From Siphonodentalium dalli (lineage: Eukaryota; Mollusca; Scaphopoda; Gadilida; Siphonodentaliidae), in contig CP136065.1 of NCBI GenBank assembly GCA_032622095.1, positions 242,461,530-242,525,529 on the forward strand: DNA of 64,000 bases. The letters run 5' to 3'. Numbering within the stretch: the first letter of the stretch is position 1; the number at the start of each line of letters is the position of its first letter. The notes beneath the pieces were generated by a model. The model had not been told where the DNA came from, ran no database searches, and worked only from the letters and a program-made list of their open reading frames with translations. Shown one piece after another: positions 1 to 64,000 of this stretch. The translations under genes and the position numbers were made by a program.

Positions 1-1388
1 ATTTGTAGATTCAAACCAGCTGTATCCCTTTGAGTAAACCTGTGTTTACAAGTGAAAATTTTGATAATTTGTAATTTTGAGCTGACTTAAGGTTTGAACT
101 TCTGACTTGCAAGATAGAAAATGGGACACATTTCATCATCTTTATCTCACAATTGGGAACCATGAATTAAAGTTGCATTGGTTAAATTGAAGAAATGGAG
201 ATGAAATTGTCATATGAAGGAATATATTAGTCGTCCTGACAGAGGAGTTGTTTGGAACCTTCCAAATAACAGCACTTGGATAGCAATCAATGAGTGCCTG
301 ATGTTTATCCTGATCATGATACTTAAAATACACATATAAATATTATGATGTTGTTAATGCCTTCAAGCTATATGCAGTAATGAGGATGAGATGTCAAGAT
401 GTGGGGATCCTGGATTTCTCATCTGTACCTGTACCCACAAACCTAGTTTATTCCATAACATATTAATCACAGGTTTACTCAGACTCCTTGAATTAATGAA
501 CAAGCCTGCGTGCGTAATTAAACTAACACTATTATTTGAAAAGTGAAAAGGTGCTGAAGAAATACTTTCTCCTCAAAGAACTTGAAGAAATCGAACAACA
601 ATGTTAATAGCACAAACAATGAAAATACAACTGTCAGACTACAGAACATCAATCGCAGATGAAACACAGATGAAATATTAAGCCAAAACTTAGAAGTGAA
701 CACTAATCCTAAATATAAGAATGTCTGTAGAACCTTCAAGAGCAAAACACAACAACCTGCTTTGATGACATTTTAACACCATATGGCTGACTGAATGTAA
801 GATTCAAGCTTATGTCCATTGACATGAGCTATTCCAAACAGAGACATGTAATTAATATTAGTCTCTAACAGTATCTGACATGGTTTATCAGATTAAAATG
901 TGAATGCACCTAGTTGTCAACAACCATAATAAACAGATAGTGTTTTCCTCTGCTAATATATGTGTTAAAACACAGATGTGTCACTGCCACACCATTTTAA
1001 TTAATCATCTGTGAGAGAATGTAAATATAAGGTGCTGAGATAATCATCCATGAATTCTTCTGGCATGGGCAGGCAATGGGCACCATATGATTATGTCAAT
1101 GTATAAGTTCAATTTAATTACTGAGGGTTTAGGAATAGAATTACTGATATCAAGTATGGAAATACTGATAAGCTGATGATGATAATATTTGTTCTTTCTT
1201 TATGAGTTTGATGGGATATAACAACATTAGAAGGAAACAAGAGGTACGCTGTCGCATGGCATTTGCCCCCGACCGTAGCAATTCGGATTAAGCATGGACG
1301 AAACTGCGGATATCCGAGGAGGTCTATAAAGAATTTCGTACAATCATCACTTCTAGAAATTCCGGAAACCCCAAAACAAGCGAAAATT
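1..1388. other. AT-rich stretch without recognised features
   Basis: I see no coding similarity, RNA gene or clear repeat before about 1389. Short open frames here have no recognisable motifs and are not called as genes. Confidence 0.5.
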
Positions 1389-2090
1389 CTAATTTTCTAA
1401 GTTGAAAAAAAGGGCCATAACTCTGGCAAAAATCAGATCATACCCAAATTCGCACATGACATGTATTTTCATATAACTGATCCACAAAAATACGGTATTT
1501 GCAATCATACCACTAAAGCTCACGCTATCATCTGGAAACCCCAAAAACAAGAGAAAAATTGAATTTTCTAAGTAAAAAAAGGGCCATAACTCTGGTGAAA
1601 ATGGGTTGACGAAACCCGCGCTATGCATGTAGCTGTTCCCCCATGCTGCTCTATCGCCATACCAAATATCAGCTAAATCTGCCTAGCGGTTGCTGAACAA
1701 TAATGCAAAATGTTTGTGCGGACGGACAAAATTGAATTTTCTAAGTCAAAAAGGGTCATAACTCGGGTGAATATGGGTGGACGAAACCCGCGCTATGCAT
1801 GTAGCTGTTCCCCCCATGCTGCTCTATCACCATACCAAATATCAGCTAAATCTGCCTAGCGGTTGCTGAACAATAATCCAAAATGTTTGTACGGACGGAC
1901 AAAATTGAATTTTCTAAGTAAAAAAAGGACCATAAGTCTGGTGAAAATGGGTGGACGACACCCGCGCTATGCATGTAGCTGTTCCCCCACGCTGCTCTAT
2001 CACCATACCAAATAAATGTTTGTACGGACGTACGGACGGACGGACGGACGGAGACTATATACCCGCCGACTTCAAGTCGGGGGCATAATA
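1389..2090. repeat. Tandem dispersed-repeat copies, about 180 bp unit, ending in an ACGG run
   Basis: Four partial units begin near 1389, 1560, 1733 and 1912 with a block reading roughly 'ttttctaagt...ggccataactctgg'. Units continue with a conserved stretch ('cccgcgctatgcatgtagct') and a 'caccataccaaatatcagct' block. The array ends in a short ggac tandem (about 2025-2052) followed by 'cgccgacttcaagtcggggg', which contains a small hairpin. Elements with a ggac microsatellite and a terminal hairpin are common in bivalve genomes; that association is from general knowledge, not a search. Confidence 0.7.
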
Positions 2091-2099
2091 CATGGGGAT

Positions 2100-2945
2100 A
2101 TCACATCAATATTAATAAAGATAACTTGAAAAAAGGGGCCATAAATATGAACATTGATTGCAGGAAAAATAAAGGAACTTGACAATAAAATACAAAATTT
2201 TCAATCTGAATACCAGTCATCCAAGAACCCTCCATACCAAATATAAGCTAAATAGTCCTGATAGTTCTTGAGATCATTTAAGAATAAATTACTATGAAGG
2301 GAAAGAGTTATTTATGTCCCTGGTTCTGCCTTTATTTAACCCAGTGACCCCATTTGAACAAATCTCCATACCAGTCACCTTGGGAACATCCACACAACAT
2401 ATGAATCCATTCAGTCCTATGGATCGGGAGAACAGTATATTTCAAATCCAAGAAGTGCTGAAAGACGAATGGCTAGATGAAGGGACGGATGGATGGACGA
2501 GGAGTGATTACTATAGCTCCAATTTCCATTTAGAATTTTTGTGTTTGTTTTTAATTGAGCAATGAATTCAATGTAGAATGTTTTTTTTTAAAGAGTTATG
2601 TCCCTGGCTCCGCCCCTATTTAACCAAGTGATCCCATTTGAACAAATCTGAATCTCAGTCATGTAGGGACTCTCTATACCAAATATAAGCTAATTAGGCC
2701 CAATGGTTTTTGAGAAGAAAGTGTTTTCAGAATTACCATGGAGGGAAAGAGTTATGGCCCTGGTTTCACAACTATCTGACTTGGAGACCTCATTTTAACA
2801 AATCTGATTAACAGTCACCTAGGGAACATCGACAAAAAATAAGAATCCATTCGGTCCTATGGAATTTTAGATGTTCAAAGAATTGTTGACGGACGGACAG
2901 ATGGACGGACGACGGACGAGGAGTGATGACTATAGCTCCACCGGA
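2100..2945. repeat. Second dispersed-repeat family, three diverged units
   Basis: Units begin near 2290, 2590 and 2745 and share 'aaagagttatgtccctgg', a 'cccatttgaacaaatctg' block and 'taccaaatataagctaa'. Two of them end in ggac-rich runs followed by 'gtgatgactatagctcc' or a close variant. The short frame at 2314-2565 runs through one unit and is not a gene. Confidence 0.65.
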
Positions 2946-3504
2946 GACTTCGTCTCATGTGAGCCAAAAAGATATGAAGAGATACGTGATGAATTTACCT
3001 CAAGTATGTTTTGATAATATACATATACGCCTAAGTAGGGGTTCTGGATAATTGGATATAATCTTCTCCGTACTGCAAAGTGTTCCAGAATTTTACATCC
3101 ACGGGATAACACAACGTTACGAAGTCCGTATAACCACTGCAGAATGATCGTTGGACATGCATCAGCCCGTCTATGGTACTTCTATATGCACAATATAACT
3201 GTGCTGACGTGGCACAGTCTATTCCAGCATCAAGAACTGCGTAGTAACTGAATGTGGCACATATAACGCTCTTTATACTATTACAATTATGCGAAACGCT
3301 CTTTAATGCTACGCCACCAGGTCACCATATTGTTTATTTTTCGCACATTATGTATCGTGGGAACCATTCTATGCGTGTTGGTAGACCGAAATGATAAATT
3401 GCGGATACTTCTTTTTCCGTTACAGTCCACCATCAACATGCTGGTGATTATGACTAATATATGTTGGCAACGACTGGCGATAATTTCTCTTCATGATTAG
3501 GGTT
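2946..3504. other. Unassigned spacer with two copies of an 11 bp motif
   Basis: No coding similarity is recognised. The motif AACGCTCTTTA occurs at 3265-3275 and 3295-3305 and recurs at distant places in the window. Confidence 0.45.
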
Positions 3505-3706
3505 TGTAATAATATAATTGTAATTGATTTGATTTGAATTTGATTTGAATTTGGAAGTCATGATTAGTTGATTGGATTCTTTACTGGGTCGAATGGGTTT
3601 TCTGGGACGTCCAGCATGGATTTAGTTGGTTCATCATCCTGGTCCTGAACTCATCGACTGGAATGATGGTGACTATTTCAGTTGGTATAGCATTCCATTC
3701 ACTTAT
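3505..3706 (-). pseudogene. 3' end of a non-LTR retrotransposon, separated from its body
   Basis: On the minus strand this reads a C-terminal segment starting S-E-W-N-A-I-P and including V-D-E-F-R, then a stop at 3581-3583 and a short tail with a repeated 'attcaaatc' unit near 3515-3555. The start joins exactly, in frame, to the sequence at 11385 and above once the 7.7 kb transposon is removed. '...FPRTIS' comes from the far side and 'EWNAIP' from this side, a typical motif just before the end of jockey/CR1-like reverse-transcriptase proteins. The continuity is seen directly; the clade is inferred. Confidence 0.8.
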
Positions 3707-3770
3707 CAGGTCTGGGTGAACCTGAAATGTAGCTACTATAGCTAGAACTAGCTATTATTGCTCGTTCTGG
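3707..3770 (+). repeat. Left terminal inverted repeat of the 7.7 kb transposon
   Basis: It starts CAGGTCTGGG and ends CTCGTTCTGG. It is identical over 64 of 64 bases to the reverse complement of the right end, and is preceded by the target duplication CTTAT. Confidence 0.92.
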
Positions 3771-4441
3771 CTATTAAAAATCGGTCTGCATTGGGTTTGT
3801 GTGAATGCCTGATGTAAACAAGATTTTTCCGAATGTCAACCACCACCGAATCTGATTCGGCAGATTGAATAACGGATTTAGACGAAGATTTCCGAAACTC
3901 TGGAGTCCAACTTTTTATCGGAAAATAGACTAAAAGACCAGAGAATTCAGCTTAACTATATTTAGAATGTGAGTATTTTAATAACCGCCTGTTATTCATC
4001 TTTTTGTGTCAGAATCTTCAGCCCATGGTCTGACAATATTCGCCATTTTGATCAAGATATATCACGTGATTTAAATGACCAATCGAATTTAAGAAATAAT
4101 ATTTTAATCGATATTACTCCTACTTACCTCGTCGGTTTAAAAAACTACGGAAAGCCGATTCGTTATACAATACAGTTTTAAATAATTACACTCTAATTCG
4201 GATATTAATTAATACACAGACAACAAAGTGTGCATTGGATGTTTAAAGGCAGGAACATAAGCATTCGTTGCTATAACCTGGAATAGATTATTGCTATGAG
4301 ATACAAATTGTCGAAATGGCAATGATTTGCACACGTGGGTGACGATAATGACATTCCTCTTGAATAATGTATTGATATATTAGCAACGAAATACTATTGA
4401 AGCAGTTATATGATAAATTGATGAAAATATTTATATATTGT
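3771..4441. other. Subterminal noncoding part of the 7.7 kb transposon
   Basis: No coding similarity. It probably holds the promoter and first noncoding exon of the plus-strand gene, but no element can be pointed to with confidence. Confidence 0.4.
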
Positions 4442-5809
4442 AGATCATGTCAGGGAAGCGAGGAAGACCGACAACGGTTGCAATAAGCATGAAGAATTTA
4501 CCAGTTCATCGGCAACTCCATCTTATGTAGTAGAAAAGATCACCAGCGGAAGAATTAAAAAGAAGATCATCAATGTGCTGAAACAACATGGCCATATCAC
4601 TGCACACCAGCTGTATTTGTGTACAGGTAAGTGCTGTTTTTTTGACACACATTAATTACTTTTGATACATGTGAGCATAATGACTGGTTATCATCTTAAG
4701 TAGCTAACTAAATGGGTAGCTTTTGTGAGTCAAACAGTATGAGTACCTGCATTTATAATAGAACCCAAGTCCCTCCCCCAATCAACGACGCTACTGTTCC
4801 AGGCCATATCAACGGAAATTACGATTACAGTTGTGTGACATTAAATATACCGGTAAATAATTAGTTGTCAACTTATGTTTGTAATGTTTCACTTTAATAT
4901 ATTTCTCTTTTTTTATTTTTGCATTAAGTATGTTGTGCCGCATATGCAGAAGAAAACTTGCTGGGAGAGATTACATCCTAAGCAATGATGGTGGATACCG
5001 ACCAAACTACGATGCCAAGCGTAGTGACAAGAATCCGAGAATGCGACGATTCCGAGGTTTGTTCAGTAGTGTCTAAATAATGTCACCAAAAAGCATAGCA
5101 TCTCAATTGAGTTATTTCAGTTGTGCATACTGAGAAAAATACGGATGCATGTGCCTATAATTGAAGCAGATGTCGTTAACAATAAAAATTCCACTATTCC
5201 ACAAACTGACATATAAAGAGTAACTATAGCTACCCCCTGTGGTATGTTATGCATTAATGGCATACAACTGTATATAGGGATACTATTTCCATGTAGAATT
5301 TGATATAGGTTTGTGGTTTTCGTTGATAAGGTATTCAATTGTGGTAGAGCACAGGGGTGGGTCTTCAGTGAACCATCATGCTATATCACAAACATCTGTG
5401 GGGCTCTGAGTCCAAACATCATTATGGCATGGTCTATGGAAACACTAAGCCTACCTTAAAAGTCTTCTATATATTTATTCGTCCTCATTTATCAAACGGA
5501 ACACATTGACAGTCACACAATTACGACCGATGGTTCAAAAATTATGATGTATTTATCTTTTGTTTTACCTTTCAGATAACCGATATAGCAGCAGCTCTTG
5601 GCGAACGCCTGTCTGGTTCTGTGTTTGAAGACACTAAAAATCTGCGTCATCGAGTAGATGATATTAAGCAGCAAACCAAGCCATCATAGCCTTTTTGGCA
5701 GCAGTAACGGCGGTCAACATCAACAGTCGGGAAACTCCACCGAAAAAACTCTTATCTCTGGCGCTGGCGTATGAGCAGATATTGCACACAAGATCCCTCA
5801 ATTTTATAG
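4442..5809 (+). pseudogene. Upstream exons of the transposon's zinc-finger gene
   Basis: Three exon-like pieces precede the main exon. The first (about 4442-4626) follows a 'ttgtag' acceptor. It contains the AT-hook-like K-R-G-R-P-T and, in another frame, a helical stretch with K-Q-H-G-H-I-T, and ends at a 'cag|gtaagt' donor. The second (about 4929-5056) encodes a C-x2-C motif (L-C-R-I-C-R-R-K-L). The third (5576-5809) follows 'tttcag' and ends at 'atag|gtaagt', in the right phase to join the exon at 6166. Its first half ends in a stop at 5687-5689 and the similarity continues in a shifted frame (A-F-L-A-A-V-T). The two frame changes show the copy is dead. Joining of the exons is inferred from splice sites and phase. 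Confidence 0.55.
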
Positions 5810-6165
5810 GTAAGTTGAATGCAAATAATCATCGAGCAAACGCATTGCTTGATACACGAGTGGTGGGCCGGCTACATATGGGATTAATGTATAACCCCGT
5901 ATTCAACATGTTATGCCAATGAAGTAGCCATCACCATAATGTAACCAATTGCATGACAGTTTAAAAACAAAATGCTGATAAAATGTCCAGACAAAATTGT
6001 GTCCATGGACAGACGGATTGAATGGACAGACGGACGAACTAACTGAACATTATTATCTTCACTTGCAGTACAATACATAGAGTAGATTGTAATTTATACA
6101 TGTGTAATTGTGGAAGCTAACCAGCGTTGTATTCATACAAGATTTGTCTATATGCTCTTTTTCAG

Positions 6166-7811
6166 GTCCTATATCTTTCATCACCACAATCATAACATAT
6201 TTCGTCACTGCAAGCAAAACAGTCATCAACATCAGCGCATCAATCAGACCATCAGCAGCGTACAAGTCAATCTTGAAATGGTTTAACATTTTATCAGCCA
6301 AACCACTGCCAACACCACAAGAAGGATCTGTTATAACATTTGTGGACAACAACCAGGTCGTTGAAAAGTGCTGGAAGGTTTCAGCTGATTCTAAGGCAGA
6401 AGTCAGCGTCACCACAACTCTCGTCCACTTCATCCCGAATTTTCAACTCAACATGCAATTCAATATCGACCTCTCTCCAGCACATTTGCTAAATTTTAAA
6501 AACTTTAACTCCATTCGCAAACTTCTATCTGTCAACACTACCTGCCGATCCATTATTTCATCTTTCCGAAACAAGTTTCTATCTGAGCGCATTGCGGCTG
6601 TACATCGTGACCAACGACACAACAACGGTTTATACACAGACAGCATCGATGCATCGATCATCAGTGACCCATCAGCCGCAGACTTGCCGCACTCCGATCA
6701 ACCCACCGACCCTTATGCCGAAGTACCAGAGTTTCACCAGCCACCACCTCAGGTAATCCTAGGAGATCCGATAATGCTAAATCCGTCATCCCACCAGTCG
6801 ATCATGGATGTACTACAGGAAATCCAACTCCGCCTGTTAACACATCGATCGTGGACAATTGTTGGTGGTGATGGTGTTCCATTTCTCGCCATCTGTAAAT
6901 TGATCGACACTATATATAAATGTCCAATATGTCAGGAACTCATTAAGGGAGAAGAGACGTTCGACAAGCACCTGAAATCTTCTCACGATACCTCCATTGC
7001 CAAAGACATCAGCAACATCATCCCAGTAGCGGGGCTCGGCCACTTGGAAATTAACACAGTACGCCTGCTTTTCCGACTGCTGTGGGATGTTATTCTGGTG
7101 GACCTGGCGAAGATGCTCGGCTTTAACTCACCAAAGGCGTTAGCAACTTGCTGAGCTGCTTCCAATCATCACAAGTCTTGGCAGATACTGTAGATCTTTC
7201 TTCATGGTACAGCTGACGAACTCATTCTTCCTTTCTGCCGTTTTTGTCTAACACGCCGCATACCACCAACACTAGAGAACTACAACCAATGGATCAACAC
7301 AGTAAGAAACCCTAACTATGCCTTTATGAACGAAATCGTCTTTGAGTATATCTATACGCTCCATCTGTTCCGCTCTGCCGTCCGTCGAAATAATTCTGAT
7401 CTGATCAACCTCACAAAACTGAAACTATCACCTCTCTTCTATGGCACATTCCATCCACACTATCAGGAACTTCTGCTGCGGGAACGAATGACCATCGCAC
7501 AAGCGCCAACAGATGTCTCCACGTTTCTGATCAAAACCCAATCGATGAGTGTCTCTGGACATCCCAGCCAAGGCGAAGGTGGTGACTTCATCCTTGAAAG
7601 CAGAAATCGACGGATTAAAATGTGTTTGCCACCGGGTGTGCCCGACGAACGTAGATGGATGAGAGCATCGAGGAGCGTTGATGTGGTGGAAGAGGTGAAT
7701 ATAATTATCTTACAAAACGTCGCTCATCTACTAACTTCACAACGTATGCCACTAATATGTGCTTCTTGGTATAATCACGAGGTTTGCACCACAATCACCA
7801 ACTGCTCGTAA
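6166..7811 (+). pseudogene. Main exon of a transposon-borne protein, invertebrate zinc-finger family (DUF6589-like)
   Basis: A single frame runs for about 548 codons after the 'ctttttcag' acceptor, broken only by TGA at 7152-7154 and TAG at 7191-7193. In order it shows a conserved F-V-D-N-N-Q-V segment, a C2H2 finger (Y-K-C-P-I-C-Q ... H-L-K-S-S-H, about 6921-7000), and G-L-G-H-L-E-I-N-T-V-R-L-L-F. After the stops come A-S-N-H-H-K-S-W, T-A-D-E-L-I-L-P-F, F-R-S-A-V-R-R-N-N and G-E-G-G-D-F-I-L-E-S-R-N-R. From memory these blocks, in this order, mark a large uncharacterised family in molluscs and cnidarians, and I think it is related to DUF6589. Its place inside intact TIRs makes it the candidate transposase. 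The catalytic residues are unknown; the conserved D and E of the G-D-F-I-L-E block are candidates only. Confidence 0.7.
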
Positions 7812-8608
7812 TACTATCTAGAGATCACTGTTTTTTCTGCCGGTAAATTCAGCCATCTGCGGGTCTTGAACGCACATCAGTATTATTTCTAGGTCAGTTT
7901 TCGACTGAATTTGTACAATGCTATTATTTAACAACCAATACGCGAATATCAAAGAAACCATGAGCCGTAGTAAATGCGTGGCATAGCGCGCTGCAAACGC
8001 CATGAAGTATAGACGGGCTTTAACGCTGCCATAATAAATACGATGAAATTCAGCAAGTTCAACGGAGGTCGGCGTGTATTGTGAAAGATATACTGCATAA
8101 GTTCAGAAACTCCATTGGCAATCATAATCGTGCTATTGATTGTGTGTTCCGATCAAATTTGATTACAACATTCACAATTCTACATAATAATAGTAATATT
8201 GAACCAACCACGTTTTTTTCCATAAGAACGCTGAGACACACGACTGTGGACGGAATATCCGCATAGGAACTAAACCGTGCGCTTCCTCACATTGAGTATG
8301 TGTGAAGTGGAAGTATCATCATCATCAACAGCAATAATAACAATAACAATAATAATAACAATAATAATACTAACAACAACATCATCATCAACACAACAGA
8401 ATGATCAGGATCACCAACGAAGTCTACACAACCAAATCCATTGCTATTGGAAAACATCATTTGCAAAAAGAGTAAAGATGAACTACTAGAAACATTTATT
8501 TTTTTGCATCATACAACAGATGCCGATGGTATCTGCACGCCCAATTGATTTTTATTTCTGATGACGTTATGGTCACCGAAGATTCCAACGCAGCCCGAGT
8601 GCACCCAC
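7812..8608. other. Noncoding part of the transposon with a simple repeat
   Basis: No coding similarity. A low-complexity tract of atc and aat/aac repeats lies at about 8314-8395. Confidence 0.5.
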
Positions 8609-9651
8609 TTATTGCACCCCGTCATACCACGGCACTCTAGCCACACCGCACCAATGTTTTTTGTCCGCTGGTGTGTCGTGTGTTACCCCACACATCTTGC
8701 AGTCGTGGTAACCACTTAGATCATGTTCTTCGGCCTCAGTCTGTGTCTTCTTCTCTGCGAAGTGTTTAATGGTGGGATCGATTGGACCAATCTGCAATTA
8801 CAGTAATGTTCAAATCATTACACATTAATAAATAATAAACATGAGGGAATTCATAATTTCAAATATTATTAATTTGCTCATTGGGTGAGGACGGTGGAGC
8901 GTTTGTGTTTATGGAGTACATCCGAACTCGTCTTCCCTTTACAGCAAATGAAATGAAATATATATTATCGGTTGAGTGACAGCTACCTAAATATTAGATA
9001 GTATGAATGTTTATAATAAGACTATGGTTCAAACTTACAGACGCTGACGTTGATGGCCCTGCCGTACCTGGAGCAGATGGCTCTGGTGGACGGGATCAGT
9101 TGTCGGTGATGATGCGTCTGTTATTGTTGAATTAAGAACCTGTAAACATGTGGATAATTAATTGTTGCGCACTAGTGTTTTCCATTGACTACAAGTCCTG
9201 ATACATCATCATTTTCTACAAATTATATGAACAAATACCAGAGGAATTCCTATCATTTGCTTGCCTAATAACCAGACTGGTCAATGGTTACAATCCGTGT
9301 GAAGAAATATACGGTGAAAATAGATACATTAATAACTATACCTGCTCATCCCTGTTTAATTTGTCCATATCTATCCGTGCATGTGTGAAGCAACTACTGC
9401 CTTTTGGTGTGCATTCCTGTAATATACAAAAAGTTCAGTTTAACTCGGATTGCCAAAACTTTTGAGAGTTAAATTGTTGTTAATTACCAATATAAGCATG
9501 CATATCACCACAGTTCTAGTATACAATTGTGCATTATACTAACCTTGAAAACCTCCGCCCATTCAATGGTGCCCCAATGGTAACTTCTGCCAGATGGCAC
9601 CCGCAATGAGAGAAAAACTTCGCTGCCAGTCATGACAGCAAGCTCGAAAGC
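8609..9651 (-). pseudogene. Spliced minus-strand gene with a partial MADS-box-like segment
   Basis: Four exons with GT-AG borders can be read on the minus strand: 9544-9651, 9342-9416, 9039-9139 and 8609-8791. The first encodes 36 codons starting A-F-E-L-A-V-M-T-G-S-E-V-F-L, followed by S-G-R-S-Y-H-W-G-T. This matches the second half of an SRF-type MADS domain, where A-Y-E-L-S-x-L-T-G-T-x-V precedes a G-x-x-Y segment. The second exon is 25 codons in phase and holds two cysteines. The last encodes C-K-M-C-G and H-W-C-G, a zinc-ribbon-like remnant. The 101 bp third exon does not bring the last exon into its best frame, and I did not find the basic N-terminal half of a MADS domain upstream, so this copy is probably defective. 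The splice sites are seen; the MADS assignment is by recalled similarity only. Confidence 0.5.
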
Positions 9652-9874
9652 CTACAAGAACAAAGCCATAATTATATTGCAGTATTACAATGAAAACACA
9701 TAAGGGTTAACTCAGATCAAACATTTTGAATGTGTGCCATACTTTTGTGGAAAAGAGTCTACTCTATAAAATAATAAGCATGTCCATGTCACATAATGCT
9801 CACTGTTATGTTCACTTTAACAAAATATCGTTTGACACTAATCACATACTTATAATTTTGGTACAGGCAATGAA

Positions 9875-10306
9875 GACTTTCAAGGGGAGGATATGTGGCA
9901 GGAACTCCATCGAAATTTTCGATTTACCATCTGAGAATGACGGTGTCCTTGAGGTTGCTCCGACTCCATGTCTTCCTACTATTCAAACTCCATCGAGAAA
10001 GCCAAATTCGGCATGCCAGACAGCAATGGGACTCTGACCATCACTCAAGAGGAAGAAGAGGCTGCAAAAGATATTTGCAATAAGAAGAAACCGGAATTGG
10101 TCAAGATGGCGACAACAATCTTGAAACAGATGCGAATGAGTGGGTATGTCGAGGAAAGCGATGGGATGAAAGTCAGATGGGATCAGGGAGTGAAACGGGC
10201 ATTAAAAAAAGACTTGGTGCTCTTCGTTAAAGAGTTGCAGGAGATGGTGAAGGAGCAGCGATTAAGGGTAGATGAGCATATGCGCGAGATGTGTCCTGGG
10301 CAGAGG
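9875..10306 (+). CDS. Charged, helical coding segment of the transposon, unrecognised
   Basis: An acceptor 'ggtacag' precedes a short frame (G-N-E-D-F-Q-G-E-D-M-W-Q-E-L), and a longer frame at 9968-10309 encodes about 113 residues rich in Lys, Glu and Met. The segment from about residue 30 on (E-E-E-E-A-A-K-D-I-C onwards) looks helical and may form a coiled coil. It ends at 'cagag|gtgag', a plausible donor. The two frames differ, so either an intron or a frameshift separates them. I recognise no family. The TIR context makes it a second product of the element or the 3' part of the upstream gene. Confidence 0.4.
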
Positions 10307-10309
10307 TGA

Positions 10310-11320
10310 GTTTTCAGTGTCAATGAACAAGTCCATTAGTAATAATACATGAGAAATACGATCAGTTCTGTCTATCAATCTTATATAGTAAATGTTTATG
10401 ATGTCCCATCTGTGTATAGTTGTCAAGTAAACACATGGTGGAGTCCGCAATTTCACATATGTTTTGTAAAGTCCAGAAAACTTTAAAAAATATTTGGGAG
10501 TTTAATCAGACTTACTTTAATAAATATGGTATCTTTCCTCCCACTGAGCTGGTTATTTCGTTTTTCATTCTTGGCCGCAAATTTCACTGGTATTTTCCCC
10601 CTGTGGTGTTCGACGGCCCTAGAAGACTGCCCCACTTGGTTTTTGCCCGGGTTAAATTACGGGTGTACATCTAGTAAGCAACTCTGATATGGTGAAATAT
10701 TAAGTATCAACATTGAACATCATCATAGTTTACACACGTTTCTACATGTAAGAAAACATCATTTAAATTCTCACTCCAACCTCTTTTACCCCAAAACACA
10801 TTGATTGTATCTTTTACTATACAATTCGTTCTCTTAAATGTCTCGTAGACAAGAAAAAGGACGCATATTGATATGTTTACACTACCACTGTTTTCAGTAA
10901 ATTAAATATTTTTTGTCGTTACAGCTTTCCATACATCGCAGAATGAGCAACGAGATGCACCCCGCACGTGAATGCGCGTGATTCTGCGATAATCCGGTAT
11001 GTTTTGCACACGGGCCTTTCCATGATGGACGTAAAAATGATTTTTGTGCAAGTTTCAGGAAAGAATATCTTGTAAAACTGAAAGACTTCGGCTTGCTGAC
11101 TCCCGAAAGTGCAAGATTTCGCTCACAAAAGTTTTATATTATCTAAATTTACTAGTGTTTTAGTCCCAAAAGTTATATTTGACTCATATTTTGTGCAATT
11201 TTTTGCGTCTTCAGGAAATTTCCAAACCTACCATTGCCACAGGCCAAGTTAAAATGTGACTCTGGTAGCCCGGAAATCAACTGAACCGTGATTTGATAGT
11301 CCGTGCAAAACGAGCTATCG
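10310..11320. other. Right subterminal region of the transposon, no gene seen
   Basis: AT-rich with no recognisable coding similarity. A short palindrome-like stretch around 10935-10995 ('cgcagaatgag...gattctgcg') may be part of the subterminal ends. Confidence 0.45.
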
Positions 11321-11384
11321 CCAGAACGAGCAATAATAGCTAGTTCTAGCTATAGTAGCTACATTTCAGGTTCACCCAGACCTG
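11321..11384 (-). repeat. Right terminal inverted repeat of the 7.7 kb transposon
   Basis: Exact reverse complement of the left end, followed by the second CTTAT at 11385-11389. Confidence 0.92.
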
Positions 11385-12398
11385 CTTATGGTCCGGGGAA
11401 AGAAATAAAATGTGTGTTAATCGTAGTTTGATTGTGGAATTAGGTAGCCAGTCGCATTAGTGTGCCTGTATTCTCTTGTTCTTTTAGCATATTCATCTAT
11501 TTTGACTGCAGCATGTTGATGGTGGATTTGTGCATCATGAATAATCGAGCATGGTGCCTCCTGGACTGTAAAGAGTGCCATCTCAATTGATCTATCGTGT
11601 CTGATACGCTGGATGTTCTTCTGTATCTGTTGGTTGAGAGCATATCTAGCAGCGCGTCGTTGAACTTTCTCCAATGCATCTACATTCATGTCTGTATATA
11701 GGTCCCATACAGTCGGTGCATATTCAATTAATGGCCTTACCAAAGACTTGTATGCAGTCGCCTTCAGATGGTGAGAGCTTATCTGTAGATTTATCTTCAG
11801 AAAATTCAGCGTCCTGTTAGCCTTGGCAGCTGTATTATCTATGCTGATTCCATGACATATTTGATGTAATAGTCACTCCAAGATATTTTGTCTTCTGCAC
11901 CTTCTTTAATTGTATCACGTGGAGTGAGTATTCTGAATCAATAATATCCTGCGAATGGGTTATAGGCATTGCTTCGCATTTAGCTGGATTGAAGCTCATT
12001 TTCCATATATTCTCCCACTCTTCTAGTGATCTGATGTCCTTTTGCAGTTCCTCTGCATCTTCCGATGTATGTAAAGTCTTGTATAATAGAGTGTCATCGG
12101 CAAATTGTCTTACATTTGATTTTATTCCTTTATCGAGGTCAGTTATGTAGTAGAGGAACAGACTAGGTCCCAACTCAAATCCTCGTGGAACTACTGATGT
12201 AACTCTTCCTTCGTATGACTTCTCTCCATCTACTACAGCATTCTGTCTTCTATCTTGTAAGAAACTTCCTATCCAGTTGTTAGTTTTGCTATCAATTCCA
12301 TAGGTCTTCAGTTTATACAAGCATCGTACCATCAGATGTTGAGATTCTTGAATGATTAATGTAAATTGTGCTTCGTCATCAAATGACTCGCCACTCAT
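11385..12398 (-). pseudogene. Non-LTR retrotransposon reverse transcriptase, truncated and frameshifted
   Basis: The frame at 11835-12398 (187 codons) carries the RT core. It has K-L-K-T-Y-G-I, W-I-G-S-F-L-Q-D-R-R-Q, a degraded 'GVPQGSVLGP' block (V-V-P-R-G-F-E-L-G-P), F-L-Y-Y-I-T-D-L, and the catalytic F-A-D-D at residues 99-102. The thumb and C-terminal part follow in two frames at 11417-11743 (R-P-L-I-E-Y-A-P-T-V-W-D; R-R-A-A-R-Y; then R-R-T-S-S-V-S-D in the other frame), so at least one frameshift is present. The end '...YFFPRTIS' runs exactly into the transposon target site. The 5' part of the RT, including the first catalytic aspartate block, is deleted, so this is a dead copy. Jockey/CR1-like is inferred from motif style. 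Confidence 0.85.
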
Positions 12399-13409
12399 AC
12401 TCCTTGTGTTGATGCATAACAGTTAATATCCAATTATTGCCACAAACATATTATACTAAAAGCAAAGATATTAACTCCGTTTTCGCGACCGTTTTCCTTT
12501 GAGTACGTTTTTTTACGCAATACAATCTTAATTATGCGAGCAAGCATGATATGACACGACCATGTGCAGCTGTGTCCAATGTAGTTGTTCGTGGCCACTG
12601 AAACGCTCTTTTTTGTATACACAATTGTGATAAACACTCTTTATGTTATTGGTTTGCCATACATTTCGCGCACTTAGTTAATATTAATATTCTTCCACAA
12701 ATGTGTTTGGGCGGGCTGTTAGTAACATATACACACATCACTGCCAAGTGCAGGTGTCAATTGATCTACATGTGTGCTTGTAGATACAGCACTTACACAC
12801 TGTGTAAACACCGCCTAAGTCAGACAATGTCAGTAGCTGTCAGCAGGTAAACGGTCTGCGGTTTGTAACGACCATTCCTGACGCTCTTTATGTCATTAAT
12901 AATTAAGCGGAACGCTCGTTATGTGTACATCGTTTGTTATCATGACTTCGTGTTTACTAATGCATATCGATAGCGCATAGCCGCTCTGGGCGCTGGTCGC
13001 GAGACACAGGTTTGCACGCACTGATGGTGTGGAATACAGTACGTTCGTATACTGTGAATGGTTTTCATTTCTTCGGCATCCGGCATCAATTTTCGTTGTT
13101 TCCAGTAAATGGCAATTTTGTGGGAACATGGATAGGATAGCGTCTGGATAGCTGCGTTATGGGCAGAATTACTAGATCCTCTCTGGCAAATTTGATATTT
13201 GTACATTGATGAGGAATAGGAAGAAGATTTTAACATAAATTTGTATGGTGAAATAGTTGCCGATTACCACGATGAACACCCCCCCCCCCCCCGAATTAGA
13301 TTGGGATATTGCCATTGAAATGGCAGAAAGAGATGACGGATGACGAAGATGAAGGGATTTGAAGAGTTGTAGCCTCCCTCTCCACAACCTACCCAACAAG
13401 GTTCTTTTA
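12399..13409. other. Unassigned spacer with repeated CGCTCTTTA-like motifs
   Basis: No coding similarity is recognised. Variants of AACGCTCTTTA lie at about 12602, 12638, 12879 and 12908. A run of about a dozen C residues sits at 13279-13292. Confidence 0.45.
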
Positions 13410-13475
13410 AGAACCAACCAAAAAGTTAAAGATAGTACCCAACTACCCCCTCCTGGGGTGGTTCTCCAGTGCTTG
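13410..13475 (+). repeat. 5' portion of a tRNA-derived SINE, cut by the mirror element
   Basis: The stretch ending 'ttctccagtgcttg' aligns with the 'cctccagcgctgg' region of the complete SINE at 22120-22429 (minus strand) and continues at 20586 with 'tgatatgggtttaattcc'. The exact 5' start is uncertain. Confidence 0.6.
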
Positions 13476-13857
13476 ATGATACCCACCCCAGTTGGCCCCC
13501 AGTTCAGGAACGATAACTCTATCCGACCTATACTCCGCAGTACTCCAGTCTAGACAGTTTGACCTACATTCTCTGCAGTACATGGAGTTTGACCTATATT
13601 CTCCGCCCACGCGTCGGTCTACTTGTACCGGTTGGACATGTCCGGACATGACCCGCTGGTTATATCCAGATTTCTCCATATGAATGGTATATTATCTACA
13701 TGTATATCACGTGATGATCTCGGTGTAGTAGCTTCAGTCTTGAATATTAAAGGTATACTAGTCTCTCACGGGGGGATGATTATTAAAGTGACACTCACTA
13801 TGGATGAATGTTAAAGTAACACATGGCGCACACTGTGGGATAATGTTAAAGTGACAC

Positions 13858-14115
13858 TCGCATTGAAAACTTCCAAAAAGTTCAAAAAGGTCAAAAAGTT
13901 CAAAAAGTTCAAAAAGGTCAAAAAGTTCAAAAAGTTCAAAAATTTCAAAAAGTTCAAAAAGTTCAAAAATTTCAAAAACTTACAAAATTTCGAAAAACTT
14001 CAAAAACTTCAAAAAATTTCAAAAACTTCAAAAACTTCACAAATTTCACAAACTTCACAAATTTCACAAATTTCACAAATTTCACAAATTTCACAAATTT
14101 CAAAAAACTTTAAAA
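13858..14115. repeat. ttcaaaaag / ttcacaaat tandem repeat, left arm
   Basis: About 25 imperfect 9 bp units change from ttcaaaaag to ttcaaaaac to ttcacaaat. The open frame through it is an artefact of a 9 bp period. The partner is at about 19955-20200. Three copies of a 'gttaaagtgacactc'-like motif lie just outside (13780-13860). Confidence 0.85.
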
Positions 14116-14116
14116 A

Positions 14117-14345
14117 TTAAACAAAATTCAGGATTTAGTCATAAATGTGACCCGCTATATCAAATCCAGTCGAAAGTCGGGATTTTTTTTTATCCTGTGC
14201 CAATGCATTCTCTTATATATGCGAGTCACATTTAAACAAAATTCAGGATTTAGTCATAAATGTGACCCGCTATATCAAATCCAGTCGAAAGTCGGGATTT
14301 TTTTTTATCCTGTGCCAATGCATTCTCTTATATATGCGAGTCGAC
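14117..14345. repeat. Two tandem copies of a 117 bp block, present once in the other arm
   Basis: The block starts 'taaacaaaattcaggattta' and ends 'cttatatatgcgagtc'. It occurs at 14117-14226 and 14233-14342 here, but once (about 19848-19952) in the right arm. It includes 'ttcaggatttagtca', which occurs a third time near 14429. Confidence 0.85.
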
Positions 14346-14430
14346 CAGCCACCGCCGGCGGCGGCGGCGGCGGCAACTACATAATCCTATGGCATGCAAA
14401 GAAATTGGCGCCGGCGCTGCCGCCGGCGGT
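14346..14430. repeat. GC-rich ccg/cgg hairpin block, left arm
   Basis: A cgg run ('caccgccggcggcggcgg') and a second block ('ggcgccggcgctgccgccgg') lie downstream of the ATPase gene. Each can fold on itself. The partner is at about 19760-19845. Confidence 0.6.
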
Positions 14431-14566
14431 TCAGGATTTAGTCAAAAATATGGCTTGTTTCCATTCATCGGAAAGCTATGGGGGTACGGTGGTGAGCGCC
14501 ACTGAAAAAAGCAAGTGAGCGAGGGAAAAAAGAGAAAAATAACATGACAAGTAGTACATAGTACAA

Positions 14567-14572
14567 TTTATT
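14567..14572 (-). terminator. Polyadenylation signal, left ATPase gene
   Basis: AATAAA on the minus strand, 8 bp after the stop codon. The right copy is at 19617-19622. Confidence 0.5.
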
Positions 14573-14579
14573 ATATTAA

Positions 14580-16304
14580 CTATTCACAGTCACTTTCGTC
14601 CGAATTGTCATCACTTTCGTCAGATGTGTCATTTGTTTCGTCCATGAACTTTTCTAGCAATGGTCTGTACTTTAATATTGACATTTTCACTGCATCACGA
14701 TCTTCAAAACCATTCTTCATATATTTCTCCACTTTATCCATGACACTGTTGTGCAGCGTACCATTGCGCAGCCACATATTCTTTATTATTGTCCAAGCAT
14801 AAACATTCATAAATAGCCTCATGCCTTCAGTTTTAAGATCTGTACTTTTAAGGTCCTTGTCAGCTTGTACTTTTGCCTCTTTTTCTGTCGAGCCATTTTC
14901 CATATACGTTTCCACGTTATCACTCCATGCTTCTTGTGCTTTATCTCTACTCTCATCACACAAACTTTTGAAGTATTCATCTTCATTCGATTTAATTTTC
15001 TTATTCTGACTATCATCCGTGTCCTCAGTTAATTTTCGTTTTAACTTATTTTCTTGACACCAGTTTTTTACGTGTCTCTGGACATCATGCTGATCTTCGA
15101 ACAAAAGCCCACAGTCATTGCAAGGGTACGACATGTCTTCTCGAATGCCTATGTTTTTATGGTTTTCTTTATTAATTTCATTGATCTCACCAGGTGTCCT
15201 TATGTCCTTAGTATAGCCATTATGTTGACCCTGGGGCACACTATAATTATATGTCATGCACTCCCGTTGACCAGGGAGATCTCTGTCATCATATTTCATC
15301 TCATTCCGTTGATCCGGGCTATTGTTGTCATCACATTTCACCACATTCTGTTCATCTGGGTGCTCGCTGTCCTTATGGAGATTATATTTCATGCCATTCC
15401 ATTCACCCATATGTTGGTTCGTGTCCTCTTTTAGCACATTCTGTCGCAGCCGTAATGTGTCCGGGGTTGCGGCTTTTAAATCCACCAGTAGGTAACCGTA
15501 CGGTTCACTCGTCGCTTCCGAAAACTCTCGCATCATACGTTGAGGGCATTCAGGATACATCTGTCTTGATAATGTTGAAATTAAACCCTTGTCAATTGGA
15601 TTATTGAACAATACCAAATATTGACAATTTCGTCGTTGCGTCGGATCCTTGTTGTAGTAGAAATTCTGGTTCAAACTTATCAAAGATAAGTTCAAATGGT
15701 GACTTCCTTCGGAATGTAAATCATTAACTCTCTGGTCTTTTGATGAAGTTTGCATCAAGTCATCGAGTACAACTAGATTTTTATACTGGGGGTTGATAAG
15801 AGAATCCAAGTTTGCTGGTATTCCCCGTATAAAGTTGACCTGAGGGGTGACGGTATACTTTATGTCATCATATAGGGGCTGCCAATATTTATAAAACCAT
15901 ATTATTCTGTCAGGTGCGGGTGATATTTTTGAGGCAGACTTTTGTAGCAAGGTTTTCACGAAGTACGTCTTCCCACTAGATGTTGGTCCACTTACACATG
16001 CCGTGAATGGATGCTTGAAAATAAAATATTCTTGGACATTGGCCATTGAATCATCAAAGCAGGATGTTATGTCGCTTTGTTGCTGTTTCCCCTGCTGGTG
16101 TTGTAGTATCTGGTGTTGCTGTAATGGCGGTTGTTGTGGCTGATGATGCTGCTGCCTGTTGCTGCTGCTGCTGTTTGTTGCTGCTGCTTGGTGGTGCTGC
16201 TGTGGGTGTCGGTTAACAAACTCAGTGTGCTTAGATTGTACATGTCTTATCAAATCATGGTTCCGCACATACTCACTAGAGCAAATTGAACACTGGTGCT
16301 TCAT
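14580..16304 (-). CDS. Zinc-finger P-loop ATPase, viral DNA-packaging type (left copy, intact)
   Basis: A 574-residue frame. It opens with a C2H2 finger (C5, C8, H21, H26) and a Gln/His-rich linker (34-80). The ATPase core follows: Walker A G-P-T-S-S-G-K-T at 106-113, W-F-Y-K-Y-W-Q-P-L-Y near 136-145, Walker B V-V-L-D-D with acidic residues at 181-182, then G-S-H-H-L-N-L, L-S-L-I-S-L-N-Q-N and P-Y-G-Y-L-L-V-D-L. A second finger-like C2HC (C395, C398, H411, C416) and an Asp/Ser/Glu-rich tail end it. The order of blocks matches FtsK/HerA (A32-like) packaging ATPases of Polinton/adintovirus-like elements, abundant in invertebrate genomes. The role is motor-driven DNA packaging or an equivalent, by inference. 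An AATAAA on the coding strand lies at 14567-14572. Confidence 0.78.
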   Translation of the reverse strand: MKHQCSICSSEYVRNHDLIRHVQSKHTEFVNRHPQQHHQAAATNSSSSNRQQHHQPQQPPLQQHQILQHQQGKQQQSDITSCFDDSMANVQEYFIFKHPFTACVSGPTSSGKTYFVKTLLQKSASKISPAPDRIIWFYKYWQPLYDDIKYTVTPQVNFIRGIPANLDSLINPQYKNLVVLDDLMQTSSKDQRVNDLHSEGSHHLNLSLISLNQNFYYNKDPTQRRNCQYLVLFNNPIDKGLISTLSRQMYPECPQRMMREFSEATSEPYGYLLVDLKAATPDTLRLRQNVLKEDTNQHMGEWNGMKYNLHKDSEHPDEQNVVKCDDNNSPDQRNEMKYDDRDLPGQRECMTYNYSVPQGQHNGYTKDIRTPGEINEINKENHKNIGIREDMSYPCNDCGLLFEDQHDVQRHVKNWCQENKLKRKLTEDTDDSQNKKIKSNEDEYFKSLCDESRDKAQEAWSDNVETYMENGSTEKEAKVQADKDLKSTDLKTEGMRLFMNVYAWTIIKNMWLRNGTLHNSVMDKVEKYMKNGFEDRDAVKMSILKYRPLLEKFMDETNDTSDESDDNSDESDCE

Positions 16305-16461
16305 TTATACTTGACTAAAATATCTCGGGGGTATATGGCTTTCCTTTATACAAATGTTCCTTATAACCTCAAATCTGTCCTGTATTAACGGCGGCGGCGT
16401 TTGCCGACGGCGTTTTTTTCCACCGGCCTTTCAATAGCCTTCGAAAATTTAGGTAAATTAC

Positions 16462-16683
16462 TCATTTTAGTTCAGTGAATATGTCGTTTGGAGTTTTCTT
16501 TTTAACTTTTCCAATGTTTGTCTTCTTCGCTCTTCCTCCTTTTATCTCTTTAACTTTTATCTTCTTAGATCCGGGTTTCCTTATAAGTTTTTCAGGTTTC
16601 ACTTCAGTCTCGGGTAGGTACTTCGAGTCATCGTAGGGTACATATTTTTTAAGATCAAAGTCATAATAGTGCGGAGTCCCCAT
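16462..16683 (-). CDS. Small lysine-rich protein of the mirror element (left copy)
   Basis: A 73-residue frame beginning M-G-T-P-H-Y-Y-D-F-D-L. The C-terminal half is strongly basic with many Lys and few hydrophobic residues. It sits between the TATA box (16722-16729) and the ATPase gene on the same strand. The right copy has an identical sequence, so the frame has been kept. I do not recognise a family. A DNA-binding or core-like packaging protein would fit its charge and position beside a packaging ATPase, but that is inference. Confidence 0.6.
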   Translation of the reverse strand: MGTPHYYDFDLKKYVPYDDSKYLPETEVKPEKLIRKPGSKKIKVKEIKGGRAKKTNIGKVKKKTPNDIFTELK

Positions 16684-16721
16684 TCCGGCTAAAGTTCAAA
16701 GTGTACTCTGAAGTAGTAATT

Positions 16722-16729
16722 TTTATATA
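16722..16729 (-). promoter_or_regulatory. TATA box, left copy
   Basis: TATATAAA on the minus strand, about 40 bp upstream of the small-protein ATG at 16683. It is mirrored exactly at 17460-17467. Confidence 0.55.
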
Positions 16730-16794
16730 CGCCAAAATACCATCCAAGACGTATACCCTTATAAACTACGGGTCAGTCCTAGTAACGCGCACGT

Positions 16795-16884
16795 CAACGC
16801 CGCCGGCGGCGCCGCCGGCGGCGGCGGCGGCGGCGGCGTATGCGGCGGCGGCGGCGGCGTCTGTTGTTGTTGTAGTTGTTGTTG
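16795..16884. repeat. GC-rich gcc/ggc repeat at the inner end of the left arm
   Basis: Self-complementary gccgccggcggc blocks, then cggcgg and ttg repeats. The partner is at 17299-17395, which is slightly longer. Alanine-rich frames through these tracts are not genes. Confidence 0.75.
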
Positions 16885-17298
16885 TTCACATGTTCAAACT
16901 TCCTGCATTATATACAAGGACGACAGGGACGTGGCGACAGGGGGCTGGGATGTCTGCCCCCACCCTCAACTTTGATAGCAATAAGTTGAAAATGTCATGC
17001 CCGACACATTAGTTGGAATTTTACACCACATGTAGGTTGAACTTGTTTCATTGTCTGATTTTCCAACATGTTATTAGTGTGAAATTTGTAGTTTTTAGAC
17101 CAATAATAGTCTGAAATGATGTCCATCCGTCTGTTGGAAATTTAGATTAGACATTTCAAACTGTTCGAACGTTTGAGGTACCAACTTTCCAACCTAAGGG
17201 AGGAGGTGCAAATATGGTATTTGGTATCGGAGTTTGGTCTGGTTGAAGGAGGGGGTGGTGCAATTGGAAATCACTCATAATTGCAATGACATTTGTAT
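16885..17298. other. Single-copy centre of the mirror element
   Basis: 414 bp that is not mirrored. I recognise no gene in it. It holds two purine-rich stretches ('gggaggaggtgcaaat', 'gaaggagggggtggtgc'). It may be the remnant of the interior of a larger parent element. Confidence 0.6.
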
Positions 17299-17459
17299 CA
17301 ACAACAACTACAACAACAACAGACGCCGCCGCCGCCGCCGCCGCCGCATACGCCGCCGCCGCCGCCGCCGCCGGCGGCGCCGCCGGCGGCGTTGACGTGC
17401 GCGTTACTAGGACTGACCCGTAGTTTATAAGGGTATACGTCTTGGATGGTATTTTGGCG

Positions 17460-17467
17460 TATATAAA
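17460..17467 (+). promoter_or_regulatory. TATA box, right copy
   Basis: TATATAAA about 40 bp before the ATG at 17506. Confidence 0.55.
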
Positions 17468-17505
17468 AATTACTACTTCAGAGTACACTTTGAACTTTAG
17501 CCGGA

Positions 17506-17727
17506 ATGGGGACTCCGCACTATTATGACTTTGATCTTAAAAAATATGTACCCTACGATGACTCGAAGTACCTACCCGAGACTGAAGTGAAACCTGAAAA
17601 ACTTATAAGGAAACCCGGATCTAAGAAGATAAAAGTTAAAGAGATAAAAGGAGGAAGAGCGAAGAAGACAAACATTGGAAAAGTTAAAAAGAAAACTCCA
17701 AACGACATATTCACTGAACTAAAATGA
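17506..17727 (+). CDS. Small lysine-rich protein of the mirror element (right copy)
   Basis: Identical 73-residue product to the left copy. The ATG at 17506 lies about 40 bp after TATATAAA (17460-17467), a normal distance for an early-type promoter with a very short leader. It is followed after about 155 bp by the ATPase gene, which has its own TATAAA (17838-17843). Confidence 0.6.
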   Translation: MGTPHYYDFDLKKYVPYDDSKYLPETEVKPEKLIRKPGSKKIKVKEIKGGRAKKTNIGKVKKKTPNDIFTELK

Positions 17728-17837
17728 GTAATTTACCTAAATTTTCGAAGGCTATTGAAAGGCCGGTGGAAAAAACGCCGTCGGCAAACGCCGCCGCCGT
17801 TAATACAGGACAGATTTGAGGTTATAAGGAACATTTG

Positions 17838-17843
17838 TATAAA
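17838..17843 (+). promoter_or_regulatory. Possible TATA box of the ATPase gene
   Basis: TATAAA in 'tgtataaagg', 41 bp before the ATPase ATG at 17884. The left arm has the mirror of this site. Confidence 0.4.
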
Positions 17844-17883
17844 GGAAAGCCATATACCCCCGAGATATTTTAGTCAAGTATAA

Positions 17884-19609
17884 ATGAAGCACCAGTGTTC
17901 AATTTGCTCTAGTGAGTATGTGCGGAACCATGATTTGATAAGACATGTACAATCTAAGCACACTGAGTTTGTTAACCGACACCCACAGCAGCACCACCAA
18001 GCAGCAGCAACAAACAGCAGCAGCAGCAACAGGCAGCAGCATCATCAGCCACAACAACCGCCATTACAGCAACACCAGATACTACAACACCAGCAGGGGA
18101 AACAGCAACAAAGCGACATAACATCCTGCTTTGATGATTCAATGGCCAATGTCCAAGAATATTTTATTTTCAAGCATCCATTCACGGCATGTGTAAGTGG
18201 ACCAACATCTAGTGGGAAGACGTACTTCGTGAAAACCTTGCTACAAAAGTCTGCCTCAAAAATATCACCCGCACCTGACAGAATAATATGGTTTTATAAA
18301 TATTGGCAGCCCCTATATGATGACATAAAGTATACCGTCACCCCTCAGGTCAACTTTATACGGGGAATACCAGCAAACTTGGATTCTCTTATCAACCCCC
18401 AGTATAAAAATCTAGTTGTACTCGATGACTTGATGCAAACTTCATCAAAAGACCAGAGAGTTAATGATTTACATTCCGAAGGAAGTCACCATTTGAACTT
18501 ATCTTTGATAAGTTTGAACCAGAATTTCTACTACAACAAGGATCCGACGCAACGACGAAATTGTCAATATTTGGTATTGTTCAATAATCCAATTGACAAG
18601 GGTTTAATTTCAACATTATCAAGACAGATGTATCCTGAATGCCCTCAACGTATGATGCGAGAGTTTTCGGAAGCGACGAGTGAACCGTACGGTTACCTAC
18701 TGGTGGATTTAAAAGCCGCAACCCCGGACACATTACGGCTGCGACAGAATGTGCTAAAAGAGGACACGAACCAACATATGGGTGAATGGAATGGCATGAA
18801 ATATAATCTCCATAAGGACAGCGAGCACCCAGATGAACAGAATGTGGTGAAATGTGATGACAACAATAGCCCGGATCAACGGAATGAGATGAAATATGAT
18901 GACAGAGATCTCCCTGGTCAACGGGAGTGCATGACATATAATTATAGTGTGCCCCAGGGTCAACATAATGGCTATACTAAGGACATAAGGACACCTGGTG
19001 AGATCAATGAAATTAATAAAGAAAACCATAAAAAACATAGGCATTCGAGAAGACATGTCGTACCCTTGCAATGACTGTGGGCTTTTGTTCGAAGATCAGC
19101 ATGATGTCCAGAGACACGTAAAAAACTGGTGTCAAGAAAATAAGTTAAAACGAAAATTAACTGAGGACACGGATGATAGTCAGAATAAGAAAATTAAATC
19201 GAATGAAGATGAATACTTCAAAAGTTTGTGTGATGAGAGTAGAGATAAAGCACAAGAAGCATGGAGTGATAACGTGGAAACGTATATGGAAAATGGCTCG
19301 ACAGAAAAAGAGGCAAAAGTACAAGCTGACAAGGACCTTAAAAGTACAGATCTTAAAACTGAAGGCATGAGGCTATTTATGAATGTTTATGCTTGGACAA
19401 TAATAAAGAATATGTGGCTGCGCAATGGTACGCTGCACAACAGTGTCATGGATAAAGTGGAGAAATATATGAAGAATGGTTTTGAAGATCGTGATGCAGT
19501 GAAAATGTCAATATTAAAGTACAGACCATTGCTAGAAAAGTTCATGGACGAAACAAATGACACATCTGACGAAAGTGATGACAATTCGGACGAAAGTGAC
19601 TGTGAATAG
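17884..19609 (+). pseudogene. Zinc-finger P-loop ATPase, right copy, frameshifted
   Basis: It is the mirror copy of the left gene. The first 383 codons match and include the first zinc finger, Walker A, Walker B and the whole ATPase core. At 19030-19035 the run of A is six long where the left copy has five (15154-15158). The frame is therefore lost, and the left copy's C-terminal 190 residues (second finger and acidic tail) lie in another frame (18998-19609). The truncated product would end at 19074. Since only the finger and tail are affected, a shortened ATPase could still be made. A homopolymer sequencing error is the main alternative. The stop of the long frame (19607-19609) is followed by AATAAA at 19617-19622. 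Confidence 0.75.
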
Positions 19610-19616
19610 TTAATAT

Positions 19617-19622
19617 AATAAA
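19617..19622 (+). terminator. Polyadenylation signal, right ATPase gene
   Basis: AATAAA 8 bp after the stop at 19607-19609. Confidence 0.5.
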
Positions 19623-19954
19623 TTGTACTATGTACTACTTGTCATGTTATTTTTCTCTTTTTTCCCTCGCTCACTTGCTTTTTTCAGTGGCGCTCACCAC
19701 CGTACCCCCATAGCTTTCCGATGAATGGAAACAAGCCATATTTTTGACTAAATCCTGAACCGCCGGCGGCAGCGCCGGCGCCAATTTCTTTGCATGCCAT
19801 AGGATTATGTAGTTGCCGCCGCCGCCGCCGGCGGCGGTGGCTGGTCGACTCGCATATATAAGAGAATGCATTGGCACAGGATAAAAAAAAATCCCGACTT
19901 TCGACTGGATTTGATATAGCGGGTCACATTTATGACTAAATCCTGAATTTTGTT

Positions 19955-20200
19955 TAATTTTTAAAGTTTTTTGAAATTTGTGAAATTTGTGAAATTTGTG
20001 AAATTTGTGAAATTTGTGAAGTTTTTGAAGTTTTTGAAAATTTTTTGAAGTTTTTGAAGTTTTTCGAAATTTTGTAAGTTTTTGAAATTTTTGAACTTTT
20101 TGAACTTTTTGAAATTTTTGAACTTTTTGAACTTTTTGACCTTTTTGAACTTTTTGAACTTTTTGACCTTTTTGAACTTTTTGGAAGTTTTCAATGCGAG
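19955..20200. repeat. Tandem 9 bp repeat, right arm
   Basis: Inverted partner of the left-arm tandem with fewer of the aaatttgtg-type units. Confidence 0.85.
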
Positions 20201-20585
20201 TGTCACTTTAACATTATCCCACAGTGTGCGCCATGTGTTACTTTAACATTCATCCATAGTGAGTGTCACTTTAATAATCATCCCCCCGTGAGAGACTAGT
20301 ATACCTTTAATATTCAAGACTGAAGCTACTACACCGAGATCATCACGTGATATACATGTAGATAATATACCATTCATATGGAGAAATCTGGATATAACCA
20401 GCGGGTCATGTCCGGACATGTCCAACCGGTACAAGTAGACCGACGCGTGGGCGGAGAATATAGGTCAAACTCCATGTACTGCAGAGAATGTAGGTCAAAC
20501 TGTCTAGACTGGAGTACTGCGGAGTATAGGTCGGATAGAGTTATCGTTCCTGAACTGGGGGCCAACTGGGGTGGGTATCATCAAG

Positions 20586-20835
20586 TGCTTGTGATATGGG
20601 TTTAATTCCCGATGGAGTCATCGTGGACTTTGTACCTCAAATCGCTATCTGGGGGAGGTGTCAGTTACTCGCCGATAGTTGGTGGTTTCGCCGTGCACAA
20701 TGGCTCATTCTTTCAGCCAATGAAATCACTGCCAGATTTTCCTAAGTGAACCAGTAAAACTGGTAAACGTCGTGATATAGCCATAACTGCTGAAAGCGAC
20801 GTTAACACACCAATCGATCAATCAATCAATCGAAA
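20586..20835 (+). repeat. 3' portion of a tRNA-derived SINE, cut by the mirror element
   Basis: It continues the SINE from 13475. It has the box B 'gggtttaattcc' at 20598-20609, the body shared with the SINE at 22120-22429 ('atcgtggactttgta', 'cagttactcgccgat', 'gtcgtgatat') and an 'atca' repeat tail at about 20812-20832. Together with 13410-13475 it is one element split by the later insertion. Confidence 0.8.
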
Positions 20836-20874
20836 ACTACCTCGCACATAAGATATTTAGACTGGAGCACACAA

Positions 20875-20947
20875 CTCGTGTTTGAATGGACCGCGTTTTG
20901 CACAACGAGTTGTGAGTTGTGTAAAACGCGGTCCACTCAAACACGAG
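20875..20947. repeat. 32 bp stem hairpin with 9 nt loop
   Basis: 20875-20906 pairs with 20916-20947 with only two mismatches; the loop is 'gagttgtga'. It may be a very short foldback remnant. Confidence 0.75.
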
Positions 20948-21646
20948 ATTTGTTCTGTTTTTATTCCATATCCTCGGATGAACAGATTCCGTTAACAAAA
21001 CAAATGTTTTAATCGTGTGCTTAATGAAACAACTCCCAACATGTTGTGGTGTTTATATTTCTTCGTAGTATGACCGGGCAAAATAAATTCCTGCGTACTA
21101 GCTTATCACGCGATTAAGACGAGCGACACGCTTATCTTATCGTGGAATGCCAATAGCCAATTGGGCTGGAATGAGACGAGAACACCCCAGTTATGAACCG
21201 AATCCGGAATAGAGAAAGAATTAACCTTTTGGGCTGACTTTAATTAATATTGGGTTGAATGTTTCAACTGACTGGTGTTAAAATTCAGCAATGGTGGGAG
21301 ACTTTGAAATTTCTTTTCAATTAAAATATGGGAAATATGAGTCGATTTGGAAACTCATCATTTGTATTGGAAATATAAAATGGAACTTGATTTTAACTGA
21401 CTACCTCATAACTAACACATGTCATTACACCGTCAGTGTTTTCTGAGTCAAATCACATGACAATGTAGTTCAGTCATGAACGTAGTGCGTATCCTTTGGA
21501 AGCAGCAATCTGCGCAAGCGGTCATGTTGACATAATTGATAAGTTTCATTCGAAAAACAATCAAATTGGAATTGTGTTTTATTTATAACATTAATCAGCT
21601 GTTAATAATGTTCAATCAGTATCACTTTCGGTGTCAATAGTTGGCA
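20948..21646. other. Unassigned spacer
   Basis: No coding similarity or repeat is recognised. Confidence 0.45.
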
Positions 21647-22520
21647 TTATTCTGCGAAATTTTCTTGGAGGTGGTTGCGAACAGATGACCGGATTATTGC
21701 TTGTTGAACTTGATTTCCAAAGTTAAATTCAAATTTACCACCAGAAATATTGGCACCGGCGAACATTCCTCTGACAACATATTCACTTTCAAGTTCTGGA
21801 TTTCCAGCAGATTGAACATTCTCATCAGATTGAACCAAAATGCGTTTGGCGATTGTTTTTTCAGCAGTAGTACTCGTACTTGGGCCTTGTATTGCAAGTG
21901 CCCTTTTATTACTGAAATTGTTTTGTAAAACATTGCACATGTCCCGTTGTTGCTCAATACTTGCGATTGCATAATTGTTCAGACTATTCACATTCTTATG
22001 TCCAGAAAGTTGCGTTATCGTCAGTGGATCAAAACCGGCATGCACCAAATTTGTGATGTATGTTTTTCGTAACGAGTGATTCATGATATTGCCTTCCACG
22101 CAAGCATTCTTGCCAAGTGATTGATTGATTGATTGGGGTTTATTGTCGCTTTAGCCACTAAGGCCATATCACGACATTGCCAGTTTTAGTGGTGGAGGAA
22201 ATCCGCACACTTGCGACTAATCTAGCAGTGATTTCAATGGCTGATAAACTCGTCGACCATGTGCGGCAAACCACCGGCCATCGGCGAGTAACTGGCAACT
22301 CCACCAGATAACGATTTCGAGTTACAAAGTCCACGATGGAAACATGTGGATTTGAACCCTTATCGCCAGCGCTGGAGGGCGAAACGGCTTGGAGTGGTAC
22401 CCCTAACCGATTGAGCCACCGATGCCCCCTTCTTGCCAAGTGTATTTACTCCAACTGGTTGTGCTTTATACCACAACTGTTTCGGTATATTGTGTTGGCG
22501 AAAAGCACTATTTATTCCCA
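21647..22520 (-). pseudogene. Crypton-type tyrosine recombinase, C-terminal remnant split by a SINE
   Basis: The downstream piece (21647-22119) encodes the catalytic C-terminal half. N-H-S-L-R-K-T gives the H-x-x-R of tyrosine recombinases (H8, R11 of the frame starting at 22099). Q-L-S-G-H-K-N gives the second His (H34), and L-N-N-Y-A the nucleophilic Tyr (Y43), followed by Q-Q-R-D-M. The upstream piece (22443 to about 22520) encodes L-F-Y-L-G-I-N and L-W-Y-K-A-Q-P-V-G-V-N-T-L-G-K, the segment expected just before. Between them sits a 310 bp SINE. The spacing of H-S-L-R-K-T and S-G-H-K-N-x-x-S is typical of the YR genes of animal Cryptons and their domesticated relatives. The N-terminal half is not found, so the copy is inactive. 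Confidence 0.8.
22120..22429 (-). mobile_element. tRNA-derived SINE, 310 bp, with 13 bp target duplication
   Basis: On the minus strand it starts 'gggggcatcggtggctc'. Box A-like 'tggctcaatcggttagg' is at 22402-22418 and box B-like 'gggttcaaatcc' at 22348-22359. It ends in a repeat of 'atca' (22120-22135). It is flanked by TTCTTGCCAAGTG at 22107-22119 and 22430-22442. RNA polymerase III transcription from the internal boxes is expected for such elements. Confidence 0.88.
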
Positions 22521-23384
22521 GGTAAAACAGGGGGGGGGGGGTCGGAAAAAATGTCCACGCACGTATGATGGGGTGGGTGGGTGTCTCTTGGGTCCAAAAA
22601 GCAGTTTTTTCCATATGCCAATTTTTTTTTCCATTCCTGCTATTGAGTCTTATTTTGATGTGTTTTAAACAGAAACGGGTCATATATAGTTAATAGTAAT
22701 GCTATACTACATATAGAGGTTATCAGAAGTTGGATCAGTTGCACAATGGCCAACAATAACCCAAATTCAACTTGATAGAACTAGAAACTGCGCTATTGGA
22801 AAAATAAAATTTAATCAGGATTCCATCTACTGATACAACAAAATAAGTTACTGAGTTACCGGTTATTTCATCACCGGACAATTATATATCATTGATTCAG
22901 ATAGCGAAAGAAAGACATTGACTGGCCCAAAATGTTACCCCAAACAAGATCTGGTGCAGGCAACATGCTAATTTCTGCTCCGGGAACGAAATCAATAATG
23001 GCCAAACTTGTTCTGCGATCACATACATTGGAGGTTGATATTTCTAACACGATGTCATTCATTAGCTCACGAACAACCAACTGAATTGTTACTCTCTCTA
23101 CATATGGCGGTGTATGCATTTCGGTAGACTCAATATGGTTGCAGGTGATCCTCAGTTTCCATTTGTGAACACTACATTAACAGGGTCAAATATAAGCATG
23201 TCCGATGTTGCATGTCGGCGGACTCAGTCGGTTGCAGATGATCGTCCACATGGTTACAATCTTCTGACGAGTGCACATTCACTCCATTCACTCCATTCAC
23301 AACCATGGTCATCTACAGATACGTGCGCGTTCTGAATGTCGGTGGAATGAATCAGGCAAGGAACCAAGGAATTAGTACAATCGA
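22521..23384. other. Unassigned spacer with a G run
   Basis: A run of about nine G residues sits near 22532. No coding similarity is recognised. A frame at 22889-23119 has no known motif. The gc-poor stretch to 23384 includes a short 'cattcactc' duplication. Confidence 0.4.
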
Positions 23385-24135
23385 CTCCATCTTCTAATTT
23401 ATATTACTTCCCACCAAGGTATTATTAGAACAATCGATTCCATATTATAGTTTATTATAATATTTTCCACCAAGGAATTAGAACAATCGACTCCATCTTA
23501 TAGTTTATGTTACTTCCCACCAAGGTATTATTAGAACAATCGACTACATCTTATAGTTTATGTTACTTCCCACCAAGGTATTAGAACAATCAACTCCATC
23601 TTATAGTTTATTATATTACTCCCCACCAATGTTTTAGAACAATCGACTACATTTCTAGTTTATGTAACTTCCCACCAAGGTATTAGTACAATCGATTCCA
23701 TCTTATAGTTTAGTATAATACTCCCCACCAAGGAATGAGAACAATCGATTACATCTTATAGTTTAGTATAATACTTCCCACCAATGTTTTAGAACAATCG
23801 ACTCCATCTTCTAGTTTATATTACTTCCCACCAATGTTTTAGAACAATCGACTACATGTCTAGTTTATGTTACTTCCCACCAATGTTTTAGAACAATCGA
23901 CTACATTTCTAGTTTATGATACTTCCCACCAAGGTATTAGAACAATCGATTCCATCTTATAGTTTATTATAATATTCACCACCAAGGAATTAGAAGAATC
24001 AATTCCATCTTAAAGTTTAGTATAAAACTTCCCACCAAGATATAGAACAACCGATTCCATTTTATAGTTTAGTATAATACTTCCCACAAAGGTAATAATA
24101 GAGCAATCGATTACATCTAATACTTAGTTTTTTGT
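23385..24135. repeat. Minisatellite, about 12 units of 55-65 bp
   Basis: Units read 'acttcccaccaaggtatt' plus 'agaacaatcgactccatc' plus 'ttatagtttat...', with variation in the linker (tattatta, tatta, tgtttt). Confidence 0.9.
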
Positions 24136-24352
24136 TTCACATAACTGATTTGAACCCTGTGACAAACACAAGACAGTTTGCTTTGCAGGTGTGAGATGTA
24201 TTATTCCTTTTGAAGTATAATAATAATAAATTCAATCACCAGAATGGCCGACATATATTGTTTGTTTGGAATAAATATATAATGGTTTTAATAGAGTATA
24301 ATCTATTGATATCTAGAATCATATGTATGAAGTATACTATTTTGTTTAGAGT
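24136..24352. other. Unassigned spacer
   Basis: AT-rich; no feature seen. Confidence 0.4.
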
Positions 24353-24640
24353 GTAGTGGTCGCGTTGTAAATATAGAAGGCCGGTGAATTAGCTGCTCGA
24401 GATGTCTAGATATCTTGGCCACTGCCGTTAGACGCTTTGTGTGATCATCGACGTTAAGCAAATTCGAGCTCGGTATCTCCTTGGATGGGGGACCGGCTTG
24501 GGATTTCGGGCGCTGCAATTTTTCGGTGCAACTCCCGCACTTCTCGCTCTCTCTCGTTATGTTAGACTGGGCGTTCGCCGCTTCTCGGAGTCTGTAATGA
24601 TGCGACCGCTCTGGGGGAGGACTCGGGTGACGTAAATTGA
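24353..24640 (+). mobile_element. 5S rRNA-derived SINE, copy 1
   Basis: A 5S-like core at about 24439-24525 keeps 'gttaagcaa', 'cttggatgggggaccgg' and 'cttgggatttcgggcgctg', the internal-promoter half of animal 5S genes. It lies in a longer unit starting 'gtgtagtggtcgc' and is followed by 'cggtgcaactcccgcac'. The 5S part is too diverged and too short at its 5' side to be a working 5S gene. SINE3-like is inferred. Confidence 0.7.
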
Positions 24641-24655
24641 GTCTCAAAAAGAACG

Positions 24656-24880
24656 GGTAGTGTAGTGGTCGCATTGTACATAAAGAAGGCCGATGACTTC
24701 TCTGCTTGAGAGGTCTAGATCTCTTGGTCTCAGTTGTTAGACGCTTTATGTGATCACAGAAGTTAAGCAACGTCGAGCTTGGTTACTCCTTGGATGGGGG
24801 ACAGGCTTGGGATTTCTGGTGCTGCCAACTGTCGGTGCTACTCCCGCACTTATCTCTCTTGTTCTGCCACAATATCTTTG
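24656..24880 (+). mobile_element. 5S rRNA-derived SINE, copy 2
   Basis: Tandem neighbour of copy 1 and closer to 5S: 'gatcacagaagttaagcaac', then 'ccttggatgggggacagg' and 'cttgggatttctggtgctg' (about 24749-24831). It shares the flanking unit 'gtgtagtggtcgc...gaaggccgatga' with copy 1. Confidence 0.72.
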
Positions 24881-25393
24881 AGACGTCAATGGACTAGAAC
24901 ATGTTGTACTGTCGAATCATATGCCAATGATTTGATTTGTTCTGAGACAATTAAATTTGATGTAACTTCCTGATTTGATTTTGTTTGATATGATCTCTTG
25001 TATACCTCAGACAGTTTTGATAAATGAATTATGGAATGTCCCAATTATTAAATGGGTCACGGAATTCCCTTTTCTTAAATTACACTTACCACTTATATGG
25101 TAAAACTAGTGATTTTTGGTGGGCATGTAGATACATGTTACATTATTGTTTCTGTATAACGTGAATTTTCCGACTGATTGATAGTGATAGCGACATGTTA
25201 CTATATTTCTGACACAGTGGTGACCGAACGCAACGCGCTTGATATGTGAAGGCCCGTGGCTGGAAACTAGCCCTGTATTAAAAGGAGAACTGAGGAATGG
25301 TAAACATTACTGAGATGCCTATTATAGCCTTACAATGATACAATTGAGCGTCGTCAGAGTAGTTATTTTATGAGAATCGATAATACCAGTTAA
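24881..25393. other. Unassigned spacer
   Basis: No feature recognised. Confidence 0.4.
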
Positions 25394-25520
25394 GAGTATG
25401 CATCACGAGTACCCACTAGTATCGACGTATAACGGGTATGGATCACAAATACCCACTAACATCGGTGTATGAGGGGTTCGCATCACGAATGACCACTGAC
25501 ATCGGTGTATGAATCCGGAC
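25394..25520. repeat. Three tandem units of about 48 bp
   Basis: Units share 'gcatcacgagtacccact' (or a variant) and 'atcggtgtatga'. Confidence 0.7.
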
Positions 25521-26629
25521 TGCCTGAAAATAGCCAGAATCTCGAATTCTGAATAAAAGTGGTGAATTGACACCATCAAACCGTGTATCAACTGACCAAA
25601 TTTGTGTGTATACGAATACTATCGATGTGTGTGTCTGCAATGTGTTGTACCAACCCTCGGCTCATATGTGACAATGTATATCTGATAACTATTGCGCGCC
25701 AAATGTAAAATGGCGGCAAAAAAGCGAAGCCACGAAGAGCGTTATTCATAAATGTTTCTGACATAAAGTGCGTATTGTGTGCCGAGCGTGTCATGTGTCA
25801 CGTATATGTGGTTTATGTTCGACCAGATTGTGCCATGTCAGCGCGACTGGCTGTCATAAAGAGCGTTTAACAGAACTGTATCTGATATAAAGAGCGGCGT
25901 TTTGGGTACTTTGTATAACTGCATAGTGGTTGCTGCTGTACCAATGTAACCTTGGATATCCCCCCATTTATGACTAAAGAAAATTGCATTCTTTAGATAT
26001 CACTTGACCCTGGAATGGCCAGAACTTTTTTATTTTAAATTGAATTGCCCTTTTTATATTAAATTATTTTTTTTAAGTGATATTTCTATCACACATTTAT
26101 ATCGTTTGATCATAAAATGATCAGAACAATGTTTTTTGAGATTTAAATGTCTGTTCTTTTTTTCATTTCTTTTTTCTTCTAGTGACATGTTTTGTGTTCA
26201 CCCATTTGCTAGTTTAAATTTATCCCCACCCAGCACCTACATGACACAAACATCATGTTAAGGTTTTATTGCTCATTCTATTTTATATTTAAAGCCGAAT
26301 TGCATACCGAATGTGATCACATAGCATCAACGTGGTAATCATTTGTATCAAAATAACTCATACATCAGTTATGAAGAATTGATATGGATACTAACTTGAA
26401 ACCTTGAAATTAAACAAATATACCACTGCAAATATAATATTGTGTGATGTTAATTTCAACATATTGGCATGGTGTTTTCCATGGTATTGCTAATTGTGGT
26501 ACTTAATTTCCATGACTTTTAACATGGTAAGATACTTAGTACACTTACTCAGAGATGTTTATGGCTAAAATATATTGATAATGCTATTAAAAATCGTTTA
26601 TAACTGTATTCATTACCAGTCTAATACCG
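25521..26629. other. AT-rich spacer with motif copies
   Basis: The reverse complement of AACGCTCTTTA occurs at 25857-25867, with partial copies near 25733 and 25891. No gene is recognised. Confidence 0.4.
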
Positions 26630-27465
26630 GTCTAGCAATGGAATAATTTTATTTTTAAAACGTTGATGACCTTGTTATTGTTTTGCATTAGATTATATGA
26701 TATGCAATCATAATCAATCATTTGATAGAACTGGAAGTGAAATTGCGAACACAAATCTGCGATATGAGTTGCTTGGTGTGGGGGGGGGATATTGAATAAC
26801 TTTAATCTTAAAACTTGGATGTCAGATAAGTTTCTTATTTTGTGCATTAAATTAGACGATTCTTCAATCATAATCAATCAATTTGTAAAACTGGAAGTGG
26901 AATTGCGACCAAAAGTATGGGATCTGAATTAGTTGGTGGGTGGGGGTGGCGAATAACTTTATTCTTAACACTTAAAACAATCATAAACAATCATTTTGTA
27001 TAACTGGAAATGGAATTGCTAACACAAATCTGCTATCTGAGTTTCTTGGTGGTTGTGGGGGGGGGGGGGCGAATAACTTTAATCTTAAAGCTTGGATTTC
27101 AGATGAGTTTCTTGTTTTGTTTTGTATTAGATTAGACGATCATTCAATCATAAACAATCATTTTATTGCACTGGAAGTGGAATTGAGAACGAAAATCTGC
27201 GATCCTGAATTGGTTGGTATGGGGGGGGGGTGGCGAATAACTTTATTATTAAAACTTGGATGTCAGATGAGCTTCTTATTTTGTGCATTAGATTACATGA
27301 TCCTTCAATCACATACACTCGTGCGAACAAAAATCTGTGAACTTAATTGGTTGGTGGGTCGGGAGCGTGGTTGGCGAATAACTTTATTCTTAAAACGTGG
27401 ATGTCAGATGAGCTTCTTATTCTGTGCATTAGATTAGACAATCCGGCAATCATAATCAATCAGAT
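26630..27465 (+). repeat. Satellite array A, forward orientation
   Basis: About six units of 145-165 bp share 'attagattagacgat', 'aactggaagtggaattg', 'cacaaatctgcgat', a G run and 'cgaataactttaatctta'. The same family lies in opposite orientation at 36380-36530 and 37190-38945. Confidence 0.88.
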
Positions 27466-27759
27466 GAAGGGTATCTCTTAACGGCAATCAAGGTGGGATT
27501 CATAACTCCATTCTTCTGTATGCTTGTAGTAGTCAAGTTCGCAAATTGGCCAGGGAACTTTTCTATCTGATTGTGATCCACTTCCACATACGTCATTAAT
27601 TGCATAGAAGTGTTCAATCTGTTCTCGAGATGGAAAACACGGGTATGTCTGATGATTCTGGTTGCTATTCGAACAGTTTTTGGAACCTTCCGTTGACAAG
27701 ATCGCAATGTATAACATTAGTGGTCTACTTTGGCTCGTGTTGATCAAGCGGTGAATCAT
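27456..27759 (-). other. Unrecognised open frames between array A and the foldback element
   Basis: Two overlapping minus-strand frames of 83 and 93 residues. The second contains P-S-R-E-Q-I-E-H-F-Y and W-P-I-C-E-L-D-Y-Y, which look protein-like. I recognise no family. It may be a fragment of the same mobile element as the MULE-like gene on the other side, but nothing proves it. Confidence 0.25.
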
Positions 27760-29318
27760 TCATACATGTGCACGAGCCAGACCTATTAGTGTAGTGACTT
27801 AGCGAAAAAAAAATGGCATATTGGAACGGACTGGCCAAAAGTGCCATTTTTTATATTATGTCAAGTTAGGTGTGCTCTTTCAGAAAGTGAACTAGAAACA
27901 GGTTTCTGATAAATATTAACCTTTATTTCCAGTATAAATCCAAGATGGCGAAATCATTATTTCACCATGACGTTCCAACTGGTATACAATTTAAGGCACA
28001 TGCATAATGAAGGCGTCATTCCATCCGGCATTGTCATATTTTGAAGATATTAACAATCCAGGCTGACCAAATTTGAAAATTATCACCTTTTGGACCAAAA
28101 GCATTAAATTTTGTCATAAAATCATTCTCGTTTCAATTATTCCGGAATAATAAACAGACAATTTCTCAAAAATGTTTCAGTGTAGATCAAAGGTTAAGAT
28201 TTTTTTCAGAAATATATACTGCAAACAAAATATTCAACATCTAGGACACATTCGTAACCATATTTTAGACATTTTGGATTGTGTTAGCCCTCACCCCAAA
28301 AATCATGAAATTTTGTTTTTGTAATAAACATCCGATAGAACATGGATGATAATCTATAAAGGGCACTATCAGATCACATTTCTAAATTCTGAAATTGCAA
28401 TTACACATACAATGACCAAAGTTGAAATTTACAACTTTTTCGACTAAAATATGCAATTTGGTAAGAAAATCCTCGTCATTTCAAATACTTTGGTCCAATA
28501 AATGGTCATTTACACATAGGATATTTGCGATAGTTCAAAATGTTCGGTCTTAAATATTTTGGACATATATACTGAAAACAATGAATACATTTTCTGTGGT
28601 TAATATTTCAGAATATTTGGTTTATGTTACCCCTCACCCCAAAAATCACGAAAATGTGACTTGGTTGTAAAGATTGAATACATCTTTGGTTAAATCTGAT
28701 AAAGTGAGTTTGTCGATGACAATTAGTCATATATTGTTATGTAACAATCTCATTGACAGTATACTGGTTAAATTTACAATTGTATGACTAATAACAGCTA
28801 TATTTTAAGGTAAAATAACCATAATTTCAAATATTTTCAACCAATATATGGGCAATTTCTCACACATTTCCCAAGATCGTATAGCACATGCGGCCTTGAA
28901 AGTTTCGAAAATTACTTTCGAATACAACACATTTAAAGGTGTATGCATGTCATGTCTTGGTGAAATAGAATAAAATTCTAAAAATCTATTATACCATAAA
29001 TAATTTGAAGGTGTTGACTTATATAATATACAAATGTAGCATACAAGATGGGGTATATATAGACATGTATTTCATATCACAACTTTAATTTGTCTATCAA
29101 TAATACACATAACATAAAGATGGTCTATCTTTGTTTATACTCTGTTCTTAAATTCACGTTTGTTATGTTGTACCTGTATAACTATAATGTGCACAGTCTG
29201 ATCATACCAGCGGATATATAGCAACTCATAGATTGTCATGTTATAATCACCGGTGACCATGTTGATACATTGAACAAATATTTTAGGCATTCTTAATATC
29301 ACAATTACAACTGCATAA

Positions 29319-30410
29319 TTATTTGCATGGCAAATAAGCTATTGCACATTTGCACCTGTTACAAGTTTGGGATTTGCAACAACATTTGATGAGTTCTGAG
29401 CACAGAGCTGCAGCCTCTGGTAATGTAGTCCACAATGGTTTACATCCATGATCTTCGTCAACTGTCCATTCCCAGTCATGTATTGGAATTGCTATGTCAC
29501 GACAAGTGTACCACAATCCTGCCTGGTATATGACTCATTTCATATGCTGTATTAGGGCCCCTTTTGAGCGACAAGTTTTGGAGAATTCTCTTCATATGCC
29601 TCGTTATCAGCAACTATTGACAACCTTTATTATAATTAATGGTAATGAAATGTTCGAGTTCTTTGAAAATATATGAGGACGAATCTAGTTGAATAAAAGG
29701 TTGACTCGCCTATAGAAGAAATGAACATGTATCTGTGATAACAGGATAATATTTCCATGCTATCCAGAAACTTGTACTGCCCTTTATAATGGAAGAACAA
29801 AGTGTTATCAAAACAAGATATCGAATGATAATTGGGTAGTGATAATAATTGTCATCGCCCAGAGCGGAAAATGTGCTGTTGTAATGGTACAATGTTTTAG
29901 TTCTGCCTGTTTCTAGAGAAACACATGTATCACCACCACTGTCAGCATCCGTAAATTTGAAAACAGACCGATGACCATTACCAGGACATCTGTGTCAACA
30001 ATCCGAACACGGATGGTCATCAGCCCACACGAAAGCACATGGATAATGTGCGGCACAATTCTAATATCAGCTTCCTCCTGACAACAGTTTCTCAAGACTT
30101 ACTAGGAAGAATTTGCTATTTTGAGAGTTGACTAACATTCTGTCATGTTTAACACTTTATCATCATGTTCTGACGCATTTCTTGTCAGGAATACAAAAAG
30201 TTCAAGCTCATTGTCAGAATGACGGAGGAAGTCGTTCCATTTTTTTGGAATCTTAGTTTGGCCACCAACTTTTCGTCCAAGACCTATACTACGATTCTCA
30301 TTAGTGCTGCCTTTTGTGCTGCCTTCAAAATACCTAACCCACACAACACACATGACATTAACACTTCTTAGTTTGTAGAGTAGAAACTTCATAGGTGACT
30401 GTGTAATCAT
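29319..30410 (-). pseudogene. C-terminal part of a widespread invertebrate transposon-associated protein
   Basis: Reading down the minus strand, 30132-30410 has G-L-G-R-K-V-G-G-Q-T-K-I-P-K-K-W-N and E-L-F-V-F-L. 29913-30095 has Q-E-E-A-D-I-R and R-I-V-D-T-D-V-L-V, the degraded 'HEEADTR / RTVDTDVLV' pair. 29710-29892 has S-T-S-F-W-I-A-W-K-Y-Y-P. 29319-29516 has L-W-T-T-L-P-E-A, L-I-K-C-C-C-K and C-N-R-C-K-C, a Cys-rich tail like a CXC motif. The order matches a large uncharacterised family in molluscs and cnidarians. Frames change at least twice, so it is a pseudogene. The tail alone is repeated, mirrored, near 31000-31095 in the right arm. Confidence 0.68.
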
Positions 30411-30489
30411 TACAAGTACATGTAGACCCTATCGGAGGCACAATTATATGCACAAGAACGCCTCCATCAAATATCTTGCACGTACTTCC

Positions 30490-30810
30490 AATATTTCTTG
30501 TAATAGTGTGTTCGAACAACATTTGGGCAGTTCAAAAAACCCGACATCGCTTCTCCGCTATTCCAAACGATCAAGTGCAGGAACAGGAGAACATCAAATT
30601 GAAAGGAAATGGAGGGTTGATAGGTTTAACAGAGAGCTCATCAACAATAACGAGATGGCTAGAACTCCCCGAACCAGACGTGTTTTTCTCTCATGAGAGT
30701 CGGCTATTTCCCCCGCCTTATCAACGGGAGGTAAATTCAAGGGGCACAGTCTGATTTGCTGGGATGTATCCGGGAAGCAATTGGGGATATATCGGACCCA
30801 CCTAAAATGT
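30490..30810. other. Centre of the foldback element
   Basis: About 320 bp not mirrored. It has two overlapping frames (30448-30754) with no recognised motif. It contains 'ttctctcatgagagtcgg', a tiny hairpin. Confidence 0.4.
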
Positions 30811-30999
30811 TCAGTGCAAGATATTTGATGGAGGCGTTCTTGTGGATATGATTGTACCTGCGATATAGTATCTACTTTTAATGATTACGCCCAGTCACTA
30901 ATGAAGTTTCTACTCTACAGACTAAGTAGTGTTAATGTCATATATATGTGCTGTGGGACATATGGAACGAGCTGCTTACCATGTAGGATTGTGGTACAC

Positions 31000-31095
31000 T
31001 TGTCATGCCAAGCTGCAGCTGTATGCTCATAACTCATTAAGTGTTGTTGCAAATCACAAACTTGTAACAGATGCAAATGTGCAAACGCCGATTTA
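31000..31095 (+). pseudogene. Mirror copy of the Cys-rich gene tail in the right foldback arm
   Basis: The plus strand encodes L-I-K-C-C-C-K-S-Q-T-C-N-R-C-K-C-A after a stop, matching 29330-29420 on the minus strand. Confidence 0.65.
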
Positions 31096-31639
31096 CCATA
31101 CATAGAGTTTGTAGATGTAATTGTGTTCTTAAATATTTGTTCAACGTATAATCACAGGCAGCGGTGATTATAATATGACAATCTATGAGTTGCTATCTAT
31201 CGGCTGGTATTACCAGTCTGTGAACATTATAGTTATATAACATAACAAACATGAATTTAAGAACACAGTATAAACGAAGATTTATGTATATTATGGATTG
31301 ACAATTTAAAGTTGTGACCTGAAATGAATATCTATATATATACACCCCTCTTGAATGCTAGATTACATAAGTCAATGATATTGGGTCAAATATATCCATT
31401 AATGGTATTATAGAATCTTTTATTTTTATTTTATTTCACCAAAACATTACATGTATATACCCTTATAATGCCTTATATCTGTTATATATATATTCGATGT
31501 TCATTTTCGAAACTTTTAAGACCGCATATTGTATATTATTGCATGTTGCCATTCTATTGGTTGAACATATTTGAAATGATCCAATAAATTGTTATTAAGC
31601 ATACAATTGTTAATTTCAACAATGAGATGGTTACATCTC

Positions 31640-32740
31640 ATATATATTTTGAAGACATCTGTCTGTATGTCTGTATGTCTGTATGTATGCGCAGACGAGA
31701 TCTCGAATTTTGATGGGATTTCGACGCAATTTGATACGTGGGGTTACTTTTGTCCACTGCGTGTTTTGGACGGGTCGAGTCGTGACCCCGACCTTACCTT
31801 GACCTTCAAAATGATCAATTCGAGGTCAAATCGGGTAAAACCGGATGGATTTCGACGGGTACTTTTGTCGGGTACTTGTGTCCGGGCAGTGTTTTGTACG
31901 GGTCAAATCGTTACCCCACCTGAACTTGACCTTCAAAATGGACTATTCAAGGTCAAATCGCGCAATTCGCCGAAAAGCAGAGGATAAACAGCCCGGACCA
32001 ATTCAAGGTCAAATAGGGTAAAGCCGGATGGATTTCGACGGGTACCCCACCTCACCTTGACTTTCAAAATGGACAATTCAAGGTCAAATCGCGCAATACC
32101 TTGACCTTCAAAATGATAAATTCGAGGTCAAATCGGGTAAAACCGGATGGATTTCGACGGGTACTTTTGTCCGGGAAGTGTTTTGGACTTCAAAATGATC
32201 AATTCGAGGTCAAATCGGGTAAAACCGGATGGATTTCGACGGGTACTTTTGTCCGGTACTTTTGTCCGGGCAGTGTTTTGGACGGGTCAAATCGTGACCC
32301 CACCTGACCTTGACCTCCACGGGTCAAATCGTGACCCCGACCTGACCTTGTCCTTCAAAATGATCAATTCGAGGTCAAATCGGGTAAAACCGGATGGATT
32401 TCGACGGGTACTGTTGCACTATTGTCCGGGCAGTGTTTTGGACGGGTCAAATCGTGACCCCACCTGACCTTGACCTTCAAAATGGACAATTCAAGGTAAA
32501 ATCGCGCAATTCGCCGAAAAGCAGAGGGGAAACAGCCCGGACCAATTCAAGGTCAAATCGGGTAAAACCGGATGGATTTCGACGGGTACTTTTGTCCGGG
32601 CAGTGTTTTGGACGGGTCAAATCGTGACCCCACCTGACCTTGACCTTCAAAATGGACAATTCAAGGTCAAATCCCGCAATTCGCCGAAAACCTGAGGGGA
32701 AACAGCCCGGACGAAGTCGGGTCCACCTGCTAGTTATAAT
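31640..32740. repeat. Minisatellite-bearing element inserted in the right foldback arm
   Basis: It interrupts the inverted similarity (absent at about 28735 in the left arm). It begins with a tctgtatg tandem (31660-31687). The body repeats 'gacgggtcaaatcgtgac', 'cctgaccttgaccttc', 'aattcaaggtcaaatcg' and 'ggatggatttcgacggg'. It ends 'agcccggacgaagtcggg' followed by 'tccacctgctag'. A shorter relative in the opposite orientation is at about 39666-39975. Open frames across it are artefacts. Confidence 0.85.
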
Positions 32741-33708
32741 ATATGACGAATTGCGATCGACAAACTCACTTTATAATAATTAACCAAAGATTTATTGAAT
32801 CCTTGCAACAAGTCACATTTTCGTGATTTTTGGGGATGAGGGGTAACATAAACCAAGTTTTCTGAAACGTTGTTACATATTAAACACATACAATGTATTC
32901 ATCGTTTTCAGTATATATGTCCAAAACATATAAGACCGAACATTTTATCATATGAGTAAATGACCATTTATTGGACCAAAATATTTGAAATGAAGAGGAT
33001 TTTCTTACAAAATTGCATATGTTTTGTCGAAAAAGATGTTATATTTCAACTTTGGTCATTGTGTATGTAATTGCCATTGCAGTATTTAGAAATGTGATCA
33101 AATAGTGTCCTTTATAGATTCTCATCCATGTTCTATCGGATGCTTATCACAAACACAATATTTCATTATTTTAGGGGTGAGGGGTAACATAATCCAAAAT
33201 TTATAAAATACGGTTAAGAATGTGTTCTAGATATTGTATGTTTTGATTAGAGTATACATGTCCAAAAATGCTAAGACCTTAACCTTTGATCTACACTGAA
33301 ACATTTTTGAGAAATTATCTGTTTATTATTCCGAAATAATTGAAACGAGAATGATTATATGACAAAATTGCATGTTTTTGGTACAAAACGTGATAAATTT
33401 CCAATTTGGTCAGCCTGGGTTGCTACTATCTTCATAATATGACAACGTCAGGTTGAATGACGCCTTTAGTATGCATGCGCATTAAATTTTATACCAGTTG
33501 GAACGTCAGGGTGAAATAATGATTGAATTTGACCGCCATCTTGGATTTATACTGGAAACAAGGGTTAATATTGATCAGAAACCTTTTTCTAGTTCACTTT
33601 CTGAAAGAGCACACATAACTTGACAAAATATATTTTTAAAATGGCTCTTTTGGCCAGTCCGTTCCAAAAAAAACGCTAAGTCACTACACTATATAGTCTT
33701 TTATGGCC

Positions 33709-36380
33709 TCAACATTTGTATCTCCTATGCAAGGGTAGTGGAACCATTCGAGACACACGCCGCATTGTATCATTATGCATTCTCCGTAACCATGCTGGCA
33801 ATCTACTCGAGCTGTAGATCTTCACGGAAAGTTCTGTTGGGCGACAAACAGTTATCTTTTTCGATGACGGAAACTGAACATTATTATTTTTCTCGAAGCA
33901 ATGCTTGAGATGCTCTCGGCATGCTCGCGGTTTAAAAGATCGCTTCACTGGGTCTCCCGAACGGCACAATTCAGTTGCAGCAGCTAAGGCCAAAACATAA
34001 ACTCTCATTATTGCAACTGACTTTGGATGCACATGATGTGGTGCTAGCTTAGACCCATTCATTACAATCCTCCATGATTGGCTGTCGATTTTGTCGGAGC
34101 TATCGAGCAATGGGGGTAACTGCATAAGGTTCAATAGTGAACGAGCAGTATATGTCAATCTCACCAGCAGATCCATTCCCATATATACACAAACATACAA
34201 GTTCCCCGGCAAACTGATTAGCTGTACACATTTTCCATCATTTCTAGCGAACTTGATCTCATCACCAGATGAGATGCTATCCAAACCGCCCACTTCTGAA
34301 AATGTTTTGCTTAGCATGCCAATAAAGGTGTTCATAGTTTGTTCCGAGAGAAACTGTCTTATTCTCAATCTCTGCAATTGTTTGTTTTTACGTACACCAA
34401 TTTGTCCGTTTTCTGGCTTCTGTTTACTGTCAAATCCTTTAGGCCTCCCAGTAACCATTCTCCTCTTGGGTAGAGACAATCCTTCTCGGGGTAACTCTTC
34501 TGCCAGCTGTCGAAAATATTGTTTAGTGTCAAATAGATTTGCCCGAATTCTGGCTGACTTCTAACCGACAAGAACGTTGATAATCTTTTACAGCATCCCA
34601 AGGACCTCGAGTAACGCACAGCAACAGTCTGAGTAGATTGCTCAAATGTCACAGCGACCTATTAATACGGAACAACCACATTATGGCGTGGTTCTGCTTG
34701 GTCATCGTCTGGTTTGTCAGCAAGAAATTGTTGGTTACCTGTCGTAACTGTCAAATTTGTTAGCTTGCTGTTTACATGAGCGTCTGGGGTATACTGCAGA
34801 TTAACTAATTAGTTTGTAATATGCTTCTATGTTTCAATTGCGCTTATGTCAGTAGACTCTTGTTCAGTTTTATGGGTATGATTAGTTTCAGTTATCCCAG
34901 TTTCTTGCTGATCAGCAGTCACCGAGTTCATCTCTAGCGTCGGACATTTGCCCCATCGATTTCGCACGTCCCATCCGTGCAAGAATTGAGCACTTGCATT
35001 CATGTTAACCGACATGACGTGTGAACAAGGCAACATCATATTATTATAAAATTGACAACAACATTCACCAGCTTCCACTCGAAACGAACTGGAACCTTCA
35101 TCAGAAGATATTACATGTATCGCAGAGTCTTCGGACGATCTCGAGAGTGTCAGTGAATGGACCTCTTGATAGCAACCACTAAGGGTGCTTATACCTTAGG
35201 CAGGCCAATGACGTCATATATTTGTTTATTTATCCATCAGTGATTTTTTTAGATCGCGGGTATGGATTTTGGAGAAATTATCACGTGACTTCCGTTTAGC
35301 AACAGTGTTGAGATTGCAAAAAACGCGGAATTGGGAATTAAGCATCGCGATGAAAATGAAAGTAACTAATTCACAACTTACGAAGAATTCACATGTGATT
35401 TAGGTCTATTAATTTCAATTATACCAATTTATTTGGTTAGCTAAATTAAAACGAAAAATTAAGATATATGACACGGTTTCTGACGTCATTTTGGATTTGT
35501 GGGCCGGAATCCAGACAAGATTGCACAATCCACGACACGTCTTGTCAAGTTGGCATGTCATCTCCGTCGGGATCATGATGTTACATGAATTATTCTCAGC
35601 GCTCATTTGGAGGCGCAGCATGTGTGGTTGCTCCACTACGTGTAACGTACACCTCTCATACAAAAATATAATGGTGGGATTATCTGACTTTTGTTCGGTC
35701 ACTCCCTTAAATTCGCATTCGAAATAAGTTTTTCCAGCATTTGCGTTATGGGATTATTCGAACCGCAGCAAGGCTGATACCACCTTGTCAAGGCTTGTAT
35801 ATAGGGCACAAATGATCTGCTTCAGTATGTGGTTAAGGGACTCTATCCGATTAGTATCGTCTGTTCCAAATGTAATGGAGTCACCCCGAAAACAAACTGC
35901 CCACAGTCACCCCAATTAGCAACAAAATTATCCTTCCAAACAGACGGAATAATTTTGTCTTCTATTATACCATTGTATATGTCACAAAATTTGTCCTTAT
36001 CATCTGTCATGATCATTTTCCATAACTTTTGTTTTGTTTCTTTCCGAATTCGTGATCATGTGTCACTTTTGTTAGTAGCTTTCTTGCTTTTGACCACCGA
36101 GTGTTCTTTTACAACAACCGGAACGGCATCTTTGATGATTGCCTGCAACTCATTATCAGTCCATGATATTTTTCTTGCCAAGTTTTGGAAATTCCTCCAA
36201 GTATGTACTTTGCAAATTAAAACGACTATGTTGCAATTATTGGTTATTTTCCGGAGAGCATCTATTGTTGTGAACGATTTGTCTATCAGTATAGTTTGAA
36301 ATTTGAATGGTTCCTCGTTCTCATTGACGAATAACTGAAGCACTTCCTCGACAGTTTCATATGTTTTCCCCGATTACACT
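33709..36380 (-). pseudogene. MULE-like transposase gene, truncated and broken
   Basis: From the 5' side (36380 downwards): I-L-I-D-K-S-F-T-T-I-D-A-L and C-K-V-H-T-W-R-N-F-Q (36056-36343), the end of the catalytic domain. A helical region with D-I-Y-N-G-I-I and N-F-V-A-N-W-G follows (35830-36050). A SWIM zinc finger (C-C-C-Q-F-Y-N-N-M-M-L-P-C-S-H-V) lies near 35000-35070. The C-terminal part has a frame of 256 codons at 33709-34479 that contains G-R-P-K-G and a basic tail. Stops and frame changes separate the pieces. The gene's 5' end is lost in satellite array A, so the first catalytic aspartate region is missing. The gene ends 18 bp outside the foldback terminus at 33691. Confidence 0.65.
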
Positions 36381-36530
36381 TCCAGTTCTAGAAAATGATT
36401 GCTTATGATTCGAGGATCGTCAAAACTAATGCACAAAGTAAGAATCTTATCTCACGTTCGAGTTTTAAGAATAATGTTATTCGCCACCCCCACCTCAAAT
36501 TCCGATCACAGGTTTGTCAGAAAGGTACTG
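36380..36530 (-). repeat. Satellite A unit, reverse orientation, at the broken end of the MULE gene
   Basis: It shares 'cacttccagttcta', 'tgattgcttatgattcgagg' and 'ttattcgccacccccacct' with the main reverse array. Confidence 0.75.
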
Positions 36531-37189
36531 CTAAACCTAGAGAATGTGCACTTGCGAAGCAATGAGCCCCTAATCTATATCCATATTTTCAGGATCCTCC
36601 AATAGTGACATCTGACAAGTGTATCTCTGCCCGATACAGATGATTTTTTTCATTATTTAGAACAGACTCATCGCCTGATAATAAAGAACTCAAAGTCTCG
36701 CTGTGTCGGGCACATGTAGCTGCTATACGTGCATAGACTCATTTCTTTTAAACTGAAACTGATTAGCCAGTATATAGCACCAGAAAAGAGGAGCACCTGG
36801 ACATATCTTTAAAACATCTGTATCTTCACGAAGATATGATAACTAGATTGATTGGTCGATTGATTGATACATCTCTATGTAAACCACAATTGTCGTCTTT
36901 TATGTTTTCGAACTGATGTGTTTATGATGTTCATGTTTCATGCTATAACGTCTGAAGTATACGCAGTTGTAAATAAATACTTCTTTATTGGTGGGACGGA
37001 TTAAACGCAATAAACACAATGATAATCGCTCCGACCTGACAAGGTGAGCCACTACTTATATTCCATGTGTAAGAATCATGTTTTGTGATGCCGTTAGGAT
37101 ATACAATTTATGAGACTATGTGTAACACTTTGAGAGCAAGAGGGTTTCACATCACTTTAACTTGGGCAACGCCGGGTGACCCTGCTAGC
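36531..37189. other. Unassigned spacer inside the reverse satellite domain
   Basis: No feature recognised. Confidence 0.4.
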
Positions 37190-38945
37190 ATGATATAAAA
37201 ACGTTGGGAAAACACGTTATTTACCACCCCACCTTAATAAGAAACTCACTTAACATCCAAGTTTGAAGAATGGTTATTCGCCACCAACCCCCCCCCCCCC
37301 CCCCCCCCCCCACCAATTCAAATCGCAGATTCATGTTTAGAATTCCACTTCCAGAACATGATTGTCATATATGACTTAGTGATCTTCTAATCTAATGAAC
37401 AAAATAATAAGCTCATCCGACATCCAAGTTTTAAGAATAAAGTTATGCGCCACCCCCACCTATCAACCAATTCAGATCGCAGAATTTTGGTCGCAATTTC
37501 ACTTCCAGTTCTACTAAATAATTGTTTATGATCGAAGAATCGTCTAATCTAATGCGCAAAATAAGAAGCTCAACTGACATGATTAAAGTTATTCGCCACA
37601 CCCCCACCAAGCAACTCAGATCGCAGATTTGTGTTCGAAATTCCACTTGAAATTCTATGAAATGATTGTTTACGATTGAGGGATCGTCTAATCTAATGTA
37701 CAAATTAAGTAACTTATCTGACATCCAGCTTTTAAGAATAAAATTATTCGAATTATTCGCCACCACCAACGCCAACCCAAACCACCCCCCACAACCACCA
37801 CCAATTCAGATCGCAGCTGTTCGCAGTTCTACCTCCAGTTCTACTAAATGATTGCTTATGATTGAAGGATCGTCTAATCTAATGTACAAAGTAAGAAACT
37901 TATCTGACATCCAACTTTTAAGATTAAAGTTGTTCGCCACCGCCCCTCCCCCACCAAGCAACTCAGATCGCAGATCTATGTTCGCAATTCCACTTACAGT
38001 TCTATAAACCAGTATCGTCTAATCTTATAAAAACTAAATAAGAAGCTCATCTGGCATCCACGTTTTAAGAATAAAAGTATTCACCATCCCCACCCATTAA
38101 CCAATTAAGATCGCAGATTTTTGGTCGCAATTCCACTTCCAGTTCTACGAAATGATTGTTTATGATCGAAGAATCGTCTAACCTAAGCTTATCTGACATC
38201 CACGTTTTAAGATTAAAGATATTCGCACCCCCCCCCCCCCCAATAAGCAACTCAGATCGCAGATTTGTGTTCGAAATTCCACTTCCAGTTCAATCAAATT
38301 ATTGATTATGATTGCAGGATCGTATAATATAATGCAAAACAATAACAAGCTCATCTAACATCCACGTTTTAAGAATCACAATTATTCGCTACCCCCTCAT
38401 CAACCAATTCAGATAGCAGATTTATGTTTGTAATTCCACATCCAGTTCTACAAACTGATTGTTTATGATTGGAGAATCGTCTAATCTAATGCACAAAATA
38501 AGAAGCGCATCTGACATCCAACTTTAAGAATACAGTTATTCGCCACACCCCACCCACCAACCAATTGAGATCGCAGATTTGTGTTCGCAATTCCACTTCC
38601 AGTTATATCAAATGATTGATTATGATTGGATGATCGTCTAATATAATGCACAAAATAAGAAGCTCATCTGACATCCAAGTTTTAAGAAAAAGTTATCGCC
38701 ACACAGACCCCCTTCCACCCCTACCAATTCAGGTCACATTTGTTTTCGCAATTCCACACTTCCAGAATAATGTTATTTGGCACCCCCACCTCAATTTCCA
38801 ATAACAAAGATTTGTCCGAAATGTACTTCTGAACCTAAAACTTTCTATGAAATGAACGCATAATATAAAACACAAATCCTTACATCTAATGCACAAGAAC
38901 ATAATTACCAAGTTTTATAAAAAAAACGGTACCTCTTCCCCCACC
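37190..38945 (-). repeat. Satellite array A, reverse orientation
   Basis: About ten units of 140-190 bp, the reverse complement of the array at 26630-27465, with C runs of up to about 20 at 37288-37310. The last units decay into 'tctaatgcacaagaacata' near 38890. The unit at about 38330 is the closest relative of the first unit at 26640, consistent with mirror symmetry of the whole domain. Confidence 0.87.
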
Positions 38946-39373
38946 CTCCTAAGATCCTCAATCCCTCCTCCCCTCCTTCTCCACCTGTCATCCGTATCAT
39001 AATTTTGAACTGAAATATGCTTGTATGTCGTATTTGAAGTTCCAGTGTTAGAAAAACAAATGTTATGCACCCCAATTCACATATTGCAACCAACCCAGTC
39101 TTTTGTGTAAGGACTGAAAATCATTATTCCCGATGGTCGAGATCACCATACTCTCCGTATGTCGAGCAAATGAAGAACACGGTGGCGAATAGCGATTGCT
39201 ATTTAATATGACTTCGCCACCGGATGGCGAATAGCCACTGCCTTTCATAGGTACACATCCAAATTGTGTAAGTACATATATAAAAGAACTCAATCTGACA
39301 GTTTGAAATTTCCATTAGCAGTGGATCAATTTAAAGGTTTTTGAAAGTAGCAATGATATAACAGTTACCATAT
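38946..39373. other. Unassigned spacer
   Basis: A small duplication of 'gtggcgaatag' is seen at 39183-39235. No gene is recognised. Confidence 0.4.
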
Positions 39374-39652
39374 TTGGTTTTTAAGAATAATGTATTGCCA
39401 TTGTATGTTACTGATATTCTTCACAATACAAAAGATCATCACACTAACTTGCTTCTTGTTGAAGGAAAGAGGTCGCATTATTTATGTATACAAGATCTAA
39501 ATCGATGTTTATATACACCAGAACGAAAGTCTGGACAAAAACATTACTATTGTCCATAATGTTTGCACGGTTTTATAAAACAAAGTTTCTTGGAAAACCA
39601 CATTCCAATTTGTCAAGAACATGGAATGCAAAAAAACAGCATTACCCAGTGA
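39374..39652 (+). pseudogene. Fragment of a Polinton/Maverick-type protein with a zinc-binding motif
   Basis: The frame reads L-P-L-Y-V-T, H-H-T-N-L-L-L-V, H-Y-L-C-I-Q-D-L-N-R, then Y-C-P, a TAA stop at 39557-39559, and C-L-H-G-F followed by H-I-P-I-C-Q-E-H-G. The C-x2-C ... H-x4-C spacing and the preceding 'NLLLI..HY.WI.dlnrl' block match a segment often found next to B-family polymerase genes of Polinton-like elements. The stop falls inside the zinc motif, so it is dead. No polymerase is found nearby. Confidence 0.6.
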
Positions 39653-39665
39653 AGAGGATAAATCT

Positions 39666-39980
39666 AGCAGGGTAACTAGCAGTGTACCCCGACTTCGTCC
39701 GGGCTGTTTCCCCTCTGTTTTCATCCGGACTTCAGATAGTAATTTTCAAATAACTGGTTTTGAAAACATCCGTGAATCTAACATCGAAATCCGTCGAAAG
39801 AGTTGACCTTGAATTGATCATTCTGAAGATCAAGGTCAGTCGGTGTCACGATTTGTCCCGTCCAAATCACTCCCCGGACAACAGTATCCCTAGGTTTTAA
39901 ATTTCGTCGAAGTCCCGTCTAAAGGCACGATTTTACCTTGAATTGGCCATTTTGAAGGTCAAGGTGATGTCCCAAAAAAA
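39666..39980. repeat. Relative of the 31640-32740 element, opposite orientation
   Basis: It begins 'actagcagtgtaccccgac' followed by 'ttcgtccgggctgtttcccc', and continues with 'accttgaattggccattttg' and 'aaggtcaaggtgatg'. Confidence 0.75.
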
Positions 39981-40049
39981 TAGTAGATTTTCTAAATATG
40001 GCAAACAATCAACTCTTCCATTCCATAGACTGATTTTGAAACAATCAAT

Positions 40050-40860
40050 ATACTGCTGCATACATGGGCCCGGGGTTGAACAGGTCTACTGCGAGGGATA
40101 AAAATCCCGTAATGTGGCACCCTGTTTGTCGTGGGGTGCATCCCGTGATTGGTGTAGGAGTTTTGGCGGTATTATGGCGGTCATATCAAATGCGGATAAG
40201 ACTTAGCTCGTGGTCCTCTTTGGTCCTATATCTCTTCAAGACGGGTGGTTAAGTTGACCCGGTTCAATTAATCGGCTAGTCGCGCCGCAGTGTTTGAGAT
40301 TCAATTTGTCTGATGTATTGTTTTCTGTTTTTTTTCACATATGGTGTTTCTGTTCGCCTGTCTCTTTTGTGTTCGTCCTGATGATCGTTGAATCCTGTAT
40401 TGTTCACGCCTGTCTCACTGTATAGGTAGCGAGAGGCTGCTATATACAGACCCTAAACGGGTTACTGCTCCAGCTTTGTACCAGTCTTTGGCCCGACCAC
40501 AATTCGAAGGGTTGTCCACGGCGGCTACTAGACTAGTTGTCGAGATTTTGCTTTTCGTATGGCAACTCAAGACAAAAAACAACGTATTTCTCGTAAGAAT
40601 GATGACTAACCAATGATGTGGTATTCTCTCAACATACCTTCAATCTTTGTCATTGATAAATCGCTACAAAGCATTGCGGCACAATTGCAATATGTTAAAC
40701 CAATCAGTACTGGGCCAATAAGTGGCTCTCTCTTGATTAAATGTTCAAAGAAAGTTCAATCTGATGCTTTGCTTCAGTTAACAACTATTGCACAAACACC
40801 ACTGTTGGTTACTCCTCACAATACATTGAATAGTGGCAGGTAAATAGGGGTGAATAATCA
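40050..40860 (+). pseudogene. 5' end and ORF1 fragment of a LINE
   Basis: A leader of about 500 bp starts near 'gggcccggggttgaacagg' and runs to an ATG at 40559 (M-A-T-Q-D-K-K-Q-R-I-S-R), which soon stops. In another frame (40613-40843) the sequence has I-D-K-S-L-Q-S-I-A, L-L-I-K-C, L-L-Q-L-T-T-I and V-T-P-H-N-T-L-N-S-G-R. This is the RNA-binding ORF1 block of jockey-like LINEs, where 'tvtpHrtLNssrGvI' is typical. Similarity ends near 40855. Frameshifted and 3'-truncated. Confidence 0.6.
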
Positions 40861-41569
40861 CGTGACTTCCGGTCATGCATTGCTCTCGAATCGACATCCC
40901 TTCTGGGAGCAATTCTTAAAGCACGGAATCGGTAATGAACCAATGTGAAGAATATGAAATTGGCAACCTCACCGTTCCTATGCGATTTAGGCCTATAAAT
41001 TAGTTTAATTTCGACCAATTTCGTGGGTAAGGCGAGATCCGTTTAATAAGAAAATCCATTTAAAAACACTATTGTTGCCGTTTTAAGCATCTGGGGTCAA
41101 CGATACATATCTAATAACTCTCACCGGGAGTTGTTTCTGATTGGTTGTTGCTAACTGCAATCTCTGCAACTACGACTGAAAACTGCAATGGCCGGGCGGC
41201 ATTCCATATAGAATATCTCTACAATAACAGTGTCTTCGTTATAGACCGGGAGCCCAAATGGTTTCAATCTGTTATTATGCAATTGTAATATTGCAAGCGA
41301 TGCTATGACTACGGTTACGGCCATTATCGGCGATTAGTGGAGAATGGATTACGAAATGTCATATCGCGATTATTGATTTTTGGTTTTCATCCTTTGAGAA
41401 GGTAACGATCTATGTGTTTGTATACGTTTTAGTTGGATCTATAGCCTATTTGTGTACCGTTTCTTCCATACATATCAATAGTATGACAAAAAGCTGAAAG
41501 TATTATGAGAAAATATCAACGACTTTTCAATTTTTGCCACCTGTTTGGCCGTCATCGTGGCTGTGAGTA
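40861..41569. other. Unassigned spacer
   Basis: No feature recognised. Confidence 0.4.
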
Positions 41570-41994
41570 TCAATTGCCAAAATAAAATAAATACTTCGTA
41601 TCAATGTTCCCTGTAAATGTGGGTATAATTCGCTGAACAATAACGCCCATTGAAAGAAAGTAAAGGAATATAGGCGTGTTTTTAAATCCAATCCCCATAT
41701 TGGCCGCCATCTTCGATTTGGGAAACTATTTCTTTTATGAGATGTAAAGCAACTACTTCACCTCTGTATTTCCAACTCAACTGTAAGCATGGGTGGAGTT
41801 GTCATGACAATAACGCCCAATGGTGTGAAAATGAGTGATTCTCGGTGATTTTTCAGAATCTGTCCGCCATTGTGGACGCAATGTTTTATTTGGGGAACTT
41901 TTTGTTGGGCGTGATATAAGGAAAATAGTTTGCCCCAGTGTTCCGAACACACAACAGTAAGCATGTGTGGAGTGGTCGTAACAATAACGATTCT
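41570..41994. repeat. Two to three diverged tandem units of about 180 bp
   Basis: Shared blocks include 'caataacgcccatt/aatgg', 'gccgccat...gatttggg', and 'cagtaagcatgtgtggagt'. Confidence 0.65.
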
Positions 41995-42365
41995 GTGTTC
42001 CTGTGGTTCAGAGGTCGACCAACGTGGATATGAAATTAATTCAGTCAATGCGGTTGTTATTTTCATTAGTAATAGTAATATCAACGGAAATAGAATCCAG
42101 GAGCCGGGACCTTAAATGTGTGTACAGCGGGCAGCGCAAAAGAAAGTGACTTTCATCCTCTATTTCTTGCAGGTCGCAAAGAGTACAAATTCGTTCATCA
42201 ACTTTCTCATTTCGAAATCTGCCAGTTTCTATTCTCAGCGGAAGTATTGCGCAACGAAATTGAGCCAAGATCGATCGGTGTGATTTGTCAAAGTTCATAC
42301 TGATATATTTCTCAGTTTCATAGATTTTCTGGTATAATCTGTAAGTTCGTAGCTTTGGGATATTT
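41995..42365 (-). pseudogene. C-terminal zinc-knuckle end of a second LINE
   Basis: The minus strand reads L-R-T-Y-R-L-Y-Q, M-N-F-D-K-S-H-R-S-I-L-A-Q-F-R-C, L-P-L-R-I-E-T-G-R-F, then R-I-C-T-L-C and D-E-S-H-F-L-L-R-C-P-L-Y. The C-x2-C ... H-x4-C is the zf-RVT type knuckle found after reverse transcriptases of several LINE clades. The RT itself is not present upstream: sequence similarity stops at about 42365. Confidence 0.75.
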
Positions 42366-42398
42366 GGTCAGCGTCATAGAACTTCGGAAAACCGAGAA

Positions 42399-42492
42399 CA
42401 TCACGAAGTAGGTTAGTGGGTCTCGAACAGTATCACGAAGTAGGTCAGTGGGTCTCCGACATCACGAAGTAGGTTCGTGGGTCTCCGACATC
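42399..42492. repeat. Three tandem units of about 30 bp
   Basis: Units read 'atcacgaagtaggt(t/c)' plus 'agtgggtctccgac'. Confidence 0.8.
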
Positions 42493-42592
42493 TATATTTA
42501 GTACTCAATTAGTCTATTTATAGATTTCCCACCAAAACATCGAATAGTATAGGGTAGATCTCGCGTACACGTATATGCTTATCGCTCGCGAT

Positions 42593-42613
42593 CGAGACCC
42601 CTGCGGGGTCTCG
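42593..42613. repeat. Perfect 9 bp GC-rich hairpin
   Basis: cgagacccc pairs with ggggtctcg across 'tgc'. It lies about 230 bp outside the giant palindrome. In a bacterium this would resemble a terminator; here its role is unknown. Confidence 0.6.
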
Positions 42614-42865
42614 TTTCGGGCTCGCTATAATTGTTAAAGATCACTATCATGAAATATATGACTTTTCCGACATATAGATACGGATGAACGATAATCCCAA
42701 GAATTTTCAATGCAATGCCTCTGAACATTACATCACACACATGCAATTACATACTATAAGCGTGACTTATAGGCCCCAAGTGGCCGGGTGCAATATCATT
42801 ATTTGTTTGTGTAATATATTTATGTATTGTAGATGCACATGAGTAGTATAGTCTACGTTTTCTAG

Positions 42866-45161
42866 TAGATGGTTTGACTTGACTTTGCTCCACTCCTGAT
42901 CCTGAGCTAACCGGGGTTTATAGGTCACGCCGCGTGGGTGTATATATCGGTGAAGGTTATCGCCATAATAACGCGTGGCGGGTACGTCTAGGTCAAGGAC
43001 GAACAAAATAATTCCGCAACAAGCGGGCCGAGGTTATCACGAGAATAGCGCCTAATTATTGCGGGTACTAAACAATGCGTGTATATATGTCTAAATGATA
43101 TCTCTCTCGTGTTAACCCTACCGCTTATCGCATATTCATGTAATATGAAAGAAAATATGTACTCGGGTGACTGCTATCAGAGGTATATATTAATCACGAG
43201 AATAACTCGCCAGCGTTGCGCGCGGTAGCGATAAACCAGATCGCGTGTACTATACACAGTGGTACATAATATATGTATTGGTTTGACTGCCTAAACCCTA
43301 AGCGCCTAATCCTGAGCTATCAGGATGGTGTTATATGTCACGCCGCGTGGGTGTATATGGGCGAAGGTTATCACGATAATAGCGCCTCATTATCGCGGGT
43401 ACTAAACAATGCGTGTATATCTAAACGATATATCCCGCGCGTTAACCCTACCGCTTATCACCTGCGTTTCCGATAAACGATATATCCATCGCGTTAACCC
43501 GAGAGCTTATCGCCTATCAATGTAATATGAAATAAAATAGGGTGTGTGTACTAGGGATATAGGTTATCCGCAGTATTTGATCAAGGTATATATTAATACG
43601 CGGGTATATAATCGTAAGTATTTGTTTTTTTGTCACGGAAGTAAAAGCATTATTGAAGACTTCCAATAGACTATATCTGAGAAATTTCTCGCGCACAAAT
43701 TCTATAGTTATAGTTATTATAATATAGTGATTATTGTAAGCCTAATAAATCTGATAACAGGGATATACTAATGCACTATACGGTCTGGCAGTTCTTTCCA
43801 TGGTTCAACAAAGAAACCTCTTCAATATTTATCCGGCACCTCATGGGGGGGGGGGGGTGTTACTTCACCGAGAATCCCTATTACCACACCCAAATATTGA
43901 TATAGTGGTATGTCTCCACCCACACCCCTATATTTATGTCTATGTTGATGCGTGTATACATATTTACTTAATGTATTCTTTAATCATTCATTTCTCTTTA
44001 TTATCGTTCATTTATAGCATTATTAGAAGAAATTTAGTCTAAAATCTCCATTACATAGAGACAATAAAGAGCCCATATGGTGTAGACTAATACATAAATA
44101 CTTACTTCATATATTCGTTTCACCAATTATATGTATTGTACATCCTTTACATTTAGTCTGTTATACAGAGGAAACAAAGCATATACTACGTGGCAGTTTT
44201 ATATGACGATAAGACCTACTATGTGAACACATGTGCATATTAATTTCACATATTCTTCTCAAAACGCTTTATTTTATACGGGGATATCAAACATTGGTCT
44301 GGAAAAGGCCTGCTATGTGGACGCGCGTATACATATTGACTTCATATATACATTCATAGTTCATTTCTCTTAATTATCGTTCATTTAATATCATTATTAG
44401 TAGAAATATAGTCTAAAACCGTCGGTATATGGAGAATATATAGCGTCAATACTGTTTTATTGTTGGTAACATCAAATTATTGCATCATATATCGCAACTA
44501 AACAAGCGAGACAACTCATAAATTCTTAATAGTTCTGATGTCTATGGCAGTTCACAGAGTGTATATTTTCATTGTTGTTACCATTTTAGTGCATACATTA
44601 CTGATTTCTGTGTAAGAACGCTGGTCTCCATTGTTGTTATGATTGTGCCTATAACTGTCCATATTCTTAAAGCAAGTACGGTACCTCTATGTGATATGAT
44701 GTATAAATATTTCCATTTTCATAGGTAAATCACGTATAAACGCTCTTTAATGTATAGTTAAACTGAGTTTTCACATGCAGGGCTATGTCTTTGTGGACTA
44801 TATACGTGGTATACTTCAGTATATACACGAAGTGAATGTGTTCTAAGTATGCGTATCTGATTTATGTATACGTCCGTGTTTCTTAAAGCAAATCCAATAC
44901 ACATTAGTGCGTTATATTATGATGTACATTAAGTGCCCTTTTCACTGTTAAATCAAGTAAAAAAGCCCTCTACTATAGTTAACTATTCAGTTCCACATAC
45001 GCTATAAGCTCTATGGTGGTCCGGTGTGTCTTATCAATATGCCATTATATGCACGAATGTAATGTGTTCAAATATGTGGGTTATGATGTATACTTTAATG
45101 TTAAAGTATATAAGCACTCTTTAAGATATGCATATGCAGAATGTTGCCTCTTTACACTGAC
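42866..45161. repeat. 2.3 kb unit A, left arm
   Basis: From 'tagatggtttgac' to 'cctctttacactgac', about 98% identical to unit B. It contains an internal degenerate duplication around 'cctgagctaac/atcagg...cacgccgcgtgggtgtatat' (42900-43160 and 43310-43540) with 'ttaaccctaccgcttatcgc' twice, and a G run near 43845. Confidence 0.85.
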
Positions 45162-45165
45162 TCGG

Positions 45166-47455
45166 GTAGATGGTTTGATCATGATTTGCTCCCCTCCTGA
45201 TCCTGAGCTAACCAGGGTTATAGGTCACGCCGCGTGGGTGTATATATCGGTGAAGGTTATCGCCATAATAACGCGTGGCGGGTACGTCTAGGCCAATGAC
45301 GAACAAAATATTTCGGCAACAAGTGAGCGACGGTTATCACGAGAATAGCGCCTAATTATTGCGGGTACTAAACAATGCGTGTATATATGTCTAAATGATA
45401 TCTCTCTCGTGTTAACCCTACCGCTTATCGCATATTCATGTAATATAAAAGAAAATATGTACTCGGGTGACTGCTATCAGAGGTATATATTAATCACGAG
45501 AATAACTCGCCAGCGTCGCGCGCGGTAGCGATAAACCAGATCGCGTGTACTATACACAGTGGTACATAATATATGTATTGGTTTGACTGCCTAAACCCTA
45601 AGCGCCTAATCCTGAGCTATCAGGGTGGGGTTATATGTCACGCCGCGTGGGTGTATATGGGCGAATGTTATCACGATAATAGCGCCTCATTATCGCGGGT
45701 ACTAAACAATGCGTGTATATCTAAACGATATATCCCGCGCGTTAACCCTACCGCTTATCGCCTGCGTTTCCGATAAACGATATATCCATCGCGTTACCCC
45801 GAGAGCTTATCGCCTATCAATGTAATATGAAATAAAATAAGGTGTGTGTACTAGGGATATAGGTTATCCGCAGTATTTGATCAAGGTATATATTAATACG
45901 CGGGTATATAATCGTAAGTATTTGTTTTTTTTGTCACGGAAGTAAAAGCATTATTGAAGACTTCCAATAGACTATATCTGAGAAATTTCTCGCACACAAA
46001 TTCTATAGTTATAGTTATTATAATATAGTGATTATTGTAAGCCTAATAAATCTGATAACAGGGATATACTAATGCACTATACGGTCTGGTAGTTCTTTCG
46101 ATGGTTCAACATAGAAACCTCTTCAATATTTATCCGGCACCTCATAGGGGGGGGGGGGTGTTACTTCACCGAGAATCCCTATTACCACACCCAAATATTG
46201 ATATAGTGGTATGTCTCCACCCACACCCCTATATTTATGTCTATGTTGATGCGTGTATACATATTTACTTCATGTATTCTTTAATCATTCATTTCTCTTT
46301 ATTATCGTTCATTTATAGCATTATTAGAAGAAATTTAATCTAAAATCTCCATTACATAGAGACAATAAAGAGCCCATATGGTGTAGACTAATACATAAAT
46401 ACTTACTTCATGTATTCGTTTCACCAATTATATGTATTGTACATCCTATACATTTAGTCTGTTATACAGAGGAAACAAAGCATATACTACGTGGCAGTTT
46501 CATATGACGATAAGACCTACTATGTGAACACATGTGCATATTAATTTCACATATTCTTCTCAAAACGCTTTATTTTATACGGGGGTATCAAACATTGGTC
46601 TGGAAAAGGCCTGCTATGTGGACGCGCGTATACATATTGACTTCATATATACATTCATAGTTCATTTCTCTTAATTATCGTTCATTTAATAGCATTATTA
46701 GTAGAAATATAGTCTAAAACCGTCGGTATATGGAGAATATATAGCGTCAATACTGTTTTATTGTTGGTAACTCAAATTATTGCATCATATATCGCAACTA
46801 AACAAGCGAGACAACTCATAAATTCTTAATAGTTCTGATGTCTATGGCAGTTCACAGAGTGTATATTTTCATTGTTGTTACCATTTTAGTGCATACATTA
46901 CTGATTTCTGTGTAAGAACGCTGGTCTCCATTGTTGTTATGATTGTGCCTATAACTGTCCATATTCTTAAAGCAAGTACGGTACCTCTATGTGATATGAT
47001 GTATAAATATTTCCATTTTCATAGGTAAATCACGTATAAACGCTCTTTAATGTATAGTTAAACTGAGTTTTCACATGCAGGGCTATGTCTTTGTGGACTA
47101 TATACGTGGTATACTTCAGTATATACACGAAGTGAATGTGTTCTAAGTATGCGTATCTGATTTATGTATACGTCCGTGTTTCTTAAAGCTAATCCAATAC
47201 ACATTAGTGCGTTATATTATGATGTACATTAAGTGCCCTTTTCACTGTTAAATCAAGTAAAAAAGCCCTCTACTATAGTTAACTATTCAGTTCCACATAC
47301 GCTATAAGCTCTATGGTGGTCCGGTGTGTCTTATCAATATGCCATTATATGCACGAATGTAATGTGTTCAAATATGTGGGTTATGATGTATACTTTAATG
47401 TTAAAGTATATAAGCACTCTTTAAGATATGCATATGCAGAATGTTGCCTCTTTAC
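45166..47455. repeat. 2.3 kb unit B, left arm
   Basis: Tandem copy of unit A, starting 'tagatggtttgatcatg'. The right-arm partners are at about 51986-54275 (B) and 54281-56577 (A). Confidence 0.85.
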
Positions 47456-47677
47456 ACTGACAGAAAAAAAAAGGAATATATAATTTTGAGTACTACTCTT
47501 CATAAAACGTTAGAAAACCATAATCTAACAACGAATATCGAAGAACAATGTAATTACTTGATAAGCATTATAAATATTTCGTCTGTTTTAAATAAAATGG
47601 AAATATTTCGTCTATTTGAAATACAGTTGGAAGCAACAATCAAGTATTTAAATGAAATTTGGACCAAAATCTTATAA
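47441..47677 (+). other. 78-codon open frame of unknown meaning, inner arm
   Basis: A frame with Lys/Glu/Ile/Leu-rich helical composition (M-E-I-F-R-L-F-E-I-Q-L-E-A-T-I-K-Y-L). Its mirror at 51764-51997 has the same sequence. There is no recognised family, and it may be chance in AT-rich DNA. Confidence 0.2.
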
Positions 47678-48179
47678 TTTGAGAAAACGTATATAATTTC
47701 TATCGAAGTCTTATAATAAAGGAAGGCTTTATGCGAATCCATTCGGTCTAATGTGTGAATGTGTTCATCATCGCAAATATAATGATGCAGAAATTAATAC
47801 TTCCTAGAAAAATGTTAACATAGCCTGTATTTAACCGAAATAATATAGCATTTGAGTTAAAATATTTCATATTAGGACCATAACGAACCAATGCATAAAA
47901 ATATAATATTTAGTTTTTCAGTCTCGATCAAAATAATGCAGGGTTGTCAATTATCAACAAAAAAACAAATACTTTGAAATAAAAACGATGACATAAGAAC
48001 GAATATCCAAGAGCTAGTGTGAAAATAACCCTCACATTTATAAAAAAAAAACAATAAAAATTCAGTTGTCGAGTCAGTCCTTCAAAATTATTGAATGTTT
48101 TCGTATATGTTGGATCAAATTTAACACAAAAATCAATTAGCTCACTAACAGTTCGCGCAATATCTCATATTTTGAGAAA

Positions 48180-49330
48180 ACGTTTACAATTTTAGACAAC
48201 AATATTGCTAGTAAAGGTGAATATTTCATCCTGGAATTCATGAAATATGATAAAAATAGATGTAAAGACACTTCACGAGCCCTCATATCTTTGAGTTATG
48301 AACATAAAGTTATCTCATAGTGCCATTGTACCCCATAATTTGGTCAGGAGAAATATGTATTTCATATTTGACCCTTCATCTATGGTAAAAAATGAATTAA
48401 GGGACATGGGAGTGGTGTCCTACACATTAACCTAGAGCATAAATTGACTCAATTTTACAATTTTAGGCAACATTCTTGCCAGGGAAAGTGTATATATCAT
48501 GTTGGAACTCATCAAATGTGATAAACATGCATCAAAAGACACTTACTGAGTTCTGATGACTTTGAGTTATGACAACAACGGCATCTCATACTAGATTGTA
48601 AGCCATAATTTGGTCAGGAAAAGTGTAAATTTCATATTTTATCCTACAAGTGTTTTAACAATCAATGTAATTACACCCCATCGGTCGCCTAGACACAGCG
48701 TAAATGTTCTCAAGTTTTCAACTGTAGGCCACAATGTCGGTAGTGAAGGTAAACATTTCATGTTGGAACCCATGAAATGTCTTTTTATCCATTTTATCAC
48801 ATTTCATGAGTACTTATCACGGAGTTATGAACATAAAGGGACCTCATAGTGTATTGTAGGTTATAATTTGGTCAGGAAAATTGTAAATTTCATGTCTTAA
48901 GCTCCATGTGTTTAAAAAATATATTTAATTACAGCCATTGGGTCCCTAGATATCAACCCACAGTCCATATGTAGTCCATATGCAATTTTAGGGAACAGTG
49001 TTGCTAGTGAAGGTGAACATTCCATGCCGGAACTCATGAAATATGATAAAAATAGATGAAAAGACACTTTCTGAGGCCTTGGTCAGGAGAAATGTGTGTT
49101 GTATTTTGACCCTTGATGCGTGGTAGCAATCAATGAAATTACACCCCATGGTATCCTCAGATATGAAGCAACATCATAAATGCACTCAGTTTTGGCAATT
49201 TAGAAAACATTGTTGATAGGGAAGTTGTACATGTCATGTTGGAACTGGTGAAATGTGATAATAATTGATCAAAAGACACTCGATGAGCCCTGATGGGTTT
49301 CAATTATGGTCATAAAGGCATCTGATAGTG
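48180..49330. repeat. About five degenerate 265 bp tandem units, left arm
   Basis: Each unit has 'caattttaggcaacatt', 'catgttggaactcatgaaat', 'aaaagacact', 'gagttatg(a)acataaag' and 'ataatttggtcaggaaaa'. The mirrored array is at about 50111-51261. Confidence 0.85.
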
Positions 49331-49553
49331 TCATTATACAACGGGGAAATTTGTGAAGCGCTAACAAAGCGTATCTACACGGTGTTATACGATCCAAAAT
49401 GATCCTGATATAAGAAATGCAATCTAGATCATACTCAGTATCTTCGTATCGACTGAATATATCGTTATTCGATGGTGATCCCGACATACCTCCGTCTTTA
49501 CTTTTCTTATGCCTTTGTAGATTGTAGTTCGTCGATAATATATTTCTGAACAA
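49269..49553 (-). CDS. 94-codon frame next to the palindrome centre (left copy), unrecognised
   Basis: It encodes a small protein with a polar N-terminus and a hydrophobic, Cys-containing middle (Y-I-R-I-I-L-D-R-I-T-P-C-R-Y-A-L-L-A-L-H). The identical frame is at 49888-50172 on the plus strand, so the two copies are transcribed away from the shared centre. The last third overlaps the 265 bp array, which weakens the case for a real gene. There is no known family. Confidence 0.3.
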   Translation of the reverse strand: MFRNILSTNYNLQRHKKSKDGGMSGSPSNNDIFSRYEDTEYDLDCISYIRIILDRITPCRYALLALHKFPRCIMTLSDAFMTIIETHQGSSSVF

Positions 49554-49706
49554 ATGGCACCCGTGTATTATCTCGAATCATGGGAAGAACTATCGTCCTT
49601 ATACCAGCGAAAAGATGAGCGAATATGGTGTGGTATTATCAACTCGCCGCGCTCGTACCTCTATTTATCGTTTAGAGTTATTGTTCTTAGATAAAAAATA
49701 GGCGCG

Positions 49707-49734
49707 CGTGCGGCCCCCTCATCCCCACTGCCGC
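49707..49734. other. Loop of the giant palindrome
   Basis: 28 nt with a C/G-rich composition. It is flanked by ggcgcg on the left and cgcgcc on the right, then by 'taggcgcg' and the AT-rich stem. Confidence 0.8.
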
Positions 49735-49887
49735 CGCGCCTATTTTTTATCTAAGAACAATAACTCTAAACGATAAATAGAGGTACGAGCGCGGCGAGTT
49801 GATAATACCACACCATATTCGCTCATCTTTTCGCTGGTATAAGGACGATAGTTCTTCCCATGATTCGAGATAATACACGGGTGCCAT

Positions 49888-50172
49888 TTGTTCAGAAATA
49901 TATTATCGACGAACTACAATCTACAAAGGCATAAGAAAAGTAAAGACGGAGGTATGTCGGGATCACCATCGAATAACGATATATTCAGTCGATACGAAGA
50001 TACTGAGTATGATCTAGATTGCATTTCTTATATCAGGATCATTTTGGATCGTATAACACCGTGTAGATACGCTTTGTTAGCGCTTCACAAATTTCCCCGT
50101 TGTATAATGACACTATCAGATGCCTTTATGACCATAATTGAAACCCATCAGGGCTCATCGAGTGTCTTTTGA
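49888..50172 (+). CDS. 94-codon frame next to the palindrome centre (right copy)
   Basis: Identical in sequence to the left copy. The region between the two ATGs (49554-49887) would be a shared bidirectional promoter if either is expressed. Confidence 0.3.
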   Translation: MFRNILSTNYNLQRHKKSKDGGMSGSPSNNDIFSRYEDTEYDLDCISYIRIILDRITPCRYALLALHKFPRCIMTLSDAFMTIIETHQGSSSVF

Positions 50173-51261
50173 TCAATTATTATCACATTTCACCAGTTCC
50201 AACATGACATGTACAACTTCCCTATCAACAATGTTTTCTAAATTGCCAAAACTGAGTGCATTTATGATGTTGCTTCATATCTGAGGATACCATGGGGTGT
50301 AATTTCATTGATTGCTACCACGCATCAAGGGTCAAAATACAACACACATTTCTCCTGACCAAGGCCTCAGAAAGTGTCTTTTCATCTATTTTTATCATAT
50401 TTCATGAGTTCCGGCATGGAATGTTCACCTTCACTAGCAACACTGTTCCCTAAAATTGCATATGGACTACATATGGACTGTGGGTTGATATCTAGGGACC
50501 CAATGGCTGTAATTAAATATATTTTTTAAACACATGGAGCTTAAGACATGAAATTTACAATTTTCCTGACCAAATTATAACCTACAATACACTATGAGGT
50601 CCCTTTATGTTCATAACTCCGTGATAAGTACTCATGAAATGTGATAAAATGGATAAAAAGACATTTCATGGGTTCCAACATGAAATGTTTACCTTCACTA
50701 CCGACATTGTGGCCTACAGTTGAAAACTTGAGAACATTTACGCTGTGTCTAGGCGACCGATGGGGTGTAATTACATTGATTGTTAAAACACTTGTAGGAT
50801 AAAATATGAAATTTACACTTTTCCTGACCAAATTATGGCTTACAATCTAGTATGAGATGCCGTTGTTGTCATAACTCAAAGTCATCAGAGCTCAGTAAGT
50901 GTCTTTTGATGCATGTTTATCACATTTGATGAGTTCCAACATGATATATACACTTTCCCTGGCAAGAATGTTGCCTAAAATTGTAAAATTGAGTCAATTT
51001 ATGCTCTAGGTTAATGTGTAGGACACCACTCCCATGTCCCTTAATTCATTTTTTACCATAGATGAAGGGTCAAATATGAAATACATATTTCTCCTGACCA
51101 AATTATGGGGTACAATGGCACTATGAGATAACTTTATGTTCATAACTCAAAGATATGAGGGCTCGTGAAGTGTCTTTACATCTATTTTTATCATATTTCA
51201 TGAATTCCAGGATGAAATATTCACCTTTACTAGCAATATTGTTGTCTAAAATTGTAAACGT
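50111..51261. repeat. 265 bp tandem units, right arm
   Basis: Inverted partner of 48180-49330. Confidence 0.85.
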
Positions 51262-51985
51262 TTTCTCAAAATATGAGATATTGCGCGAACTGTTAGTGAG
51301 CTAATTGATTTTTGTGTTAAATTTGATCCAACATATACGAAAACATTCAATAATTTTGAAGGACTGACTCGACAACTGAATTTTTATTGTTTTTTTTTTA
51401 TAAATGTGAGGGTTATTTTCACACTAGCTCTTGGATATTCGTTCTTATGTCATCGTTTTTGTTTCAAAGTATTTGTTTTTTTGTTGATAATTGACAACCC
51501 TGCATTATTTTGATCGAGACTGAAAAACTAAATATTATATTTTTATGCATTGGTTCGTTATGGTCCTAATATGAAATATTTTAACTCAAATGCTATATTA
51601 TTTCGGTTAAATACAGGCTATGTTAACATTTTTCTAGGAAGTATTAATTTCTGCATCATTATATTTGCGATGATGAACACATTCACACATTAGACCGAAT
51701 GGATTCGCATAAAGCCTTCCTTTATTATAAGACTTCGATAGAAATTATATACGTTTTCTCAAATTATAAGATTTTGGTCCAAATTTCATTTAAATACTTG
51801 ATTGTTGCTTCCAACTGTATTTCAAATAGACGAAATATTTCCATTTTATTTAAAACAGACGAAATATTTATAATGCTTATCAAGTAATTACATTGTTCTT
51901 CGATATTCGTTGTTAGATTATGGTTTTCTAACGTTTTATGAAGAGTAGTACTCAAAATTATATATTCCTTTTTTTTTCTGTCAGT

Positions 51986-54275
51986 GTAAAGAGGCAACGT
52001 TCTGCATATGCATATCTTAAAGAGTGCTTATATACTTTAACATTAAAGTATACATCATAACCCACACATTTGAACACATTACATTCGTGCATATAATGGC
52101 ATATTGATAAGACACACCGGACCACCATAGAGCTTATAGCGTATGTGGAACTGAATAGTTAACTATAGTAGAGGGCTTTTTTACTTGATTTAACAGTGAA
52201 AAGGGCACTTAATGTACATCATAATATAACGCACTAATGTGTATTGGATTAGCTTTAAGAAACACGGACGTATACATAAATCAGATACGCATACTTAGAA
52301 CACATTTACTTCGTGTATATACTGAAGTATACCACGTATATAGTCCACAAAGACATAGCCCTGCATGTGAAAACTCAGTTTAACTATACATTAAAGAGCG
52401 TTTATACGTGATTTACCTATGAAAATGGAAATATTTATACATCATATCACATAGAGGTACCGTACTTGCTTTAAGAATATGGACAGTTATAGGCACAATC
52501 ATAACAACAATGGAGACCAGCGTTCTTACACAGAAATCAGTAATGTATGCACTAAAATGGTAACAACAATGAAAATATACACTCTGTGAACTGCCATAGA
52601 CATCAGAACTATTAAGAATTTATGAGTTGTCTCGCTTGTTTAGTTGCGATATATGATGCAATAATTTGAGTTACCAACAATAAAACAGTATTGACGCTAT
52701 ATATTCTCCATATACCGACGGTTTTAGACTATATTTCTACTAATAATGCTATTAAATGAACGATAATTAAGAGAAATGAACTATGAATGTATATATGAAG
52801 TCAATATGTATACGCGCGTCCACATAGCAGGCCTTTTCCAGACCAATGTTTGATACCCCCGTATAAAATAAAGCGTTTTGAGAAGAATATGTGAAATTAA
52901 TATGCACATGTGTTCACATAGTAGGTCTTATCGTCATATGAAACTGCCACGTAGTATATGCTTTGTTTCCTCTGTATAACAGACTAAATGTATAGGATGT
53001 ACAATACATATAATTGGTGAAACGAATACATGAAGTAAGTATTTATGTATTAGTCTACACCATATGGGCTCTTTATTGTCTCTATGTAATGGAGATTTTA
53101 GACTAAATTTCTTCTAATAATGCTATAAATGAACGATAATAAAGAGAAATGAATGATTAAAGAATACATCAAGTAAATATGTATACACGCATCAACATAG
53201 ACATAAATATAGGGGTGTGGGTGGAGACATACCACTATATCAATATTTGGGTGTGGTAATAGGGATTCTCGGTGAAGTAACACCCCCCCCCCCTATGAGG
53301 TGCCGGATAAATATTGAAGAGGTTTCTTTGTTGAACCATCGAAAGAACTACCAGACCGTATAGTGCATTAGTATATCCCTGTTATCAGATTTATTAGGCT
53401 TACAATAATCACTATATTATAATAACTATAACTATAGAATTTGTGCGCGAGAAATTTCTCAGATATAGTCTATTGGAAGTCTTCAATAATGCTTTTACTT
53501 CCGTGACAAAAAAAACAAATACTTACGATTATATACCCGCGTATTAATATATACCTTGATCAAATACTGCGGATAACCTATATCCCTAGTACACACACCT
53601 TATTTTATTTCATATTACATTGATAGGCGATAAGCTCTCGGGGTAACGCGATGGATATATCGTTTATCGGAAACGCAGGCGATAAGCGGTAGGGTTAACG
53701 CGCGGGATATATCGTTTAGATATACACGCATTGTTTAGTACCCGCGATAATGAGGCGTTATTATCGTGATAACATTCGCCCATATACACCCACGCGGCGT
53801 GACATATAACCCCACCCTGATAGCTCAGGATTAGGCGCTTAGGGTTTAGGCAGTCAAACCAATACATATATTATGTACCACTGTGTATAGTACACGCGAT
53901 CTGGTTTATCGCTACCGCGCGCGACGCTGGCGAGTTATTCTCGTGATTAATATATACCTCTGATAGCAGTCACCCGAGTACATATTTTCTTTCATATTAC
54001 ATGAATATGCGATAAGCGGTAGGGTTAACACGAGAGAGATATCATTTAGACATATATACACGCATTGTTTAGTACCCGCAATAATTAGGCGCTATTCTCG
54101 TGATAACCGTCGCTCACTTGTTGCCGAAATATTTTGTTCGTCATTGGCCTAGACGTACCCGCCACGCGTTATTATGGCGATAACCTTCACCGATATATAC
54201 ACCCACGCGGCGTGACCTATAACCCCGGTTAGCTCAGGATCAGGAGGGGAGCAAATCATGATCAAACCATCTACC
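51986..54275. repeat. 2.3 kb unit B, right arm
   Basis: Inverted partner of 45166-47455, with a few private substitutions (for example 'ggcgttattatcg' near 53756). Confidence 0.85.
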
Positions 54276-54280
54276 CGAGT

Positions 54281-56577
54281 CAGTGTAAAGAGGCAACATT
54301 CTGCATATGCATATCTTAAAGAGTGCTTATATACTTTAACATTAAAGTATACATCATAACCCACATATTTGAACACATTACATTCGTGCATATAATGGCA
54401 TATTGATAAGACACACCGGACCACCATAGAGCTTATAGCGTATGTGGAACTGAATAGTTAACTATAGTAGAGGGCTTTTTTACTTGATTTAACAGTGAAA
54501 AGGGCACTTAATGTACATCATAATATAACGCACTAATGTGTATTGGATTTGCTTTAAGAAACACGGACGTATACATAAATCAGATACGCATACTTAGAAC
54601 ACATTCACTTCGTGTATATACTGAAGTATACCACGTATATAGTCCACAAAGACATAGCCCTGCATGTGAAAACTCAGTTTAACTATACATTAAAGAGCGT
54701 TTATACGTGATTTACCTATGAAAATGGAAATATTTATACATCATATCACATAGAGGTACCGTACTTGCTTTAAGAATATGGACAGTTATAGGCACAATCA
54801 TAACAACAATGGAGACCAGCGTTCTTACACAGAAATCAGTAATGTATGCACTAAAATGGTAACAACAATGAAAATATACACTCTGTGAACTGCCATAGAC
54901 ATCAGAACTATTAAGAATTTATGAGTTGTCTCGCTTGTTTAGTTGCGATATATGATGCAATAATTTGATGTTACCAACAATAAAACAGTATTGACGCTAT
55001 ATATTCTCCATATACCGACGGTTTTAGACTATATTTCTACTAATAATGATATTAAATGAACGATAATTAAGAGAAATGAACTATGAATGTATATATGAAG
55101 TCAATATGTATACGCGCGTCCACATAGCAGGCCTTTTCCAGACCAATGTTTGATATCCCCGTATAAAATAAAGCGTTTTGAGAAGAATATGTGAAATTAA
55201 TATGCACATGTGTTCACATAGTAGGTCTTATCGTCATATAAAACTGCCACGTAGTATATGCTTTGTTTCCTCTGTATAACAGACTAAATGTAAAGGATGT
55301 ACAATACATATAATTGGTGAAACGAATATATGAAGTAAGTATTTATGTATTAGTCTACACCATATGGGCTCTTTATTGTCTCTATGTAATGGAGATTTTA
55401 GACTAAATTTCTTCTAATAATGCTATAAATGAACGATAATAAAGAGAAATGAATGATTAAAGAATACATTAAGTAAATATGTATACACGCATCAACATAG
55501 ACATAAATATAGGGGTGTGGGTGGAGACATACCACTATATCAATATTTGGGTGTGGTAATAGGGATTCTCGGTGAAGTAACACCCCCCCCCCCCCCCCAT
55601 GAGGTGCCGGATAAATATTGAAGAGGTTTCTTTGTTGAACCATGGAAAGAACTGCCAGACCGTATAGTGCATTAGTATATCCCTGTTATCAGATTTATTA
55701 GGCTTACAATAATCACTATATTATAATAACTATAACTATAGAATTTGTGCGCGAGAAATTTCTCAGATATAGTCTATTGGAAGTCTTCAATAATGCTTTT
55801 ACTTCCGTGACAAAAAAACAAATACTTACGATTATATACCCGCGTATTAATATATACCTTGATCAAATACTGCGGATAACCTATATCCCTAGTACACACA
55901 CCCTATTTTATTTCATATTACATTGATAGGCGATAAGCTCTCGGGTTAACGCGATGGATATATCGTTTATCGGAAACGCAGGTGATAAGCGGTAGGGTTA
56001 ACGCGCGGGATATATCGTTTAGATATACACGCATTGTTTAGTACCCGCGATAATGAGGCGCTATTATCGTGATAACATTCGCCCATATACACCCACGCGG
56101 CGTGACATATAACCCCACCCTGATAGCTCCGGATTAGGCGCTTAGGGTTTAGGCAGTCAAACCAATACATATATTATGTACCACTGTGTATAGTACACGC
56201 GATCTGGTTTATCGCTACCGCGCGCAACGCTGGCGAGTTATTCTCGTGATTAATATATACCTCTGATAGCAGTCACCCGAGTACATATTTTCTTTCATAT
56301 TACATGAATATGCGATAAGCGGTAGGGTTAACACGAGAGAGATATCATTTAGACATATATACACGCATTGTTTAGTACCCGCAATAATTAGGCGCTATTC
56401 TCGTGATAACCTCGGCCCGCTTGTTGCGGAATTATTTTGTTCGTCCTTGACCTAGACGTACCCGCCACGCGTTATTATGGCGATAACCTTCACCGATATA
56501 TACACCCACGCGGCGTGACCTATAAACCCCGGTTAGCTCAGGATCAGGAGTGGAGCAAAGTCAAGTCAAACCATCTA
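54281..56577. repeat. 2.3 kb unit A, right arm
   Basis: Inverted partner of 42866-45161. The C run near 55583 is longer than its mirrored G run. Confidence 0.85.
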
Positions 56578-56623
56578 CTAGAAAATGTAGACTATACTAC
56601 TCGCATGTCACGTTAATAAAAGA

Positions 56624-56626
<3 letters not shown>

Positions 56627-56667
<41 letters not shown>
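56627..56667. repeat. (TC)n microsatellite just outside the palindrome
   Basis: About 20 tc units, 25 bp beyond the right end of the palindrome. Confidence 0.95.
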
Positions 56668-56670
<3 letters not shown>

Positions 56671-57089
56671 AACCTGACAGTATCTATACACAGTGCAGAG
56701 AAACAATTGGAACCCCACCACCACAGAGGACCTGTGCTCACATCATGCTACAGAGATTTACGACCTGATATACTATAGCTAGCATAACTCCCACGTCATC
56801 ACAGCCATGGAGATATATTTATCGTGTGAAATAAAGAGAGGGGATCTAGCCAGGGGCGTGGTTAGAGGTTCTCCGTTGGGGGTGTCCCCTGAATCAGAAT
56901 CGGACCAAACACAAGTTTTGCATAATACCATCTGCAGCCCACCCTTACTGATGATGATTATACCGATGATGATTGTAATTATTATTATTATTATATATGC
57001 CTTTATTTCCGACGACGGTGATGTGATTTATATGATACTACTGAAAATGACAATGCAGACAATATATGACGATATGGACATAAAGTAAT
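56668..57089. other. Unassigned spacer
   Basis: A frame at 56807-57088 has an isoleucine run from att repeats and no motif; it is not called. Confidence 0.4.
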
Positions 57090-57350
57090 TTGTATGATGG
57101 CGATGATGACCATGATGATGATGGTGATGATGGCGACGATGATAATGATGATGATGATGATGATGATGATGTCGATAATGCTAATGGTGATGATGATGAT
57201 GATGATGATAATGATGTCGATAATGCTAATGTTGATGATGATGGCGATGATGCTAATGGTGATGATGATAATGATGATGATTATGGTGATGATGATGATG
57301 ATGATGACGATCATGATGATAATAATGCTAATGGTGATGATGATGATGCT
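57090..57350. repeat. (GAT)n imperfect microsatellite
   Basis: gat/gac/aat/ggt triplets. It gives long Asp, Met or Ile frames on both strands that are artefacts. Confidence 0.95.
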
Positions 57351-57829
57351 TATATTTTTGTTGTATTTTGTGTTATTGAGTTATCAAATTATCATGTTGC
57401 ACATATTGAGCCTGAGCAATATAGTGTGGTCGTCGGGAGATTGAACCTGGACAAAATTGTTATAAAGCTGGTTTGGGTCTCATTTTGCGCGCAAAAGTAT
57501 CAGGAATAACATATCCAAATTTCAGGATTCAAGATGGCGTCCAATGTGGCGGCCAACGATTATAAATATTCCCCAATAAGCATTAGTCCATTGTGAGGTA
57601 GGGGTAATGAGTTTGCTCTCGTACAAATGTCATCACGTTTGACAAAGGATTCCAAGGGAGTCACACTGACCAAATATCAGTCACAGAGTCAAAAGATGGC
57701 AACCAAAATGGCCGCTAAAATGACAATTATTTCTTTTGTTTATTTTGTTGATCGAAATCAGCCAGTGATGACCAGAATGAGAAATACTTCATGATTTTGA
57801 CACTTGTGTGTCAAATATATCATTTATAC
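57351..57829. other. Diverged dispersed repeat
   Basis: Contains 'caagatggcgtccaatgtgg' and 'aagatggcaaccaaaatggc', suggesting two diverged units about 170 bp apart. No gene. Confidence 0.45.
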
Positions 57830-60714
57830 TCAGAACTCACCCTCGTCATCTATCAGAACCTCTTCTGAATTCACGCAGCCCTCTCCACGACAATCTCCAC
57901 AAGCGATAACACATTTCAGACCATGTTTGCGACATGTACACACATTGGTGTCACATGGTTTTTTTTATGACATCTTACACTTGCACCGTACAAACTTGAG
58001 CAATTCGTCTTTGGCTGCATTCTGGTCAGTCATGACTGGGGAACGATCCTCACCACGTCGTTCCCAACCCCACCCCTCAGCATTCAATACGTCATTATTC
58101 AGTGTATAAGATCGGTTGATAACCCCGCCCAGAATCTGCTACTTCTACGGGCTACATGGAAGCCATGTTCCTCAAACACTGATGTACACAAGGATGCTTC
58201 ACTGGTAATTCTAGCATCATTTGGAGATATAGTCTGCAGCTCTTTGCGTAATTTATATGACTAGTGGCTGCGAAGAGGTTCAGCATCTTCCCTAATGTTA
58301 CAATATGCAGATTCCAATCCCCTGTTCGCTCAGCGCGGATGAAGTTCTTTAGGGTTTGCACATAATCCATATACTGCACCCACAATGTTGCTGTGAGGGA
58401 TTCTTTGACAAGCAGTGATTTATAACAATTGATACATTGCTCGACCTTCAACAGTCCGCAGCAATATAGGAACAACACCAATTTCAATATCTTCACGCAG
58501 TTTTTGTATTCTGCCCATTTCACTCTGGTGCATTTTGCCCATCGTGTTTTCACCAACAACGTGTACTTCACCCTGTTGCATGTGTGCGGCTTCTATGTCA
58601 TCGTGTTCCATTACCGATTCGATATCCGCAGAACTGCCGTCCTTTTCAACTGGGACAACTTCAGCTATCAAATTATTGAAAAGCGCAGCCTCAACTAGGT
58701 AATAACCACGCAATGCCCTCGACACTGCCTTTCCAGATATCATATGGGTCACTGTGTTCTGACCGTACACTTTCTCCTAAGCTTCTTCTAACCCCGACCC
58801 CTTCATCATCGAACCGATACTCCCCATGAAGCTCGTTACAGTGTGAAATCCGCCCAGCATACACACTATGTTCATCGACTTAGAACTTATTATGTTTACA
58901 GCCTTGAGCCACAACGGCTGGTCGAAAGTGATACATGGCGTGTGGATGTTCAATCTACGTGCCTGTTCCTCAACATAAATGAGTGTAGAATAAATGCAAT
59001 CGTCATCTGACGGATTCAGATCGATGATGGGAAGGAACAGAACATCTGATTTATCAGCGGTCAGAGTGTCGTCCTGCGAGTAAGCACTTTGCATGAAACC
59101 TGACCAGTTCGCGCTAGGTTTTTCACTCTTACTGAAAAAGCATGCTGAGTGCCAAAGCAGATTTGTGCAGGTTTCAGTTTGATATTGGAAATTCCTTTGC
59201 CAATAACATCAACATATTGGGAGATGGACACTCCTTTGTTTTTCACGAGCTCATCAACCCTCAACCGCTTTTGTCTCATGATTACACGCGATTCCATGTT
59301 CAGTGCTGATTGATTCATGAGTGCAGATATTGCAACTATCCCCATTCCATGGAAGGTCCCCTTGCCATCTAGAGTTGCTATGTTGTGGTCGACATTATCT
59401 GCCACCCACTGAACGAAGGCACCGGGTGCATAGTCAGTTATTATTTGACTGGGCGTTTCGGTCTGAATGACGGATTGCTTGTACCTGTCAACTTCATCGT
59501 GGGTAACAGAGAATCCCAACCGGGATAACTTGTTCACTAGCCATTTGGAACCAAACACATTGTCCATTTCTACACCCAGTCCAAACAGCGTTGGTGTTAT
59601 AACCGAATGTGGACGAGCACCATGTACAATGGAATGACCGATGCTATTCTATCGGACGGAATTAAAATCTTTAGTAGGCTTTGCAGGTGATTCGGGATCC
59701 AATTTCGCCCCTGACTAATAATAGATATAGCGTCACTGGGTGGATAAGATTCGCGACTGTAATCGGCCTCCCTTATTTGTGCTTTTATTATTCTTGCTGC
59801 AGTCAAGACAATCCTGTCTGCCTCCTCATCTAAATCCTGTTTTTTTTATCAGTGTACCACTTTTCATTTATAATGAATCTGGCAATATTTCGAAAACAAA
59901 CGACATCCTTCCGTCCCTTAACCTCGGCGCAGAAAATGAATTCTGCATAGTATTCCTCTAAGTTACCTTTCAAACTTTTAATAGTATAAACCTCTGACTC
60001 GCCTGCGAATTCAATCATTCTGGAATGTAACTCACTAACAGTGTTAATTCAGCACCAGCTTCTGTCTCGAGCCAATTACAAATCGTTTCGAACCAATGTT
60101 TCATACCCTGATCTGATCTGCGACCTGCTTTTCCTGTCTCGGGTTGACTCACATCCTTGCCTTGCAAGAATCGAGTCAGATATCCGTGGTGGTAAACGGC
60201 CTATGCTGCTACCAAGTCAATGCGCCCTTGAATGCGCTTCTCCACGTCATATGCTAAAGCATCATGTCTATGCGCACAGCATTGTAAGAGCTTGTCTCTG
60301 AAAGGGATGGTCTCTACTTGGCTCATTGGTGTGGACCTATCTGGGTGTCTAACATCAGTGCTTGTATGAACTCCACATATTAAGCAGTCTTCTGCTATAT
60401 TGATTGGCGTTGCATCAGATCGTAGTCTTTTCGCTTCTGAAACCACCAAATTATCTTGCGTCTTTCTTTTTGTGTCGGTAAAATCTCTCCGACAACCTGC
60501 ATGCACCAGCACTTTGTCGACAGGCGTCACCTGGCTGCGCGCGGTGAGGTATTGTTTCAAATTAGGTCGCCCCCGTTGTCCGCAAAAGCTTATGAGTCAC
60601 AATACCTTTTGCCCCCACCTTTACCGGTGGATCATTAACAAAACCAAAACCACATATGACACAGAGGTCTTCAGCTGGTTTAAGCTCATCGCCGACGGTA
60701 CGATTGTCGGCCAT
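57830..60714 (-). pseudogene. CXC-tailed invertebrate transposon-associated gene, full length but broken
   Basis: On the minus strand the ATG at 60714 opens a Cys motif region (L-C-V-I-C-G). Conserved blocks follow: V-H-A-G-C-R-R-D-F-T and C-L-I-C-G (60201-60560); V-Y-T-I-K-S-L-K and F-R-N-I-A-R-F-I-I-N-E-K-W-Y (59830-60018); N-V-F-G-S-K-W-L-V-N-K-L and D-N-V-D-H-N-I-A-T-L-D-G (59061-59567). Then come F-L-P-I-I-D-L-N-P, Q-P-L-W-L-K-A and G-G-F-H-T-V-T-S-F-M-G-S-I-G (58777-59094); G-K-A-V-S-R-A-L-R-G-Y (58420-58770); and F-I-R-A-E-R-T-G-D-W-N (58152-58571). The tail is a CXC-like R-C-K-C-K ... C-T-C-R-K-H-G ... C-G-D-C-R-G, ending at 57830-57832. Several frameshifts and stops, including one inside the CXC tail, make it a pseudogene. 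The function of the family is not established; D-Q/H-rich blocks suggest a nuclease, by inference. Confidence 0.78.
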
Positions 60715-62085
60715 TATCAACAATGAGAAATGAAATAGAGCGAGAATAAATATGCAATAATAAAACAGAACACGAGAACAACGAATGAAGCAATCAAATT
60801 AACCAAAACAAATCTCCTGCGTACGTTGTCACCGTTAGGTTTCAACAGGAAACATGTGTCCGACTCCTAAAAAAGCTACTTTTACAACTTTCACAATTAG
60901 AGATACAAATCGAAGTGATATATTAGAAACAACTGAACAATGCGACTTGTGGTTTGCACAACTGCAGTGAAGTGCGTTATGTCGTTCCATGATAACGTGC
61001 TTTATCACTGGAGCGCACACATGGCTTATTGTGGTGTTTTCCTCCAACGCTCACAAAACGCTCTTTATGTATGGTATTTTATTCAACGCTCTTTATTGGT
61101 GGGGGCAAATATGGCTTACACTGTGGTGGGTCATGTTGTCGTATCATCATATGACAATTATCCATGCGAACTTGCCACGCATTAGTGGTTTGCGAGCTAA
61201 CACAAGTAAACTGTTTGTATTTATCTGCATTACGAAATTTTGTGGCATAATGACGAAACGTCCTGTATTCAAATGACTGTAAAAAAAATTCCCCAAAGCG
61301 GATTTTAGCGGATTTTGGATATATTGTTGTCCAAACATTCCCGGTCAAAATTACACCAAAACTGGCTTTATAACAATGTTTTCTACGTTCACCCTCCAAA
61401 ATCACCACAACGACTATACTAATAAGCCATGACATTACTCTCAGTGCTCTAAATATTTATTCATTATGCGCATATTGGACGCATCATTATGCGCATATTG
61501 GACGCATTTACTTTAACATTAAATCTTTTTCACATGATTTGTGTCAACTTTTTCGAGATCAACACCATTTGGATTACCTGGAATCGTATATATATACTTA
61601 AAATTTTCCAAGTAAATTAATGTGGAAAAAACTGTAAGGAATCACTAAGTGTTCAATATACTTCTGAATGGACAAATCGGGTAACATTTAACTCTGAGAT
61701 TTCCAGATTCATTTCTGTGCATAACAAGTTCACTATGTCCGAATTATGGTAAACATGTTCAAAATTCTCTAACGACAAATTCGCATTCATTCTAGTTGCA
61801 CAACTCCTTTGTCTGATACCAGGCTCTTCTGGTATTTGCACCCTTTGTAACACTTTATATGTTGATTTGCTATTGCATGTTATATTATATTGCCAGGAAA
61901 TATGTGGTGAAAGGGGTGATTACTTAATTTGTTTTACGGGCCACCATGCAACACGCTTTATCTCAAATCGCCGTGGCTCATGCCAAGATGGTGGACAACT
62001 GCAACCAGATCATCTATATCCGCTTCCATTACAACAGTGACTGACGATCGTATATCACAATTAGTTATTTAGTGGCCACGAATTT
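60715..62085. other. Unassigned spacer with two motif copies
   Basis: AACGCTCTTTA occurs at 61057-61067 and 61085-61095. 'tattatgcgcatattggacgc' is tandemly duplicated at about 61463-61508. Short frames here have no known motif. Confidence 0.4.
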
Positions 62086-62155
62086 TATTTATTTCGTGAC
62101 CACGAATTAGTTATTTCGTGGCCACGAATTAGTATTTCATGGCCACGCAATTACA
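62086..62155. repeat. Three to four tandem units around 'gtggccacgaatt'
   Basis: Units of about 22 bp: 'ttatttcgtggccacgaatt' and variants. Confidence 0.8.
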
Positions 62156-62639
62156 AAATATTCCCATGTCCTAAAAGTTTTGACTGACACTTACATAAAT
62201 ATGACTCCCATATTTGTTAGCACACAACTCCGTATTATGCGGTACTTCGTCCTGGCAATAAACATTAATTTTGTCAATTGATGAAAAAACACCATCAATC
62301 AATTTTACAACGGCATCCTGAAACACGTGATTGTGATGTATATGATTGATGTGAACCACATTTTTTCAACTACTGTATCTGACTGTATTGCATGTTAATT
62401 TTGTAAAAGCACATGTAGTTACGATAGATTACACGTAAGAGCCATGCATATATGATAGCCATTAAGTTCCACCACTGTGAACGTTTGAGTAAATTGTCAA
62501 ACTCTCTATAGGATCCAACGTTAGTTTTGTTCGCAACTGTGGTACTGTACCAGCGGAGACTTATCTGACGACACCATTCTCAAAAATACATTTCAGAGTC
62601 ATACTTGACATGTGTGCACAATTTCAACTTGCACAATTC
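62156..62639. other. Unassigned spacer
   Basis: No feature recognised. Confidence 0.4.
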
Positions 62640-63560
62640 ATGAAAAGGCTAATCGTGTTAGTTAATATCTGTATAATCAGGAAACGCTCTTTAAATTTTT
62701 AAAACCGTCCAAACAATTTGTTTCCACTAAAATGTCAGACTGGAACAAGTATACTCTGAAAGTAGACCGCCATATTTGATACTTTTGTTAATTTCAACAC
62801 GCACAGTCCACCAGAAGGTTAGTTATGAGGATTAATATGTGTATAATAAGCAAACGCTCTTTAAATTCTTAAAACAGTACAAAATCTTTTTTTTCCAGTA
62901 AAATTTCAACTGGACACAAGTAAACACTGAAAGTAGACACGATATTGATAAATAAACCGTTCGCATGTCATCTTAGACAATCCGAAATGGCGCGACCGTT
63001 GTTTTCGACCAAAGGAATCTGACTTGTGAAATCTGCGAGGGTGGGGGTAGGGGTAGTTTTTCTGCGATATCTTTACCAAAAATCGATGTATCGAAGTTTT
63101 GTTTGTGGAATATGATCAAGATATCCTTGTAGATTGTTCATGTTCGTCCATGTGTGATATAGCTCATTTTAAGAATATACAATACCTTAATATTTGGGAA
63201 ATAAAATTGAAAATGCAGTCATAAATGCAATTCGTCTGATGATTTTTGATAAAATTCCACATTGAGATATGTAATTAAGTAATTTGTGGCAAGATCTCCC
63301 CATGTTTTTCGATTTCCAAGAACAAAGAAAGACACTTACCGAACTTGCTATGCGTTTTTATTACCAGGTGGACGGGAAAAAAATAGAGGGGTACACAAAC
63401 AAAAGCCCCACCCAAACCTGTTTCCACTAAAATATCAAGCTGGAAACAGGTAGATTCTGAAAATAGACACACTGGTGATATAGAAACTGTTCTCATATCG
63501 CTTTTAACATTCCGAAAACGCGCGACCATTTTTTGCGACATAAGGAATCCGACTAACTGT
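62640..63560. repeat. Diverged duplications with AACGCTCTTTA
   Basis: 62680-62770 and 62850-62945 are about 85% alike, both starting with the motif (62683-62693 and 62853-62863), then 'tttccactaaaatgtcag' and 'ctctgaaagtagac'. The second half recurs with 'gcgcgaccatt' blocks at 62985-63030 and 63510-63555. Confidence 0.65.
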
Positions 63561-64000
63561 CAGATCTACCATCGATATATCCATGCAACCATGTTACATA
63601 GATTTAACAACAGAAAATAGTAGTAAGGCTGTGTTACAAAACTTGTTTCCTTTAAAATATCGCATGCTTTCAAATTGCTATGCATAACATATAACATCTA
63701 CCTGGAAGGGGGATTGACTGGAATCCTTCAGTGGCGTATGGTTTTTTCTGTGATAATCTAATTGAACCTATTAATAATTGCTTTTTGTTGTCATGGTTCA
63801 GGAATTTTAGATAGTGGTACGTGTAGGTCAGAAATACTGAACTTTGATGTCCAATAAATAGTTTATTTGGAAATTTTATTTCGCTCGATCACACGCATGT
63901 GATATTGCTAATCAGGTTTTTAAATGGCAACTGATATTCGGACACCTATGTGTATGCCTTCCCATTTCTAAATCCTCTAGACTATCACCGACCTCACTAA
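63561..64000. other. Unassigned end of the window
   Basis: No feature recognised. Confidence 0.4.

Follow-up and report, generated by a model that had tools for sequence, protein, structure and literature searches.

A multi-copy mirror-image element with a virus-type packaging ATPase in the genome of the scaphopod Siphonodentalium dalli

The element occupies positions 13474-20583 (7,110 bp) of the window, by which is meant the whole 64,000-nucleotide stretch of Siphonodentalium dalli contig CP136065.1 that was analysed. Two near-identical inverted arms (left, 13474-16886; right, 17303-20583) enclose a centre, or loop, at 16887-17302; the presence of a unique centre, as given in the initial annotation, was borne out, but its length was found to be 416 nt rather than 414 bp. 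The termini are TGATGATA..TATCATCA, and the left terminal repeat (13474-13772, forward strand, starting TGATGATACCC) served as query for a genome search. A perfect 6-bp target site duplication, AGTGCT, lies on both sides (13468-13473 and 20584-20589), in agreement with the earlier proposal that the element had been inserted as one unit. Of 14 symmetric frames at the element only the AGTGCT frame reached a 6-bp duplication, while 0.54% of random position pairs had 6 bp in any of the 14. A shorter alternative, in which 4 bp (GTGC) are duplicated and the ends read TTG..CAA, was given up in favour of this longer frame. On the right the flanking sequence is a SINE that matches another copy, at 22377-22118, with 74% identity. 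On the left no more than 9 nt agree with a SINE head, and alignment of the whole flank was no better than chance (p 0.26), so that the suggested insertion into a SINE is supported in part.

The arms differ mainly in repeats. A 111-bp repeat (14117-14342) has two copies in the left arm against one in the right, giving a 115-bp tandem duplication confined to the left arm. The remaining differences are 17 bp in a 9-mer tandem array (13866-14110, with its mirror counterpart at about 19960-20190), 3 nt in a GCC array, two 1-nt length changes and a few substitutions within simple repeats. Parts of the centre are 69-73% alike to stretches flanking two other copies (L027 and L036), so that the centre may contain a dispersed repeat.

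Each arm carries the same two genes, which point outwards as had been described. The left ATPase gene (14580-16304, reverse strand) is an intact open reading frame of 574 aa, with a C2H2 finger, a P-loop ATPase core, a second C2H2 finger and a helical tail. The right copy (17884-19609, forward strand) is frame-shifted about two-thirds along, its first frame spanning 17884-19074. A basic protein of 73 aa (pI 9.8) is encoded at 16462-16683 (reverse strand) and 17506-17727 (forward strand), with the frame intact in both arms. The TATA box and polyadenylation signal reported previously correspond to motifs read by eye: a TATA-like promoter motif in the left copy (16721-16730, reverse strand) and AATAAA polyadenylation-like signals 3' of the left ATPase (14567-14572, reverse strand) and of the right ATPase (19617-19622, forward strand). 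No further long frames were found between the termini, and genes for protein-primed polymerase B, rve integrase, C5 protease and capsid are absent from the element. A homologue search with the 73-aa protein found none, and a look-up with another frame of the window (6108-7154) was likewise without match.

Pfam was searched with the ATPase, the tail of its right-arm copy and the 73-aa frame. The ATPase matched Pox_A32 above Pfam's cut-off, and its nearest fold in the PDB was the B204 packaging NTPase of STIV, which supports the original assignment as a virus-type packaging ATPase. The defining features of Polinton/Maverick elements were taken from passages of PMC8097293 and PMC4028283; the window element carries the FtsK/HerA-type packaging ATPase listed among them. 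Relatives of the ATPase were found in fused gene models with rve (1), chromodomain (3) and Peptidase_C5 (1). The suggested link to Polintons and adintoviruses was upheld. One relative (L001) adjoins a PolB fragment, the match of which (22.1 bits) is below Pfam's cut-off of 25.8. Most species names in the 120 rows listed were bivalves; two entries were bacterial bins, probably containing host DNA. Protein and profile searches of IMG/VR contigs revealed no relatives, nor did tblastn against phage records. A 17-base terminal pattern occurred in three IMG/VR contigs, estimated to be about chance level for such a short word.

The ATPase has retained its P-loop residues, its two zinc fingers and its reading frame. 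Of 68 core columns that hardly vary, it departs at 7 (median 2), and arginine 204, kept in 119 of 121 rows, is a leucine in the window ATPase and its sister P0035. Given these departures, the arginine included, motor activity is not certain. Frames of 571-574 aa were present in 36 of 42 arms. Among 20 intact frames, taken from 20 of 21 elements with one arm each, biallelic codons comprised 12 synonymous and 15 non-synonymous changes against a neutral expectation of 4.3 non-synonymous per synonymous (pN/pS 0.25, p 0.002). Judged from these codon counts, the ATPase is under purifying selection.

The genome of the window itself (2.23 Gb) was searched for further copies. The best 105 of 4,007 first-look ATPase candidates were scored, so that genome counts are lower bounds. 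At least 33 neighbouring pairs of ATPase matches lie within 8 kb of each other, and all 33 are head to head; for 39 of the 105 scored matches there was no scored mate, and the one of these examined (L052) proved to be a one-armed remnant without the centre. Twenty high-scoring pairs, out of 30 other pairs of the main family, were fetched, a choice which favours young, intact copies. All 20 have the mirror form, have different flanks and are spread over eight of nine contigs. The centre was recovered in every one of them: 19 retain 407 nt or more of the 416, at 98.8-100% identity, and the other (L030) retains a part of 288 nt. Exact 6-bp duplications bound 20 of 21 elements (19 of the 20 fetched copies and the window element), with 19 distinct sequences. 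The search for other copies called for in the initial annotation thus revealed the same structure independently inserted, and the alternative offered there, a lineage with inverted repeats covering the coding region, matches the genome picture. A snap-back deletion form as a one-off event is unsupported, the centre being common to all 20 fetched copies. As they share this centre, the mirror form arose once in the family and has been inherited as such; a long-ago snap-back origin of the mirror family is possible.

The two arms of an element are closer to each other than to those of other copies. For 41 of the 42 arms (21 elements), no other arm was as close as the mate within the same copy. The exception is L040, in which one arm is closer to another copy and one end has been lost; with it left out, the distance between arms was less than every between-element distance in 20/20 elements, and the median arm difference was 0.080% within elements versus 1.36% between elements. 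Minor alleles were then shared by the two arms in 434 element cells and confined to one arm in 51 (417 and 107, respectively, when L040 was included). Differences within copies are few and largely changes of length, and over the columns used 6 of 20 elements had no arm-arm substitutions. In L039 an identical shortened ATPase frame is present in both arms. Since the halves of a copy resemble each other more than they do other copies, one half has likely been rebuilt from the other at each move.

Other mirror elements were identified. A second ATPase mirror family (L045 and L046) has a different centre; both fetched copies have AGTAGTAT ends, a Maverick-type motif, and exact 6-bp duplications. 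The window holds a second, non-coding palindrome (42842-56601) with ends AGTAGTATAG..CTATACTACT, likewise Maverick-type (AGTAGT), and flanks CACATG and CGCATG, alike at 5 of 6 positions. Over its inner part it shares 97% identity with a 14.4-kb mirror bearing the terminal repeat of the first element. Among the best 40 of 1,418 candidates scored in the terminal-repeat search, this repeat was also found to bound mirrors with a Bcl-2 gene, as well as the 14.4-kb mirror, which is non-coding over the 10 kb read (one of six 14-kb terminal-repeat pairs was read). The idea of a two-segment system, in which a 14-kb helper without ATPase accompanies the window element, was rejected for this 14.4-kb pair, a non-coding palindrome over the part read. 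Among the loci read, no helper that combines polymerase, integrase and capsid genes came to light.

Several known systems resemble this element in part. Foldback transposons have very long inverted repeats with a small middle and internal short tandem repeats. The window family shares the long repeats and small middle, and its 9-mer arrays are loosely similar, but it has coding arms, a viral ATPase, 6-bp duplications and concerted evolution of the arms. PICIs, phage satellites that divert packaging, are small elements with their own packaging component, as is the window element; the latter, however, is eukaryotic, with a Polinton-type ATPase and a mirror form. Ginger transposons, in the portions of PMC2836005 that describe them, have 4-bp duplications and TGTNR ends; TG-type ends and integrase-type insertion are common to both, whereas the window element has a 6-bp duplication, a TGATG end and no transposase frame. 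With Polinton/Maverick elements and adintoviruses the window element shares, as to the features given in the passages cited above, the packaging ATPase, terminal inverted repeats and exact 6-bp duplications, and AGTAGT ends occur in the second ATPase mirror family (2/2) and in the second palindrome. It differs in its TG..CA termini, compared with the (AG)3 or (AGT)2 end motif reported for vertebrate Mavericks in part of PMC8097293, in its size (7.1 kb versus 15-20 kb), in having no polymerase, integrase, protease or capsid gene, and in terminal inverted repeats that span everything except the centre. The snap-back subgenomes of adeno-associated virus, according to sections of PMC8235507, are defective and found in virus stocks alongside the full genome. 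The likeness would lie in the mirroring of one end, in asymmetric forms with an unpaired loop, in 3' forms with head-to-head promoters and in the idea of a satellite. The window element, too, shows mirror and loop, and a longer parent genome was not seen; its mirror form sits in the genome and has been passed on and multiplied as a lineage.

Assembly artefacts are known to include long palindromes that are almost perfect, and a folded or chimeric read would leave such a structure. This origin is given next to no weight: the 115-bp duplication distinguishes the arms, target duplications directly adjoin the ends, and the recurrence of the form in 20 further copies with other flanks on eight of nine contigs makes an artefact very unlikely. 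One-off formation on the chromosome, the second half being swapped for an inverted first half, for example by fold-back repair, would preserve a single target duplication, and the window does hold another long palindrome. It is nevertheless highly improbable, as it is contradicted by the centre common to all 20 copies at other sites, 19 of them with exact duplications of their own.

Inverted repeats that lie close together convert readily, and a mirror transposon might move as an ordinary unit, its arms likely being kept alike by intrachromosomal gene conversion with no hairpin involved. Gene conversion would have the same effect on the arms, and the shortened frame in both arms of L039 fits either process. 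This reading is considered rather unlikely; conversion is not needed for young copies, to which the 6 of 20 elements without arm substitutions and the few, mostly length, differences point. That the ATPase does not serve packaging, the element spreading within the genome only and using the protein for its own DNA binding or transport, would accord with the leucine at position 204 in the window ATPase and P0035 and with the lack of a capsid gene. Against this improbable role stand the preserved P-loop, fingers and frame and a fold closest to packaging NTPases.

The mirror copies, shared centre, own duplications, selection and AGTAGT-ended kin argue for a lineage of self-mirrored Polinton-like satellites instead of a one-off deletion. 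The explanation favoured, with reasonable though far from full confidence, is that the window element is a copy of a mobile multi-copy mirror family, likely a helper-dependent Polinton-like satellite, in which an arm is probably remade via a folded strand; we infer the dependence on a helper and the hairpin intermediate. A related full-length Polinton would supply the protein-primed polymerase and rve-type integrase, acting in trans on the terminal repeats. The displaced single strand, self-complementary outside the 416-nt loop, would fold into a hairpin, and the arms would become identical when mismatches in its 3.3-kb stem are repaired or one arm is copied. The duplex would then be packaged, with the zinc-finger ATPase and possibly also the basic protein contributed by the element itself, and afterwards integrated. 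After insertion the arms would diverge as LTRs do, and their difference would date the insertion. If this reading holds, a packaged product would best account for a packaging ATPase that is under selection in an element with no further viral genes.

A broader proposal is put forward tentatively and is the less probable of the two: an adintovirus-like animal system may have been split into self-complementary single-gene mirror segments that take a hairpin form in each cycle, the parent being either multipartite or accompanied by inherited snap-back satellites. The segments, with termini in common, would be those with packaging ATPase and basic protein, those with the Bcl-2 homologue and the non-coding 14-kb form. 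Were this so, each inserted copy would begin with two identical arms, and snap-back satellites would provide genes for packaging and survival.

Virus replication is known to yield mirror (snap-back) genomes as faulty products. Here the mirror form is a lasting, multiplying genomic lineage, with a packaging gene under selection and arms that are renewed together. If the satellite reading is right, the family would preserve, from generation to generation, traces of replication by hairpin, each insertion carrying its own clock, and it would bear on the question of whether animal Polintons still make particles.

The mirror-image element has a length of 7,110 bp (13474-20583) and consists of a left arm (13474-16886), a centre of 416 nt and a right arm (17303-20583) which is an inverted copy of the left. 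The target duplication AGTGCT is present on both sides (13468-13473 and 20584-20589); the mirror unit was inserted with a 6-bp duplication, and its insertion as one unit agrees with the initial annotation. From the centre outwards, each arm carries a TATA-like motif, the genes for a basic protein of 73 aa and for a zinc-finger ATPase, and AATAAA; short tandem arrays come next, and a terminal repeat starting with TGATGATACCC closes the arm. The ATPase frame is whole in the left arm (574 aa) and frame-shifted in the right. What separates the two arms is a 115-bp duplication, some small changes in length and variation in simple repeats. The element has no gene for a polymerase, an integrase or a capsid. 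At the borders of the genes, the arms contain GC-rich triplet islands that include short palindromes (16798-16859, 14352-14374 and, located by eye, 16389-16412). A dispersed repeat may be part of the centre, since stretches in the flanks of two other copies (L027:8421-8619 and L036:8835-8988) are 69-73% alike to part of it. The neighbourhood contains a second copy of the SINE flanking the element on the right (22118-22377), a tyrosine recombinase remnant (PF00589; 21647-22150), a fragment of reverse transcriptase (PF00078; 11835-12422), another inverted repeat pair, 84-89% alike and approximately 5 kb apart (27952-28440 and 33031-33524), and a triplet microsatellite readable as an aspartate-rich frame (57061-57403).

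Using the ATPase as query, the S. dalli genome (2,226,750,531 bases, 9 contigs) was found to contain at least 105 matches of 90-100% identity (the best 105 scored of 4,007 first-look candidates). Among these, 33 sets of neighbours lying no more than 8 kb from each other were identified, all 33 arranged head to head; 31 belong to the main family, including that of the window, and two to a second family of 90% identity. A scored mate was lacking for 39 of the 105 matches. Twenty main-family pairs were fetched for full comparison. The centre was present in all 20, over at least 407 of its 416 nt in 19 pairs (98.8-100%) and over 288 nt in L030. With the ends taken as TGATGATA..TATCATCA, an exact 6-bp duplication was observed in 19 of the 20 pairs and in the window, the 20 elements concerned having 19 different duplicated sequences; one end is missing in the pair L040. 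The search for other copies proposed in the initial annotation yielded independent insertions which share a single mirror architecture. One unpaired copy of the 39 was examined (L052:1-298) and proved to be a remnant with a single arm that breaks off near the promoter; its 73-aa frame is intact and the centre is absent.

The arms evolve in concert. Over 21 elements the median distance was 0.096% between an arm and its own mate and 1.42% between elements (0.080% and 1.36% leaving out L040). The nearest relative was the own mate for 41 of 42 arms, the exception being one arm of L040. With this pair left out, the arm-arm distance was below every distance to other elements in 20 of 20 elements, and minor alleles were shared by both arms in 434 element cells but confined to one arm in 51 (417 and 107, respectively, with L040). 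Mate arms this alike have either been rebuilt from one another during copying of the element or been converted later. Later conversion would also account for the likeness and is less favoured; we favour remaking at copying. The displaced strand of a mirror element would be self-complementary except for its loop, and repair in the stem of the folded strand would equalise the arms. If the arms are remade at copying, their difference dates the insertion; for rates assumed to lie between 2e-9 and 5e-9 per site per year, the median corresponds to 0.08-0.2 million years.

The proposed identity of the gene product as a virus-type packaging ATPase was borne out by Pfam, in which Pox_A32 (1.1e-5) scored over the cut-off and Adeno_IVa2 (0.005) under it, and by structure prediction. 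The AlphaFold model had a mean pLDDT of 73, reaching 80-97 in blocks of the ATPase core (residues 91-290), and its top PDB match was the packaging NTPase B204, from an archaeal virus (2.9e-6). The viral models that it matched were P-loop proteins, among them packaging ATPases: two of the IVa2 type and many bearing an A32-like name. There were 185 relatives, bivalves accounting for most species names among the 120 matches listed. The gene model of relative P0044 continues into an integrase core, those of P0041, P0069 and P0109 into an integrase-type chromodomain, and that of P0089 into an adenovirus-type protease. On L001, a contig assigned to a mussel-symbiont bin, a relative adjoins a PolB fragment on the opposite strand, the PolB match being under the Pfam cut-off. 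A tree (120/121 rows) placed the window's ATPase within this family as sister to P0035 (support 99/88, long branches). It deviates in 7 of the 68 core columns that are almost invariant, and leucine at position 204 is common to it and P0035 only (121 rows).

The ATPase is under selection. Frame lengths in 42 arms were 571-574 aa in 36, 558 in two and shorter in four, and pN/pS was 0.246 among 20 intact frames. Biallelic codons in these comprised 12 synonymous (9 singletons) and 15 non-synonymous (13 singletons), against a neutral expectation of 4.3 non-synonymous per synonymous (shortage p 0.002). The sample consists of best matches and is biased towards intact copies; we do not think that this alone explains the shortage.

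Two members of the second ATPase mirror family (L045:184-8724 and L046:436-8641) are palindromes with another centre. Their ATPase stretch is 91.4-91.8% identical in DNA to that of the window (1,795 columns), and only short or repetitive matches were found outside it. Both end in AGTAGTAT and have exact 6-bp duplications (AATGTG and TATACA), agreeing in end motif and duplication length with vertebrate Mavericks, for which PMC8097293 gives an (AGT)2 end motif and a 6-bp duplication. The window's second palindrome (42842-56601), whose arms are 99.7% alike around a centre of 28 nt and which has no long frames, shows Maverick-type AGTAGT ends, AGTAGTATAG, and lacks the terminal repeat of the first family. 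Its flanks, CACATG and CGCATG, form a 6-bp duplication with one mismatch (5/6 alike, as in 0.64% of random 6-mer pairs).

A search with the 299-bp terminal repeat of the first family gave at least 40 matches; among these best 40 scored of 1,418 candidates, repeats face each other 3.6 to 8 kb apart, with six more pairs at 14.1-14.4 kb. One 14.4-kb pair (on C9), read in two pieces totalling 10 kb, is a palindromic mirror element with no frame above 110 aa in that 10 kb. It matches the interior of the second palindrome at 97% identity, so that one interior is found under two kinds of ends. In L049 (1563-2180) and L051, an intact Bcl-2 homologue of approximately 203-205 aa replaces the ATPase between the terminal repeats, adjoining a leftover of the first zinc finger of the ATPase and its 3' flank. 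That of L049 is mirrored and was assigned to PF00452 (1.1e-13; profile run for L049). In another pair (L050), no frame above 73 aa was present in the stretch read.

The window's element combines a Polinton-like mode of insertion with a gene of the Polinton type. It differs from Mavericks in its ends, and because it lacks these as well as polymerase, integrase and capsid genes it was not filed as a Polinton. Mirror Polintons were not described among the literature titles and abstract openings listed, a scope mostly outside subscription papers. A Polinton-like helper would supply the enzymes in trans, and a hairpin intermediate and packaging of the element would be involved. Counted against this reading are that no helper was found among the elements read, that the one unpaired copy examined is a one-armed remnant, and that the loss of an arginine in the window's ATPase may denote an altered motor. 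A packaging ATPase kept under selection in an element with no other virus genes is best explained if the spread of the element would involve packaging.
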